From Dryococelus australis (taxonomy: Eukaryota; Arthropoda; Insecta; Phasmatodea; Phasmatidae): DNA of 64,000 nucleotides. The DNA lies in assembly GCA_029891345.1 (NCBI GenBank), contig CM057009.1, positions 285,520,966-285,584,965 on the forward strand. Direction: 5' to 3'. A model generated the notes under the pieces. It made no database searches. It was not told the origin of the DNA and was given only the letters and a program-made list of their open reading frames with translations. Positions 1-64,000 of this stretch are shown here, piece by piece; within the stretch, counting starts at the first letter, position 1; every line of letters begins with the position of its first letter. The position numbers and the translations under genes are program-made.

Positions 1-513
1 AAAAAAACCAGTGTGACGGGACGGTGATGTGGCCAACTGGCATGGGTATTTTCATTTTAAAAACATTTGTTAAGCAATTTGCTATGAAAATTTGTTTTTG
101 CACAGCATTTTACCAGTGTTGCATAAAACAGTTGCAGGACCATTTATTAAATCACTTAAATTTACAAAAAATGAACACAAAAATTATATAATATTAAGAG
201 ACACCTGTTTTTGGTGAAAATGTTTCCATGAATTCATCCGTTTTTATAAGGTTATTACTGTATATTTTTTGCAACTTTTTCTACAATTTTGTCAAAACAT
301 TCAGTGATTTTTAAAATGTAATACAATGGTTCAAACAATAAAGTATGTGTACAAGTAATTTTTATTCAGAAACATTTTTAACTGAAGTGCCTGATTTAAT
401 GTTAATATGTTATTTTAATTGCTAAAATTCACCAACTCAATGGGTAAAAGAAAAAAACTCATTTCACGTATACAATACATGTGAGTGCATATAAAATAGA
501 CAGTTGAGCGCAA
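1..513. other. AT-rich stretch, no gene seen
   Basis: No open frame, repeat or RNA gene could be supported here. If the neighbouring gypsy element were intact, its 3' LTR would occupy this stretch, but only the last 34 bp before position 548 resemble the 5' LTR. The rest is unrelated, so the LTR has been lost or replaced. Confidence 0.5.
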
Positions 514-547
514 GACAGTAGCCCAGTGCCAGCTGCAGCACCTAATA
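514..547 (-). repeat. Stub of Gypsy-A 3' LTR
   Basis: These 34 bp align without gaps to the outer edge of the 5' LTR at 6322-6355, about 28 of 34 identical. The expected terminal TGTTAC on the minus strand has decayed to TATTAG. Similarity stops abruptly below 514, so most of the LTR is missing. Confidence 0.7.
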
Positions 548-564
548 CTGCCCCCTCCTTAAAG
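548..564 (-). other. Polypurine tract of Gypsy-A
   Basis: On the minus strand this is CTTTAAGGAGGGGGCAG, directly before the 3' LTR stub. A purine run at this place primes plus-strand DNA synthesis in LTR retrotransposons, and it supports the LTR boundary at 547/548. Confidence 0.65.
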
Positions 565-634
565 TCTGTTCATCCCGAGCAGACTTTCCAATATCAAGAC
601 CTGTATACAGCTCCAGTTGGTCGATGAGGAGACC

Positions 635-1760
635 TTAGTCTTCGTCCAAGAGACCTGTCGATAAATCCGGTACACCACATAATTTATCTCCTTCAGAATC
701 CTGTACAGGCCTTCCCAAGATTTCTGTAGCTTCAGGCAATATCCCTTGTTCCTTTGAGGGTTGTAAAACCACAGCAGCTGTCCTTTTTAAAAGTCTCCTC
801 AGGCATTCTTCGGTCATATAGTGTTTTTTGTCTATCACTATTAATTTGAAGGTGCCTCCAGGCAAACTCAATGTCGGTTAATTTTTGACGTAGTTTAATT
901 GCATATTCTGGATTGCACATCCGAACAGCAGATCACCAGGGTGGCGGAGCTCTCTCTCAAACAGCATCCTTGAAAGTGTTACCCTAGTAGACTCGTGGAC
1001 TGTCGAATGATATGTCAGGTGAAATAAGGGTATCGTGGAGTCCCAATCTTTCTGGTCGTTTTCTATGAAAATCACCAGATACTCTTCCAGGGTATGATTT
1101 AGCCTTTCGACCATCCCATCCGACTGAGGGTGTAAAGCTGTAGTACGAGTTTTCTTCATTCCTAAGATCATTGTTACCTCTTTGAAAAGAATTGCTTCAA
1201 AATTTCGTCCTTGATTGGAATAAAGCTCAAGTGGCACTCCAAACCTGGAGAAAACATGTCCTATAAGTGCATCAGCTATCGTGCCAGCCTCTTGGTTTGG
1301 CACTGGTATGACCTCGGGCCACTTTGTGAAATGGTCTTGTGCTACCAGAATGTACCTATTCCCCCTCAGTGATCAGTAGTGGTCTAATCATGTCAACTTC
1401 CATACTCTCAAATGGGGCCATAACATTGTATTTCTGAAGGGGACCTCGTCCATTAACCCTCAGACCCTTCCTTGCGGTACATGCATTACACAGATGGCAC
1501 CACTTCTCAACATCCTCCAGATAATGCAGCCAATAGAATCTCATACAGACTCTGTCAAGGGTCTTATTTACACCGAAGTGGCCACCTGCTGCTGTTTTGT
1601 GCAATTCTCTTAGCACTTCTGGGATTCTGCACTCTGCGAGGACCAATTGTAAATGTCTGTCTCCCATAATTGCTTTCCCAGTTCCTATACAGCACACCAT
1701 TATTTATAACAAGGGAATTCCACTGAGCCCAGTATGCCTTGACTGTCATGCCTAGGCAGG
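635..1760 (-). pseudogene. Gypsy-A integrase (decayed)
   Basis: Integrase of the Ty3/gypsy element, which would insert the cDNA copy into the host genome. Reading down the minus strand there is an H2C2 zinc-binding region (about 1600-1480; histidines in AAGGHFG, cysteines in CHLCNAC), then the catalytic core (1303-878). The core holds the usual HPQSDGMVERLNHTLEEY block with the last catalytic Glu. The second catalytic Asp, normally in DNG/DQG, is Asn in YSNQGRNFE. A C-terminal tail with SDRQKTLYDRR follows near 800. Frameshifts separate the zinc region, core and tail. Confidence 0.88.
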
Positions 1761-1899
1761 ATATCTCCTCCCATCTTGGTCAACGCCCAGTTTCCTTCCA
1801 CTCCAATATTGGACGCAAGACGACAGAATGGTTCCCATGGTCTCCTGGAGTGGAGAGTGCATCTGCATTGCTGTGAAGGCATCTAGACCTGAGATGTAT

Positions 1900-2230
1900 T
1901 CCAAAGTCATATTCTTGCAGGTGCTGTATCCACCAGGCTATTCGACCTTAGGGTTATTGAAATTTAGCAGACAGTGTAATGAACAATGGTAAGTTCTTAG
2001 GATGAAGTGTCTGCCCCAAAGATATAGGTGAAAATGTGAAATTGCCTTCACCACTGCCAGAAGCTCCCTGCATGTCACACAGTAATTCCTTTTGCGCTTG
2101 TGTAGCACCTTACTGAAGTATTCCAATGGCCTTTCCTTGCCATCCTGAATCTGAGGTAACACAGCCCCGATACCCACATCAGTTGCATCAGTATCCAGAA
2201 TGAATTCACCCTCTCTATTGTGGGCGATAT
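1900..2230 (-). pseudogene. Gypsy-A RNase H (decayed)
   Basis: The frame at 2177-1938 reads MGIGAVLPQIQDGKERPLEY followed by FSKVL and RELLAVVKAI, the typical RNase H core of gypsy Pol just after RT. It degrades the RNA strand during reverse transcription. The leading DASD-type Asp lies just upstream in another frame, so a frameshift cuts the domain. Confidence 0.85.
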
Positions 2231-3166
2231 CAGAAATTCCTTTAGTCTATTAAAAGCAATTTTGCACTCTGGGCTCCAATAAAATTTTCTCTTTGCCTCA
2301 GTCAATTCCTGCAGACACTTAGCGATTGTGGCGAACCCGGGCACAAATTGACGGTAGTAAGCACATAAGTCCTGGAAATTTAACATTTCAGTTTTATCAT
2401 TTCGTAGAGGCCAATCTCTTATTGTTCTGGTCTTCTCAGGGTTTGTTACAATCCCGTGGGCCGATACAACATGGCCCAAGAAATTAATTTCCTTTCGGAA
2501 AAGGTGGCATTTCTTGGGAACTAATTTCAGGTTAGCCGCAGCCACTTATGAAGTACAGAATCTTAGCGTGCCAGATGCTCTCCAAATGTTCTTCTTGTGA
2601 CCATAATCTTGTCTAGGTACACCTGACAAATGTATAAAGATAGAACTTTCTCCATGAGTCGTTCAAAGGTGGCAGGGGCATTGCAAAGCCCAAAGTTCAT
2701 AACCATGAATTGCCAGGTTCCTTTCCCTTGGTCACAAAAAAGCAGCCTTTATTTTGTCATCCAAGGCCACCTCACACAGCCAATACCTGATCTTCACGTT
2801 TAGAGTAGAAAACCACTGTGAATCTGCTAGGCTATTCAGTGTGTCTTCTATCCTAGGGCGTGCGTGAGAATCTTTCTTGGTCACATCATTAAGTTGGCAG
2901 TAATCAACATAAAATCTAATAGAGCCATCTTTCTTTTTAACAATCACAATGGGAGAAGACCATGGACTGACTGATGGCTCTATCACATCTAAATCCCTCG
3001 ACTCTTTCAGAATAACGTCAACCACCTCATATAAAGCTAGCGGTAGTAACCGTGGTGGCTGCTTTATGGGCCTGGAATTCCCTGTGTCTATGTGGTGGCA
3101 TGCAACATTAGTTCTGCCATGGTCATTGGGCTCACAGGAGAAAGCACCTCTATTTCTCAGTAGCAA
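2190..3166 (-). pseudogene. Gypsy-A reverse transcriptase (decayed)
   Basis: RT of the Ty3/gypsy element. The fingers and early palm lie at 3166-2732, with SPWSSPIVIVKKKDGSIRF and ARPRIEDTLNSLADSQWFS. The middle palm continues in another frame down to about 2560, and the thumb at 2545-2075 includes INFLGHVVSAHGI. The catalytic box at 2608-2619 reads YLDK instead of YLDD, so the second metal-binding Asp is lost. At least two frameshifts separate the parts. Family assignment is secure from colinear motifs; activity is excluded. Confidence 0.92.
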
Positions 3167-3639
3167 TTCTGAAACTGCCCTCTCCTGTTGCCAGTTAAGG
3201 TTCTTTCTTGTTCTTGCCAGTAATTCCCCCAGAGCATCTGGAAAAGGACATTCAGTATGTTGTGGCAGTGAAGCTTCTGGAAAATTTTTTGGAAGTACTA
3301 TGAGACGTGCTTGTGAACCCCTATAGTGACCCTCTCTTCAAGACAGATAGCACAGCCAGATAAATTCATCATCCTAACAGGCAAACTGTCTGATTTTGAA
3401 GAAATCAAAGTCCTTGCTACAATGACACCACCTGGTAAAATGCCCCACATTTCTGGGCTGGTTTGATTATGCCCAACCACTTGACAAATATTCCCTGCCA
3501 TTTGCCTGAAATAACAACTTTGTTAGAAGTAGTGGGCATTGTAGACTACACACTACTGGGCAGCTCAGCTCATTTGTGAAGATAAATCCCATTGTATTGA
3601 AACTACCAACTCTGTATTACCTACCCATAACACCCCCAG

Positions 3640-4004
3640 TCAAGTATTGATATGGTATCCCAGCTTACACAATACATCAAGACCCAAAATGCATTCGTCC
3701 TCTATTTCTGCTATGTATATATCATGCTCTATATCAAGGTTACAGAGCTGTAATAATACCCTTCTCTTACCTTTGACCGGTGTTGACTTGCCCATTACTG
3801 TAGATAAATAGCAATGATCCATGCTCTTATTGGATGATCGCTGGGGGAATGCCCAAGAATTTCCGGTTTTACCACCATTATAGTCGCCTCTGTGTCAATG
3901 ATCATCTGACAAGAAACATCATCTAGGCTCCCCTCTACCAATATGGCATCCTGTTTCATTGAACACGCCTGCAAAAGCATTGGGGCCTTCCCTCCAGCAA
4001 TCAC
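3640..4004 (-). pseudogene. Gypsy-A aspartic protease (decayed)
   Basis: Retroviral-type aspartyl protease that would cut Gag-Pol. The frame at 4004-3795 carries the active-site loop as IIDTEAT, where functional enzymes have DTGA, so the conserved Gly is Glu. The flap and C-terminal half, with ECILGLDVLCKLG, follow in a second frame at 3822-3640. The position between the Gag zinc knuckle and RT agrees with gypsy order. Confidence 0.8.
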
Positions 4005-5327
4005 CGACCTTTGCCCCTTGGTGCCTGCTCCCTAGCTGCTGCAGAGGACAGCTGGATCTAAGGTGACCATATGACCAACATTCCGGCTGTTTGGGTGGGG
4101 GACAGCGAGTGTCTGTAGTGTGCACCCTGGAACCAATATCCCTAATGGTCGTCTGCAAGTCCTTCTGCATCCCTTTGAAACTGTCATCGTCCTCTTCCTC
4201 TAGCATCACTGCCCGCACTGGACATTGGGGTACTGACACCTGCCATGCAGACTCTACCCCCAGTGATTGGATCAGGGCATACTGCATAGTGTGAGGCACA
4301 GCTAACCGAACAGCTTGCCCCACCTCGGTGTCAGCAATAGCATCGATGAAGAAGCCAACTGCAATGACATCTCGTGCCTCTTCAGAGCATCCCTCCAGAG
4401 ACAGGTTTGAAAGCCTCACGATATCCTGCCACAGCTCCTGCAATGGTTCCTCCTGGTCGTTGGATGGGGCTTCTAAGTTGGGCATGGTGGACATGTTGCA
4501 GGTATCAGTCGTTGAATCGTAGCTCCAAAGCCGACACCAATGTGGCGTATTCTAGACGATGTCATTCTGGCAGTGACTGCAGTATGCTCAATGCTGGTAC
4601 CATAAGCACAGCCGCCACGTAGTATGCCCATTGCTCTTCAGTCCAGCCATTCGGGGCAGCAACAATCTCAAACTGGTGCTGGTATTCATGCCAAGGTGCC
4701 TGTCCATCGTAGGGAGCTGGCTTAATCGTGATGCCTTTACCCACCCCTGGCTGAGGCATACCAGAACCCTCTACCTTCTCCTCGCTGACCACACTCATCG
4801 GCTCGGTGGTGACGAATCTCGGCTCCTCTTCTGCCCCTGTATGTCGCCTTCCCTGTTACTGTAGGAATTCTTACCATTCCTTCTTGAGGGTGCTCACCTC
4901 CTCTTTAACTTCCTGCTCAACACTGTCCACTTTTTCACTAACACTTTCAAGCTTCCTGTCTACCATTTTGTTAACACTGTCCATTTCCTTGTCCAGTCTA
5001 TTTTATTGTTCACTAATTCACTTACATCTTCTATCTTTCGGTATACACTTTCTTTTACGCTGTCTATTTTTTTTTATCCAAATCTTTGTTTACACTATTT
5101 TCTTATCTACCATTTCACTAACTTAGACTATTCACATTTTAATTTACGTTATTAATTTGGCTATTTACAGATTCACTAACATTAATAATTTGACTATTTA
5201 CATATTGACTAACGTTATCTACAATATTGTTTAGCATGTTATTTACATTACTAATTTGGCCACTAAGACCTTCGATTAAAGCACAGAGTGCTTCCATATA
5301 TGCTGACATTTTCCTAGTAGCATTCAA
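3960..5327 (-). pseudogene. Gypsy-A Gag (decayed)
   Basis: Structural Gag protein. The N-terminal part (5327 to about 4870) is a helical, repetitive run rich in Val-Asn-Ser, interrupted by several stops. The capsid-like core at 4798-4562 contains KPAPYDGQAPWHEY and GWTEEQWAYY, a layout common in animal gypsy Gag. The region 4494-3919 holds a zinc-knuckle remnant, CWSYGHLRSSC, where the second of the three Cys is Tyr. At least three frameshifts break the gene. Confidence 0.82.
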
Positions 5328-5430
5328 AAATTTCTGAATGATTTCTTGGCCTATTACTACAACTATTGTGATATTTACAAATGTTATCCTACTAATAATA
5401 AGAATTTTTATTAGTAATAAATTGCCTCAA

Positions 5431-5447
5431 GCTCACTTCTGATACCA
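5431..5447 (-). other. Primer-binding site of Gypsy-A (tRNA-Leu-like)
   Basis: One base inside the 5' LTR the minus strand reads TGGTATCAGAAGTGAGC. From my recall of animal tRNA-Leu(CAA) ends, the perfect complement would be TGGTGTCAGAAGTGGGA, a difference of about three bases. A PBS starting TGG right after the LTR is diagnostic for LTR elements. Confidence 0.7.
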
Positions 5448-5448
5448 G

Positions 5449-6355
5449 TGTTACAAAAGTCAGTGGGCTAAATCCAGTTCATTAATAGATGGAGGTCTTA
5501 ATTAAATAAAAGAGTTAATTTGAAATTTTTAATTTTTATTTACAATAACTACAAACAGAATTCTCTCAACTCAACATCTCAAATAAATTAGTATCACTTA
5601 ATGTTTACAATTAATGACTCCAATTAATACAATTTATAATTACCACAAAGATATCAATGAAATTAAATCATTAAAAATCAGTCCCAATAAACAGTGTATC
5701 AAACTATTCAATTATTTAAAAATTATGTGTCCATGTTTTACAGTTCCAATATTTACAATTAAAACCATATTACATGTCTACTCAGTCCCAAGCCAGTTTA
5801 GTCCATGTCCCGCCAGTTTGCAATGTTCTAGAGTCCTCTGAGGGTCCTCGTACACAGTAGGCTCCACTCGCCAGGTTTCATGCCCCCTCGTCCATTCACA
5901 CCTCGAACATCTTGTCCGTGTTGCACTGCACTTATCTTCGCGCCAGCACTCAGCTAACTGGCCTTCACCAAAGACTGCTGGGCACTGGACCGCCGCAGTA
6001 TTTATAGTGTCGTAGGCCATCACCCAAATTTTCTCTAACTCGTGCGCTGCACCAAGCCTCCTAATTCCTAGAATATTCTTGCACCTCCTACAGGTGTCAG
6101 CTTCTTCAGTGGCAGGAGGAGGGGCTCTAATGGCAGCCAGTCTCACCAGAATATTCTTGCATCTCCTGTACCAGTGTCTGCTTCTTCAGCGGGGAGGAGG
6201 AGGGGATAGAACACCAGCCAGTCCCCCCGCTGTCAACCGTTCACGGACTTCCCAGAACAAGTGAGGCAACAACACAGTGAGCACGTCTGTCTGGGGGGAG
6301 GATCGAGGTGGGTCACCCCCGGACAGCAGCCCAGTGCCAGTTGCAGTGCGTAACA
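5449..6355 (-). repeat. 5' LTR of Gypsy-A, 907 bp
   Basis: The ends are TGTTAC and GTAACA, a perfect 6-bp terminal inverted repeat, with the PBS next to the inner end. On the minus strand a TATA box (TATAAATA, about 5998-6005) lies about 350 bp into the LTR, followed by a possible AATAAA near 5536. This gives a sensible U3-R-U5 layout. The GC-rich U3 part holds a tandem duplication listed separately. Confidence 0.85.
6070..6230. repeat. 78-bp tandem duplication in the LTR
   Basis: Two diverged copies beginning AGAATATTCTTGCA start at 6070 and 6148. Tandem units in U3 of retroelements often serve as enhancers; that role is only inferred here. Confidence 0.75.
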
Positions 6356-6399
6356 GTATTATTTGTGATTGCAGGTATATTAATAGAAAAATTTATATG

Positions 6400-6925
6400 T
6401 ATCAATGTTTCCAGCCCAATATCAAAACAGTTTTTCAACATGTTGACAAGGAAAAGTTTTTCTCCATATTGAATTTAAATTCCGCTTTCCTGCAATGTGA
6501 CGTAGATACAGAGTCGCGTGACTATCTCACTTCTGTAACACTATGGGGTCAGTTTCAATGGTATATGCCTAGGTTACCTATGTCGTAAATTTTGTGAAAA
6601 ATCCTGGGAAAATATAAGTATAATTTACTGTTTATATACACCAATGATTATTGTGTGTACATTTCATATTTTGACAATCATATTAGGGATTTGAGGTTAG
6701 TTCTGCAGGCCTTGCATGAGACAAGATAAACAGTAAAACCAGATAAAATTACATGGGCGAAGAGCCATGTAAGAGCCATTTAAGATATGCGATATCCAAT
6801 GGGAAACTGTTGACTGAACAACAGAAGGTGACCTATGGTAAATTTCCCTGTTCATAAAAATGTGTGCAGAATCAGGAGATTTTTAGTCTTGGTAGGCTTT
6901 TATTCCAAGTTTATCCGGGATTTGT

Positions 6926-6930
<5 letters not shown>
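6400..6930 (+). pseudogene. Ty3/gypsy RT fragment (Gypsy-B)
   Basis: A scrap of reverse transcriptase in the opposite orientation to Gypsy-A. Recognisable blocks are ILNLNSAFLQCDVDTESRDY and TLWGQFQW near 6457-6550, then the thumb-connection block near 6838-6925 with [16 protein letters not shown]. The segment between, which should hold YxDD, is full of stops. The RT-like frame ends at a (TA)n run and nothing recognisable resumes after it. Confidence 0.8.

Positions 6931-7020
<90 letters not shown>
6928..7020. repeat. (TA)n microsatellite
   Basis: About 93 bp of uninterrupted TA. It lies at the 3' break of the RT fragment. The poly-Ile-Tyr frames through it are artefacts. Confidence 0.98.
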
Positions 7021-7023
<3 letters not shown>

Positions 7024-8271
7024 TTATTTTATGCATATCTACAAAGGGAATATTTTTTAATAAAATCTGAATTGTTGAAGCACGTAATTTTTTTTTTAAT
7101 TAATTGGTTTGGCGTGAAATGGCCATGTGGAGAAGCTGAAAAGCCAATTTTAACCCACGTAAGTAGGTCCTACTGTGTAACGTGTATAACAACAGAGAAA
7201 TTGTTACGGCCCTGTGTGGGGCATAAACCACCAGTGATTCCTCAACAACTCCAACTTCACAAGATGTGGAGGACCAAGGAATCTGCCCACGACGGGTGGT
7301 CAACTATCACAACACACTATCACTGAGCAGCTAGTCAAGTATCTCTACATAACATCTCTGGACCAGTGTGTATTTCCTGCCAGGCAGACATGACATGGTT
7401 GTATACTGCTACATCACCCCCTAATCCCCTCAAACTCTTAAGCAGTCACATCACACAAGAAAGTTTAGGCTGCAAGCTAAAAAAAATTGTCCTCGCAGAA
7501 TCTACTCAACAACTGATGTAACTACATAAGGCCAAAAAAAATCCAATTTTGAAAATGTTTTCTTTTAGCTACCCAGCTTTCACAAAAAGCTATTAAACAA
7601 TCACCAAAGAAATTTCAGGGACACGGTATTGTTAATGCGCAACTGTTGCTCACATTCTTTGGCTGCATTTTTTTTTTTTTTTTTACTTTAAAATATCTCA
7701 ATCTTTACCATCTGCCTCCCAACTACAATTTGCATGTGCTTCGAAGTAATTTCAAAATGCAACTTTTGTATACCCAAATGGTGTCTAGCATTGTAGCTTG
7801 ACAAAATTATGTAAAATTCCCGTACACATGTATAAAAATTTAAGAAACATACAAACATTTCAGAATTCACAATTATCAGTCTACTAAAACTGCAAAAATT
7901 ATTAGACTTTTTTAGCTCAAGTATTGTATTTCACTTTATAGGGCCAGATTCACAAAATATTTCAATTCAAAATTATATTTCTCTCAAAATTTTTACAAAA
8001 AAACATTTTAAAAAATTACACAAATAAAATTAAAGAATATACTTTGCTGTCGAAACATAACATCTTTTCATAGTACGCCTTTTTATGTACAACAGATCTG
8101 GTGACTGCTACAATTTTAAACAAATTGTGGATGAACTATCTTTATGTACAAGAACCAAATTACTTTGAATGTTACATATTTGAAATACAAGGGAAGATCC
8201 AGGGGGGTTAAAAGCCTTAGGCTACATCTTTAGATAACATTATTATTATTTATTGAAAAAAAACTGTTATA
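7021..8271. other. No gene recognised
   Basis: AT-rich sequence with poly-A and poly-T runs. A TGTTACGG at about 7202 resembles an LTR start but has no partner end, so I do not call it. Confidence 0.4.
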
Positions 8272-8335
8272 TTGATGGAAACTAACACATTTAACAATAA
8301 GTAATTATACCTATGAAAACTAACACATTTAACAA
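8272..8335. repeat. Two copies of the LINE target sequence
   Basis: The motif GAAACTAACACATTTAACAA occurs near 8278, and again at 8312-8335 with an extra A (GAAAACTAACACATTTAACAA) as the 5' target-site duplication of the LINE. A third copy follows the LINE at 13181-13204, matching the second at 22 of 24 bases. The first copy also shares the following AATAAGTA with the third. Confidence 0.75.
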
Positions 8336-8675
8336 GATATAGCCAAGATGGCCACTACAGATTGTGTTATTCCGTATTTAAGGTTGTTTTGGCTTGTGAT
8401 TAGTTCTAGCAATAGGTTTTTAATATACGTGGAGTAGTAGTTTGAGGTATAATTAGAGTTTAGATTATTGTTTTATGTGGTAATTAGTTATAAGGAGGGA
8501 GTAGTGTCCGATTGTGTGCACGAGGCCGAGGCCTTTGTTATTGTATGAGGGTAAAGGGTGTATGGTGTAAGTTTGGCTAGTTAAGAAAGTGTGTGTATAC
8601 GTAGGTATTTGGTGTAGAGAGTAGTTTTAGTTTTAAGTTAGTTAAATTATTTTTTTTAAAAGAGAGGGTAAAAAA

Positions 8676-9665
8676 ATGGTAGGGAGGTGTAAGTGTAGGG
8701 GCTGTGGAAAGGTGTGGAGAAGGTTAGATAGTGGTGTGCAGTGCGACCAGTGTAGAGCTGGTACCATGTTGGCTGTATAGGGATCAGGGAGGAGGAACTG
8801 GAATCACTACAGGAACATGAGTGGAATTGTGAGGAATGTACTGAGGGAAAGGGTTTAGTGGCAGTGGTAGGGAACAAATTAAGGGTAGAGAAAGAAACAC
8901 AAATAAGTGGAGAAGGTGGAAACTGGATTTGGGATATGCTGAGGCGAAGCTTTGTAGAGGCTATGCCAGTGCCAATGGAAGTGGCTAAGGAGGAGAGGTG
9001 GAAAGGGGAGATGGTAGATTTGATGAGCAGGAAAGAGAGGGAAATGATGCATAGGATTGAGAGGATGGAGGAAAAGGTCAGGAATGAGATGGGTAAGAGT
9101 AGAGTAGAAATGAGGGTGGATAAGTTAGAGGAGGAGTTGGAAGATGTAAAGGGGGTGCTAAGGAAAATGCAAGCTAGCCCACAGGAGGAAAAGCTGAGGA
9201 GAGAGGAAGAGTTAGGCAGAATGCAAGTAGGGCTGCAGAAGGAACTGCAGGAGGAAGGTAGAGGAGGAGGGAGGCAGAGATAGAGGTGGTAAGATTAAGG
9301 AGGAGGATAGAGGAGTTGAAGGCAGTAAAAAGGGATAAAGCAGTTGGAGATATAAGACAGCAAATAAGGTTAGAGGAGCAAGAAATAGTAGCAAGGGATA
9401 AGGTGATAGTACTAGGCAGGAAGCAATCGGGAATAGAGGAACGGGAATCAGAAAGCAGGGAACAGGTAGTGGTAGAAGGTAGGAAGCAGTATGCTGAGGC
9501 TTGCAAGTGTGCGATTAGCAAAGACCAGCAAGCAGGAGAAAGGGGACAGTTCAGGGCCAGAGGGGAGAGAGGAGGGCTGGCCAAAGGGAGGGAAACAAGG
9601 GTGCTGCAGGAAGCCGGAGACAAGGGTAGGCAGGTGGGTGGAAGAGCCACAAAGCAGGAACAAGT
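8676..9665 (+). pseudogene. LINE ORF1: zinc finger and coiled coil
   Basis: The ATG at 8676 opens a Cys-rich start (CKCRGCGKVW, then CDQC), like the PHD-type zinc finger in some CR1 ORF1 proteins; a stop follows within about 40 codons. From 8858 to 9660 there are two long charged frames rich in Glu, Arg, Lys and Gln, with heptad-like spacing typical of a coiled coil used for ORF1 multimerisation and RNA binding. A frameshift at 9283/9286 separates the two halves. Confidence 0.75.
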
Positions 9666-10210
9666 TGTAGGAAGGGAGCCAGAGGTAGTTTTTCTAGGCA
9701 GCTCTATTGTAAAGGGGGTGGAGCTGAGGAATATCAGGAAGGAAAATACATATAAAGCAGTGTTGGGGGGGGAGGGCAAATACCAGAGATTTGGAGGAAG
9801 GGGTTAGTGGTATGAGAGGTAGCAGGGTGGCAAAGGTTGTTCTCATTCATGTAGGGGGAAATGACCTGGCTCATAGGGAGGTGGGTCACGAGGTAGAGCA
9901 GGACCTCAGGGGATTGCTGAGGAAAGTGTGGGAGAAGTTCCCTGGAGCTAGGGCAGTTGTCAGTGGCGTGCTGGTTAGGAAAGGAGTATCCTATAGGGAG
10001 GCAGTGGCTGCGAGTGAGGTATATTAGAGGGTGTGTGGGGATTTGGGGGCTACATTTATAGATGGTAGGAAATGGGTAGGCTGGGAAAGTGTAGGGAGGG
10101 ACCAGGTTCACCTCACAGAACAGGGAAAGAGGATTCTAGGTGATCTGCTCGGTAGAGAAGTTGCTGGCTGCATGGAGAGGGTCAGGGCAGAGCAGCGATT
10201 GTTGAAATAG
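9666..10210 (+). pseudogene. LINE ORF1 SGNH/GDSL esterase domain
   Basis: C-terminal hydrolase domain of ORF1, split over three frames. Block I reads FLGSSIVKG (about 9691-9717; second Ser is the nucleophile, and the usual Asp before it is Ser). Block III reads HVGGNDL near 9847-9867. Block V reads DQVHLTEQGKRIL near 10100-10138 and supplies Asp and His. Esterase-bearing ORF1 is known from CR1/L2-group LINEs. In this context it is part of the retrotransposon and not a host lipase. Confidence 0.85.
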
Positions 10211-10329
10211 CAATCAGTTAGAAGCAAGGTAATGGAAGGGGAGAGAAATGGAGAGGATAGCATTGATGAGGCCGCAGGGGTGGAGATAGGAGGTAAGCAA
10301 TGTAGGATGGTAAAGCAGAGTACTAGTAT

Positions 10330-11035
10330 AAAGATAATGGTGGTGAACTGTAGGAGTATGTACAACAAGCTGGAGGGCTTCTGAGGAAAGGTTGAATGAT
10401 ATGGGGCGGATATAGCGGTAGCTGTGGAGACTTGGTTGACTGAGGAAGTACTGGACATTGAGTGTAGGCAGGATAAGTTCACCATATTCAGAAGAGACAG
10501 GGATGGGAGAGGATGCGAAATAATGGTGTGTGTAAGGAAAGGGCTAAAAGGGGCGGTAGAATGGGTTAGTGAGGATGTCGAGGTAATGGAAATTAAATTG
10601 AGTGCAAGCAAAGTAATAGGAGTATTACTTTGCTTGCAGCGTATAAACCACCAGGACAGGGATGGCAGGCAATTGAGATGATCAAGGAGAGGGTCGATAG
10701 ACTAAAGGACAGGCAGTGGGTTGTTGTAGCAGGGGATCTGAATATGCCAGGGGTGAAATGGGTAGAGGGTGCAGAAGGAATGGGTAGCATGATGCAGAGC
10801 ATGGCAACACAGTTAGTCAACAGAGGATTGGACCAGGTAGTAGCAACACCTACGAGATGTAATGAGAAGGGTGTTGAGTCAGTGTTGGATGTGGTGTTGG
10901 TCAGACCTAGGAATGCTGTAGTTGGTGCAATAGCATTGGATGGTATAAGCGACCATCATATCCCGGTTGTGGAAATTGGGATTGGCAGGATGAGGGAAGT
11001 GCAAACGGCAGAAAGGTTGGTGTGGCAGTATGGGA
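10330..11035 (+). pseudogene. LINE ORF2 endonuclease (APE-like)
   Basis: Apurinic endonuclease-like domain that nicks the target DNA to start reverse transcription. It begins with VVNCRSMYNKLEGF, has the metal-binding Glu in VETWLTEEV, the block VVVAGDLNMPGVKW (10717-10758) and the terminal SDHH near 10950. A stop sits just after the first block and a frameshift lies around 10630, so it is inactive as written. Confidence 0.9.
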
Positions 11036-11499
11036 GAGGAGACAAGGGCGCAGAAATATTTCTGAGAGACAGGTTTAAAAATTGGTCTATGGAGGAGGGT
11101 GTGGAGGTGTTGTGGAGGGAGTTTAGAGGATTAATGGAGGTTATTTTAGAGAAATTTGTGCCAATGAAAAGGTTACGGACTGGGGGAGATCCGCCATATT
11201 ATGGACAGGAGATTTTGAAAATGAAGAAGTGCAGAAAATTACATGCCAAGTGGAGAAATGAAGGGATGATAAGATCTAAACAAATGATGAAACAAATGAG
11301 TAGGGAGCTTGAAAGTAAGATCAAACAGGCAAAGAATATATTTCTGGGTAACATGGTGGAAGAAGGAAAAGGCAAGGCATGGGGGAAATTGTTTAGGTAT
11401 GTTAGGAGGTTAAGAGGAGAAGAGGAAGGGATCCCGCTGCTAACAGGACAGGATGGTAGGCATGCAAGAAATGACCAAGAAAAATTGGAGCTGAGGACA

Positions 11500-13015
11500 G
11501 TACTTGTCAGTGTTTGAGGCAAAGGAGGGTTGGGATGGGGGGGGGGGGGGCAAACAGGGTTCAGGGGGTGTTTAATAAGTTTACGATGACGGAGTGGAAG
11601 ATAGAAAGGGTAATTAGGGATTTGGAGAGCAGTAAGGCAGGGGGACCAGATGGGATAGGAAACGCAGCACGAAAGTTTGGTGGCAAGGAGTTGGCAAAAT
11701 ATTTAGAAGTGCTGTTTAAAAAGTCCTTAGGAGAGGGTAAGTTACCACAAGATTGGAAGGATGCTATGGTGGTACCTATACACAAGCAGAGAGAGGATAG
11801 GGGGAGGCCTGGCAGTTACAGACTGGTGAGTCTCACATCACGAACAGGAAAAATAATGGAGAGGCTGGTGGTGCAGTATGTGGTGAGGTTTATGAACAAT
11901 AGGAATTGGTTGGAGGAGTCCCAGCATGGTTTCTGGAGGGGATACTCATGTGAGACTCAGCTCGCTGGGTTATTAGAGGATCTGGTGCAGGTAGTTGAGG
12001 GGAAGCAGGTGGATGCCTGCTTCATAGATTTTGAGAAGGCATTTGTTAAGGTGCCCCATGAGACATTGATAAGGAAAGTGGAGGTGCTGATACCAGACAG
12101 GAGGGTAGTGGAATGGATAGGGGACTTTCTCAGGGGGCGAAGGCAGAGGGTGAAAGTGGGGGAGGCAATATCAGAGGAAGAGGAGGTTACATCAGGGGTA
12201 CCACAGGGAAGCATGCTGGGTCCTTTGTTATTTACCATAATGGTAAATGACATGGGTTTGGGGATTAGGGGAAAAATCAGATTGTTTGCAGACGATTGTG
12301 TTGTATATACTGAGGTGGGAGAGGGGGGTGGAAATTTGCAGGCGGACATTGATAAGATATGGTTGTGGACCAGAAAAAATAAAATGAAGATAAATGTAAA
12401 AAAAACTAAGGTAGTGAGGTTCACAAGGAAGAAGATGATAAGCAGGGACATGTACAGATGGGTGGACAAGAGATAGAAGAAGCAGCAGAATATAAGTATC
12501 TAGGGATTGTACTGCAGGGAGATCTCAGGTGGAAAAACGGGTAGAGAGGGTGGCTGCAAAGGGAGGAAGGGCTCTGGGTATGCTGGGAAGGGTGCTGAAT
12601 GGAGTCAGCTGTGAGGTGAAGGAGAAAGCGTATGGCACAATGGTACAGCCAATGTTAGAATATGCTGCAGCAGTATGGGACCCGGAGGTGGAGGTGTGAG
12701 AACTGGAAAAGATGCAGAGAAAGGCAGCAAGACGGGTGAAGGGTAGGTGGAGAAGGCAAGGGCAGGATGATGAGGAAGAAGGGAACTATAGGCCATCAGT
12801 GATGATGAAAGAAATGGGGTGGAGCTCATTGAAGGACAGGAGGAAAGTTGAACGGTTAGTCAGGATGTACAGGATGATGAATGAAGAGGGAGGATGGGGA
12901 GGGCTACACTGCAAGCTAAGTAAGGGGGTGTTTAGAGGAAGAGGAACAACAGTGAGAAGCTTCAGAGGGTGTGGAGGAGAATGGAGTTGGGTAGGCAGTC
13001 CATGCTTGTGAGGTC
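11500..13015 (+). pseudogene. LINE ORF2 reverse transcriptase and C-terminal part
   Basis: The RT frame at 11514-12476 (320 residues) is open from the fingers (SSKAGGPDGIGN, LTSRTGKIMERL) through the palm. Motif A reads CFIDFEKAFVKVPHE, then SGVPQGSMLGPLLF, and the catalytic box is FADDCVVY (about 12283-12306), all intact. The thumb and C-terminal tail follow in other frames up to about 13015 with QRKAARRVKGRW and MMKEMGWSSLKDRR, a tail typical of CR1-type ORF2. A break between endonuclease and RT near 11500 and stops after 12476 inactivate it. Confidence 0.92.
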
Positions 13016-13204
13016 TGTGAGGGAGTGGAATGTGTTGAGGGAGGAATTTGTATATGTGAGGGGGTTGGTAAATTCAGGAAGGGAGTGGAAAAGGAGTTGG
13101 TTGGGTGAAGGAGAGGTGAGAGAGCTGGCCACCGGGCGGTAGCCTAATTGCGAGTGTATGTATATGTATGTAACTATATATATGAAAACTAACATATTTA
13201 ATAA

Positions 13205-14430
13205 TAAGTAGTATAGTAAAACTTTTCATACATTGATACTGCTCAAGTTCTACATCTACAAAAAATTTCCAAAGGAACATTTCATCCATTAGGTAGCCAT
13301 ATTTTTGCAGATTGGCAGAATTGGCCAAAAAACATGATTTTTGTTTCGTCAACTTTATTTAGCTTTCACTGGCATGTAATATTTATGAAATTGCAGTATT
13401 TTACGTATGCCATCTTTCTTTTTGACCTTAATACTTCGTAGTCCTACCCTCAGTTCGAACTAAAAGTTAGGCCGTACTAGCAATAAAAATGCTCTCTGAA
13501 CACAAAAAATTTTGGTTGGAGCATGATCTTTCCTTAGTCCGGACAGAAAACAGCAATTATTAAGAATAGGGGATTTTTCGAAAATGGGAAAAATAATACC
13601 TAGATATGTTAGATATTATGATGATTAGTAATCATAATTACTAGAAATTTTGGAGGGGCTTCAAGTAGTTTTCTGTAAAAAAATATATAATATAATAAGG
13701 AGGAGGGTTATCAACATTGCTGTATTTATGCTATAAAATACATATAATTTATGTAGAATATATTTATATTGGGTTGCTGAATTGTTTTACATGTAAGAAT
13801 ACCGTTCACAACAAATATTTAATGCGTAACACGTCATGTACAGGGTATATTTATAGCACGGCGCTGCGGTTATACAGATAAACAACACAGGTATGATGCA
13901 TTGCATGCACATGATGCAACACAGGACATTGTGTTATTCTGGTGAACAACTCTAAGCTTACATGGTCTTAAAAATATACATATCGCAAATGATATAGAGC
14001 CCCATTCAGAAAGTGTTTATCTTTGGAGGCAATGTATACCACCATGTGGTTGACTTCAAGTGGATTGTGGGAAATTGCCGGACGTTAGTTGCGTTTTTTT
14101 AATGTGTCGTGTCAGAGGTTTGGTATTTACAAGCGCTTAAACGCGTGTTTTATTGCAATTCATGTTGTTTTAAGTGGTAAATCTAATAATTGTATGAAAT
14201 TACGAGTGTTTCTATGATATTATAACAACGGAAAAGTCAAATTATAATATATGTGCGGGGATTAGTGTGTCTGTGTGGTCAAATAAAACAACGTGGTGGC
14301 ATGTATAGTAATGTACACTGTGTGAATGGCGAGTGATTCGTTGAGTATTAATTAAATTAAATGTAACTTTAAGATAGCAGGGAGAACGATGAAGGTCAGG
14401 GACATTGCAGGGTAAAATGAGTGAAACGTA
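13205..14430. other. No gene recognised
   Basis: AT-rich, no coherent frame. It probably belongs to intergenic or intronic host DNA downstream of the minus-strand exon at 15.7 kb. Confidence 0.4.
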
Positions 14431-14435
14431 CGTTA

Positions 14436-14920
14436 CATAACGTAATATTTACTGACAAAAATATGTTAAATTGCCAAAATACTGTACAAGTGTGGCAAAA
14501 CATTATGCACTGAGCCAGTCTCATGCCAGCAGGGGAGTAAATCCCCAAAACAGTGATTCAACCTCACCAGAAATTTTTTGTTTGTGTGACGGGAAGAGTC
14601 ACGCATCAGCGAAGCTTGGAGTTTCCCCACAAATGATTTCAAGCGTAGTCCCCTTGCAAGGAGAATTACTGTAAAAGCGTTAGCCAAACATTATGCACTG
14701 AGCCAGAGTCCCAGCACCAGCAGGGGAGTAAATCCCCAAAACAGTGATTCAAGGTGCACCTGCAATTTTTTATTCTGTGGTGAAGCAAAATGTCACACAT
14801 CAGCAAAGCTTGTGGTTTCCCCATAGATAATTATCATGCGTAGCTTATTTGCACTGAGAAATAATGTGTGTGTTTTGCAATTTAACATATTTTTGTAATA
14901 TTACTGTAATATTCTCTCAT
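14436..14920. mobile_element. MITE-like unit: inverted ends around a 188-bp tandem pair
   Basis: The left end AAAATATGTTAAATTGCCAAAA (about 14457-14478) is repeated inverted at about 14873-14893 as TTTTGCAATTTAACATATTT. Between the ends are two tandem copies of a 188-bp unit, with CATTATGCACTGAGCCAG at 14501 and 14689. Each copy carries AGCAGGGGAGTAAATCCCC, a small hairpin. There is no coding capacity. The layout fits a non-autonomous DNA transposon with internal repeats. Terminal boundaries and target duplication are not fixed. Confidence 0.6.
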
Positions 14921-14997
14921 GAAAACATGTTTAATTGCAAAAAGATCGAACTGAACATTACCTAAATTGACAATGTTGCCAATACAATTTAAAAATA

Positions 14998-15248
14998 TGA
15001 TGGTGGGGAGGGCTATGAACTTGAGGGAAATTGAGGGGTAAAAGTTTATAATGAAAAAGTACATATTTTGTATTTGATTTACCCACAATTTCCCTGATCT
15101 ATTGTATTTGTAGCCTGTATTGGTAATATTTACTAATTACTTTTTTTTTTAAATGTATTTTCATAAATAAATGTTACATTATTTACATATTTTTCACCCA
15201 TTTTACACCACAATTTCCCTGAATTTCACATAGCCCTCCCCACTATCA
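14998..15248. mobile_element. MITE-like inverted repeat, about 251 bp
   Basis: The left arm starts TGATGGTGGGGAGGGCTATG at 14998 and is mirrored by the right arm ending at 15248, whose complement starts TGATAGTGGGGAGGGCTATG. Arms of about 50 bp match imperfectly, including AGGGAAATTG. It is too short to code for anything. A non-autonomous transposon is the best reading; no clear target duplication is visible. Confidence 0.65.
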
Positions 15249-15665
15249 TTTTTGGGGTTTCTATTGGTCAAATGATGATGCCCCTAGTAAATTTGTGTTG
15301 TGTGTAAATAGTAGTGTGGAATTATACCACTTTCGGCGATTTTTTTTTCTAACAAAAACTCCTATTCTCAAGAATTACCCTAAAAACGACTACGAATAAG
15401 GCCCGTACGGTATATCACTCTATTTACACAAGTGTTGTCGGACATGTCCCTTTTGAGGTTAACTATCACAGCATGTGTAGAGTGTGTGTAAACAGAACCT
15501 ATCGTGGCGGTTACTGACACACACTTCCGTGATAGCTACCATCTCGATAGCTACTCTCACCATGTAAACGCACCAAAAGGCTAAAATAAAACCTATTTAT
15601 TCACTATTATTCCAAATGAGAGAGATTTCAGAAGAGATTGCCATCAACAGCCGATATCAACATAC

Positions 15666-15784
15666 CTGAGGCTAAAACGTCTGACACAGCATACAAGAAG
15701 TATCGAAAAGGCAATTGCTACAAAAAATGCAGCCACTGCAACTTCATCGCCTAATCCATCAACAAGATTCCTACGAGAACTCAT
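15666..15784 (-). CDS. TMUB: TMUB-like protein, first coding exon (partial gene)
   Basis: The exon starts at the ATG at 15784-15782 and ends at a consensus donor, AG|GTATGTT, at 15666/15665. It codes for about 39 residues: MSSRRN, then LVDGLGDEVAV, then a membrane helix (about residues 16-34) and a basic CVRRFSLR. The start LxxGxGDEV followed at once by a transmembrane segment is how vertebrate TMUB1/2 begin (transmembrane and ubiquitin-like domain proteins linked to ER-associated degradation). An upstream in-frame ATG at 15841 would add 19 residues, but the family starts near the chosen one. The ubiquitin-like domain must lie in later exons to the left. I did not find it, perhaps because transposons fill the intron. 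Confidence 0.6.
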
Positions 15785-15841
15785 CTTAAACAGTGAAAAA
15801 ACGTCATTAGGCCAAACTATCGCGTACACAACAACCGCCAA

Positions 15842-16060
15842 AAATTCTACACTCTACATAACCATAAAGTAAGGCCGCGTTCCGTTACCAGCACAATGAC
15901 AAATGTGCGTAGCAAAGTAGTTTCGATCACCTCGCACTGGCGCATCGGCACACTTATTACGCCATTTTACTTCCGGCCATTCTCGCGCATAACCTGCACG
16001 AGGGGGAAAAAATGCTTAATGCGCTGATGTCACAGTGGCGGGAAAATTCAAAAATGTGCA
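15842..16060 (-). promoter_or_regulatory. Probable promoter of the TMUB-like gene
   Basis: The sequence upstream of the first exon is richer in CpG than its surroundings and contains ACTTCCGG (15969-15976), an ETS-type site common in housekeeping promoters, plus TTCTCGCGC. No TATA box stands out. Placement rests on its position and composition only. Confidence 0.4.
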
Positions 16061-16479
16061 TATTTGGAGGTTAGCATCGGCGGCGACCAAGGGCAAGTTT
16101 GTTGGTTTTAAGAAACATGCGCAGTATTGATTGTACCGAATGCTAATGACGAACAAACGTGTTTTGGTAAAGAAAACTTGAAAGGATTTCCATAGAAAAC
16201 ACGTTTTTAAGAGGTTGCGAATTTAACAAACATTAAGTGTGCGTATTTTGTAAATAATGTATTTCTAAACTGTTACTATAATTATTAAAATTCATGTGGC
16301 CTAAAAAAGTCGCACTTTCAACACGTTTGTATTGTGTAAATAATATTTGATTCTTTGCCTATATCGTGAATTCTACGAGTGTATGGTTAACTTCTGCCAA
16401 AGTGTGTGTGAGTGTGTGTGTGTGAATTGCTGAATCTGTATGAATACGAACGACGTATATATCCCGTTTTGTTTTTTTC
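16061..16479. other. No gene recognised
   Basis: Spacer between the putative promoter and the LINE. A short GT run lies near 16400-16425. Confidence 0.4.
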
Positions 16480-18790
16480 TACATATATATTTACATATAC
16501 ACTCGCTGGAAAATGTCTTACAATTCAAAAGTGAGCTCAGCAGGGAGCAATGGTCATCTTTGTATACTTGTACCGAAGCAAATGAAAAATTTAACTCTTT
16601 TCTTAACCAAGTTATCCATTATTTTGAAACATGTTTCCAATCCCGACTGGCCCACAGTAATACAAATCAAGAGAAAAATGTATGACTCGCCAAAGGAATA
16701 AGAATTTCCTGCGAAAACAAAAGAACATTATACAAGGCCACCAGTACCAGCAGCAACCCTGACACAATGAATCACTACAGGAAATACTGCAAAATTTTGA
16801 GTAAGGACATAAAGTCTGCAAAAAAGCATTTTATTCTGTTACCGCATTAAGAATTCTCAAATCAAAATAAAAACTGAATGGAATATTGTAAAAAACACAA
16901 CAGGAAAAACAATTGAGCAATGTCTAATTGTACACCTACAAGTAAATGACTGCATATCCTCAGTCCCTAAATTAGTTGCAGATACATTTAATTCATGCAA
17001 ATAAAATGTCATTGAAGATGGCTTAAAAAAAAACATTAAACAAGATAAAAAACCATGTTCCTACACTACAGGGTACAGAACACCCTGCTATATCTTTTAC
17101 AAACACAACTCCAAAGGAAGTGAAGAAAACAATCAATTCTTTGCAACCAAAATTATCTAGCGGCTATGATGTCATTACCTGTAGGTTATAAAAGCAATGC
17201 GCTTTTGAATTCAGTGTTCCACTAAGCCATATTTGCAATAACATCTTCAATACAGGATTGCATCCAGACAGACTCAAATGGGCTATGGTAACACCATTGT
17301 TCAAGAAGGGAGACAAGACAATAATTGTAAACAATTATATACCCATCTTACTTATTACATCCTTTTTTAAAGTGATTGAAAAACTAATTTACAGGAGGTT
17401 GCTGCAACATTTTAAGAATCACAGTTTGGCTTTCGGAAAAACACATCAACAAATGATGCAATTTTCAAACTAACAAATAGTATTGTTAATGCACTTGATA
17501 AAAAGATACTACCTAAAGGAATATTTTGCATCCTCACTAAAGCATTTCACTGTTTAAATCACAACATACTTATAGAAAGATTAAAGTTTTATGGAGTCTC
17601 AGGTACACAAAATAAACTAATACGCTCGTACTTTTTAAACAGACAACAAGTTCGGATCAAAGGAACCACTGCTTCATTCTACTCTGAACCAGGAAAAATC
17701 AAGTATGGGGTCCCAGAAGGATCAATATTAGGCTCCCTACTCTTCCTAGTTTATATAAATGACCACCCATGTGCCTTAACCCCAGAAATTACTCCAATTT
17801 CATTTGCAGATGATACTAGCATCTTAGTCTATGGAGACTCAGTAAATGGTATTACACAAAAAATGGACACAACATTTATTGAGCTAAATGCATGGTTTAC
17901 TGCAAACAAATTAAATCTCAACCTAGATCAAACATAACTTATGCATTTCCTCACAAAGAACAAAAAAAAAAAACATTAATTCATATGTTAGCAGTATCAG
18001 AGACAAAATTAATGAAACTGCAGTGATTAAGTTTCTCGGCTTAAAAGTAAACAATTTACTTAAATGGAAATCTCACATTTTTTACCTAAACAAAGTTCAG
18101 CATGTTTCGCCCTGTGGAGTGTTGCAGAGGTCTTGAACAAAAATACAGCAAAAATGGTATATCTTGCATATTTTCATTCCATGTGTTATGGTATAACTTT
18201 TGGGGTAATTCCAATGACAACAAATAAGTGTTTCACATTCAAAAGAGAGCTGTAAGAATAATCAATAGCAAAAGAAAGTCAGACTCATGTAGACCTTTTT
18301 TCAAGAGCTCGGAGATTTTAACATTTGCAAGTGGGTACGTGTTTTCAGTGCTTATAGTCATGTCCAAAAACAGTCATTTATTTCAGAAAAATGAGTCCTT
18401 TCATACGCATGACACTAGAACAAAAAAAACTCTTATATGTGGCTTCAGTTAATTTAAAACTTCCCAGAAAGGGCCATCCTACCTTGGTAGTCGACTTTTC
18501 AATAAGTTACCACAACACGTTTAAGAAATATGCTTCTCTAACCAAAAACTCTTTAAAAAAACAGCGGAAATAATTTTTTCTAAACTAACATTTTAGAGTG
18601 TAGATGAATATCTAAACTACAAAAATTAAGAAATTATTGCATAACATATATTTGTATGCATTTCTTGTTCCAGTTTTTCTAGTTTCATTTTTCTTCTGTT
18701 TCAGCAAAACGACGATGCCATACAGTATGTTGGAGGAGGATTGGCCAAATTATGAGGAAAAGGTGTGATGCATGTACGTGTAGTCTGATA
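16480..18790 (+). mobile_element. Jockey-like LINE, copy 1 (5' truncated, dead)
   Basis: A non-LTR retrotransposon lacking most of the endonuclease. The linker holds FNSFLNQVIHYFETCF and GIRISCENKRTLY. RT begins near 17110 (SSGYDVITCRL), with ITSFFKVIEKLIYRRLLQHF, a frameshift at 17420-17445, motif A near 17524-17550, a GVPEGSILGSLLF block and an intact FADDTSIL (about 17803-17826). Motif A reads CILTKAFHC, so both Asp of the usual DLxKAFD are gone. The C-terminal tail runs to about 18575, and the element ends in a (TA)n tract near 18790. Copy 2 lies at 51449-53390. Confidence 0.9.
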
Positions 18791-18959
18791 TATATATATA
18801 TAAAATATAATTTACACACTTATTAATTCTAGCAGCTCTATAAACATATTAAGACTACATTTGGTTGCAGTACAAGTTGTTACAATTCATGTACAAATAG
18901 ATATTAAAGTATAATATGTAAACTCTACATTAGATTGAAACACAAGGTATTACATGAAG

Positions 18960-19835
18960 TTCCTTATATCATTCTTGTTCTGCATTATAGAAATTTATCT
19001 TTATGTAAGTATTCTTCTACGGAATAGAAGGCCACATTTAATAAGTATAATTTAACAGCTCTTTTTAATTTCTGTAAACAATTAATTTACTTCAAAGGAC
19101 TGTGTAGGTTATTTATTAGTTTTGCCCCTGCATAGCATGGATTTGATGTAAATTTTGGTGTCCTGTAGGAAAATAGGTGAAGATGATTAGCTTGTCTGAT
19201 GTAGTAATGATGTATATCACTACTTTAATGTTTTCCATGTAAAAAAGAATACTACGGTATGGTGCATGTATGGAAGAGTGAGAATTTTGAAATTTTATAA
19301 TAGCAGCCTACAATGACTTATTTTTCCTTATTACTTATTAATCTCACTATTTTCTTCTCTAATCTAAAAGCCTTTTTCCATTTTGTTGATTTACCCCAAA
19401 ATATGATTCCATAATTTATTATGGACTGAATATTTGAGAATTAGTATTCAAGTATTGTATAATTAGTACAAATATTTTTTAAGGTATGCACCACAAAACA
19501 CATTGAATTCAATTTTTTACAGACACTATTATAATGCTCATTTCATGTTAAATTTCTGTCTACAATGAGCCCGAGAAATTAGGACTATTTACTGTCTGTA
19601 GCCTGTCTTCTTCTATTGTTGTGCATCTTGTATCCTGCATTTTATGTTTTTTTCTCTGCATGAAATTCATGAGCACATATTTGTTTACATTTAATATTAA
19701 TTTATTATACTGGATCCAACTAGATATCTCAGTCACTGTTTGTGCACAAACCGTGTACTTGGTCTGTTGTAATTGACTCTTTGGCCCGAGATCAGAATAG
19801 TTTCCGGTAAACATCATTGCAGCATCCGTATAAGA
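18960..19835 (-). pseudogene. C-terminal RT fragment of another Jockey-like LINE
   Basis: Reading the minus strand from 19835 down, the decayed catalytic box reads YTDAAMMF (normally FADDxxxx), followed by EISSWIQYNKLILNVNKY, then FWGKSTKWKKAFRLEKKIVR and PCYAGAKLINNLHSPLK further down. This is the complete order of the palm end, thumb and C-terminal tail of a Jockey- or CR1-type ORF2, with at least three frame breaks. Its sequence differs from the plus-strand LINE next to it, so it belongs to another family. Confidence 0.8.
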
Positions 19836-19883
19836 ATTTGTGTATATTTAGCATGGAAGCTTCAGTGTTGTGTCCGAGCAGAG

Positions 19884-20650
19884 TTAAAATGTAATGCTCA
19901 AAAACGGCATCGGGTTTGAAGACTTTCTCAAAAACTTGAACAATAAATTGTACAAAACATCGTCCGATTCCGGCGTATTTTGTACTTCGGGACTCGCGGG
20001 AAAATCATTTTGCTTTTGCACTTCTACACATGTATGTTCGGCAAGCGCGAACGCTAGGTAGAAACTCTTCACTGGTACAAACTATATATGCAATAGCGGG
20101 ATTATCTGATCAAATTCAGTCACATAGAACCGGAAAATTAATTTAACAATGGAAACCATGTTTACTTGGTTGGGTTTTTCCATGAGCCTGAATACATCTC
20201 GAGTAAAGTCTTCGATAATTTTCAGTGATTTATTCGTCAGGTAACTCGCAAAAATTTGGTTTTGTTGGTTGATTATCGCCGAATGTTCGCCCATTCATTT
20301 TTGTAGAATTTAAAACATGTAAAAACAACTTTTCGTAAAATTGTTTAGATCTTGAACTGTGGATATAATTGAATCGATTTTGAGTTTCGGGTTGAAGTTC
20401 AACAGAGCTTCATAGTTGATTATACCATCGTGTAGAAACGAGTCGATTTTGACAATTTTTTTAACATTTTTACATTGTACGTGAATATGATATTGACGTT
20501 TGAAAGTTTGTATTCTCAAATATCCAACAGTTTAATATATTCGTCGCTCAGTTTGGCATATTTTTTACTTGAATTTGAATCGAATGATTACTTAAAAATT
20601 TAAATTCATAAAAATCATTCAAGGCAATGTCGATAGTAGGAGTCATTTGA
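19884..20650 (-). pseudogene. Unknown decayed gene
   Basis: Three consecutive minus-strand frames (20519-20310, 20294-20082, 20072-19884) are separated by single stops and short gaps and look like one broken protein of about 220 residues or more. It is rich in Ile, Asn and Phe, with no domain I recognise. Because it sits next to a lipase-like fragment in the same orientation, it could be cellular or viral in origin. The product is unknown. Confidence 0.4.
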
Positions 20651-21190
20651 GTTGTTATGTCCAATTACTTAAATGACATTATACATACATCTCGCCTAAT
20701 TAAATTTGTAACATTTTTCTTATAAACTCGCTGTTCCATAAAAAAGTGTGGCTGAGTGGAGAGTGGTCGTTTATTAAGAGCACTTTTAGTTTTAGAGAGA
20801 TATTTAAACACGAGTCTCTTATGGAGGCCGTCCCATCGCCAAGGTCGAAAAAATTAAATTGGAAACATAAAGTGACCCAGTCTGAATTATTTTTCTCGCG
20901 AATGGCGGGCCATCTTGCATCTAGTGGCAGGGAATTGTTTGCCACACAATTCATTTCGAGATTGGTGATTGTAGCATAATATTAATTTGTAATGACTACA
21001 TAGCGACCGAATGTTCCTCATTTAGTGCAATTGAACAACCTTTCAACCATCCCGTGAAGCTCGACGACACAAGTTTTAATAGAGTAGTTTTAAAAAATCT
21101 GTATGGTAACAACACAAAATTCTTTCAAAATTGCCAGTAGAGTGCTAGTAATTGATCTTTAAAAAACAAATTGTATTTGGACTTGGCTGT
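20651..21190. other. No gene recognised
   Basis: Overlapping frames exist on both strands between 20700 and 20980. Neither has a recognisable domain, and the longer minus one is low in complexity at its ends. I do not call either. Confidence 0.3.
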
Positions 21191-21193
21191 ATC

Positions 21194-21600
21194 TTATACC
21201 AACAAGGATAAAAGCAAATCGTCGAAAACATTTTTGAAATTTTGCAAACCGAATAAAGGAGCACCTACGAAAAATACACATTTAACATATTTGTAAAATT
21301 CCGCATTGTAGTAAATTTCCAATATTATTCGCACCAGTGAACCACCTAAAGAATGGCCCACTATGAAAATTTCCAAAGGAAAAGAGTATTTCGACGAGTA
21401 CTTTTCCATCGAAATTTTTACCGAATATGCAGACTACAATAAATCTTTGCACCAATAGTAGACATTTCCTTTAATTTTAACTTTCCGAACATTTCGATAT
21501 AAATTAGAAATGAAAATTGAATATACAGATTTTCCCCACACGGAACGTAGCACTTTGCCGGGTTATAATAAATCGTAATTTAATAGTCGCTGAAAATATT
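21194..21600 (-). pseudogene. Alpha/beta-hydrolase (lipase-like) fragment
   Basis: The frame at 21409-21194 carries IFIVGHSLGGSLVRI, the nucleophile elbow GxSxG of lipases, about 18 residues in. It is followed by VKCVFFVGAPLFG, the strand and loop expected after it in class-3-type lipases. Upstream sequence to about 21600 continues in related frames with several stops. Catalytic Asp and His are not identified. It is a broken gene. Its origin is open: host retrocopy or part of the same viral insertion suspected at 35.7-43.9 kb. Confidence 0.55.
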
Positions 21601-21609
21601 TATCCGATA

Positions 21610-22078
21610 TTTTTCTGAAAGGAAACAATTTGTTTGGAAATTTATTTTTTTTAATTTATTGTCTGCAACTAGCGAAGATCAGTATAATCCTAGCAATAGA
21701 AATATAATTTTATTAGACATTGTTTTACACAAATACACACAATCACGAGAAATGAGTTTTAAAAAAAATATGTATAAATACTTACATGTACCTACTGATG
21801 AAATAATGCATGGATACTTACATGTAGTTGCCATATTGTGATCTGCACAGAATACATAATCCATTTTCTGGCTTCTAGATTGATGGCAAATACAACAAAT
21901 TCTTCGCAATAACAGAGCAGAAAGTAATCATGTTGTTCTCACCGTAATGAGAAGACATTAAGTGAGTGAGTTGAAATGTCGGAACTCGGAGGAGAGGTGA
22001 GTGTGGCGATTATGTGATATCACGCGTGATGACGATGGAGGGGGGAAATTGGAGAAGGGTAATTGGAAAGAGGGGTCA
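21610..22078. other. No gene recognised
   Basis: AT-rich to about 21960, then a purine-rich G/A stretch leading into a tandem repeat. No coherent coding frame. Confidence 0.35.
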
Positions 22079-22271
22079 AGCATGCCGAATGGGTGAGGGA
22101 TTAGGTTTTTTTAAAAAAAAGGAAAGAGCGATGCGAATCACACTCCAAATATGGTAATAAGATAAACCAAGCATGCTGATTGGGTGAGTAAATAGTTTTA
22201 AAAAAAAACACAAGAGTGTGGGGAGAGGGAATAATAATGTCATGCTCCAAATATGACGATGAAATAAAACA
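22079..22271. repeat. Two tandem copies of a 91-100 bp unit
   Basis: GCATGCCGAATGGGTGAG near 22080 recurs as GCATGCTGATTGGGTGAG near 22171, and CTCCAAATATG recurs at 22143 and 22243. Each copy contains an A-run hairpin. Confidence 0.7.
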
Positions 22272-22339
22272 AGTGTGTGATATTGATGGAAGGAGAAGTA
22301 GGAGAATTATCCCAGTGATCCAGACAGTTATGAGCACGA

Positions 22340-23210
22340 CATTCTCAAATCGACTATGAGGTTCGAAAAATGCAGGGAAGGCGAAGCGAAATTGGTGGAA
22401 AACAGAGGCTTGTTTTACTGGTGCCGATAGCGAATGGAGGACGGTACTAAATGCAACCAGTATCGGCGAGATAGGGCAGTTTCATGGTAGAATCAAACTT
22501 GTCTCTGGGCAAGATAGTCGAGTTGTGTTTACTCTGGTGCCTGACCAAATACCCTCGACAGCAGACCTTAGTGAACGAACTTTTGTGCTTGGGAAAGACG
22601 GACGTCGACTGGTCAAGATTCTGCTGCCACGTGTGCATAGACTGGGTGTTGATGTACAGGAAACACATCGGCGGGCCGGGCAAAGTGGTTGAGATCGACG
22701 AGTCGAAATTGGGCAAACGCAAGAACCACAAAAGACATAAAGTTCACAGCCAGTGGGTTTTCGGGGGAGTGCAGCGGGACGATCAAATTAATTTCTTCTT
22801 GGTGCCGGTGGAAAAGAGGAACTTGGCAACCCTGGCCAAAATCATTCACGAGTGGATCGCTCCGGGCACAACGATAATTTTAGACTGCTGGTGCAGTTGC
22901 AGCAACTTGGACATTCACGGCTACTGTCACATGCAGGTGAATCACGGGAGGGAATTCGTGTGCAGCAAAAAGAGGGGTATGGTAAACATTTGAAACACTA
23001 TAACGATGAAGATGGGCGAGACATTGAGGGTGTTCTGTGTGATACTTCATTCCCTGCTTTGGCAGATGGAAAATTTGGGTCGGCTACCTGGCCGAGAACA
23101 TCTGGAAAAACAATCATCCTTACGACTGCACGCTTTGCTGATTCATGCTGCCGACATGCACCATTGTAACCGGCACAGAGAGATGGAGGCGAAGGATATC
23201 CCAATTTCGA
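22340..23210 (+). pseudogene. ISXO2/Merlin-type transposase, broken
   Basis: DDE transposase of the IS1595/ISXO2 group, which in animals corresponds to Merlin-type DNA transposons or genes domesticated from them. The main frame (22484-22993) holds VVEIDESKLGKRKNHKRH with the first catalytic Asp, SQWVFGGVQRDD, FFLVPVEKRNLATLAKII, then GTTIILDCW with the second Asp, and VNHGREFV. The upstream part with a possible zinc-binding region (22340-22480) is in other frames. Downstream, the block expected to read NTIE has NTIT at about 22995-23006, so the last acidic residue seems lost. No terminal inverted repeats were identified. It is more GC-rich than its flanks. Confidence 0.85.
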
Positions 23211-23239
23211 CAGGTATCTGTTTGTTACGGTTGTTTTTA

Positions 23240-23900
23240 ATTTACAGGCATGAGCGAGATTGAGTTTCTGTTGCAGTTGCGGTTTTAAAATTGTTCATTG
23301 AGTTGCTGTTGACATTGCAGTATAAAATTAAAGTGTGATTGACTTGCTGTTTGTTTCGGTTTAAAGTGTAATTGACTTGCTGTTTGTTACAATTTTAAAT
23401 TAATGTTAAATCGAGTTGCTGTTTGATTCTATTTTAAATTAATGTTTTATTGAGTTGCTGTTTGATTCAAACATAAATTAATGTTTAATTGACTTGCTGT
23501 TTGATTGAAATTAAAACTAATGTTTTATTGATTTGTTTTCTGAGTTAATTTACAGGTGCGGATGAGACAGTGTAGCTGTTTGTTTTATTTTTTAAAAATG
23601 TGTATTTGAGTAGCTGTTTGATTCAAGTTTAAATTAATGTTTAATTCAGTTGCTGTTTGATTCAAGTTTAAATGTATGTTTAATTGAGATGCTGTTTAAT
23701 TCAAATTTTAAATTAATGTTTAATTGAGTACCTGTTTTATTAAAATTAAAATTAATGTTTAATTGAGTTGATGTTTGGTTTAATTTACAGGTGCGAATGA
23801 GACACCATAGTTGTTTGTTTCAGTTAAAAAAAGTTTGAATGACTTACTCTTTCTATCAGTAAAAAAAAAAATATGTTCGATTGATGTGTTGTTTGAGTAA
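23240..23900. repeat. 39-bp minisatellite with higher-order structure
   Basis: A unit of about 39 bp (GAGTTGCTGTTTGATTC, then a T/A-rich part with AATTAATGTTT) is repeated about a dozen times with drift. Every 240-300 bp a variant containing TTTAATTTACAGG followed by a GATGAGACA-like part interrupts it (about 23240, 23545, 23785), suggesting a higher-order repeat. It starts directly after the transposase remnant. Confidence 0.8.
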
Positions 23901-24661
23901 ACAGTCATTCGCTATCTGGAAGAAAGCCTAAATTAGTCGAGTATGTCGTGTTGGGTTTGTCTGGCGACGATGGGTTTACTTGCATCTGTTGTATCCGCAT
24001 ATTGTTAACACATTGTTACCGTTGCCCCTTCTGTGTAACCAATGTATTAGACGAATCGACCTTTACATATTCAGACAAACAAAATCGGTTCACCTAAATA
24101 TGACACAGTGTGTACTCGCCGCACAAAGCCTGCATTTGTACATTAATTTAGTATCGAATGACAGAATTATTTCAATAAGTATTATGTGATCAGTGTTTAA
24201 AATATACTTTAAATTATGTTACAGTTTGTATCATCGTCTTATAGAGGGGAACAAGTGATTTGTGCCATTGGGTGAGCCGATTGAAACGCTGGCAATGCAT
24301 CCTGCATGCCGCAACTGGGGCAAGTTGACTACACCCTGAACTCAGCATGTGTGTGACGCAACAGGACCAGGCTACCCGAGGTGCCCGCCCAGCCTTCCTA
24401 GCTGTCGCCATGCAGGGCGACCACTGCAGCACAGCCGGGGATGTGGAGAGGGACTCCTTGGCCGCCAACCACAGAAACTGCACCGCACCTTATAGACACA
24501 ACTGCTTTGTGCTCTCCACTGCAAGGTGCAGTTGGCACCAGCGCGCGGGCATGAGTCATGCCCGGTGCATGCATGCTACCATCGCCATGGCAACTCCAAT
24601 AGCTGGCCCATCTCGAGCCAAGGAGTGAGGAGCTCGCCTTGCTCACTAGGCGGCCAAGATT
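23901..24661. other. No gene recognised
   Basis: From about 24290 the sequence becomes clearly more GC-rich than its flanks and leads into the env-like gene. It may be leader or promoter sequence of that retroelement, but no LTR ends were found. Confidence 0.35.
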
Positions 24662-26400
24662 ATGCCGGCACTATGTTTTGTTCTGCCAGCTGCTCTGACG
24701 GTGCCAACTACATACCGAGTTCATGCCGGGGTCTACTAGGCCCTGGCTGATGTTGACTTTGCTAATGAGGAGAGCATACCCCTCATTTATACAATTCCAT
24801 TACATTTTCCACAAACCCCTCAATCCCTGGACCAATACTTGCATATAGTTTGCGCTGATCGATCATCCAATTCTTTTAAGAGCAGAAAGATTATGTATGA
24901 TTATTTACAGGAAGTGGAACGGGGAGTTATCCAAGAATTCCTCGACGATCTAAGTACCCACTTCCACCAGAAAAGAGGTATACAGCTCCTCGGCGATGTG
25001 GGAACGGGATGCTGTAATATCGTAACAAATAAGCACTGTTGTGCTTTGCTTGAAAATGATGCCCTGTTTGATAGTCAAATTCAAACCCTCGCCGACAACA
25101 TTCACTTCACAAACAATGCCCTTAATCCAACCTAAAGGTAATTAATGAAATTGACCACAGCATTGCAGGAAAAAAGCAATTCCTTATCAGAGACTATCAG
25201 TGGTCTATCTCAAGTTTTGAAAACCCAACAGTCCACCATAAGCAATTTGGATAATATTGAGCTAAAATTTACATTGCTATCCATAATCCTTCTGCTATCG
25301 ATAAACAATGTTATTATTCAAGAGTTGATACAAACTTATATTCACTCATGCCAACTGAAGAGGCTTCCACTGAGTGCAGTAAAAAAAACACAGTTGTCTA
25401 ACAACCTAACCAAATTATATTTGGAATTACAAAAATTGAATCTTAATTTAAGAATGGGTATGAATAATATCATTAAGTATTACACACGACTTGACCGAGT
25501 GTACCTTCACCAACAAACAAATGGTTATAAAATTGCAGATCTCATTTATTCGTATTCACTCTAGATGGCAAATATATAACGTAATCCCTTTTCCCTACCA
25601 TTTTGAAAATCAGACATGCACAATTCAGATTCCATCAACCATCGTTTATATTGATCCAACCACAGACGTAGTCAAACCCGTATCACATTAACCCGACATG
25701 CCCCTGGATGTTATAGCCACCCCTATGGAATCACTTACATGTGAAAACTTTCAATGTACCAAAGCAGCCATTTTACTCCCAGATGCCAATGCATTATTTT
25801 CTAAGTGTACATTTCAGTGCTCACATGACATTTCATTCTCCATTCACCATATCCTTCCACAACAGTACGCACTCACCAATTTCCCCCCCCTGTCCATTAC
25901 CTCACACAATGGTAGAATTAATAATTTTAAATTGGGTACCGTCGAAGTACATGTACCGTGTGGATGTCTTATAGCCATGCCTGATCAGATTATTGTCGAG
26001 GCCACACATCTGTGTGATGTTCATGCACCCACAGTCCCACTGCAGCAAACTGTGATACATGTACACTGGCTACACCAGCATTCTTTTTACCTGCAGCAGT
26101 AGTTAACTCAAACAGCATGGATACAATATTATAACGTCAGTTATGCTCTCGACACAAACTGGCAGATCAATCACACTCAGCTGCCAGTCCTGCCAGCACT
26201 TCAGCCAGTTTAATCGCATGGTAAGTTCAGCGACAACAGACTATTTTATGTGTTGGACCCAGTTTATTATGACTACATAACCATGGGTATAATCAGTCTG
26301 CTTTTATTCACCATAGTCACTATGAAATATAAAACTCCTCAAGCTCTGTGTTATATTATCTCGCCAACAAATAAAAACTTAAGCGAGAAATTACATTTAA
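24662..26400 (+). pseudogene. Env-like membrane glycoprotein of a retroelement (broken)
   Basis: An orphan coding region of about 1.7 kb over at least three frames. It begins with an ATG and a hydrophobic stretch, MPALCFVLPAALTV, like a signal peptide. Next comes a part with TGCCNIVTNKHC, then a helical heptad region (25145-25300, with LSETISGLSQVLKTQQS), a Cys-rich ectodomain (25590-26100, with VHVPCGCLIA) and finally a membrane helix near 26281-26330 (MGIISLLLFTIVTM) with a short basic tail. This topology is that of a type I viral or retroelement envelope protein. No pol lies beside it. Family is uncertain, and I did not recognise the baculovirus F layout seen in the other env here. Confidence 0.5.
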
Positions 26401-27940
26401 TATGATGAGCAGATATCTCTGCATTTATGTACATCATACTAACGTAACCAATTCTGATAGTAATAATAAATAATACTCTTCGCATGTTTTATTGGTTGAC
26501 AAATGGCCACAGTCTAATGCCCTTAAGGGAAAACTGCTGGTTGGTTCCCATCAGGAATAACAATTGTTATATCACAGGAAAAAATATGACTCAAAGACCA
26601 AGGAGTATTCTTAACTGAATTAATTTTCATAACTCGGATACAGTACGTGCTTCTTGGTACTAAAAAAGTGACTTATTGCAGTAAATGTGGGAATTTTGAT
26701 ATATAATTTCAAGCCAGATTGTTGATCTAGAATAAAAGGGAATGTAGCATTAAATTCATGAAACCCACTCATTGGTATCTATATGAATATATATTTGAAA
26801 ATTGTCTATTAATTGACATAGTCAACAGAGTTACCTCACGCCTTCCCTATTTATAGTCATATTCATATATAATAAATTAAGTTTTAAGCTTAGGTGCTTG
26901 GTATTCCAATTCCAAGTATAATTCCTTTATTCATATTAAAAGACACAGGTGGCCTCCATTATATTTTCTCAAAGTGTATGTACAGATGTGAAACAAATAA
27001 AGAAATTTTTACAAAACAGTAGATTTAAGAGAACTCAAGTAAATTAAGTTTGTGTTTTTATTTATAAGTAGTGTATTTTTCTCACAACTGTCTTGTTACT
27101 CAAATTGCTTAGATTCCATTATTAATTTTTTTAAGATTTTGTATATATCTCTGTTTAACAATTCCATTGCTTACAAGCATATATTAAATATTATTTTAAT
27201 ACTATTTCCTTATATATAAATTGTGCAAAATGAATGTGTGCGAATTTAAATCCAAAGACATTATCTATTGGACAAGACCTAGAAGATAAAATTTTCCCCG
27301 ATTCCGCACATCTACTAACAGTGTTTGGTGTTCAGTGATTAAACACTGCTTAAGAACATAAACAGGTGCCTCACTAAAGTGCGACGAAATTATCAAAAAT
27401 TCTGATGTGATAGATGGTGCGCAAAAATAATTACATCAACGAAGTTGACACCACAGGCGAATATTTGACTACTCTATAAAATAATCAGATACTGTATATT
27501 ACTATTAAAACTGTTCATAAGTCTAATAGTGTGAATAACTTCTGAACTGTTGTCCTTTATGTATCATTCTCAATTTTGACTAAAATAGGCAGTTTAAAGG
27601 TTAATACTTTCCATACGGCAGCCGCCAAAAACTACATCATAGTAATTAGAATATGTTTATTGTAAATAACTGGTACTATAGGCTTATATATATAATCTGT
27701 ACTTATCTGTATGCAAATATGAATAACCACTTCGGTATATAATAAGTTTGCAGTTGTAAAACAGTATCATGCCGTACGATGGCAAAATACCGGCTCAGTG
27801 TTATAATCTCTGCGCCATGCTTGACAAAAATGGCATGACCATTCAGCACTACCAACCCAAACTCATTCTCTTATAGAAACTACATCCTTAAAATATTAAA
27901 TTCCTTGGGAGAAGCTCATCTCGTAGTTGTCGCTGTTTGG
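26401..27940. other. No gene recognised
   Basis: AT-rich, stop-dense in all frames. Nothing could be supported. Confidence 0.4.
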
Positions 27941-27949
27941 TGTAAGTAG

Positions 27950-29570
27950 TAGGTTCTGGGTATGGTGTGGTATGTGTGGTAGAGGTTTTGAGTTTTTTTT
28001 AACTATTGTTTCAATATGTTTATTTCCTCTTGGAGTTTGATATGGTGAGTATTGTAGTGCCTCCATTTTCTACCCTATCCTATACACTTAACTATTGCTC
28101 ATGTTAGGTAGCTGCTTACAAGTGAACTCAATATCTAAGAACACTGTAGGAATGGGAGACACTAAGGGGGTGCGCAGTTCTCAGTGGTTACTCTAATAAG
28201 TTAAGAACTCTTTATATAAAACACATTTATTGCAACATCAAATTATAATTGATATAAAACAATGCAAACAACTGTGCATAGAATAATATTCTTCAATGAC
28301 TCTTAACCAAAGTGGTAATATTAGGAAGTACAAACATCTAGCAATGAGTAAAAGTTAAAGCCTTAGCCTTGCCAGAAATTAATGTTCATTTACTCGAATG
28401 ATTAACAGGACCTCGAGAACTAGGATGATACCTAACTGCCAAGCCGAACTTATGCTAACCATATACTTTAGATTGCTGAGCGGCCCAGAGCTCCTCCAGA
28501 CCTAGGAATCGAGATGCCCCCATCTTTGCTGTTGCTCTGACAACTTCATGCTGTTCTTCTTCGGTCCCACACATCAAAATTGGGGAGCGGGCACGGTGTG
28601 CTCAACCTTTATAGTCTGCTGGCAGTGGGTCAATCGATGCATGTTATGGCAACAGGAAGCTCACACAAAATGTATAGTCCATGATAACTCGTCGTGTGAG
28701 GCCCCTTAGCATCCACCACAGTATGTTGAGTGTCCTTTTCAATGATTTGTTGGTGTCTGTACATACCAAGCTCAATGTTTTTGATGTTGTTTATCAACTG
28801 GCTCAATATGTTGATTGCGAATGGTACAAGTTTGCTGGCAATGTTTGGTAACAGAGAGGTCCAAATGATTTATACAAACTCTGACTCTGGTAATTGTTGG
28901 TTACACTTGTTCTTCTAGAAAGTCAAATCTTCAATGTGTGCTTGAGTACTCTGGTCTTGATGTTGTTTTGTTTTGTGTAGAAGCTGTCTGTAGAGGTCTT
29001 GTGTGTCGAATTTTCTGAATGTTTACTATAGTTTGTCTTTAATATGTTTCCACGAGATTTGTTCTACACTAGCGTAATATAGGTTCCCGTAGGTCCTCTT
29101 TTCTGTCCCTAACAGATAGGACTTTATGTACAGTTGTTTTTCAAGGTCTGGCAATTTATTTAACTCACTGATGGCATTAAAATGATCGAAAATTCCTCCA
29201 CATTTTCGCGATTCTCTCCTGTCAATGTGGGGTTGTAGTGAATTTATAGTATAACAATGTGTGCTGAGAATGTTGTTGCTGCTTGTTTAGCAGGTTATTT
29301 ATGGTGTTGTCCGTGTTCGCAACAGTAATGGAAATTGAATGTGTCTGTGTTTTTGAAGGTTTTGGCATGTACGTGGTGTCAGGTATCCTCTTGTACCAGG
29401 CTGGTTAATTGTTGATAGGTGTTGGTGTTGAGAAGTGTGTCCAAGAGATGTAATGTGTTCTGTGTTATCTCTGGTAAACTGGGTTCTCAACTGATCATGT
29501 AATTTAACTGCACATTTATTATCACCTAAATTAACCAACTGAGTTTTTACTAATTTTATTATGCTGTGTG
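27950..29570 (-). pseudogene. Retrotransposon Gag remnant split by a solo LTR
   Basis: From 29570 down to 28730 the minus strand encodes a Gag-like helical region with LPDLEKQLYIKSYLLGTEKR, ISWKHIKDKL and NKCNQQLPESEF, in several frames. The solo LTR at 28053-28720 interrupts it. Past the LTR the same frame continues with an amphipathic helical segment until a stop near 27985. The continuation across the LTR, counting one copy of the GTAT duplication, shows that the Gag was already there when the LTR arrived. No pol follows. Confidence 0.6.
28053..28720 (-). repeat. Solo LTR, 668 bp, with 4-bp target duplication
   Basis: It begins TGTAGTGCC and ends CCACCACA on the plus strand, with GTAT directly on both sides (28049-28052 and 28721-28724). 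It aligns along its full length with 30270-30949. A 4-bp duplication is typical of Ty3/gypsy integration. Orientation is inferred as minus from the surrounding Gag and the second LTR's primer site. Confidence 0.75.
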
Positions 29571-30248
29571 AGGTAGATTTGTGTTCTGCATTTATGTCGA
29601 CATATTAGCAGTCAACTATGGTGTGTAGTTGGTGCAGCACACATTGTGTTGTTTAAAAATAATTTTAAATACAACAGAGAATAAAATGGGAAATATTACG
29701 GAAACACATACAACACAGTTGGAGATTTCCTTACTTACAAGGGAGCAGGTTGTCCCACATGCAAAAAGACGCAGTGTACATTCATTAATTGTAAGGAAGC
29801 AAAAATAACCGTTTTTACAGCTAGTGCAGTAGGCAGAGTGATGTCAAGCTGCTGGGCTCGTAAGGCCTCCTACACGCATTGCTGACTCACATGCATGGCA
29901 TACTGACCTTACACACTATCGATTACTGCACATTTTCTGAGTGTGTGGGACTGACAGTTGTTTAATCCACTGGTATATGTACAGTAATGCTACAACACGA
30001 AATTGAATTATTGGAGAGCAATATATTACACTATAATTGAATCGTATACAGAAATATATTTCACTTAAACAGACTGGGTTACAAAGACAATAAGTGTATA
30101 CAATAAAATTTGCTGAAATATTAGGTGTGAGCAGCTTGTGGTTTGCATAACGCGCAGTCATGGTTCTTTCTTGTTGTGTACAACGACCTAATGTGAAGCA
30201 CAACTAAAAATTCTACATAACCTGAGCCTACTCACATAAGCACGAGGT
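29571..30248. other. Probable leader between LTR and gag
   Basis: No frame is recognised. By position it would be the untranslated leader of the minus-strand LTR element. Confidence 0.35.
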
Positions 30249-30249
30249 G

Positions 30250-30268
30250 GATTGAAAGGCAGCCACCA
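30250..30268 (-). other. Possible primer-binding site
   Basis: The minus strand reads C, then TGGTGGCTGCCTTTCAAT, directly after the LTR end. It starts TGG with a one-base gap, as in Gypsy-A. The matching tRNA was not identified. Confidence 0.4.
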
Positions 30269-30269
30269 G

Positions 30270-30949
30270 TGTAAGGCCTCCCTTTTCTCTCCTATTCTAT
30301 ACTGCTTAACTATTGCTCCTGTCGGGTGGCTGCTAATAAGTGAGCTCTATACCTATGGACACTGTAGGAATGGGAGACACTAAGGTGTGCATAGTTGTCA
30401 GTGGTTACCCTAATAAGTTAAGAATTCTTATATAAAACATGTTTATTATGTCGTTAACTAATATTTGATATATAACAATACAATCGACATTGCACAACAC
30501 AATATGCTTCAATGGCCCTTAACCAAAGTGGAAATATTAGTTAGTACAAACATCTAGCAATAAGTAGAAGTTAGGCAATAGCCCTACCAGATATTAACGA
30601 TCATTAACTCGAACAGTTAATGGGACCTCGAGAACTAAGATGATACCTAACTGCGAAGCCGAACTTATAATCATCATATACTGAAGACTAATGTGTGGCC
30701 CCGAGCTCCTCCACGCCTAGAAATTGAGATGCCCTTGTCTGTGCTGTCGCCTTGACAAATTCACACCGTTCTTCTTCAGTCCCACACATTAGTCCGGCAA
30801 GGGGGGCGGGGGTGGCACAGCAGGCTCACCCTTTATAGTCTGCTGGCAGTGGGTTGATCGACACGTATTATGGCAACAGAAGGCTTGCAAAAAATGTTTA
30901 GTCCATGTTACCTTAACCAGTCATGTGCAGCCCCCTAGCTTCCGCCACA
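30270..30949 (-). repeat. LTR of the same family as 28053-28720
   Basis: Starts TGTAAGGCC and ends CCGCCACA, about 680 bp. It shares long blocks with the solo LTR, such as ACACTGTAGGAATGGGAGAC and GGACCTCGAGAACTA. No target duplication is visible. Its place upstream of the Gag remnant and a PBS-like sequence make it the likely 5' LTR of that element. Confidence 0.75.
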
Positions 30950-32950
30950 ATTTATAAGGCAAACGATAAAGTTTTAATTTTTATTATAAAACAAATATTT
31001 GGTTCGCATTACTAATAACAAAAGTGAACACCACATTTCAGGGTGGAGGGGGAATGTTTCCCCCCTTTTTTTTTAAATAATTCTCATTGGTTTGTTTAGT
31101 TACATGACCACAATGCATCCCTGCCAACGTGAGAATATTTGCAACTTTTTTCTTACGCAAAGCCCAACTAAACCATGCTTACAAAAATTACTTTTATAAT
31201 GGTGAAACACTTAGACATCCTTAAGGGCCACTTAAGCTTAAATGTTGCTTTGCTGGAACCTAGTTTATTCTTTGTTAGTGAAACCGGCTATAAATGTCAT
31301 TGTGCAGAAATATTTCTGATAAGTATCATTTGGATTTAGTAAACAACTGAAAATAAGTCTTAACATTAATTACATTGCTTCCTTTAATGGACAGCATTGA
31401 AATGCGACAGCAGTATCTCACTTTAAGAAATAAGTGTAAAACAAAAAATCAGAACAATCCTTCCCGTAAAAATTACTTTGACAATGTGACACTTTTTCAA
31501 ATACATTCAAGAAAAAGACATTGTCTGTGGATAGGAGCCTAGCCCTTGTTGACATAAGAACTTCCTACAGTAGAGAACTGGCTATGTGGCACATAGACGA
31601 AGGCTACCACCAATCCTGCTGCCAAGGTAACAGTGTAAAGTATATTGATGCCACAAGGCATAACTTTTTATAGCATATGTAGATTGCAGTGTTGCACATT
31701 GTCAAATTTGCCTCATAATAAAGTTACACCCAGTAAATGAATGTGACACAATACCAAATAAAGTCGCATAGCAATGAAGGTGCAAAATGCTGACCACTTG
31801 GTAATGTGTATCTCAGGCAGTCATCATTATTATGCAAAAGTGCTTAGTGATTTCAAATTACAAAAACAAGGGGACTCCAGAAACAGCAGTGAGCCTTTTT
31901 AATAGAGAAATATGTTAAATTGTTTAAATTGATATGTTGACATCTCCAGTATACCACACATCCTTCAAACAGCACAAAATAAAAATTAATTGCAAATTTT
32001 TTGAAAACTTGTAAATTAATTTATAAAGTACCATATTAATGTAAAATACTCAATTTAAGAATCCAAGCGTCTGCATGCTTATGTTTCTCTTACAGCTCAA
32101 AGAAATATTTAATTTTAAAAAAATATTAAAAACATGAAAATTAGTACCATTTAATTTTTAAATACTGTATAAATGTTATATTAAAGTGTCTTGCACGACA
32201 TGCAAAATTATGTGTTTCATCATGTCCTATGATTTGATGGCTTGTAGGTTGTCTGGACCATTGGGGGGATGGCGAGGTGACAAGTATTGGAATGTTGCTA
32301 AGTAGATGCACTCGGATTGGCGCCAGCTCACGATGCGGTGAGCACGAGACTACAAGCAGGGTTTTTCGGCCGACGGCGTTGGCATGGCTTAACCCCAATG
32401 TTCCACTGTCTGTGGAGGCTGACTCCACGAATTCTTTCTGACTTGATATTAATAAATTCCCATTATGCATGGACTAGTAGGGGCTGTTGGCCTCCCCTAA
32501 TACTCCACTCATTCCAAAGGGATTGTGCTGGCCATCCCACACCTTTGTTACATTTGTGTTAATATTATGGTTATGTGGGACAATAGGTGTCCCCAGAATA
32601 AACCATGGAGAAGTTCTCTGTTATATGGGAGAGTGCGAGCACAATATAAAAAGGCACGAAATATACATGCAAATTTACATTAAATTTAAGGTCCAGCATG
32701 CACAAGTGGACCAGACTGTGGTGCAGAGCTCTCCCCGGCTGAAGCAAAAACTATTTACGGTTACATAATATAGATTACACTATTTACTCTACATAATTAT
32801 GAACAATAATTATGAAGGCCCAGGGAGGACACTGTGGACGTCTGAACCTCTTGGGAACCACTAGATTACTAAAGATGGCTAAACAGAAGGACTACCAACA
32901 TCATCAACACAAGCAACACTAGGCCCATGCAACAAGTGGTTCAATTATCC
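30950..32950. other. No gene recognised
   Basis: AT-rich to about 32200. From 32200 to 32950 it is somewhat more GC-rich, with AATAAA-containing stretches, and may include the leader or LTR of the gypsy element that follows, but no LTR pair was found. The frame at 32470-32141 has no recognised domain. Confidence 0.35.
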
Positions 32951-32983
32951 ACTCTGTAATATACTGGAAAATTTGCATGAGAT

Positions 32984-34250
32984 GTGACCATTACAATGAA
33001 AATCCGGGACATCAAGACCACGACAACTGCCGTTGTGTCAAATGACATTAGGGTATACGTAATTTCTGGTGTACCCTGGCTAACTGATCAACATACCATC
33101 ATCGGGAAGAAAGAATGCCGAACGGTGTCTAACTTTGATCCACTAACATGCATACGAGCTCCACCAGTATTGCTAGATTAACTGGACCACTCAGTGCCGC
33201 CAGAGTTCCGGGATGCAGTACAACAACTGTTGAACTAATGAAGGGATGTTTTCATGGCGGCCGATCCTTTGCATCAGACAACTGTAGCTGAACATTGCAT
33301 TCCACTAACCATTGACGAACCTATATTCTATCTGCCAAGTCGATACTACCCTCACCAGTGTAAAATCATCAACGACCAGATCGCCGAGATGCTGCAGAAA
33401 AGCATGATCGGGACTTCAGAAAGTCATTTTAAAACTGCCATAACACTAGCTCCGAAAAAAGATGGCTTGTGGAGGTTCTGTGTTCATTTCAAGTGCCTCA
33501 ACCTTGTCACAGAAAGTGCTCTGCCACATTACATTCACATAAAGGACGCCCTGAACACCTTGGGCTTTGCCAAAGTGTTAACCATGATCGATCTGGGAAG
33601 TGGGTATTGGCAAATACCGATATGGCCAGAAGATCGCCATAAGACCACCTTCAAAATACCAGATGGACAGCACTTACAGTTTTGTGCTATGCCATTTGGC
33701 CTGAATTGAGCTTCCTCTACCTTTCAGGACATGGTAATCCCTGTCCTGGATTGTTGTTTCGGTGAATTTGCCTTGGCCTACTTAGATGACATCATAATCT
33801 GTCCGGAGTCAAGGGATGGCCACCTCCGCAACCTGACACTGGTCCTTGAGTGACTCGCCATAAACAAACTTACTTGCGCGAACAGAAATTGTCTTCAGGG
33901 AAAAGCCAGCATTCATTACCTCGGCCGCGCAGTCGAAGAATATGGGAGCTGCACCATATCAGAACAACTTCAGCTGATGGGAGAGTACACTGTCCCGACC
34001 ACTTGCCCACTGCATCACAAGTTCCTTGGGCTTGCAAACTGGCTGCGTGAATATGTGCTGGAGTTTGCTACAGTGACTGCCCCCTTCACCAAGCTGATGT
34101 CTTCCAAATGTCTGGTTCCAGTGGACAACAGCACAACAAAACAGATTTGATGAACTCAAATGCCATTTCCAGGAGTGTCCTATGCTAGCCCACTATGACC
34201 CAGCAAACTACATCTATGTGCTAACATCTGTGAGTGAAAAAGGACTGGGG
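32984..34250 (+). pseudogene. Gypsy-C protease end and reverse transcriptase
   Basis: The segment GVPWLTDQHTII (about 33069-33104) is the typical region after the protease. RT follows at 33254-33709 with LAPKKDGLWRFCVHF and MIDLGSGYWQIPI. A stop follows FGLN, then the catalytic YLDDII is intact at 33779-33796. The connection region near 34010-34090 reads FLGLANWLREYV. Stops at 33707 and 33850 and frameshifts make it inactive. Confidence 0.9.
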
Positions 34251-34620
34251 ACAGTGCTATTTTAAATGTTAGAAGACTGAATGCAGAAAACAATTGATTT
34301 TGGAAGCACTTTGTTCGGAGCAGTGGAGCATAGGTAGGATGTAAACGAGCGCGAGTGCCTCGTAGTCGGCCGCAGCCTAAAAAGAAACATCAGCTGCGCA
34401 AAAATCAATGCTTCACCCCCTGAACTGACAACTGCTGTTTGCTGTGGCTACACAACACCTGAGAATGCCACAGCAAACTGACCCAGTGGGCTCTGTTCCA
34501 CTAGTCCTTCGAGATTGAGGTGCAACACATGGCAGGTTACGACAACCAGCTCGTCCACCACCTATTACATTCGCCAGGAGATATCATTGCGTAAGACGAA
34601 GAGGAGTGGAAAGACATATT
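34140..34620 (+). pseudogene. Gypsy-C RNase H remnant
   Basis: Reads with FDELKCHFQECPMLAHYDP followed by SVSEKGLGTVLF, which corresponds to the start of the RNase H fold (the expected DASD-type Asp reads TSVS here). Further down, NERECLVVGRSLK corresponds to the ERECLA-type helix. Several stops. It is the usual neighbour between RT and integrase. Confidence 0.75.
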
Positions 34621-34759
34621 GAACCCCCCTCCTCATGTGCATGATACATTCATCGCAAGAACCAGTACACTGCACTTACATCACAGCAGTGTAGCTGGTG
34701 CAGCTACACTCATGCTGAATACGCTCAGAAATCAGTTAATAGGTGAACAAGACAAGTGG

Positions 34760-35690
34760 CTATTAGCCAGTGAATGGAAACAGAAATGTATGCAACAGAT
34801 GATGGATAAGTGGCGTGTTGTCAACAACTGCTTAATATCACGGGCACATGTAAACAGTGAAATGTGGTGTGCTTATGTTCCTGCCACAACGCGCAATGCA
34901 GTTCTCGGCTACATACATGTCAGTGAGCTGGCAGGACATCAAGGGACAAATCAGACACAGAATAACATTACCCAGCACTCTCATTGGCCCGGCATGATCA
35001 TACATACTAGGGCGTTCGTATGCTAGTGCGTAAAAATTAAATACTACAAAAGCAGACGACAAGAATGACTCCAACAACAGAATGCCAGAGAGACGATAGA
35101 ACTATTAGAAACTGTGGTAATAGATCTCACGAGATTCTATCTATGAACAAGATTAATTTGAAACAGAGACAATAGATCTGATGGGAACCTATCGAGGAAA
35201 GAAATTCATCTTGGTCGTGACAGATTTATTTTCCCGCTGGGTTGAGGCTGACCCACTCTCCAATGCACAAGCCTGTACAGTGGGGAAAACATTACACAAC
35301 AAATTCTTTATGAGCTGTGTCTATCCACGTGTATAATTATGTGGCAACAGCACACAGTTCACGGGATGTGTGGAGAGATTTGTGTACCAATGAGGCATAA
35401 CACACTATAAAACAGCAATCTACCATTCATGGCTAAACTCTACTGAATTCAATAATCAAGACTTGAAAACACAACTGTGTTTGCGCGTAGATGAGGATCA
35501 CGATTCCTTGGCCGAGAACCTGCTTACTGCTCTGTTTACGCTCCACCGCAGTATGAACCAGGCAACCAGCAAAACACCGGCACAGATGCTGCAGGGGCAT
35601 TACCACCCCCCTCCACAACACAACCAACCGGCGAATTCCACAGCAGGACACAAGAGTGCAACAAAAAAATAGGAAAGACCTCCCGCAAAA
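34760..35690 (+). pseudogene. Gypsy-C integrase (decayed)
   Basis: The zinc-binding start appears near 34905-34995 with HVSELAGHQGTNQTQ and HWPGM. The core begins near 35170 with IDLMGTYRGKKFILVVTDLF (first catalytic Asp), then CGNSTQFTG near 35341, where the second Asp of the DNGTQF block is lost. It ends with MNQATSKTPAQMLQG near 35550-35595. Stops and shifts throughout. Confidence 0.85.
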
Positions 35691-35696
35691 TGTATT

Positions 35697-38404
35697 TGGA
35701 TCCAATGTTTCCAACACGAAGAGGATCTCATTACTAATTTTCTCTTTTGGTATGGTCAGGGATACTTGCTAAAAATGCTAACGGGATACCAAAATTAGCC
35801 AAATTATTTTGTCGGCCACAACATTTTCGAATACGATTTTAAAATTATATCGACACGATTGTGGGTTCTAAAAATGCAATGCGAAATAAAAGCATTCGTA
35901 ACCCTCGGAAAATAGGCCACTGCTTCACTTACTCGTTTTCACCGCGACAGTATCATATTCGATACATTATTGATCTACAAAAATGCATTGACCAGCCAAA
36001 TTTTGCCCCTAGGGAACCTGTCTAAAAACTATCTGAGCCAAAAGTTTAGAAAAATCGATTTGAACTCGGTGCTCATGCGTATTGATTATATTCTCGGCAA
36101 CACCATCACAGCCGATGTGTTTCGGGAAAAGTGCAGGAGAAATATATTTCACATCGACCCCTACAACAAAGACACGTTCGATGCCATGAATACTTAGTAC
36201 ACAAACATGCAATTGCATCGGACTGAGTACATAGGCAGTAGCATTTCGTGGAAATTTAAGGGCGAAACAAACACAGACTATATTGTTTTCGACCACATGG
36301 AATAGTCTTTAATTTACGAAAGGGATTGTGGGGCCGTGGTCGGATTTAACAACAAGTTTAATATGGCAATTTTCACCAACCAGTTGGCCAATCTCTTCAA
36401 CTGTGTTTAACTGTTCGGTGAGTGCCATTTCTCGCCAGATTGCGAACGTATTCCTGTATCATGCACTATCTTTTCGTATGTTACCAGGATACCAGAACAA
36501 CGCTTCTGTTTTACTGGCTGGGCCTGATCTGAAATGTTGGTAACTCGCCGAAAGAACATATGCGATGGAGGTTAGACAAATTTACACCTAACCAAAGTTC
36601 AAGTACACGAAAAAAGAATATCGAGGAGCCATAGTTGTTGCGAACCACTGTCTTTTTTGGAATTTTTCAATACTATGTCAATTTTTTTCTACCTAAACAT
36701 CATCATCAACAAACGACTTTCCAGATCGACCATCGGCTGCTGCTATGCCAAAGTATTGAATCTCATATTCGAAAACCCTACAATATCCCGCGATTCTTTC
36801 GACGAAATTCTGAGGAACGATGTGATTGTTTTGTATGTGACAGAAGACGAAAACCAAAATTATTCGGAGTATGTAGACCTGATGTATTGCGGCCAGACCA
36901 TTGGGAGAGTAATACGTTCTATCACGGAACTAAAGTTGTTGGCTCACGATACTTTCATTCTGATTCGTTTACTCTCATATACCAAAACTCCATTCACTTT
37001 AAACTTTATAGTCTCTTTACTCGACTTTAGGAAAACCGTAAAGAAAAAAAAATCTCTAAGGTCTGAAATGCAAAAAAAAAAAAAAAAAAGTCTCTGAAGA
37101 GAGGATTCAAAACAAAAAACTAGAGTACTTTGGTGTTGTATGCGAAGCAACTTTCGCTTAAAATTATGGTCAACTCGACCTACGGGTTTTTCGACACTAT
37201 ATTTCAAGTTCGTCAGCATTCCTGTAACAATAGGTACAACGATGTTTACACAGAAACTTTTCATACATTTATGTCGAGTTACACCCATACAGTATCTACT
37301 GCACGCGATTTGCGATCACAAAGAAACTATAAACAACCTGATGGAAAAGGAGCTCATGCAGTTTGTATATTGCATTCGCCAATAAGCCTGTGTTACCTAC
37401 TCTAATTATGAAACGAATAAAAAAACTGATAGTACCCGATGAGGTGAAACTCTGTGCGGTTGTTCGCAAAATTCCGTGAGAATATCGCGCAATGGTCTTT
37501 GATGCAGATACCCATGGGTACCAGTTTACAAATATTTGGAAATTGGACAGTATCAGGTTTATTGAGCATATAAATGAGGAAATGAAACATAGACAACAGA
37601 AAGTGCATTGTTCTCGAAGGCACCGAGATACTACCATCCATTTCACTGGTGAAGAAAAAGTTCTTGCATTTGACAAAACTGATTGATTATGATGCATTTT
37701 ATAGTGATCTGAACCAAGATGTGTTGAAACTTTGTTCTGTTGTACATAAAGATTATGAGCGTAGTGCATCGTGTTTCGTGAAACGAATCTACAACTTTGT
37801 TCCTGCACTTGCCTTCTTGGTTGCGAATATAAACAAAATAACCAACTATTATAAATTGAAGAAATTTATTAATTTTGAAAAAAGTAATGTTTGCACTTAA
37901 AACTACCTCTATTTAGTAAACCAGACGGAATTGTACAAAAATGTTAAGTTGGATAGACCTAAGTACTTGTTTGCACATGAAAGGTACATTGATAGTCTTG
38001 GTTCTTCATACATTGGCCATAAGAATACGGTGCTCTTGTACGAACCCAAAGAGTTTCAAGCAGATTGGTACTTGATGTTGGAAAAGTATTCCAAATTACT
38101 GCCGAGACAAAAAATAAACAACATGCCATGGCCCAAAATGTATCAGATTTATTATGGCAAATATCTACACAATCACGCCAAAGTCATACACACAATTTTG
38201 AATGCTGCCTTACATCAGACGTCCATAAAAACCTATACAAAGATGGTCAACGATTTGTTTAAAAAATGGTTTGAAAGTTATAAATGTTATCTGACAGGCT
38301 ACGAAGTGCAGTTGGATATTGCAAATGGGAGATTTCCAAAAGAATTCAGTGACTTTCATTTACGATATGTCATTCATAGATCATGTAAAATTAATTGTAA
38401 AAAT
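35697..38404 (+). pseudogene. Family B DNA polymerase (viral type), broken
   Basis: Replicative DNA polymerase of the RNA-primed family B, as in large double-stranded DNA viruses. Motifs occur in order over 2.7 kb. Exo II is VGHNIFEYDF (35812-35841), followed by GNLSKNYLSQKFRKIDL. Motif A is VVGFNNKFNMAIF (36337-36375), with the catalytic Asp replaced by Gly. Motif B is KIMVNSTYGF (37159-37188). Motif C region is DADTHGYQF (37501-37527), with the second Asp replaced by His. A long thumb-like C-terminal part (37931-38404) follows. Stops and at least three frameshifts break it. The start with Exo I is missing; the gene is cut where Gypsy-C ends. Which virus family is open. It differs from protein-primed Polinton polymerases in motif B. 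Confidence 0.82.
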
Positions 38405-38576
38405 AAATAAATAACTTTATTTTTTATAAAAAATATAAACGATACTGTACATATGAAATTTTTTAAATTGGAAGTACTACATCTGGCTTGACTTGATCAC
38501 CCCTTAGACAAACCCACATTTACCACATGGTTGATAATCAATTTTGAGTAATTCCTCTGTGAAGGTTCCATTTGTA

Positions 38577-39462
38577 TTAGTTTTTTTTCAAGTTCACAAC
38601 AAAAACACATATGTCGAAAAACTCACAGTTGATAGACATAATGACTGCATCACTGATGGATGTGTCAAATGCACTATTGATGGATGTGTTGGTTAGACAG
38701 GTATTGACTGCATTGTACACAGCCTCGCTGTTGAGGAAAATGTCAACTGTGTTGTCCATAGCCTCCTTGTTGAGGAGTGCGTTGAATGTGTTGTCCACAG
38801 CCTCGCTATTGATGAATGTGTTGCCTGCATTGTCCACAAACTCAGTGTTGACAGATGTGTTGACTGCATTGTCCACAACCTCGCCATTGATGGATGTGTT
38901 GACTGTGTTGTCCATAGCCTTACTGTTAAGGAACATGTCGACTGTGTTGTCCACAGCCTTGCTGTTAAGGAATGTGTCGACTGAATTGTCCACAGCCTTA
39001 CTGTTGAGGAACGTGTCGACTTCATTATCCATAGCCTCACTGTCGAGGAACGTGTCTACTGCATTGTCCACACCCTCACCATTATGGATGTTTTGATTGT
39101 GTTGTCCACAACTTTACCATTGACAGATGTGCTGACTGCATTGTTCATAACCTCACGATTGATGGATGGGTTGACTGTGTTCTCCACAGCCTCGCCTTTT
39201 TGATGGATGTGTTGACTGCATTGTCCACAACCTCATCATCGATGGACATGGGGATATAGACTCCATTGTCATTCACCACTTCATGTTTGATTAATGTGAT
39301 ATTCACAGTCAAACATCCCGCATCTGCCAACCCCTTCTGCAAAACTTCGTCCATCGCGGTCGAATGAGTCTCATCCAGTCGTCCTTCTTGCAATTGTATA
39401 AACTTTAATAAATTAAAGTACAAAAGTGTTGGTATCCGAATGCGACAATTCATTCTTGGCAC
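38577..39462 (-). pseudogene. MADF-end-like protein with 13-residue tandem repeats
   Basis: Reading down the minus strand, the first 40 residues include PTLLYFNLLKFIQLQEGRLD, resembling the end of MADF (Myb/SANT-like DNA-binding) domains, where a PxLWYF motif leads into a helix. A spacer follows, then about 14 copies of a 13-residue unit of the form DNxVDTFLNSEAV (39 bp each) from about 39250 to 38690. A frameshift near 39185 moves the repeats between frames, although they stay coherent. The first half of the MADF domain lies in the next item upstream. Function unknown. Confidence 0.5.
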
Positions 39463-39514
39463 ATTTTATTTTTTAAACTTCAGTAACTAGGAATCACATC
39501 GATACTTCATCCGT

Positions 39515-39712
39515 CTACTTACTGTTTGTCAATATCACGTTCTCCATAGACCATGGTAAATAAAGTAATTCTCGAAATCCTTTATACCTCGAACTTCTGG
39601 ATTTGTACACCTGTTTGTTTCTATTCCACAAAGATTCGTGTTTTCTGTAAACGTGAATAAAATCACTTACATAGTCCTTGTGAAGATACCATTTGGAATC
39701 CATATCTTCCAC
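39515..39712 (-). pseudogene. MADF-like domain, N-terminal half
   Basis: A 65-residue frame with DFIHVYRKHESLWNRN followed by YKSRSSRYKGFREL. The pattern of a first helix, a conserved LW and then a K/R-rich second helix ending in W or F is that of the MADF domain (DNA-binding, often in transcription factors and transposon-derived genes). The frame ends at a stop just after a GTAAGT. The second half of such a domain begins about 60 bp downstream. The likely full item is one gene, but the joining frame is not conserved. Confidence 0.5.
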
Positions 39713-39916
39713 TCAGTAGACAGTGCTGACTCCTGATTTTTCGAGGTATTAGTGCCTCGGGAACTGTGGTAGCGTTAACATACCTGGTGCTGTAAGAGAG
39801 TAATTATTTTACTTCTCTCATCTCCCCTCTCTCTTCTTTCTTATAAATTTTTCTTTACTTTTTATCAACTGATATATGTATAGCTTCTTGTAAGTAAAAA
39901 AATATTCTCTTCAAGC

Positions 39917-40475
39917 CATGAACTGCAATTGGGTGGATGTAGAGACCCTATGGGTGGAACGGAAAGATTATTACGCCTCATTCGATATATGTATTAAATG
40001 GGCAAGTATAAATTGGAGTCATTCGTGTATTTACCAACTATATCCACCACAATTGGCTACATTTTATGAATAAAGAAATATTTTGGCAAACCACAACATT
40101 GTGACTGCCAATCATATTAAACATTTACCTTCGTCATTCACAATGCAATACATTTGTGACAATAACATTTTCATTGTCATTTTTAACTTCGATAGTATTT
40201 CTTTACACGATAAGAAAATGTATAAATCAAATTCAGAGAAGCAAATTATGATTTAGATGAAGATCAAATCTAGCAAAAGATGACAGACTTGTTTGCGCTG
40301 GAATATTCGACTGATGTTATGAAATTGCGGGATTGTGAACCCATTTACGCCATTAAAAATAATTAAGGTGCTTATTCCAATCCATTTATCATTTTGAACC
40401 CATTGAAACAGGACGAATGCCAAATAAAACATTTAAAATAAATTGCTGCTGATATGAAGAGTATGGAAAAATAAT
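39917..40475 (+). pseudogene. Unknown broken gene, viral neighbourhood
   Basis: A coherent reading starts at the ATG at 39917 (MNCNWVDVETLWVERKDYY), passes a stop near 40070, continues with ICDNNIFIVIFNF near 40150-40190, shifts frame near 40240 and goes on with LFALEYSTDVMKLRDCEPIY and two more stops to 40475. It is about 180 codons with Asn/Ile-rich composition like the polymerase remnant next door. No domain recognised. Confidence 0.45.
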
Positions 40476-40549
40476 AAAAAAAAAATGGCTGAAAGACCCA
40501 CCATTGTGTTTTTTTTTATTTGTAACCCATTCCCAACTATAAATAAATG

Positions 40550-41420
40550 AACGATTTCAGTAGCTGGCATAACAAAGTGTGCAGTAGAGTAGGAAGGATG
40601 AGGGCTACCATCTCGAACATGTTCTTTGCAGCAATTTTGTTGTTTTGCCCAAAAATATCTGTGTGCAGAAAGTACCATTTTGTTCGCCGACGAGTACATC
40701 AGAAGAATCGTCCACAGTGAAGGTGATTGATGATAATTCATTTTTGGTGCAGCAGAAGCAGGTCATCAAAGAAGAATGATATTTTGTATTTGTCAAATTC
40801 CTATGGCAAGGGTATGTAGAAGTTACTTTCGAAGGCCTTTTTTCATCATGGGCATCACTTCAACATCACAAGTAATCGTTATTCTGTGGAAAAGTCTCAA
40901 ACACAAGACAATAAGTTGATGTGTACCAATTCGACCGATGGAAAAGACATTCTCATCAACATGTATAGTGGGGAATACAATGTAACAAAGTAATTACATA
41001 TTATATCGTTATTGTAAAAAGGAATATTATTGTAAATTATAAAATGTTGTATATGTAAATGTAACAAAAATAAATAAATGTAGTTGAATGTATTTGTTTC
41101 TTTTTTTTTTTTTTTGTGTATAAGACTCCAAATAAATATATGGGAAGTTTGCAGAGTTTTCAAAACAATAACAATTTAAATGGTGTAAATTTTAAAAAGG
41201 GGTCTTTTGAAATTTCAGAAGATGACAATCCGAAATTTTCTTCCTAAATTCTAACATGGTAAAATTAATTGATTATAAAAATATTTACAATTTTACAAAA
41301 TTTATCATCTTTGAATGTATACTTGTTTTCTAAACTGTACGGAAAAACTTCTGGATAATTTATATCATGAGAAGGCAAGAAAAAATGGATATGGGATTAA
41401 CCCTACTAAACAAAGATTCT
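40550..41420. other. Weak coding traces, nothing callable
   Basis: Short frames near 40590-40770 on the plus strand alternate in protein-like fashion, but no single one is convincing. AT-rich with T-runs near 41100. Confidence 0.3.
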
Positions 41421-41429
41421 TAATCATAT

Positions 41430-42175
41430 CACAACGTTTACACAAATTCTAAACAAAATATGCGATTTCTAAACATTCTAACATTGGCCTATTGGCAAAC
41501 GACCCACACCCCATTATTTGTGCACTAAACCAGATTGCACTCAACCATTTCATTTTTTATATGATATGGATTCAGATTCCTGCAGGAAAATTGCCGACAT
41601 AGCGGAAATCGAATCAGAAAATAGACTAATATTTCTAAATCTACACGAATTCAAGTCACTTAAAGTTTCTCTACATCGTTCGAGATTTAATAATACCGAC
41701 GTATTGTTTAAATACAAAAATTACATAATGGCCATCGCATCGAATTCATTAAAAAAATTGCCAAAATAATTAATAGTTTTGACAAAATACCCTATAATAG
41801 CAAAACTGGATTTGCGAAATTGCAAAAAATTTACAATCTCATTCGGCTGTATAGTTAGCCTGGTTGATGTGGGATGTGGGCTCTAATTCGGGTCATTGTG
41901 TAAAATATGATTTTGGAGGATGTGTGGTTTTCGTGATGAAAAACATGAGCGTAAATAATTCGATTATGAAATTAAAAAACGTGGTGACTTTACAATTATT
42001 GTAAAGAGACCACATTATTATTGATGCCCGCAGACACCCAAATCGATTGTGATATTGCCGATGGGTTGGTTTGGTGCATAGAAAACTACCACGAATTAAA
42101 GTTGGTGGATCCTAGAATTGTTCATGTAAAAGCTATCAATAAAATGCGAAATTCGTTAAACTTGAACAATTAATT
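41430..42175 (+). pseudogene. Unknown broken gene, viral neighbourhood
   Basis: Protein-like pieces follow one another in shifting frames: the 84-residue frame at 41518-41769 (with IAEIESENRLIFLNLHEF), then VGSNSGHCVKYDFGGCVVFV near 41870-41930, and IDCDIADGLVWCIENYHELK near 42040-42100. Together they suggest a protein of about 230 residues. No family recognised. Confidence 0.4.
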
Positions 42176-42289
42176 AAATAATTACTTTGCGACACTTACA
42201 CATTTTCTAATTTTCATTTCTTTCATAACATTTGCAAACAATTTGTCCATGTTTTGGTGACGAATTTGGCGATGTTTAAAAACCAATTG

Positions 42290-42730
42290 ACCAAATACAC
42301 ACCAATTTTTTTGTCAGCTGGATTAAAAGACACATAAGGAAAACCAACTAAATAAACAAGTTGCAGGTTTTTCATACACAAAGTGATCACCATATAGTTC
42401 TGTGTATCAATACAATATGTACAGGAGATCAAAATATGAAGCGATATTCCAAACGACTAGGTTGAATAAAACACCATGATTTATTATTAATGAAAACCCT
42501 AAAATTTATGTTAATGCAAACAATAATGATGATTTTATGGTCACTGCATCTTTATACAAACCTTCGGTGAACGAACAATTTCCATCAAATGCCGAATATA
42601 TGTATAGTGCGATTGATGGTCGACATTATGTCATAAACCTCTCGTCCTTCATTGGGATTCCAGAGAGTTCTGCCAATTACTAGGATAAACGCCCGAACGT
42701 TAATTTTAATTTGAAAGAACACAATCAATA
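42290..42730 (+). pseudogene. Unknown broken gene, viral neighbourhood
   Basis: A plus-strand frame reads continuously, apart from three in-frame stops, from about 42370 to 42730, with YQYNMYRRSKYEAIF, INENPKIYVNANNNDDFMV and GRHYVINLSSFIGIPE. An overlapping minus-strand frame (42432-42223) exists but is less coherent. Product unknown. Confidence 0.4.
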
Positions 42731-43086
42731 ATGAATAAAATAAAAGGAAACTCATATAAAATAACTTAACGAGATGCACCCTGTTTTCTATTTGGTACAT
42801 TCGGGTAAATAGGGTATTTCAGAACCCAGTAAAGAGTACTTTTGTAAATAAAGGAAATAAATAATACTACAATATTTTTATCCATCTACCTAGGAGGACA
42901 GGAAAGTACGACTATCTGCTGCTTATCAAATTATAGGTGTATGATGATGAAATATATTAAAAAGATATTTTACGTATTACAAATAATGCCTTTTATAATC
43001 CCAATAATTTTTGGGTAAAAGAAACAAATAATTTTGAACTTTTTGTAAGGTGGTAATTTATGTTGTACTCGAAGGCACTCAATAAC

Positions 43087-43860
43087 AGTAAGACATGGCT
43101 GCTGCAGACATATTAGCAGCTGCTGAAAAGAGTTATACTTTTTTTTAATGTTTGATTTTAAATGCAAATGTTTCGAAAACTAAAAGTACTACAGGTACTG
43201 CTGCTGCTTCAAACACTAAAGATGAACATAAAGAGAAGCTATAATTGAGAATTTTTTTTTTACAAAAATCCGTCAATTGTCAAATATTAAAAAAAATGAT
43301 AATACCGATTCTTGTGACTACTGTGTTATGCAGATAACACAGATAATGACAATTATAAAAATCATAATAATATTGAAAACATTTTTTAAAAATATTTTTA
43401 TTATTTTCCTCTGCCAATATTTTTTACTCTATCTTTCTTGGTATATATAGTGTGGTATTCAAAGTGTTGTAGCAAACTTGTAGTTGGTGTAAGTAAAGGA
43501 ACAGACCAAAGCGCTCCAGATGGCTATGGAAATAAAGTCAACATTATCGCAGAGTCGACTGAAATGGCTTATAACAACAAATACAACGTCGGAAATAAGG
43601 ATGACGATTACTCAGTTGCGCTTTTCGTCGATTGACTGACGAAAAATGTTTTATCGTGTAATGAAGATGGATATTTCTGTACTTTTATAAGGAAATGTAT
43701 TGTAAAAAACTAAAAAAGTATGTGTAAACACAGATTGCGACATTTTCAAATTAGCCAAGGATCGACAATTACATCAAACGAAGTACTCGCTCGATGAACT
43801 CAATGACTTGTTACTTCTACCCACATAGGGTGAAGAACAGTGGCCGATTTAGAAAGTCTC
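43087..43860 (+). pseudogene. Short broken coding remnants
   Basis: Three small pieces: an Ala-rich frame from the ATG at 43098 (MAAADILAAAEKSY), the frame at 43438-43635 with GNKVNIIAESTEMAYNNKYN, and a piece near 43725-43830 with VCVNTDCDIFKLAKDR and DELNDLLLLPT. The Asn/Lys-rich, short, tightly packed pattern resembles a viral gene cluster, but none is recognised. Confidence 0.3.
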
Positions 43861-43869
43861 TCGATTTAA

Positions 43870-45640
43870 CTGTTATAAATTTATATAAAAGGTGCTATTA
43901 CAAATAATATATCTGATACAATAAATAAATGTATTGTTGTATTGGTGAAATATACAGTTATTCCAGAGATACGATCGAAACTGCGAGCAAATACAATCCT
44001 CTATCGATCACACTCATCAAGTATTCATTTTAGATGTGTAGAGTGTAAACTCTAATACTTGATCTGGATTCTATTCACTATAAGATTTCACTTGATTTGA
44101 CAAGATCATATCATTATTTGGAGTGAACTGGTCAGCAGTAGCCTGCACAACATGTAAGGCATCAGTGCACCAGCCTGTGTCGTGTGCACCTGTGTGTAGT
44201 GCATCAGTGCAGTGTCATAATATTGTGTTTTACTTTAAGGGACTTTTTATAATAATATGTTTGTGTAACAGCGTGTCTGTCAAGTGTGTGCTAAACTGTC
44301 CTTGTGACCACATGTGGTTGTTTATGTTTTGCTAGTGCAGTGTTCCAATGCAATGTTTGTATTTTTATGTCTTGTTTAATAAAGAACTCCCATGTATTAT
44401 ATATAAGGTAAGTGCCATGTACACAAATTGTGTGCATGACAATAGATATAGGAGGGTTATAATGTTGTACTGTGTTGTGATGACTGTTACGTGTTTGTAA
44501 ATAATCTGTGGCATTTTTCCTCACGTGCAATAATGTGCACCGTACCACATTAGGGTAAATAAAATTAATATTCCTGCACTGGAAATATTCAGTGAGGCCT
44601 CTAGATATTTATTTGGTAATATTTTATTTTAATTTTATGAGAGTTTTACAAGTGTCGACATAATCTAAATGCTGGCTAACTGAATCAAGGAGCAGAGGCC
44701 ATGGACTCAATATCACATCAATGGACTTGCCTGTAGCCTTAAGAAATGTGGGGTAAACAATACATATTTTATTTCTGAATGTTTTGTTAAATATACTATC
44801 AACTAAAATATAGATGAAAACTTATGATAGCAACACAACTGAATGTAGAGAGAAATCTGAAATACAAGAGACACATGCACTGTGTAAACATGCATGTTTT
44901 ATAAGTTAACGGCAAAGTATAAGGCCAAGTGGTATGGCAACAAAACAGTGCTTAATATAATAATTTAATTTCTTTAAAAATATTTTTTTTGCGAAGTTCT
45001 CAGTGTTTTACGTGATGTCTGGTCATTCTTGTCTCATTTCCATACAAATTCATTCTTCCTTTTAATCTTTGTTTTCGAATAACGGGACTATTGACGTCAT
45101 GTGGGAGGCTTGTGCACAGGCGGCCAGCTCCTGTGCTTAATTTCAGTAGTAGCATCATGGTAGACAGTGGGGTAGGTCATGCATGATTGCCTGCTCTGGG
45201 GGGCCTCAACTTTTGTACCAATCATGTAGCTGCAGTGTTAAATTCTAGATTACCGGAACATCTTTCTTTTTCTTTTCGCCCCGGAGCAAGAGCCGTCCCG
45301 CACCTAGGAGAGTTTGTTCACGGCCGAGCCATAATTTTTCATGTAACTCTAATGTAGGCTTCGCACTTTATTGTCTGCATCAGAGCTCTAATTGCTAAAG
45401 TGGAGAAGTACTTGTAACTGCCTTACACAAGGGCGAATAAACGAAACCATTATGTCAACTAAACTTTCGTGTGATCTCTTTATTGGTCGGTCTGGCCCCC
45501 ATAACCTATATCAAGTATTTTTCTTAAACATGTATGACAAATATTTTATGGCTTTAGGTGACCGAAACAACCCATTACGTAAGTACTGGTGTTATAGGGG
45601 AGGCCTACAGCTCCTAATAGATAAGGCATGAGGAGTGTAG
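43870..45640. other. LTR-like or promoter-like segment, no gene
   Basis: From about 45000 to 45520 there is a consensus CRE site (TGACGTCA, 45092-45099), a GC-rich stretch and AATAAA (45436-45441) about 40 bp before a possible end. This could be a retroelement LTR on the plus strand, but no partner copy or clear ends were found. The rest is featureless. Confidence 0.3.
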
Positions 45641-45799
45641 TTCATCAGAACTTCATCTTAGCGAAGCAGGAATAGTTGCTGCAGAAAATTGACGTCGGAC
45701 ACAAGGGAGGCCACACAACTGTCAGCCTTCATGACATCTGTTACTCTCGTACACTGCACTGGCACCCAAACCCGGTAAAGTTAACCTAATATCCTATAC

Positions 45800-47960
45800 A
45801 GGTACCTTAACCTCCAAGCCCCCTGTGTTCTGGAAACTCCACCACGTCAAATTGGCTTGCCCTACTTTGTGGCTATTCTTATCTGCCAAACAGCTCTGTG
45901 TGCCTATGTGTATCCATGTGTTCACGCATCCCATCTCCGTTGAACCTAGCGGTTCCATAAAATTAGTTACTGGCAACATTTTCCTAATGATCCTCGTAGC
46001 TGTGACCAGAATTTCAGAATATTTGCATCAGAAGAATGGGAAAGAAGCCACGTGCAACATTTTGGCACCAAAATCACCATTGTATGGAAGCAACCACAAG
46101 TCAGCCAAATTGAGCCACAATGCTGCGAGGTCACACGACTTCCGTCATCTTGGAAGCACATCCAAGAAGGGTAGCACACCACCTACTCTCTGCCTCCATC
46201 CGCGCTGTGCCATGGATTGCAGGTACCACCCCTCCTGCATCAAATCATGCTATGTGTTGCAGTGGGCCGAGCAACCATGTGGTTGGACGAAGAGGATCAA
46301 CAACACGTAACAACCTTGCCAGGCTCCTACCATAGCATTTATCAACACATCTGTGTCCCAAAATGCTAATAATGGGGTTTTAGTTTGACGTAAGAACTGC
46401 AACTTGTCAACAGTGCTGCGAATTAAAATGCTTGAGCACACCTGCAGCTGCTGGTCAGTGCCCAATTTATCGGCCACAGCTTAGCTGCAGACAGAGATAC
46501 CTACCTACTGCTGGAAAATCGCATGCCCAGGAATTGGAGACAGCGTCATATCCTGCCAACTGTGCTTGTAACTGTACCATATTGAGTGTGCAGTTGCATA
46601 AATTTGGAAAACATGAGATTGTCCCTGAAGAACCTCGAGATATCACTTTGTACACCCTTTTGATCCCACTGAAGCATTGTTCGATCCCTCAAATCCTTCT
46701 TATATTTTTCAATAGTCTTATCTATGTCAACAATAATCTGGTTCTCCTTATTTCACTAAGATGTAAATTCTTCAACCCCTTATCAGTTACTCTTCCTACG
46801 TCAACACATTATACACCCATCTCAGAAATGAATCTTCCAGATTCTTCATTTTACCAAACTTCTTAATCCTAGATAGAGTCACAGTGTGCTGCTACCTTAG
46901 AAGCCCCAGCCCGCCATCCCACTTCACCATGTACAAAAATTCATCTGATGTCTGCATTTATCTATTTGATATTCTCTTAACACCCCTTTTGACAACACCA
47001 TCAATTTCCTTTAAAAACTTTTTTACTGACCTCCTGCAGAATGAGGTAGTAAAAAAATCTGGGCATCCAGTTGAACTATACTAGTTCCAGCTTCTGGCAA
47101 TGCTTCAGTGGGGCCCTGCAAACCTTTTCCAACTCCTCTTCAATCCATATCAAAAATGTATTATTCCTCCCACCATTAAACTTGTGTGCGATTCCTAGGT
47201 ATTCTTGATACTGAACAGCTTTTTTTGTCACCAAATGGGACTCAGCTAGGCTAAACATTGTCTGCAGAAATGTCCATGTATTCCCCTTGACTACCAAATG
47301 ACTGGCACTACACTTATGAGCCGACAGCTCCAACCCGAGGCCGGACAAAAATGACTGAACTTTCTTCAACATTCTGTCCATTACTTTAACCTCATCCGAA
47401 ACCAAAACCAAATTGTTACCAATTGCTAACACCGAAACATGATCGTCCAGTATTTTCATCACTTTACATGTCGCCAACTCCTTTTTCAATGGGTCCATTG
47501 CCAATTCAATAACAGGGAGGAAAGAGTACCCCCCTCTATTACTCCTCTTATAATGTCCATCATGACCTTCTATTCATTCATCTCTATCTCCACGAAACGT
47601 GTCTCATAAACCCCCTGAATGGACCTGATGAATATTCCAGGGACACCATGTTGTTCCAATAGCTTTATTATTATTCCATGCGGCACTGTGTCGAACACTT
47701 TCCTAATGTTCAGCAGAATGAAAACCCCCCTAACCTTTTCACTCCTCTTGATTAACTGTTTCAGCATAATCACATTATTGAAACACCCTCACTCATTCCT
47801 GAACCCCTTATATCTCTCGCTCAGCCCGATACCCTTGTCGATTATCTTGTGCAGTAAAACACAATACAACCTTTCAGTATACATCCAATAGTAATTGGCC
47901 TAAGATCTTCAAAATTACTACACTCACACTTATAGGCTGTTAATTGTAAAATAAGAACTT
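45800..47960 (-). mobile_element. R2-like LINE fragment (dead)
   Basis: On the minus strand from 47960: LRPITIGCI, then KIIDKGIGLSERYKGFRNE, FDTVPHGIIIKLLEQHGVPG (47773-47570), and AMDPLKKELATCKV, then a region where the catalytic FADD-type box reads AIGNNLVLVSDE (47504-47076). GLGLELSAHKCSA and LGIAHKFNGGRN complete the thumb. The block after it reads LIWIEEELEKVCRAPLKHCQ. This order and wording match R2/R-group non-LTR elements. Downstream to about 45800 are decayed frames of the C-terminal endonuclease region without clear motifs. Motif A reads LLNIRKVFDTV (Asp to Asn), so two catalytic sites are gone. Confidence 0.82.
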
Positions 47961-49640
47961 TTGGAAGCCCTGCTTAAGATCTATTTCTATGCTGATTATG
48001 TAATCTTTCGCTTTACGTAAAACTAACATAGCCATGGTAACTCATCACTTTATTCATGCATCGTTCAAGTGAAACTCTGTAATTATTAGTGAAAGAAAAT
48101 TCCCAAAATCTGCTCATCTTTGCACTTTGATCCATTAGAAAAACAACAGAAAGTAAAAGAAATATTTAACGTTATTGCAATGTTTACCTAACAATTTTTA
48201 ATGGACATTAAGATCTAGAACTACTTTTCCTCCATCATTACCAACTTTACTGGGCACATGTCACTCAGTGTGCCCGTTAAAATGTAGGAAGGCAGGGGCC
48301 GTGACTTTTTTCTAAGGTTCATTTCAAAAGGGTTCATTTTATCGTGAGCAGGCTTTACCCTTCGGTATTAATAATGTTTTATTACCCTGCCATGCCTCAA
48401 GAAAAATCTGAAACTTTAAAATGATGTTCAATAGAAGAACTATCATCCCTGTATACCTGATTTGAACAAATGTGTTCTTCTCGTGCAATCCGGCCCTGGT
48501 GCCCCTTTCGGATTCTTTGTATTTACTTTCTTTACATTCATCAATAGTGGTAGGGGATTATTCAGAAGCAAGGGAGATGTTACACGATTGCATTGTGCTT
48601 AAGCTGGCATATGACATAAAGCCCCGCGTGGCTTAAACTGCGAAGTGCCGCAAGCATGGAAATTAATAAGTAGTAAATTTAACCGGAGTTTCAGCAAGTC
48701 TGCTCCAGAATGTGGTTTGCTCGAGAGGTGCACGAAAGAAATTTAAAGCATTCCAGATAATTAAGTTATTGCAGTTGTATGATAAGTACAAAGTTGCTTC
48801 ACATCCAAGTTGCATTGCAGCGACCTACCCTGATGCCCGTTGAACCAAGATTGAAGATGGCAGTATAACATTGGTGATGCCTTGTACCCGACACTGTACC
48901 AATACAAAAATCCCTTGTGGGAAAAATGAAAATGAAATATGTGGAACATAGAACTGCATGAAACACATATCAAAATAGACATTAATCCGAACACTGGTAC
49001 ACAAAAATAACAAAGAATGTAAAAATTAAGTATCAGTAATATTTAGAAAATAAGTTAATATTGCTAATTAATATTACGTGCATTTTAATAGGAGTTTGAG
49101 AACATGAGTACACTTTATTTTATATCAGATATATTCAGTGTTAATTTGAGTCTGATTGAATTAACATTAATATTTAATTAAAATAGTAAATTAGTTTGTG
49201 TGTGAAAGGTTCGAGTATTCCGCATCACATCAGCATGTCAATATCAAGAATTTGCACTTTTATGATACTAAATTAGCTCGTTTATGAATTTTAACTAATT
49301 TTAATATACTGAACACGATTTGTTAGTCAGTTTCGTGAAATATGCCAAAATGACTGAGTTCTAAGTGTCCACGTGTTACTATTTTGTGTTACATGGGATT
49401 CTTCCACATTCATGTGGGGTTAGTTTTAATCACAGTGCATTAGTTGAACTGGCTTTAATTTAAGAATCGCCCTTGCAAAATTAATAGTCACTGTTCTGAA
49501 TCATGTAATGCAGTTGGATTTGATGGCCCTTGGCTGCAGGTCCAGCACTCTACTCCACCAGTAGTACCAACTAATTTCCGGTACATCCTAATCTGATCAC
49601 CAATTTCCATTTTGAACTTCTTATGCGAAAACATTGCTGC
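47961..49640. other. No gene recognised
   Basis: AT-rich spacer with no coherent frame. The minus frames at 48825-49013 and 48761-48994 are short and featureless. Confidence 0.4.
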
Positions 49641-51315
49641 ATTACCAATGTGGATGCCATTTATCATCGTGACTCCTAATATTACCTGCAAGGTTATAGC
49701 TGGGCGAGTATATTTTTAGAACAGTTGCCGATCCAATGTTAGAATTTGAAGGTCGCGGACTTCTATTTTTTGTTCTTGCGCATTCGTGTTGATGTTATCT
49801 ATGGAATTGTAGGGTATATAAGCAGCTTGAATCGTTCATTTAATCTCTTCGCTTCATGTCATTTGAGAGGACACATAATAATGGTTCGTCGTCAGACTGT
49901 GTGTCTATGTATTATCCTAAGAAGGTATATTATAATATTTTGTATTTTACGAACAATGTCAATAAGAATGATAGGCCCTGGACCAATGTAAAAGGCACTA
50001 ACCATAATTAACATTCATTCATTATTATTTTATTTTTCAATTTAGTTTTTAGTTATATATATGATACAATTTATTTCGGGAACATGGCATCCACTTATAT
50101 TTTAATAATATTTCGTATTTATATAAAATGAGTTATAATTTAAGGTAATGTCATAAAAAGAATTCACATCAAAACCCCAAACAGTCACATGTACCAGCAA
50201 GGTAAATAGTGAAACATGATGAATTGTGATATGCTGGATGTCCAGTAACACATTGGACATTGTGATACTTTGACATAATTATTGATGCATGGGACATAAT
50301 ACAAGGCTAATATGTAATTGAATAATGCATCCAGTTCGAATTGGTTTCATGTGGTTGTGCAATATCCACAATTAGTTGCATAGTACGTTTGTGTGTAAGT
50401 TTTGTGGACATAATAATTGTTATGTATATAATCGATATAGTTAGTACAAATGTGGTCTGCATACAGAATTTGTTCCAATATCATTTGAATTATTCAAATT
50501 GTTAAAGTAGTTCAGTAGTTATGAATTTTTGAGTTTGGGAAGTGTGAAATAACCCCAATGTCAACGCCATATATAGTCACAACTCCTAAAATTACCGAGT
50601 CGCGATGCGATAATAAGTTGTCCATGTGTAAGTGGTAGCCTCCAAGGTTATAGCCATCTGAGTTTATTTTTAGAACAGTGACTATAAACTGGGAGGCAAC
50701 CGCTTACACATGGGAACTGATCATCGCATCACATTTCTATAATATTAGGAAAGGTGTTGCAGCATGACATCCAGTTTAAGGTTATGTCCGATCACACCTC
50801 CCAACTTAAAAAATTCATAGCTCTTAAACTAATCCACCAATTGTGATAAACCAAACACTACTTAATTACAAATTCATTGCACAACTGAACTATATTAAAC
50901 TTATTAATTAAATATACAAATTTGTTATGTCCCAAAATACATATATAACATCAACATACAATGTTAATATACATATAGACATTATGCAATCATAACACAC
51001 CAGTTCGAACTGAATCCAAATTATTCACTCAACATTTTCATGGTATTACATCATTAATCTATATCATTATGACAGTGTATCACTATGTCATCATGTATCG
51101 CTGGATGTCCAGAATAACAGTATTTTCTTTTTCGATTTTTTTTCTGTATTGGTTTTTATTTATATGTATGATATAATTATGTAGGGATCTTGGCGCCAAT
51201 TTACAATGAAGTTATTGTTGTAGGCAGAGAAAGTAAAAAAATATATATAAGTGTACCTATCTATACACATACCTCTAACAGCCATGTGCACCAGCACGGA
51301 AAGTTGTGATACACA
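49640..51315. repeat. Large imperfect palindrome with flanking direct repeats
   Basis: A palindrome with axis near 50670 has arms of about 420 bp (roughly 50234-50643 and 50690-51112). Inner arms match well (CCATGTGTAAG against its complement), and the outermost match is CTGGATGTCCAG. The sequence at 50020-50215 recurs directly at 51130-51315 (about 1.1 kb offset), and 49640-49735 resembles 50555-50690. No coding. It could be a foldback transposon or a rearranged satellite. Confidence 0.6.
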
Positions 51316-51448
51316 CTGAATACTCCCACTCAAATACGAGCAAATATGGTGTACCATCAACCTTAAATCCATAGTAAACTTTACTACAAGAATAGAAGGA
51401 ACCAGTGAGACAACAATTGATAACATTTTAATTGACAGTAACTCAATA

Positions 51449-53390
51449 AGAATTCTCTAAACCAAATAAAAACTACATGGAAGAATATGGTAAAAAACAC
51501 AACAGGAAGAACAACAGAGCAATGTCCAGTTGTAAACCTTAAAGTAAATGACTACATATCCTCAGACCCTAAATTAGTCTTAGAAAAATGTATACATACT
51601 ACTTAAATGTTGTAGAAAACATGATTTAAAAAACATTAAACAAGATATAAACCATATTCCTATACGACAGGGCACAGAATACCCTGCTATATCTTTTACA
51701 AACACAACTCCAAAGGAAGTGAAGAAAACAATCAATTCTTTGCAACCAAAATTATCTAGCGGCTATGATGTCATTACCTGTAGGTTATTAAAGCAATGCG
51801 CTTTTGAATTCAGTGTTCCACTAAGCCATATTTGCAATAACATCTTCAATACAGGATTGCATCCAGACAGACTCAAATGGGCTATGTTAACACCATTGTT
51901 CAAGAAGGGAGACAAGACAATAATTGTAAACAATTATATACCCATCTTACTTATTACATCCTTTTTTAAAGTGATTGAAAAACTAATTTACAGGAGGTTG
52001 CTGCAAAATTTTAAGAATCACAGTTTGGCTTTCGGAAAAACACATCTACAAATGATGCAATTTTCAAACTAACAAATAGTATTGTTAATGCACTTGATAA
52101 AAAGATACTACCTAAAGGAATATTTTGCATCCTCACTAAAGCATTTCACTGTTTAAATCACAACATACTTATAGAAAGATTAAAGTTTTATGGAGTCTCA
52201 GGTTCACAAAATAAACTAATACGCTCATACTTTTCAAACAGACAAGTTCGGATCAAAGGAAACACTACTTCATTCTACTCTGAACCAGGAAAAATCAAGC
52301 CTGGGGTCCCACAAGGATCAATATTAGACCCCCTACTCTTCCTAGTTTATATAAATTACCTTCCACATGCATTAACCCCAGAAACTACTCCAATTTTTTT
52401 GCAGATGATTCTAGCATATTAGTCTCTGGATACTCAGTAAATGGTCTTATACAAAATTGGATACAAAATTTACAGAGCTAAATGCATGGTTTTGTGGAAT
52501 CAAATTAAATCTCGACTTAGATAAAACGTCTAATGAATTTCCTCTTAAAAGAATAGAGAAAACCTCAATTCATATGTTAGCAGTAACATACAAAATGAAT
52601 GAAACTGCAGTGATTAAGTTTCTTGGCTTAAAAGTAAACAATTTACTTAACTGGAAATCTCACATTGCATATATTTTACCTAAACTATGTTCAGGATGTT
52701 TTGCCTGCGGAGTGCTGCAGAGGTCTTGAACAAAAATACAGCAAAAATGGTATATTTTGCATATTTTCATTCAATGTTTTATGGTATAACGTTTTGGGGT
52801 AATTCCACTGACAGCAAAAAAGTGTTTCACATGCAAAAGAGAGCTGTAAGAATAATCAATGGCAAAAGAAAGTCAGACTCATGTAGACATATTTTCAAGA
52901 GCTCAGAGATTTTAACACTTGCACGTAAGTACATGTTTTCAGTATTTACATTCATGTCCAAAAACAGTTATTTATTTAAGAAAAAGGAGACCTTTCATAA
53001 AGATGACACTAGAATAAAAAAAAACCTTTACAGGTGGCTTCAGTTAACTTAAAACATGTCCAGAAAGGCCATCCTACCTTGGTAGCCAACCTTTCAGTAA
53101 ATTACCACAACACCTTAAAGAAATTTGCTTCTATAACCAAAAGCTCTTTAAGAAACAGCTGAATGATTTTTTTTTCAAAACTAATATTTTATAGTGAAGA
53201 TGAATATCTAAACTAAAATTTAAGTAATTATCGCGTTACATGTCTTTGTACACATATCTTGTTCCAGTATTTCTCGTTTCCTTTTTCTTCTGTTTCAGCA
53301 AATCGATGACTTCCCACAGCATGTTGGAGGAGGATTGGCCAAATTATGAGGAAAAAAAGATGTTATGCGTTTACATATAGTCTGACACAC
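51449..53390 (+). mobile_element. Jockey-like LINE, copy 2 (5' truncated, dead)
   Basis: Very close relative of 16480-18790, starting about 370 bp further 3'. RT frame at 51719-52072, same frame break near 52019-52043, motif A again CILTKAFHC (52126-52152), FADDSSIL intact but shifted, C-terminal tail to about 53060. Ends with GGAGGAGGATTGGCCAAATT and a CA/TA microsatellite. Copy 1 has a stop in ITCRL that copy 2 lacks, so they have diverged since they split. Confidence 0.9.
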
Positions 53391-53428
53391 ACACGCACGC
53401 ACACACACGCACATACACACACACCCAC

Positions 53429-53494
<66 letters not shown>
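53386..53494. repeat. (CA)n(TA)n microsatellite
   Basis: An imperfect CA run followed by about 64 bp of TA, directly at the 3' end of LINE copy 2. Copy 1 also ends in a TA tract, so it probably grew from the element's own 3' end. Confidence 0.95.
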
Positions 53495-53497
<3 letters not shown>

Positions 53498-53499
53498 CT

Positions 53500-54085
53500 A
53501 TGTTCAGCGTATAAATTTTGTATACTGTAATTTGACTTGTTCAATAACTTTGTACAGCTATGTATTGAAAAAAGATCTTACGGATGCAATAAAACAATAC
53601 AAAACAAACTTAATAGTTTGAAAGTAAATTTTTTAATTGCAGCAACAGTTTGTTGTTTTTTGTATTTAAAAAATAATTATATATAATAAAGATTTGAAAT
53701 TAAAATACATATATAATCATTAAATTTTTTTTTAACAATTCATCGTATTTTGGAAAGAAAAGAAGAAGAAATTGAATTCCTAAGAATTTTTGAACTAGGC
53801 GTAACCACAACGGCTAGTTATTAGTACATGATCATTTGGCATTCGTTCGGGTGTCCAAAGCAAAGAAAATCAAAATAAATGCAGACGTAAATGTAGTTTG
53901 TAGTCTTCAAGTTGTTTATATTAATCGAAATGGATGTTGAAGTGAAATTATGTGGAGTTTTTTTGCGGGCAATGGTTTACAAATGTTTTGATTTCGTTGT
54001 TATTTAAATGTAACCTTCTGTGTAATCTGTTTTCGAAATGTAGTGTTTAGTATACTTTGACACTGCACTAGATACACTCACAAAA
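53500..54085 (+). promoter_or_regulatory. Presumed promoter and 5' UTR of the ASAP gene
   Basis: Sequence upstream of the ASAP start codon. The ATG context is CACAAAAATGC, adequate for initiation. No TATA box or other site stands out, so extent and start site are guesses from position only. Confidence 0.3.
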
Positions 54086-54211
54086 ATGCCTGGTTTAATA
54101 CGTGTGAATGAATTTATTGATGAGGCGCGTTATGATTACAACTCGCCGACAACATCAACGTTTGTGTCTCGGATGCCTCAGTGTAGACAAACGATTGCGA
54201 CACTAGAGGAG
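54086..54211 (+). CDS. ASAP: ASAP (ArfGAP, SH3, ankyrin, PH protein), first coding exon
   Basis: The 42-codon exon runs from the ATG at 54086 to GAG|GTGAGA, a consensus donor in phase 0. It encodes MPGLIRVNEFIDEARYDYNS followed by PTTSTFVSRMPQCRQTIATL. Human ASAP1 starts similarly: a xVxEFIxE stretch, then DYNSPTTSxF, then RxxxCRxTxxxLEE, so the match is nearly colinear with the N-terminus of the BAR domain. ASAP proteins are Arf GTPase-activating proteins acting at membranes and focal adhesions. The rest of the BAR, PH, ArfGAP, ankyrin and SH3 parts must lie downstream, beyond a long intron that contains the retroelements at 58-63 kb. Confidence 0.87.
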
Positions 54212-55138
54212 GTGAGAGACCACACTTCACGTGGTTTTGTTTTTGAATATTTTTCTTAATTTTTGGTTGGTCACCTGTCCATTTTTATGGTTGTTTAATT
54301 TCTGCTCCTGTATTTATATTTATATTAATATGTGCTGTCACACTCGTCCAGGTTTCTGAAAACAATAGTAGGCCTAAGCCAGGAAAGTGTACCATTTCAT
54401 TTAAAAGCTTTACTACAAACATTAGTGGGCGAATACGCTAATTATGCAGTTAAACTTTTTGCCTTTTAAAATTAAGGTTAAAATATTGATTTATTGGGTT
54501 TCACATTAGGTTCGTTGCTTAATGATTTCCGGAAAATAGCGATTTTACATACAGCCTATTTGATAAAATATCCATAGCAGGAGAGGAATATTGTGGTGGA
54601 AAAATATTTGTGAAAGTCCTTAATAGCATTGGAATTGCTCTCCAGTCAGCATAATTGCTTAGTCTAGAGTTACATTAGGCCTATGTCATGAAAATGCTCT
54701 TTAAAAAAAAATCAACACTTGCACCCTTAGTAAGCATAATTTTTGGAAATTAAGTTTGCTGTCATAAAAATTTGTGGATAAAATATTGGAAAATAGCATT
54801 TTTTTAAAATACCTTATTTATTCCCTATCTCTTTTTTCATAAAACTTAGATGTAAAAACTACTACGATCATTACTTAAAATGACATGATAGTCTGAAATT
54901 GATTATGGGTAATGCTATAAAGTTACACATTTTTCTGCCTAAATTCAGTTTCATAATCCAGGATTATTGTAGAACCCAATATGTTGTTTACACGCATGTT
55001 ATGATGTCTCCAAAATGATGCCGAAGATGTCATACTTTTTTTCTATTGCCCGATCTATTATGTATGGCAATCTAACGGGGCATCCTTGAGAATGTGGGGG
55101 TTTTCGGGCTGGGACACTTTCAGCATTTATAAACGTTG

Positions 55139-55270
55139 GTATCGCGAAGTGCGGTAGAGCCCATCCTCTCTATTATACTACCTGACACCACATATGGTAT
55201 CGGGCAATACAATAGAGCCCATCCACTCTATTGTACTTCTCGATACTACATATGGTATAGGATAGTACCT
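55139..55270. repeat. 58-bp tandem repeat with hairpins
   Basis: TAGAGCCCATCC occurs at 55155 and 55213 in units of 58 bp, just over two copies. Each unit has an inverted repeat (CAATAGAG against CTCTATTG) around the CCCATCCA loop. Confidence 0.7.
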
Positions 55271-57243
55271 ACATTAAAGATCCCATCTGCTTTAATAACT
55301 TGCCATGTAAATTAATGTGTATGTGTAAATGACGATTCACATTTTTGGGTAGTTCAGCCATACATTGTTTATCAGGGGTCGTGTGCGGATGAATCACTGT
55401 AATGTGTGCATATATCAGTTGAAAAGGATTATTTCCACACAATCACATTTCCAGATTAGTTTAATATAATTTCTGCTATATTATATGCTTCACTGTATCG
55501 AATACCACCTAAACATACTACCCCTATCCTGACAGTGCCTACCTACAACAACGTTATTTTACATGTCACCACAAACATTAGACATATCCAATAATAATCA
55601 CAAATGGTAAAAACTTGGTACCTGCTACAGAATCCGGACTTAATATTACTTAACCACACTTTATTACACCAGGTACACACATTTCTACTTAAATATATCA
55701 ACACTTACCTTTACCAAACATATCGGTTTTCTGCCAACATGTAATGCCACGCTCATTGTCATTATCCAACGTGGAACACATCATTTGCACAATGGTACGT
55801 ATATAATTTTAATGCAAAAACAACACTGTGATGAATGTATTTCTATTTTAGCACCGTACACTATTCCATATTGTATTTTTTATAATGCATATTATTTTAT
55901 CACTGTATATGGTACAATTCCATTTCATTACACACTGATGCGTATAATAACCAACTCTGAACACGTAAACTACTACCTTTCTCCATCAGTAAACAGAATG
56001 ACGGGACAAAATGGCATGAATTTTTAACTATCTTACAAAACAGAGGAACATACAGCCCTACAACCTACGAAATCAAAAATACTCAGCTGTTGCAAATTGT
56101 TCATATGGGTTCCTTTTTTTTTTTTTTTTTTTTTTTTTTTTCCCCTATTAACATAATCAACTACCTGTTTGTCCAACGTCCTGATGTCATTAACTACGTC
56201 ACATTTATAAACAAATCTCTGGTGTCGAGAAGTCATATACACCTCGTAATCTAACAAGACCATGTAAACTAAAGTTAGTACAACACAATTTTGGCAGTTT
56301 AAACTAACATAGGATTGTAGGTTTTTAATTACTGGACCAGGAAATTTTAATTGCATTAGACAGCTAGGCCTACCATACATAACTTACCACAAGGACTTCT
56401 TCATTTTATATAGTACAATGAATAGTATTTCGGGCTATTTCACTATACAATATTGACAATAAACAAGTTGAGAGATTGCAAACATGGCATCAACAATGTA
56501 CACAGTACTACTTCCGCACTCCTTCCCCATATTCTAATTGGGCAGCCACAGGAATATAGGGATGTTTGTGCAGGACACATTTTGGACAAAATTTGTTCCC
56601 TAGTAGGGACTGTTGCATTACATATTTCCCAAATAACACAAATAAATTGTTAATTTTCGTAGCACAGAAATTTTTGTATAGGCCTACAACTTTATATCCA
56701 ACACATTCATTCATTCACGCATGTATACGTTTATGTTCACATTTTAATTACAGTATTCTGAATGTGTATGACACTACAGCTTATGTGAGTCTCCCGGGAG
56801 TAGTGTACAATCTCACACAGGTGTGATGTAGCCAATATGGCATCTGATGTCACATGTTTTGTCCTATTACCACACCCCTTCCCTGCCACTAACGGGGAAT
56901 CCATAGGAATGTGGGTGCTTAAGGGTTACACTAGTACATGCTACAAGTGCACCATCACCGCGATGTGTAGAGCTCTGAACTGGCATGCAGTGTTAGTCAT
57001 GTTGTTTGTACTTACGGGGTTTTAAGCTGTGACCCTGTGATTTTATTGATTAAAGGTTTGTATCAAAGTTCAATACAGGCTCCTATCATAGTTTATCTTG
57101 TGTCCTGGTAGTATGTTTTAAAATATAGCAGGCTGAAAAAGCCATTTTTATCATTGTTTCAAGGGCTTCAAAATAATATATAACTTATAGCATTTGTGTG
57201 AGTACCATTCCTTCCTCATCTGGAGTAAGTTTTCTTTTCATAG

Positions 57244-57324
57244 GTTAACATAGTGAAGACCCGTTTAATAGTTCCATTAAGAAAACTAGATTTAAAATCT
57301 GTTGCAACACAGTTCAAGTGCCAG
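57244..57324 (+). other. Exon-like segment, unproven
   Basis: An 81-bp stretch open in phase 0 lies between an acceptor-like TTTTCATAG and a donor-like CAG|GTAGGC. Its reading (VKTRLIVPLRKLDLKS in the middle) is lysine-rich but does not match the next ASAP segment I recall. It could be an unrelated or cryptic exon. Confidence 0.25.
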
Positions 57325-58188
57325 GTAGGCAGGCCTCTTAGTCAGGCTATTTAAAAAATTATTTCCACATTTTACATTTCTTCATATATAAATTGAAGTA
57401 GCTGAAGTCAACTTTTATTTCTAGTGTAAATTTACAGAATTTTAAAACATGATGCATGCTATTCTAACCACATCCATATAGGTCTAATGTTGTTTAAACA
57501 TCATTATCTTTATTTCATAGTTATAAATATAGTAGGTAGTGAATGTTTGAATGTTACTTGTGTGACTTGCACACATGTACACACAAACACACACTCTCTC
57601 TTTTATTGTCCAGTGATTGAACCCTTGACATGTTTATAAGTCATACATTAGGCCTAGACATTAATCACTGTAAAATTTTACATTTAGTGAAAATCCATTA
57701 CATTTTTATACTTGATAGGTTCTGTATTCCGAAAGGATAAGCATTAATTTTAAAGAAGTAACATAGGTATTTTGTTTAAAAATAAAGTCCCTCCCGTAAA
57801 CTTAATTAAACCTGTGACTTGAATGTTCTAATGGTAATTAATTGTGTAGAATAGAGGCTTTTAGGAAAACCAAATAAATTTTCACGGAAAATGGTTTTGA
57901 ATCAACATTATTAATTTCAGAGAACACAAATTTACTGTTCCTAGGTCCGGACTGCACCACACGAATATATATGGTCAAAACTATGTAGAAAATATTATTC
58001 TCTGGTAAAAATTGCCTAAGGGCCTTAGTTTACCAGAAAAACCACATTAAAGTGAATGAAATGAATTTACTCAACGTTAAGCACAGTGATAATCATCAGC
58101 ATACAAAACATTTAAACATCATAACAGTGGTTTGAAGTTTGCTCTGTCCTAAAAGAAATTGATCTACAACTGCAACAATCATCATCGT

Positions 58189-58190
58189 TA

Positions 58191-58224
<34 letters not shown>

Positions 58225-58225
58225 G
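58189..58225. repeat. (TA)n(CA)n microsatellite
   Basis: A short TA run followed by a CA run, lying just past the 3' end of the env remnant on its minus strand. Confidence 0.9.
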
Positions 58226-58382
58226 TACTTACACACACATGCGCACACCTTTCAAACAACCATATTTCTTATAACTATAAATACATATAATTAAACTTAA
58301 TACAACAGTGCATTCATGTGATATTTAAGAAATTATTGACGTATGTTATTTACATTATGTAATTTCTATTCTTGTTAATGAA

Positions 58383-59990
58383 TCATCTTTTGTAGTATAT
58401 TTTATGACTTGATATGCTTGTGTCATCCAGTTGGTTGGTAATGGGTTTGAGAGGTAAAAAGGATTCTATCTTATCTATACTTATAATTTGATCCTCTAAT
58501 TCACAACAATCGGTGTGTATAAAAATATTTGGAATCATGTCCTTATAACTTGTGTTTGTACTTAGAATATTCTGAGAAACTAAAAGAACCTTAATTCCAT
58601 ATCCTTTACATTTTCTTAAAAATTCTATCTTTCCTGTTTTTTGTAATTGTAACGTCACATGGGTTTTTGTTATCACAGACTTTTGTCATTTTGTCCGTAT
58701 TGGGAGCTACATAAATCCATTCATTATCATCCAACTGAATCCACAATGTTTCCCTTAATTCTACAACATGTTTTAGACAATCAAAAGGTATTGAACTACC
58801 AGTATGTAATAACTTTGCTTCACATTCTTCATTTGAATACGTAGTTATTAAAGCTCTATACCTTAGTTATCTGTTTTCATTCATTTATCACATCTGTACT
58901 TAATTTTGCATAATATTGTTTCGAATGTTACATAATTACCGTATACATTTTTCTCAGGGTTTATGAATACAAATTAATTTGTTGTGGTTTTCACTTTAAC
59001 CGGTAATGGTATGAGTTTATAAATTGTTTAACATTGGTAATTTTATAACATAACACAAAATATCTCCTTTACTGAATAGATCTAATTACATTAATTTCAA
59101 AAGTAGGCTGTCTATTCTTGTTACACCCAGAAGCGGTAAGTTAAATTAACTTTCGTGATGTGATTGAAACTGCTTAAAATAGGTAGTACATTATCTGTTT
59201 AGGTAGCCTACCTTTAATCACCTTTAGAATAACATCTAAAATCAACTCATATTGATTCCTCAATGTTTTTTCAAATAAAGTATGTTTAAATGTTCATCTA
59301 CCAAGATTCTTAATTCCTGATTGGACATTACTATGGAAATCTGTCCATTACTTTTATTCACTTCTTCTATTATCTTTTCTAGTCTTATCATTTATTGGGT
59401 GCTGCCTTAACAGTATTTCATTACTTGTTTGGTTATTTGATTGTAGATTGTTGATTTAACAACAAAAATCTGTTCTTTACTTATTGTAAGAAATTTCAAT
59501 TGTTCCGCTTCTAGTTTATATATTTTATCATTATAATAGTCTGCGTCTTCCTATCAAGCATACCAAGGACTTTCTTGCTTAACTGTCCTATGATATTTAA
59601 AGGAAAGATACTTCATTTTTCCATTTTTTAGATTTATTAGAAGAACTTACGTCTACTATAATATCCTGTAATTGTTTAATTGAATCTAGTTTAGAGACAA
59701 TTTTGTTTACCCTATTGGAGCAAAGAGTTTTATTTGTAAATTCCAAATGTTCCCTTGCACATGGAGTACCTACTTGTTAAATGTGCATACCTTGACAGTC
59801 TTTTAAAGTTTTCCCCTAATCTACTTATCTTTATGTATGTCACCAATCTCCATTGTGTAGGCCTATTGTAGAGCTGGGTTGCTCCAACACATTCATAGTA
59901 AAGTTTCGGAGAATTTTGTAGTTTCTGAACACTAATATCCAAGTTCTTTTCAGATGTGCTGGTACTGATAAAGATGATCACCATCAATGT
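58383..59990 (-). pseudogene. Gypsy-type env, baculovirus-F-like (broken)
   Basis: Env glycoprotein of an errantivirus-like gypsy element. The N-terminal part (59987-59730) has LYYECVGATQLYNRPTQWRL and VTYIKISRLGENFKRLSRY, the usual start of insect-type gypsy Env. The middle (59700-58870) is stop-ridden. The C-terminal ectodomain (58860-58383) contains VVELRETLWIQLDDNEWIYV, then TGKIEFLRKCKGYGIKVLL and HTDCCELEDQ, as in the baculovirus F-like group. The membrane anchor is not seen; the reading stops at 58386 and microsatellite lies beyond. This is a decayed genomic copy with no complete frame. Confidence 0.75.
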
Positions 59991-60029
59991 CGTAGCCTTT
60001 CTATAATATATTAAAAATAGGGTTTCAAA

Positions 60030-60320
60030 CTGTTTGGGTGCACCCTAATGGATTTATTTCCTTACCTTATCAAAGTTAGATTTACTCATTCTACTTCTAT
60101 TACCATATATGGATCTACATATTGGCTACTTAGTTTTTTTAGACCTTCCTCTCCTAACAATCTCATCATGAAGGAAAACTTTATCTCCCGGTTCAAACAA
60201 ATGTATGTTTACGTTTTGGTCATAATACTTTTTGCTTGTTTCATTTGCTTGTAATAATTTGTTTCGAGCTAGTCTGTAGGTTTTCTGTAGTTTCGCCCTT
60301 AGCATTTTCAAATAATCATA
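60030..60320 (-). pseudogene. Integrase C-terminal end of the env-bearing gypsy element
   Basis: The 60311-60126 frame has RLARNKLLQANETSKKYYDQ followed by PGDKVFLHDE and, further down, DPYMVIEV (the GPY/F module) and HPNSLKPYF. These are standard end-of-integrase motifs of gypsy Pol, directly upstream of env as expected. The rest of pol is missing above 60320. Confidence 0.8.
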
Positions 60321-60419
60321 GCAATTGTATTTAGCCTTTTAGCATTGCAGGTTATGTAATTTTTAAATTGTTTTCATAATAATTTTTAATTGGATTTTTG
60401 TTAAATTCCCTGTTTATTT

Positions 60420-61174
60420 TGTTAGTGGGTGCAATATTCTAAATTTTTTTTTTATGCAGCGTGGAAAGATAAGGGCTTATAAGTTTTTATGCGGGGCTGT
60501 ATTACAAGCTGTTATCTGCACTGCGTTAGCATTTTCGAATTCCCATGAGTCTGACCGCGAGGTTGCATCAGTTTTCAAATAGTCAGCAGAATTTGTTCTG
60601 AAAGTTGACAAAGTTAGTTGTGATGCACTAGAGCTCAGCCAATGAGAGGAGGTTTTGAAAAGTGCTACCATATTTGGAAGTAAGGAGAAGGGATTTGAGC
60701 CCCGGGAATTTCTAATTTTAGAGTTTTGGTTAGTGGGGATAATTGCACGTGCCTAGCTGAGTGCGAAGAGCCCTGTGCTCTTCCGCAAATGAACTAGCTA
60801 GGCCTACAACTTTTGAAGAAGTAACATTGAGGTGGAACGACTTCACCCACACCCGCAAACTGCTATTTTGAATAAGATTTCACTTCAAGTATTTTTGGAC
60901 ACCAAACTTTCTAGCACAAAATTCATTCCGCAGGTGTGGGAGGCTTCTAGGACATCAAGGGGGAAGATGTTTTTCCCCTTGCCTTTGTAATTTTTCTCAC
61001 GATGCAAGTTTTTTGGAGGAACATTAATTTTAGTTACTACTGCGATACTGTTGCTATTCAAAGTTCGGCTTTTGAGTTAATGTGTTCGTGTTCTGTTGTG
61101 AACTGTTTTGGAAAGTTCAATAAAACTGAGGAATATTCCAAACTGGAATTCACGTTCTTTTTATTTGTTCAACA
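60420..61174 (+). repeat. Putative LTR of a plus-strand LTR element
   Basis: It ends with TTCAACA immediately before a TGGTGCC primer-site-like sequence. A polyadenylation signal AATAAA lies at 61119-61124, about 50 bp before the end, and a CCAAT-type AGCCAATGAG near 60636. The start at TGTTAGTGGG (60420) is a guess from the TG rule. No second copy lies in the window. Confidence 0.5.
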
Positions 61175-61192
61175 TGGTGCCGGAGTTTTATG
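61175..61192 (+). other. Possible primer-binding site
   Basis: Reads TGGTGCCGGAGTTTTATG right after the LTR end. The first eight bases resemble the complement of tRNA-Phe; the rest does not match well. Confidence 0.4.
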
Positions 61193-61732
61193 TATCGACA
61201 GACTGAGCTAGATTGGACTATGACAGTAGAATGGCTATTAACTGGCCTTTGCAACGTCACATTTATGGCGCCCTTCGTGCGGTAGCAATTTCCAATACTC
61301 CTGAGAAGTGCAGAAACTTAATTAATTATGATTTTACTGCAGTTTTTCTGAAAAGTGTTTCCGAACGAATGCATTCAGCAGTTCCAGACTGCAGCATTTT
61401 GATAGTTCCTGAGAAGCAGATGTCCATTCCCGTGTTCCAGTCCAGTTTCCAAAGTGCTATGAAGAATTCAGGTATTTAACAACAGACTACAATCATCAAC
61501 AACGTGTGCAAAGGTATTTATTCACAAAGCATCACTTCACTTCAGGGAATCCATTGAGGAAGATAACATGTAATTTCATAATTTTTTTTAAAATTTAAAT
61601 TGTGAAGTATAGGTTAGAGTGATAATAATTACCATGTTTAAAATTTATGTTGTTTTCTTTTATGGGTTTCTCGTGGGACAGTTTGTGTGCATGTAAATTT
61701 GTTTCTCAGGTTAAATATTTGTAATTCACAAT

Positions 61733-63290
61733 GTCTGATAAAGGGGAAGAGTTAGTCAGTGAGAGTGAGGGAGAATAATTTTTAGGGTTTAAGATATTGA
61801 ATCAGGAAACTAACGTAAATTTGATTGATAGGGAAGAGAGCTCTTCAGGTTCAGAGGTTAGAAATGTAAATAGGGGAACACAGGAGCAAATAGACGTACT
61901 GTAAGCCTGATTGTACAACTGTTCCGACCGAACAGAAAAATTAATTTCAACGGCTGGCAGGAAAATTTTATAAACAGAAAATTGAATCTCAGGAATCTAG
62001 TATAGAGATGAAAAATGAATTTCAACAGCTTGCAAGAAAATTTGATAAACAGAAAAATTAATTTCAACAATTGGCAGAGAAGTTCGATGGGTTCAAAACT
62101 GATTTCGAGGAAAAATTTGTGGAATGTTTAAACTATAAACAAAGTACAAAGTGCAGTAGAGGGTAATACAACGGGTTTTGCCGAATTGAAATTATAATTA
62201 AATGAGGTTAGGGAGGACTGCACAACCAAGGTAAACCAGTGTGAGAATAGGGTGGTAGAATTGGCCCAATCTGTGACGCTAAATGAAAGTCCACTGGTAA
62301 AATGTCAAAATAATTTAGAAACAGTAGCACAAAATTATAAAGTTTTGGAAATGAATGTTAACAAAATGCAGAAAGCACAGCAACATGTAAAGGAACTCGT
62401 GTCTGCGCACGAGCACAATAATTTTAGAAAACAGTCATGAGATAGAAAAGGTGTAGGTACAAGTTCATGAACAAACTAGAGAGGTACAGCAAAATGAATT
62501 GCATATACAGCAGGTAGAACAGACTTTGGCGGAAAATATTGAAAAGGTTTTTTTGAAAAGCCCGGCTATATGCCAACATTTAGAAAACATTAGGGAGGAA
62601 GTAATAAATATTGGTCAGGAAAGTAGACAGCAATGTGAAGAGAAAATAATCAACTGAGGAGACGAGAATTCTCTTTACCAAAAGGGGGTAAATTTGTTCT
62701 AACTATTGATGAAATAGCTTCTTTTGAAACTACAGTGTCTAAATTTTATGGAGACAATAGGGGACCAAATTCCATCCAATTCATACACAAGTGCGAAAGG
62801 ATACTTAATTCTGTAGGGGTGTCAGAGGAACAACAAGTGCAACTTTTTGTGAATAAGCTAGATGCAGGCGCTTCATAGTAGGCACTGTGGAAGGAAACAG
62901 AATGGACAAATTTCAATGAGACCCAAGGTTGTTTTTCTACAAAAATACTGGGGGATTCATGTGCAGGATGACATTTTACAGTATTTATTCACAGGCAGAT
63001 GTAGGAATTTTAATGATTCAATGGCAAATTATATACAAAGCTCGTACTTGCAATCAAAATATTTAGATAATAAAATTACAGATGAATGATTTATATCACA
63101 TATCATTCATCATTTTGTTTGGCATATCCAAGATTGTATGTTAGGAATGAGATCCAAATCTATCTATTATTGAAAAAAATTGCAATCAGAATTATAGTAA
63201 GGAAAATTCAATTCAAAATTCAGAAATACAGTCTGAGGGTGACATGTTGGTAGAGAAAAATCCAACTGAAGTTTTAGTACAAGGGGAAAG
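61733..63290 (+). pseudogene. Gag-like gene of the plus-strand LTR element (broken)
   Basis: The ATG at 61733 (MSDKGEELVSESEGE) is followed by an acidic then strongly coiled-coil region with QQ and EK heptads up to about 62640. A capsid-like part follows, with FYGDNRGPNSIQFIHKCERI, NKLDAGAS, then FLQKYWGIHVQDDILQYLF and FNDSMANYIQSSYLQSKYL. This matches the layout of arthropod LTR-element Gag (N-terminal coil, then capsid). At least five stops or shifts. No zinc knuckle or protease is seen before 63300. Confidence 0.6.
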
Positions 63291-63346
63291 GGGAATATGT
63301 CAATGTATTCAGGAATTTATTACTGATACTAGAGTTGAATATTGGT

Positions 63347-63750
63347 GTATTGTTTTCGAGTAGTCTGTCACGTCAGCTAAGGTTGACCTCTGTTATTTTC
63401 CTTGTTTCACCTTGTAATGCAATGCGATGGCTACGTGTTTAGTTTACTAGCCCAGTGAAAAGGAAAAGATGCAATGTCATCCTATGACGTCCTCACAAAC
63501 TATGTATTGCGATACCCGAGAAAGGTCGTGCTTCCCCTATATATCGATCAAAAGTTTCCTCATCGAAAAGTGGTCCAATGGTAGCATCGCTTGGTGCGTA
63601 ACTCTAGAAATTTACGTATTGTTTTCGAGCAGTTGGTCATGTCAGCTTAGGTGGACCTCGGTTATCTTCCTTGTTTCACCATGTCGTGCAATGCAAAGAC
63701 TACGTGTTTAGTTTACTAATCCAGTGAAAAGGAAAAGGAGTGATGTAGTG
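63347..63750. repeat. Direct repeat of about 135 bp, offset 269 bp
   Basis: GTATTGTTTTCGAG at 63347 and 63616 begins two copies that both contain TACGTGTTTAGTTTACTA and CCAGTGAAAAGGAAAAG. Their relation to the gag element is unclear; they could be pieces of an LTR or a separate element. Confidence 0.75.
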
Positions 63751-64000
63751 CTCGTGCAGGGCAGCAAGTGACCACGCTACCATTTCATCTCTTGCTTAGT
63801 TTCTTTTTACTTTCTAGGAGTGTCATTTGTTTGAAGAGACGGCAATAAACTTCAGTGAAATTTAATTCATATCTTAATTTTTCTATTGGCACTCCTGATG
63901 CTGCTGCTGGCAATCTTCATTTCACAGGGTGTGTATAATTCCAGGACTCACGTTGGGCACCAATTGAAATGTGTCACCATGTAGGTCAACACTTGTAGAG
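63751..64000. other. End of window, possible retroelement leader
   Basis: A TGGTGCCCAACGTGAG on the minus strand (about 63951-63966) resembles a primer-binding site, which would imply an LTR beginning further right. AATAAA occurs near 63844. Too little sequence to decide. Confidence 0.25.

What the first reader, a model, noticed from the sequence alone, without database searches (positions are those of the whole stretch)
35697..38404. Decayed family B DNA polymerase of large-DNA-virus type in an animal genome
Exo II, motif A, motif B and motif C occur in the right order and spacing over 2.7 kb, with DNA-directed (RNA-primed) rather than protein-primed features. The catalytic Asp of motif A is Gly and the second Asp of motif C is His, so it is dead. 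Few animal lineages carry such genes; endogenous nudiviruses, nimaviruses and relatives are the obvious comparison. That family assignment is inference.
Basis: partly seen in the sequence, partly recalled or inferred. Interest (0 to 1): 0.88.

Follow-up and report, generated by a model that had tools for sequence, protein, structure and literature searches.

The report
Fossil virus polymerase in stick insect
A broken DNA-copying gene in a stick insect's genome belongs to a large, very abundant element that seems to travel with a gene known from insect and shrimp viruses, so the genome appears to be strewn with remains of an undescribed DNA virus.

Summary
Window 35.7-38.4 kb (+) is a decayed, 5'-truncated family B DNA polymerase (PolB), split over three frames. 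Window pieces give weak Pfam hits (DNA_pol_B 0.088, exo1 0.037); other copies in the same genome pass both cut-offs.

The host is Dryococelus australis, a stick insect. The C-terminal piece has 150 scored matches there, itself included (668 candidates). Of 20 fetched copies, 19 have a convergent MADF gene; in 3 of 3 upstream stretches an IS1595/Merlin-type transposase lies 11-12 kb upstream.

The genome also holds 145 above-cut-off Baculo_p74 (PIF-0) matches. 25 of 145 lie within 100 kb of a listed polymerase, 17 of them downstream on the same strand (shifts: mean 1.6 and 0.4). LEF-8 gave none (inconclusive).

Best reading: a fossil of an amplified, naldavirus-like endogenous virus. Cellular and Polinton origins are disfavoured. 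Virus family, element ends and mobiliser are unsettled. No close relative was found in the collections searched.

The parts
35673..35795 (+). Likely PolB exonuclease piece upstream of Exo II (frame 2), directly after the Gypsy integrase
   Evidence: Read by eye. Collinear DNA homology with other copies begins at about 35607-35707. No Pfam hit.
35799..35915 (+). PolB Exo II piece, GHNIFEYDF (frame 2)
   Evidence: DNA_pol_B_exo1 E 0.037, the only hit; tblastn match in 18 of 20 copies.
35919..36194 (+). PolB exonuclease piece (frame 2)
   Evidence: tblastn match in 18 of 20 copies; no Pfam hit.
36576..37094 (+). PolB motif A region and fingers (LLDFRKTVKK)
   Evidence: Match in 19 of 20 copies; aligned with 8 copies; copy L036 passes DNA_pol_B, 29.6 bits against cut-off 23. 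No Pfam hit for the window piece itself.
37124..37402 (+). PolB motif B piece, KQLSLKIMVNSTYGFF (frame 1)
   Evidence: DNA_pol_B E 0.088, the only hit; motif B pieces match in 18 of 20 copies.
37480..37683 (+). PolB motif C piece (frame 0), second Asp replaced by His
   Evidence: match in 19 of 20 copies.
37586..37897 (+). PolB thumb-side piece with KKKF (frame 1)
   Evidence: match in 19 of 20 copies.
37901..38407 (+). PolB C-terminal piece ending at the stop codon
   Evidence: 150 scored matches in the genome, itself included (668 candidates), E to 4e-67 beyond itself.
38580..39712 (-). Decayed convergent MADF-domain gene; the 39-bp tandem array 38706-39246 falls within it
   Evidence: MADF 2.8e-4 at 39518-39712; tblastn match in 19 of 20 copies; long open frames in L028 (5.7e-9) and L026 (1.1e-8); array.
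40838..41153 (.). Further collinear block of the element
   Evidence: blastn to 15 of 20 copies.
41258..41915 (.). Block shared with one fetched copy only (L027)
   Evidence: 80.7% over 670 columns.
19739..23999 (-). Upstream block of the element, inverted relative to the polymerase
   Evidence: Collinear in reverse with upstream stretches L030, L031 and L032, 3 of 3.
22475..22990 (+). IS1595/ISXO2-type (Merlin-like) DDE transposase piece inside the inverted upstream block
   Evidence: DDE_Tnp_IS1595 6e-10; 69-80% identical pieces in 3 of 3 upstream stretches.
21197..21433 (-). Lipase_3-like piece inside the inverted upstream block
   Evidence: Lipase_3 4e-6; in 2 of 3 upstream stretches (L030, L032) and, at 55%, in L021.
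33242..35669 (+). Gypsy-type RT and integrase fragment abutting the polymerase; not part of the family
   Evidence: RVT_1 1.2e-7, rve 0.0016; no collinear homology with the copies before about 35607.

Best explanation
The finding is a dead, truncated copy of the replicative, RNA-primed family B DNA polymerase of a large endogenous DNA virus of the naldavirus kind (arthropod viruses that carry p74/PIF-0). The element is present in hundreds of dispersed copies in the stick insect Dryococelus australis. When alive, the polymerase would have copied the viral genome (inferred from the family); the copies then decayed as host DNA. Shown: PolB identity, high copy number, shared neighbours, co-location with p74. 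Inferred: that polymerase, p74, MADF, lipase-like and transposase genes formed one viral genome, and how it moved. In the window a Gypsy fragment abuts the gene near Exo II, and an upstream block lies inverted about 12 kb away, so this locus is rearranged.
For: The PolB hits of window pieces are weak but fall on two successive PolB domains. Copies pass DNA_pol_B and DNA_pol_B_exo1 cut-offs. 20 of 20 PDB matches of one copy's open frame are DNA polymerases, all weak, E 0.03-0.81. 150 scored matches in the genome. Shared flanks. 145 Baculo_p74 matches, all above cut-off, none in 14 control genomes (the controls named are prokaryotes, so this is a weak control). 25 of 145 within 100 kb of a listed polymerase (1000 shifts: mean 1.6, max 7), 17 downstream on the same strand (mean 0.4, max 4). 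dN/dS of the C-terminal piece, window against 24 copies, median 0.36 (range 0.25-0.64), which suggests constraint before decay.
Against: 120 of 145 p74 matches have no listed polymerase within 100 kb (both lists are capped at 150 scored). The polymerase-p74 distance varies from 3 to 79 kb, and 8 of the 25 pairs are upstream or on the opposite strand. No p74 hit among 65 ORFs scanned from the fetched copies. No whole element and no ends were read. Named neighbours (MADF, lipase-like, transposase) are not virus hallmarks. No relative in IMG/VR or, for two short pieces, in the protein database.
Confidence: 0.83

Rival explanations
1. The element is specifically nimavirus-like (a relative of the crustacean endogenous nimaviruses) rather than nudivirus-, hytrosavirus- or baculovirus-like.
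For: p74 is abundant while LEF-8, a subunit of the RNA polymerase of baculo- and nudiviruses (recalled), gave 0 matches. Many dispersed copies resemble the 22-477 copies per haploid genome reported for endogenous nimaviruses (PMC10871703, passages).
Against: LEF-8 also rang in none of 14 control genomes, so its absence is not shown. No nimavirus polymerase could be compared (one search found none in IMG/VR). The host is an insect.
Confidence: 0.4
2. A giant DNA transposon that carries PolB and other genes but is not a virus; p74 belongs to a second, independent family that lies in the same repeat-rich regions.
For: A transposase piece in 3 of 3 upstream stretches and a MADF gene in 19 of 20 copies. 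120 of 145 p74 matches lie far from any listed polymerase.
Against: Co-location far above shifts, and 17 of 25 pairs share strand and direction, which a shared repeat-rich neighbourhood alone would not give.
Confidence: 0.13
3. A decayed cellular polymerase (delta, alpha or zeta pseudogene).
For: RNA-primed motif set; weak PDB matches include delta and alpha.
Against: Those matches are only 12-17 bits. Three multi-exon PolB loci stand elsewhere in the genome. High copy number with a shared neighbourhood.
Confidence: 0.02
4. A Polinton/Maverick or adintovirus polymerase.
For: Large multicopy element; a piece that reads like a Polinton polymerase by eye lies 3' of one copy (L035:9474-9989; no such Pfam hit).
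Against: PF03175 below cut-off while PF00136 is above it. No rve hit among 65 ORFs scanned from copies; the rve hit in the window is in the Gypsy fragment.
Confidence: 0.02

Closest known systems
Endogenous nimaviruses of crustaceans (Kawato et al. 2023, PMC10871703)
   Same: Large DNA virus genomes in tens to hundreds of copies in an arthropod genome, described as giant transposable elements; different lineages carry different integrases (passages seen).
   Different: Host is a stick insect. The transposase seen here is IS1595/Merlin-type, not a tyrosine recombinase or Ginger2-like. Insertion sites and ends are unknown. Nimavirus polymerase was not compared.
Endogenous nudiviruses and bracoviruses in insects (recalled)
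   Same: Insect host; p74/PIF-0; large DNA virus origin.
   Different: LEF-8, a core gene there (recalled), gave no match (inconclusive). Many dispersed decayed copies rather than one or a few domesticated loci (recalled).
Teratorn (piggyBac-herpesvirus fusion; PMC10175614, abstract start in the listing)
   Same: A large DNA virus joined to a DNA transposon.
   Different: Different transposase type; a p74-type rather than a herpesvirus gene; fusion not proven here.

Membership tests
Family B DNA polymerase, RNA-primed | DNA_pol_B and exonuclease domains above curated cut-off | tested here: met
   In other copies; the window pieces alone are below cut-off.
Family B DNA polymerase, RNA-primed | Catalytic Asp in motifs A and C (needed for activity) | tested here: not met
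   The window copy lacks the motif A Asp and the second Asp of motif C: a dead copy. 6 of 8 other rows keep the motif A Asp.
Polinton/Maverick | Protein-primed polymerase (PF03175) | tested here: not met
   13.9 and 15.8 bits, cut-off 25.8.
Polinton/Maverick | Retroviral-type integrase in the element | tested here: inconclusive
   None among 65 scanned ORFs of copies; the element was not read whole.
Naldaviruses (p74/PIF-carrying arthropod viruses) | p74/PIF-0 gene | tested here: inconclusive
   145 matches above cut-off in the genome, clustered with the polymerase, but none seen inside the window or in the 65 ORFs scanned from copies.
Naldaviruses | Other PIF genes (PIF-1, PIF-5) | not tested
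   Searches not answered, machine busy.
Baculo-, nudi- and hytrosaviruses | LEF-8 RNA polymerase subunit (recalled as defining) | tested here: inconclusive
   0 matches, 3 candidates, but the control rang nowhere.
Nimaviridae | Polymerase groups with WSSV-like polymerases | not testable with these tools
   No reference sequence found; frames not joined.
Cut-and-paste element with an IS1595/Merlin transposase | Terminal inverted repeats and target-site duplications | not tested

The most novel reading that the evidence does not exclude
Stick insects harbour an undescribed lineage of p74-bearing large DNA viruses that captured an IS1595/Merlin-type transposase and spread through the germline as a giant transposon, leaving hundreds of fossil genomes that make up part of the genome's large unclassified repeat fraction.
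Probability: 0.3. Interest if true: 0.88.

Novelty: new variant of a known kind. Interest (0 to 1): 0.8.

Why it matters
Endogenous large DNA viruses acting as giant mobile elements have been described for crustaceans (PMC10871703). An insect with hundreds of PolB- and p74-bearing remnants would extend that mode to another arthropod class and give a fossil record of a virus lineage with no close relative in the collections searched. It may also help explain the host's repeats: the genome paper reports 1.56 Gb of repeats that could not be classified (PMC10268593, passages).

Tried and rejected
Searches that led nowhere: window pieces against IMG/VR (copy alignment); degenerate motif B patterns (none, one phage contig with no polymerase among the ORFs listed); phages (E 4-9 only); protein database with the C-terminal and motif B pieces (none; its length filter hides full-length relatives of short pieces); PDB with window pieces (nothing relevant). 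PDB with alignment A5 gave 7 weak matches, 2 of them DNA polymerases. AlphaFold of two pieces had mean pLDDT 40 and 43, and the fold search on one was uninformative, no match at E <= 0.001.

Considered and rejected: cellular pseudogene, Polinton, chance motifs (see rivals). An early reading of GFNNKFNMAIF (about 36363) as Exo II was dropped for GHNIFEYDF at 35808. No ages are assigned. Pairwise K2P over 25 copies (300 pairs) has median 0.139; the window copy averages 0.255, minimum 0.213; L011 averages 0.247; L025 averages 0.434, probably because its upstream part is unrelated.

Full report
Observation. On the + strand of window 35.7-38.4 kb the motifs of a family B DNA polymerase occur in order, scattered over three frames: Exo II at 35808, motif A at about 36.7 kb, LLxxRK at about 37017, motif B at 37145, motif C at about 37495, KKKF at about 37645, and a C-terminal open piece 37901-38407. 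A motif-chain score using recalled cellular consensus motifs gave 131 against 109.4 (sd 5.6, max 127) in 200 dinucleotide shuffles, with wrong spots chosen for motif A and the C-terminal motif. LLxxRK with motif B occurred in 0 of 300 shuffles. Pfam names only DNA_pol_B for 37124-37405 (E 0.088) and only DNA_pol_B_exo1 for 35799-35915 (E 0.037). Both are below the curated cut-offs and weak alone, since many pieces were scanned (9 families at E <= 0.05 among 116 pieces). The motif A Asp is absent and the second Asp of motif C is His.

Host. A LINE protein of the window has its best relative (63%) in Dryococelus australis, on a contig of 180,213,210 bases. The window's assembly has a contig C7 of exactly that length, 3.415 Gb in total and a contig of 262,277,254 bases. 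The published D. australis assembly is 3.42 Gb with scaffold N50 262.27 Mb and 17 major scaffolds (PMC10268593, abstract start). C17, which holds the window, is the fourth longest of the contigs whose lengths I saw. That paper names Scaffold_4 as X (passage), so the window may lie on X (inference).

A multicopy family. The C-terminal piece has 150 scored matches in this genome, itself included (668 candidates), at 49-73% identity beyond itself. A PF00136 search found 33 stretches above cut-off: 13 are exon-like pieces of three multi-exon loci (cellular polymerases, by inference) and 20 are single stretches of 28.5-54.8 bits. Of these 20, six lie 0.6-0.7 kb from a listed C-terminal match on the same strand, and four more were fetched and carry every piece tested; the other ten were not followed. 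Copies pass DNA_pol_B (L036 29.6 bits, L037 23.8; cut-off 23) and DNA_pol_B_exo1 (L038 and L039, 23.8; cut-off 23), while the protein-primed family PF03175 reaches only 13.9 and 15.8 (cut-off 25.8). The open frame L010:4728-5636 finds 20 PDB sequences at E <= 10, all DNA polymerases, none above 17 bits: family B, but far from any solved one.

Anatomy. Of 20 copies fetched, tblastn finds the Exo II piece in 18, motif B pieces in 18, motif C in 19 and the C-terminus in 20. DNA homology between copies runs through nearly the whole 9.9 kb in nine of the 20 (L010-L013, L017, L023, L024, L026, L028, by my reading of the bins) and breaks off on one or both sides in the others; in the window it runs from about 35.6 to 41.2 kb, with a further block at 41258-41915 shared with L027 only. 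A convergent MADF gene follows the polymerase in 19 of 20; the 39-bp repeat at 38706-39246 lies within it. Three further upstream stretches (L030-L032, of copies L010, L019 and L026) match window 19739-23999 in reverse. That block holds an IS1595-type transposase piece (6e-10; in 3 of 3 upstream stretches) and a Lipase_3 piece (4e-6; in 2 of 3). From the coordinates the transposase lies 11-12 kb upstream of Exo II in those copies. So the window holds two parts of the element in opposite orientation, with Gypsy and other transposon debris between and around them; whether they come from one copy is not shown.

Virus link. Baculo_p74 (PIF-0) has 145 matches above cut-off in this genome (best 1.3e-14; 380 candidates, 150 scored) and none in 14 control genomes; the controls named are prokaryotes, so no insect background was tested. 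25 of 145 lie within 100 kb of one of the 150 polymerase places; 1000 circular shifts give mean 1.6, max 7. 17 of the 25 are downstream on the same strand (shifts: mean 0.4, max 4), at 3-79 kb; the other 8 are upstream or on the opposite strand (for some contigs the length used in the shifts was approximate). pif genes are what unites four families of arthropod large DNA viruses (PMC10271883, abstract start in listings). LEF-8 gave no match, but the control was silent too. No p74 hit was seen among the 65 ORFs scanned from the fetched copies. PIF-1 and PIF-5 searches did not complete.

History. Copies differ by median K2P 0.139 (25 copies, 300 pairs, window included); the window copy averages 0.255 with minimum 0.213, L011 averages 0.247 and L025 0.434. 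In the C-terminal piece dN/dS is median 0.36 for window against 24 copies and 0.67 (5-95%: 0.36-1.40) for 276 pairs of those copies. The likely reading is that the window copy comes from an older or separate sub-lineage, split while the polymerase was still under constraint, and that the copies then decayed. No dates are claimed.

Mechanism. Most likely, an endogenous virus with its own RNA-primed polymerase and a p74-type gene multiplied in the germline. The transposase may be its mobiliser, as endogenous nimaviruses use captured recombinases or a Ginger2-like transposase (PMC10871703, passages). It may equally be a passenger that inserted in the progenitor: the ends were not read.

Print. 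The listings of searches (each capped at 5 to 20 rows) show no paper on such an element in stick insects. In the D. australis genome paper 'virus' occurs 0 times and 'viral' once (that place was not among the passages I recognised). This covers only the held open-access library.

Noticed in passing
window 8656-12476: Long LINE on the + strand with a PHD-like ORF1 (by eye) and an RT ORF whose best relative (63%) is in D. australis; strong purine skew.
   Followed up: partly
window 24740-26099 (+) and 58386-58866 (-): ORFs that resemble Gypsy/errantivirus envelope by eye; Pfam named no envelope family for them.
   Followed up: partly
window 16845-18788 and 51444-53385: Two 88.5% identical direct copies of a LINE, 34.6 kb apart.
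   Followed up: no
window 28053-28720 and 30270-30949: Direct repeats of about 680 bases, 78% identical, 2.2 kb apart, perhaps LTRs of a small element.
   Followed up: no
L035:9474-9989: Reads like a Polinton-type (protein-primed) polymerase by eye; Pfam gave no such hit.
   Followed up: partly
L022 (two polymerase C-termini about 2.8 kb apart): Two family copies in tandem, same orientation.
   Followed up: no
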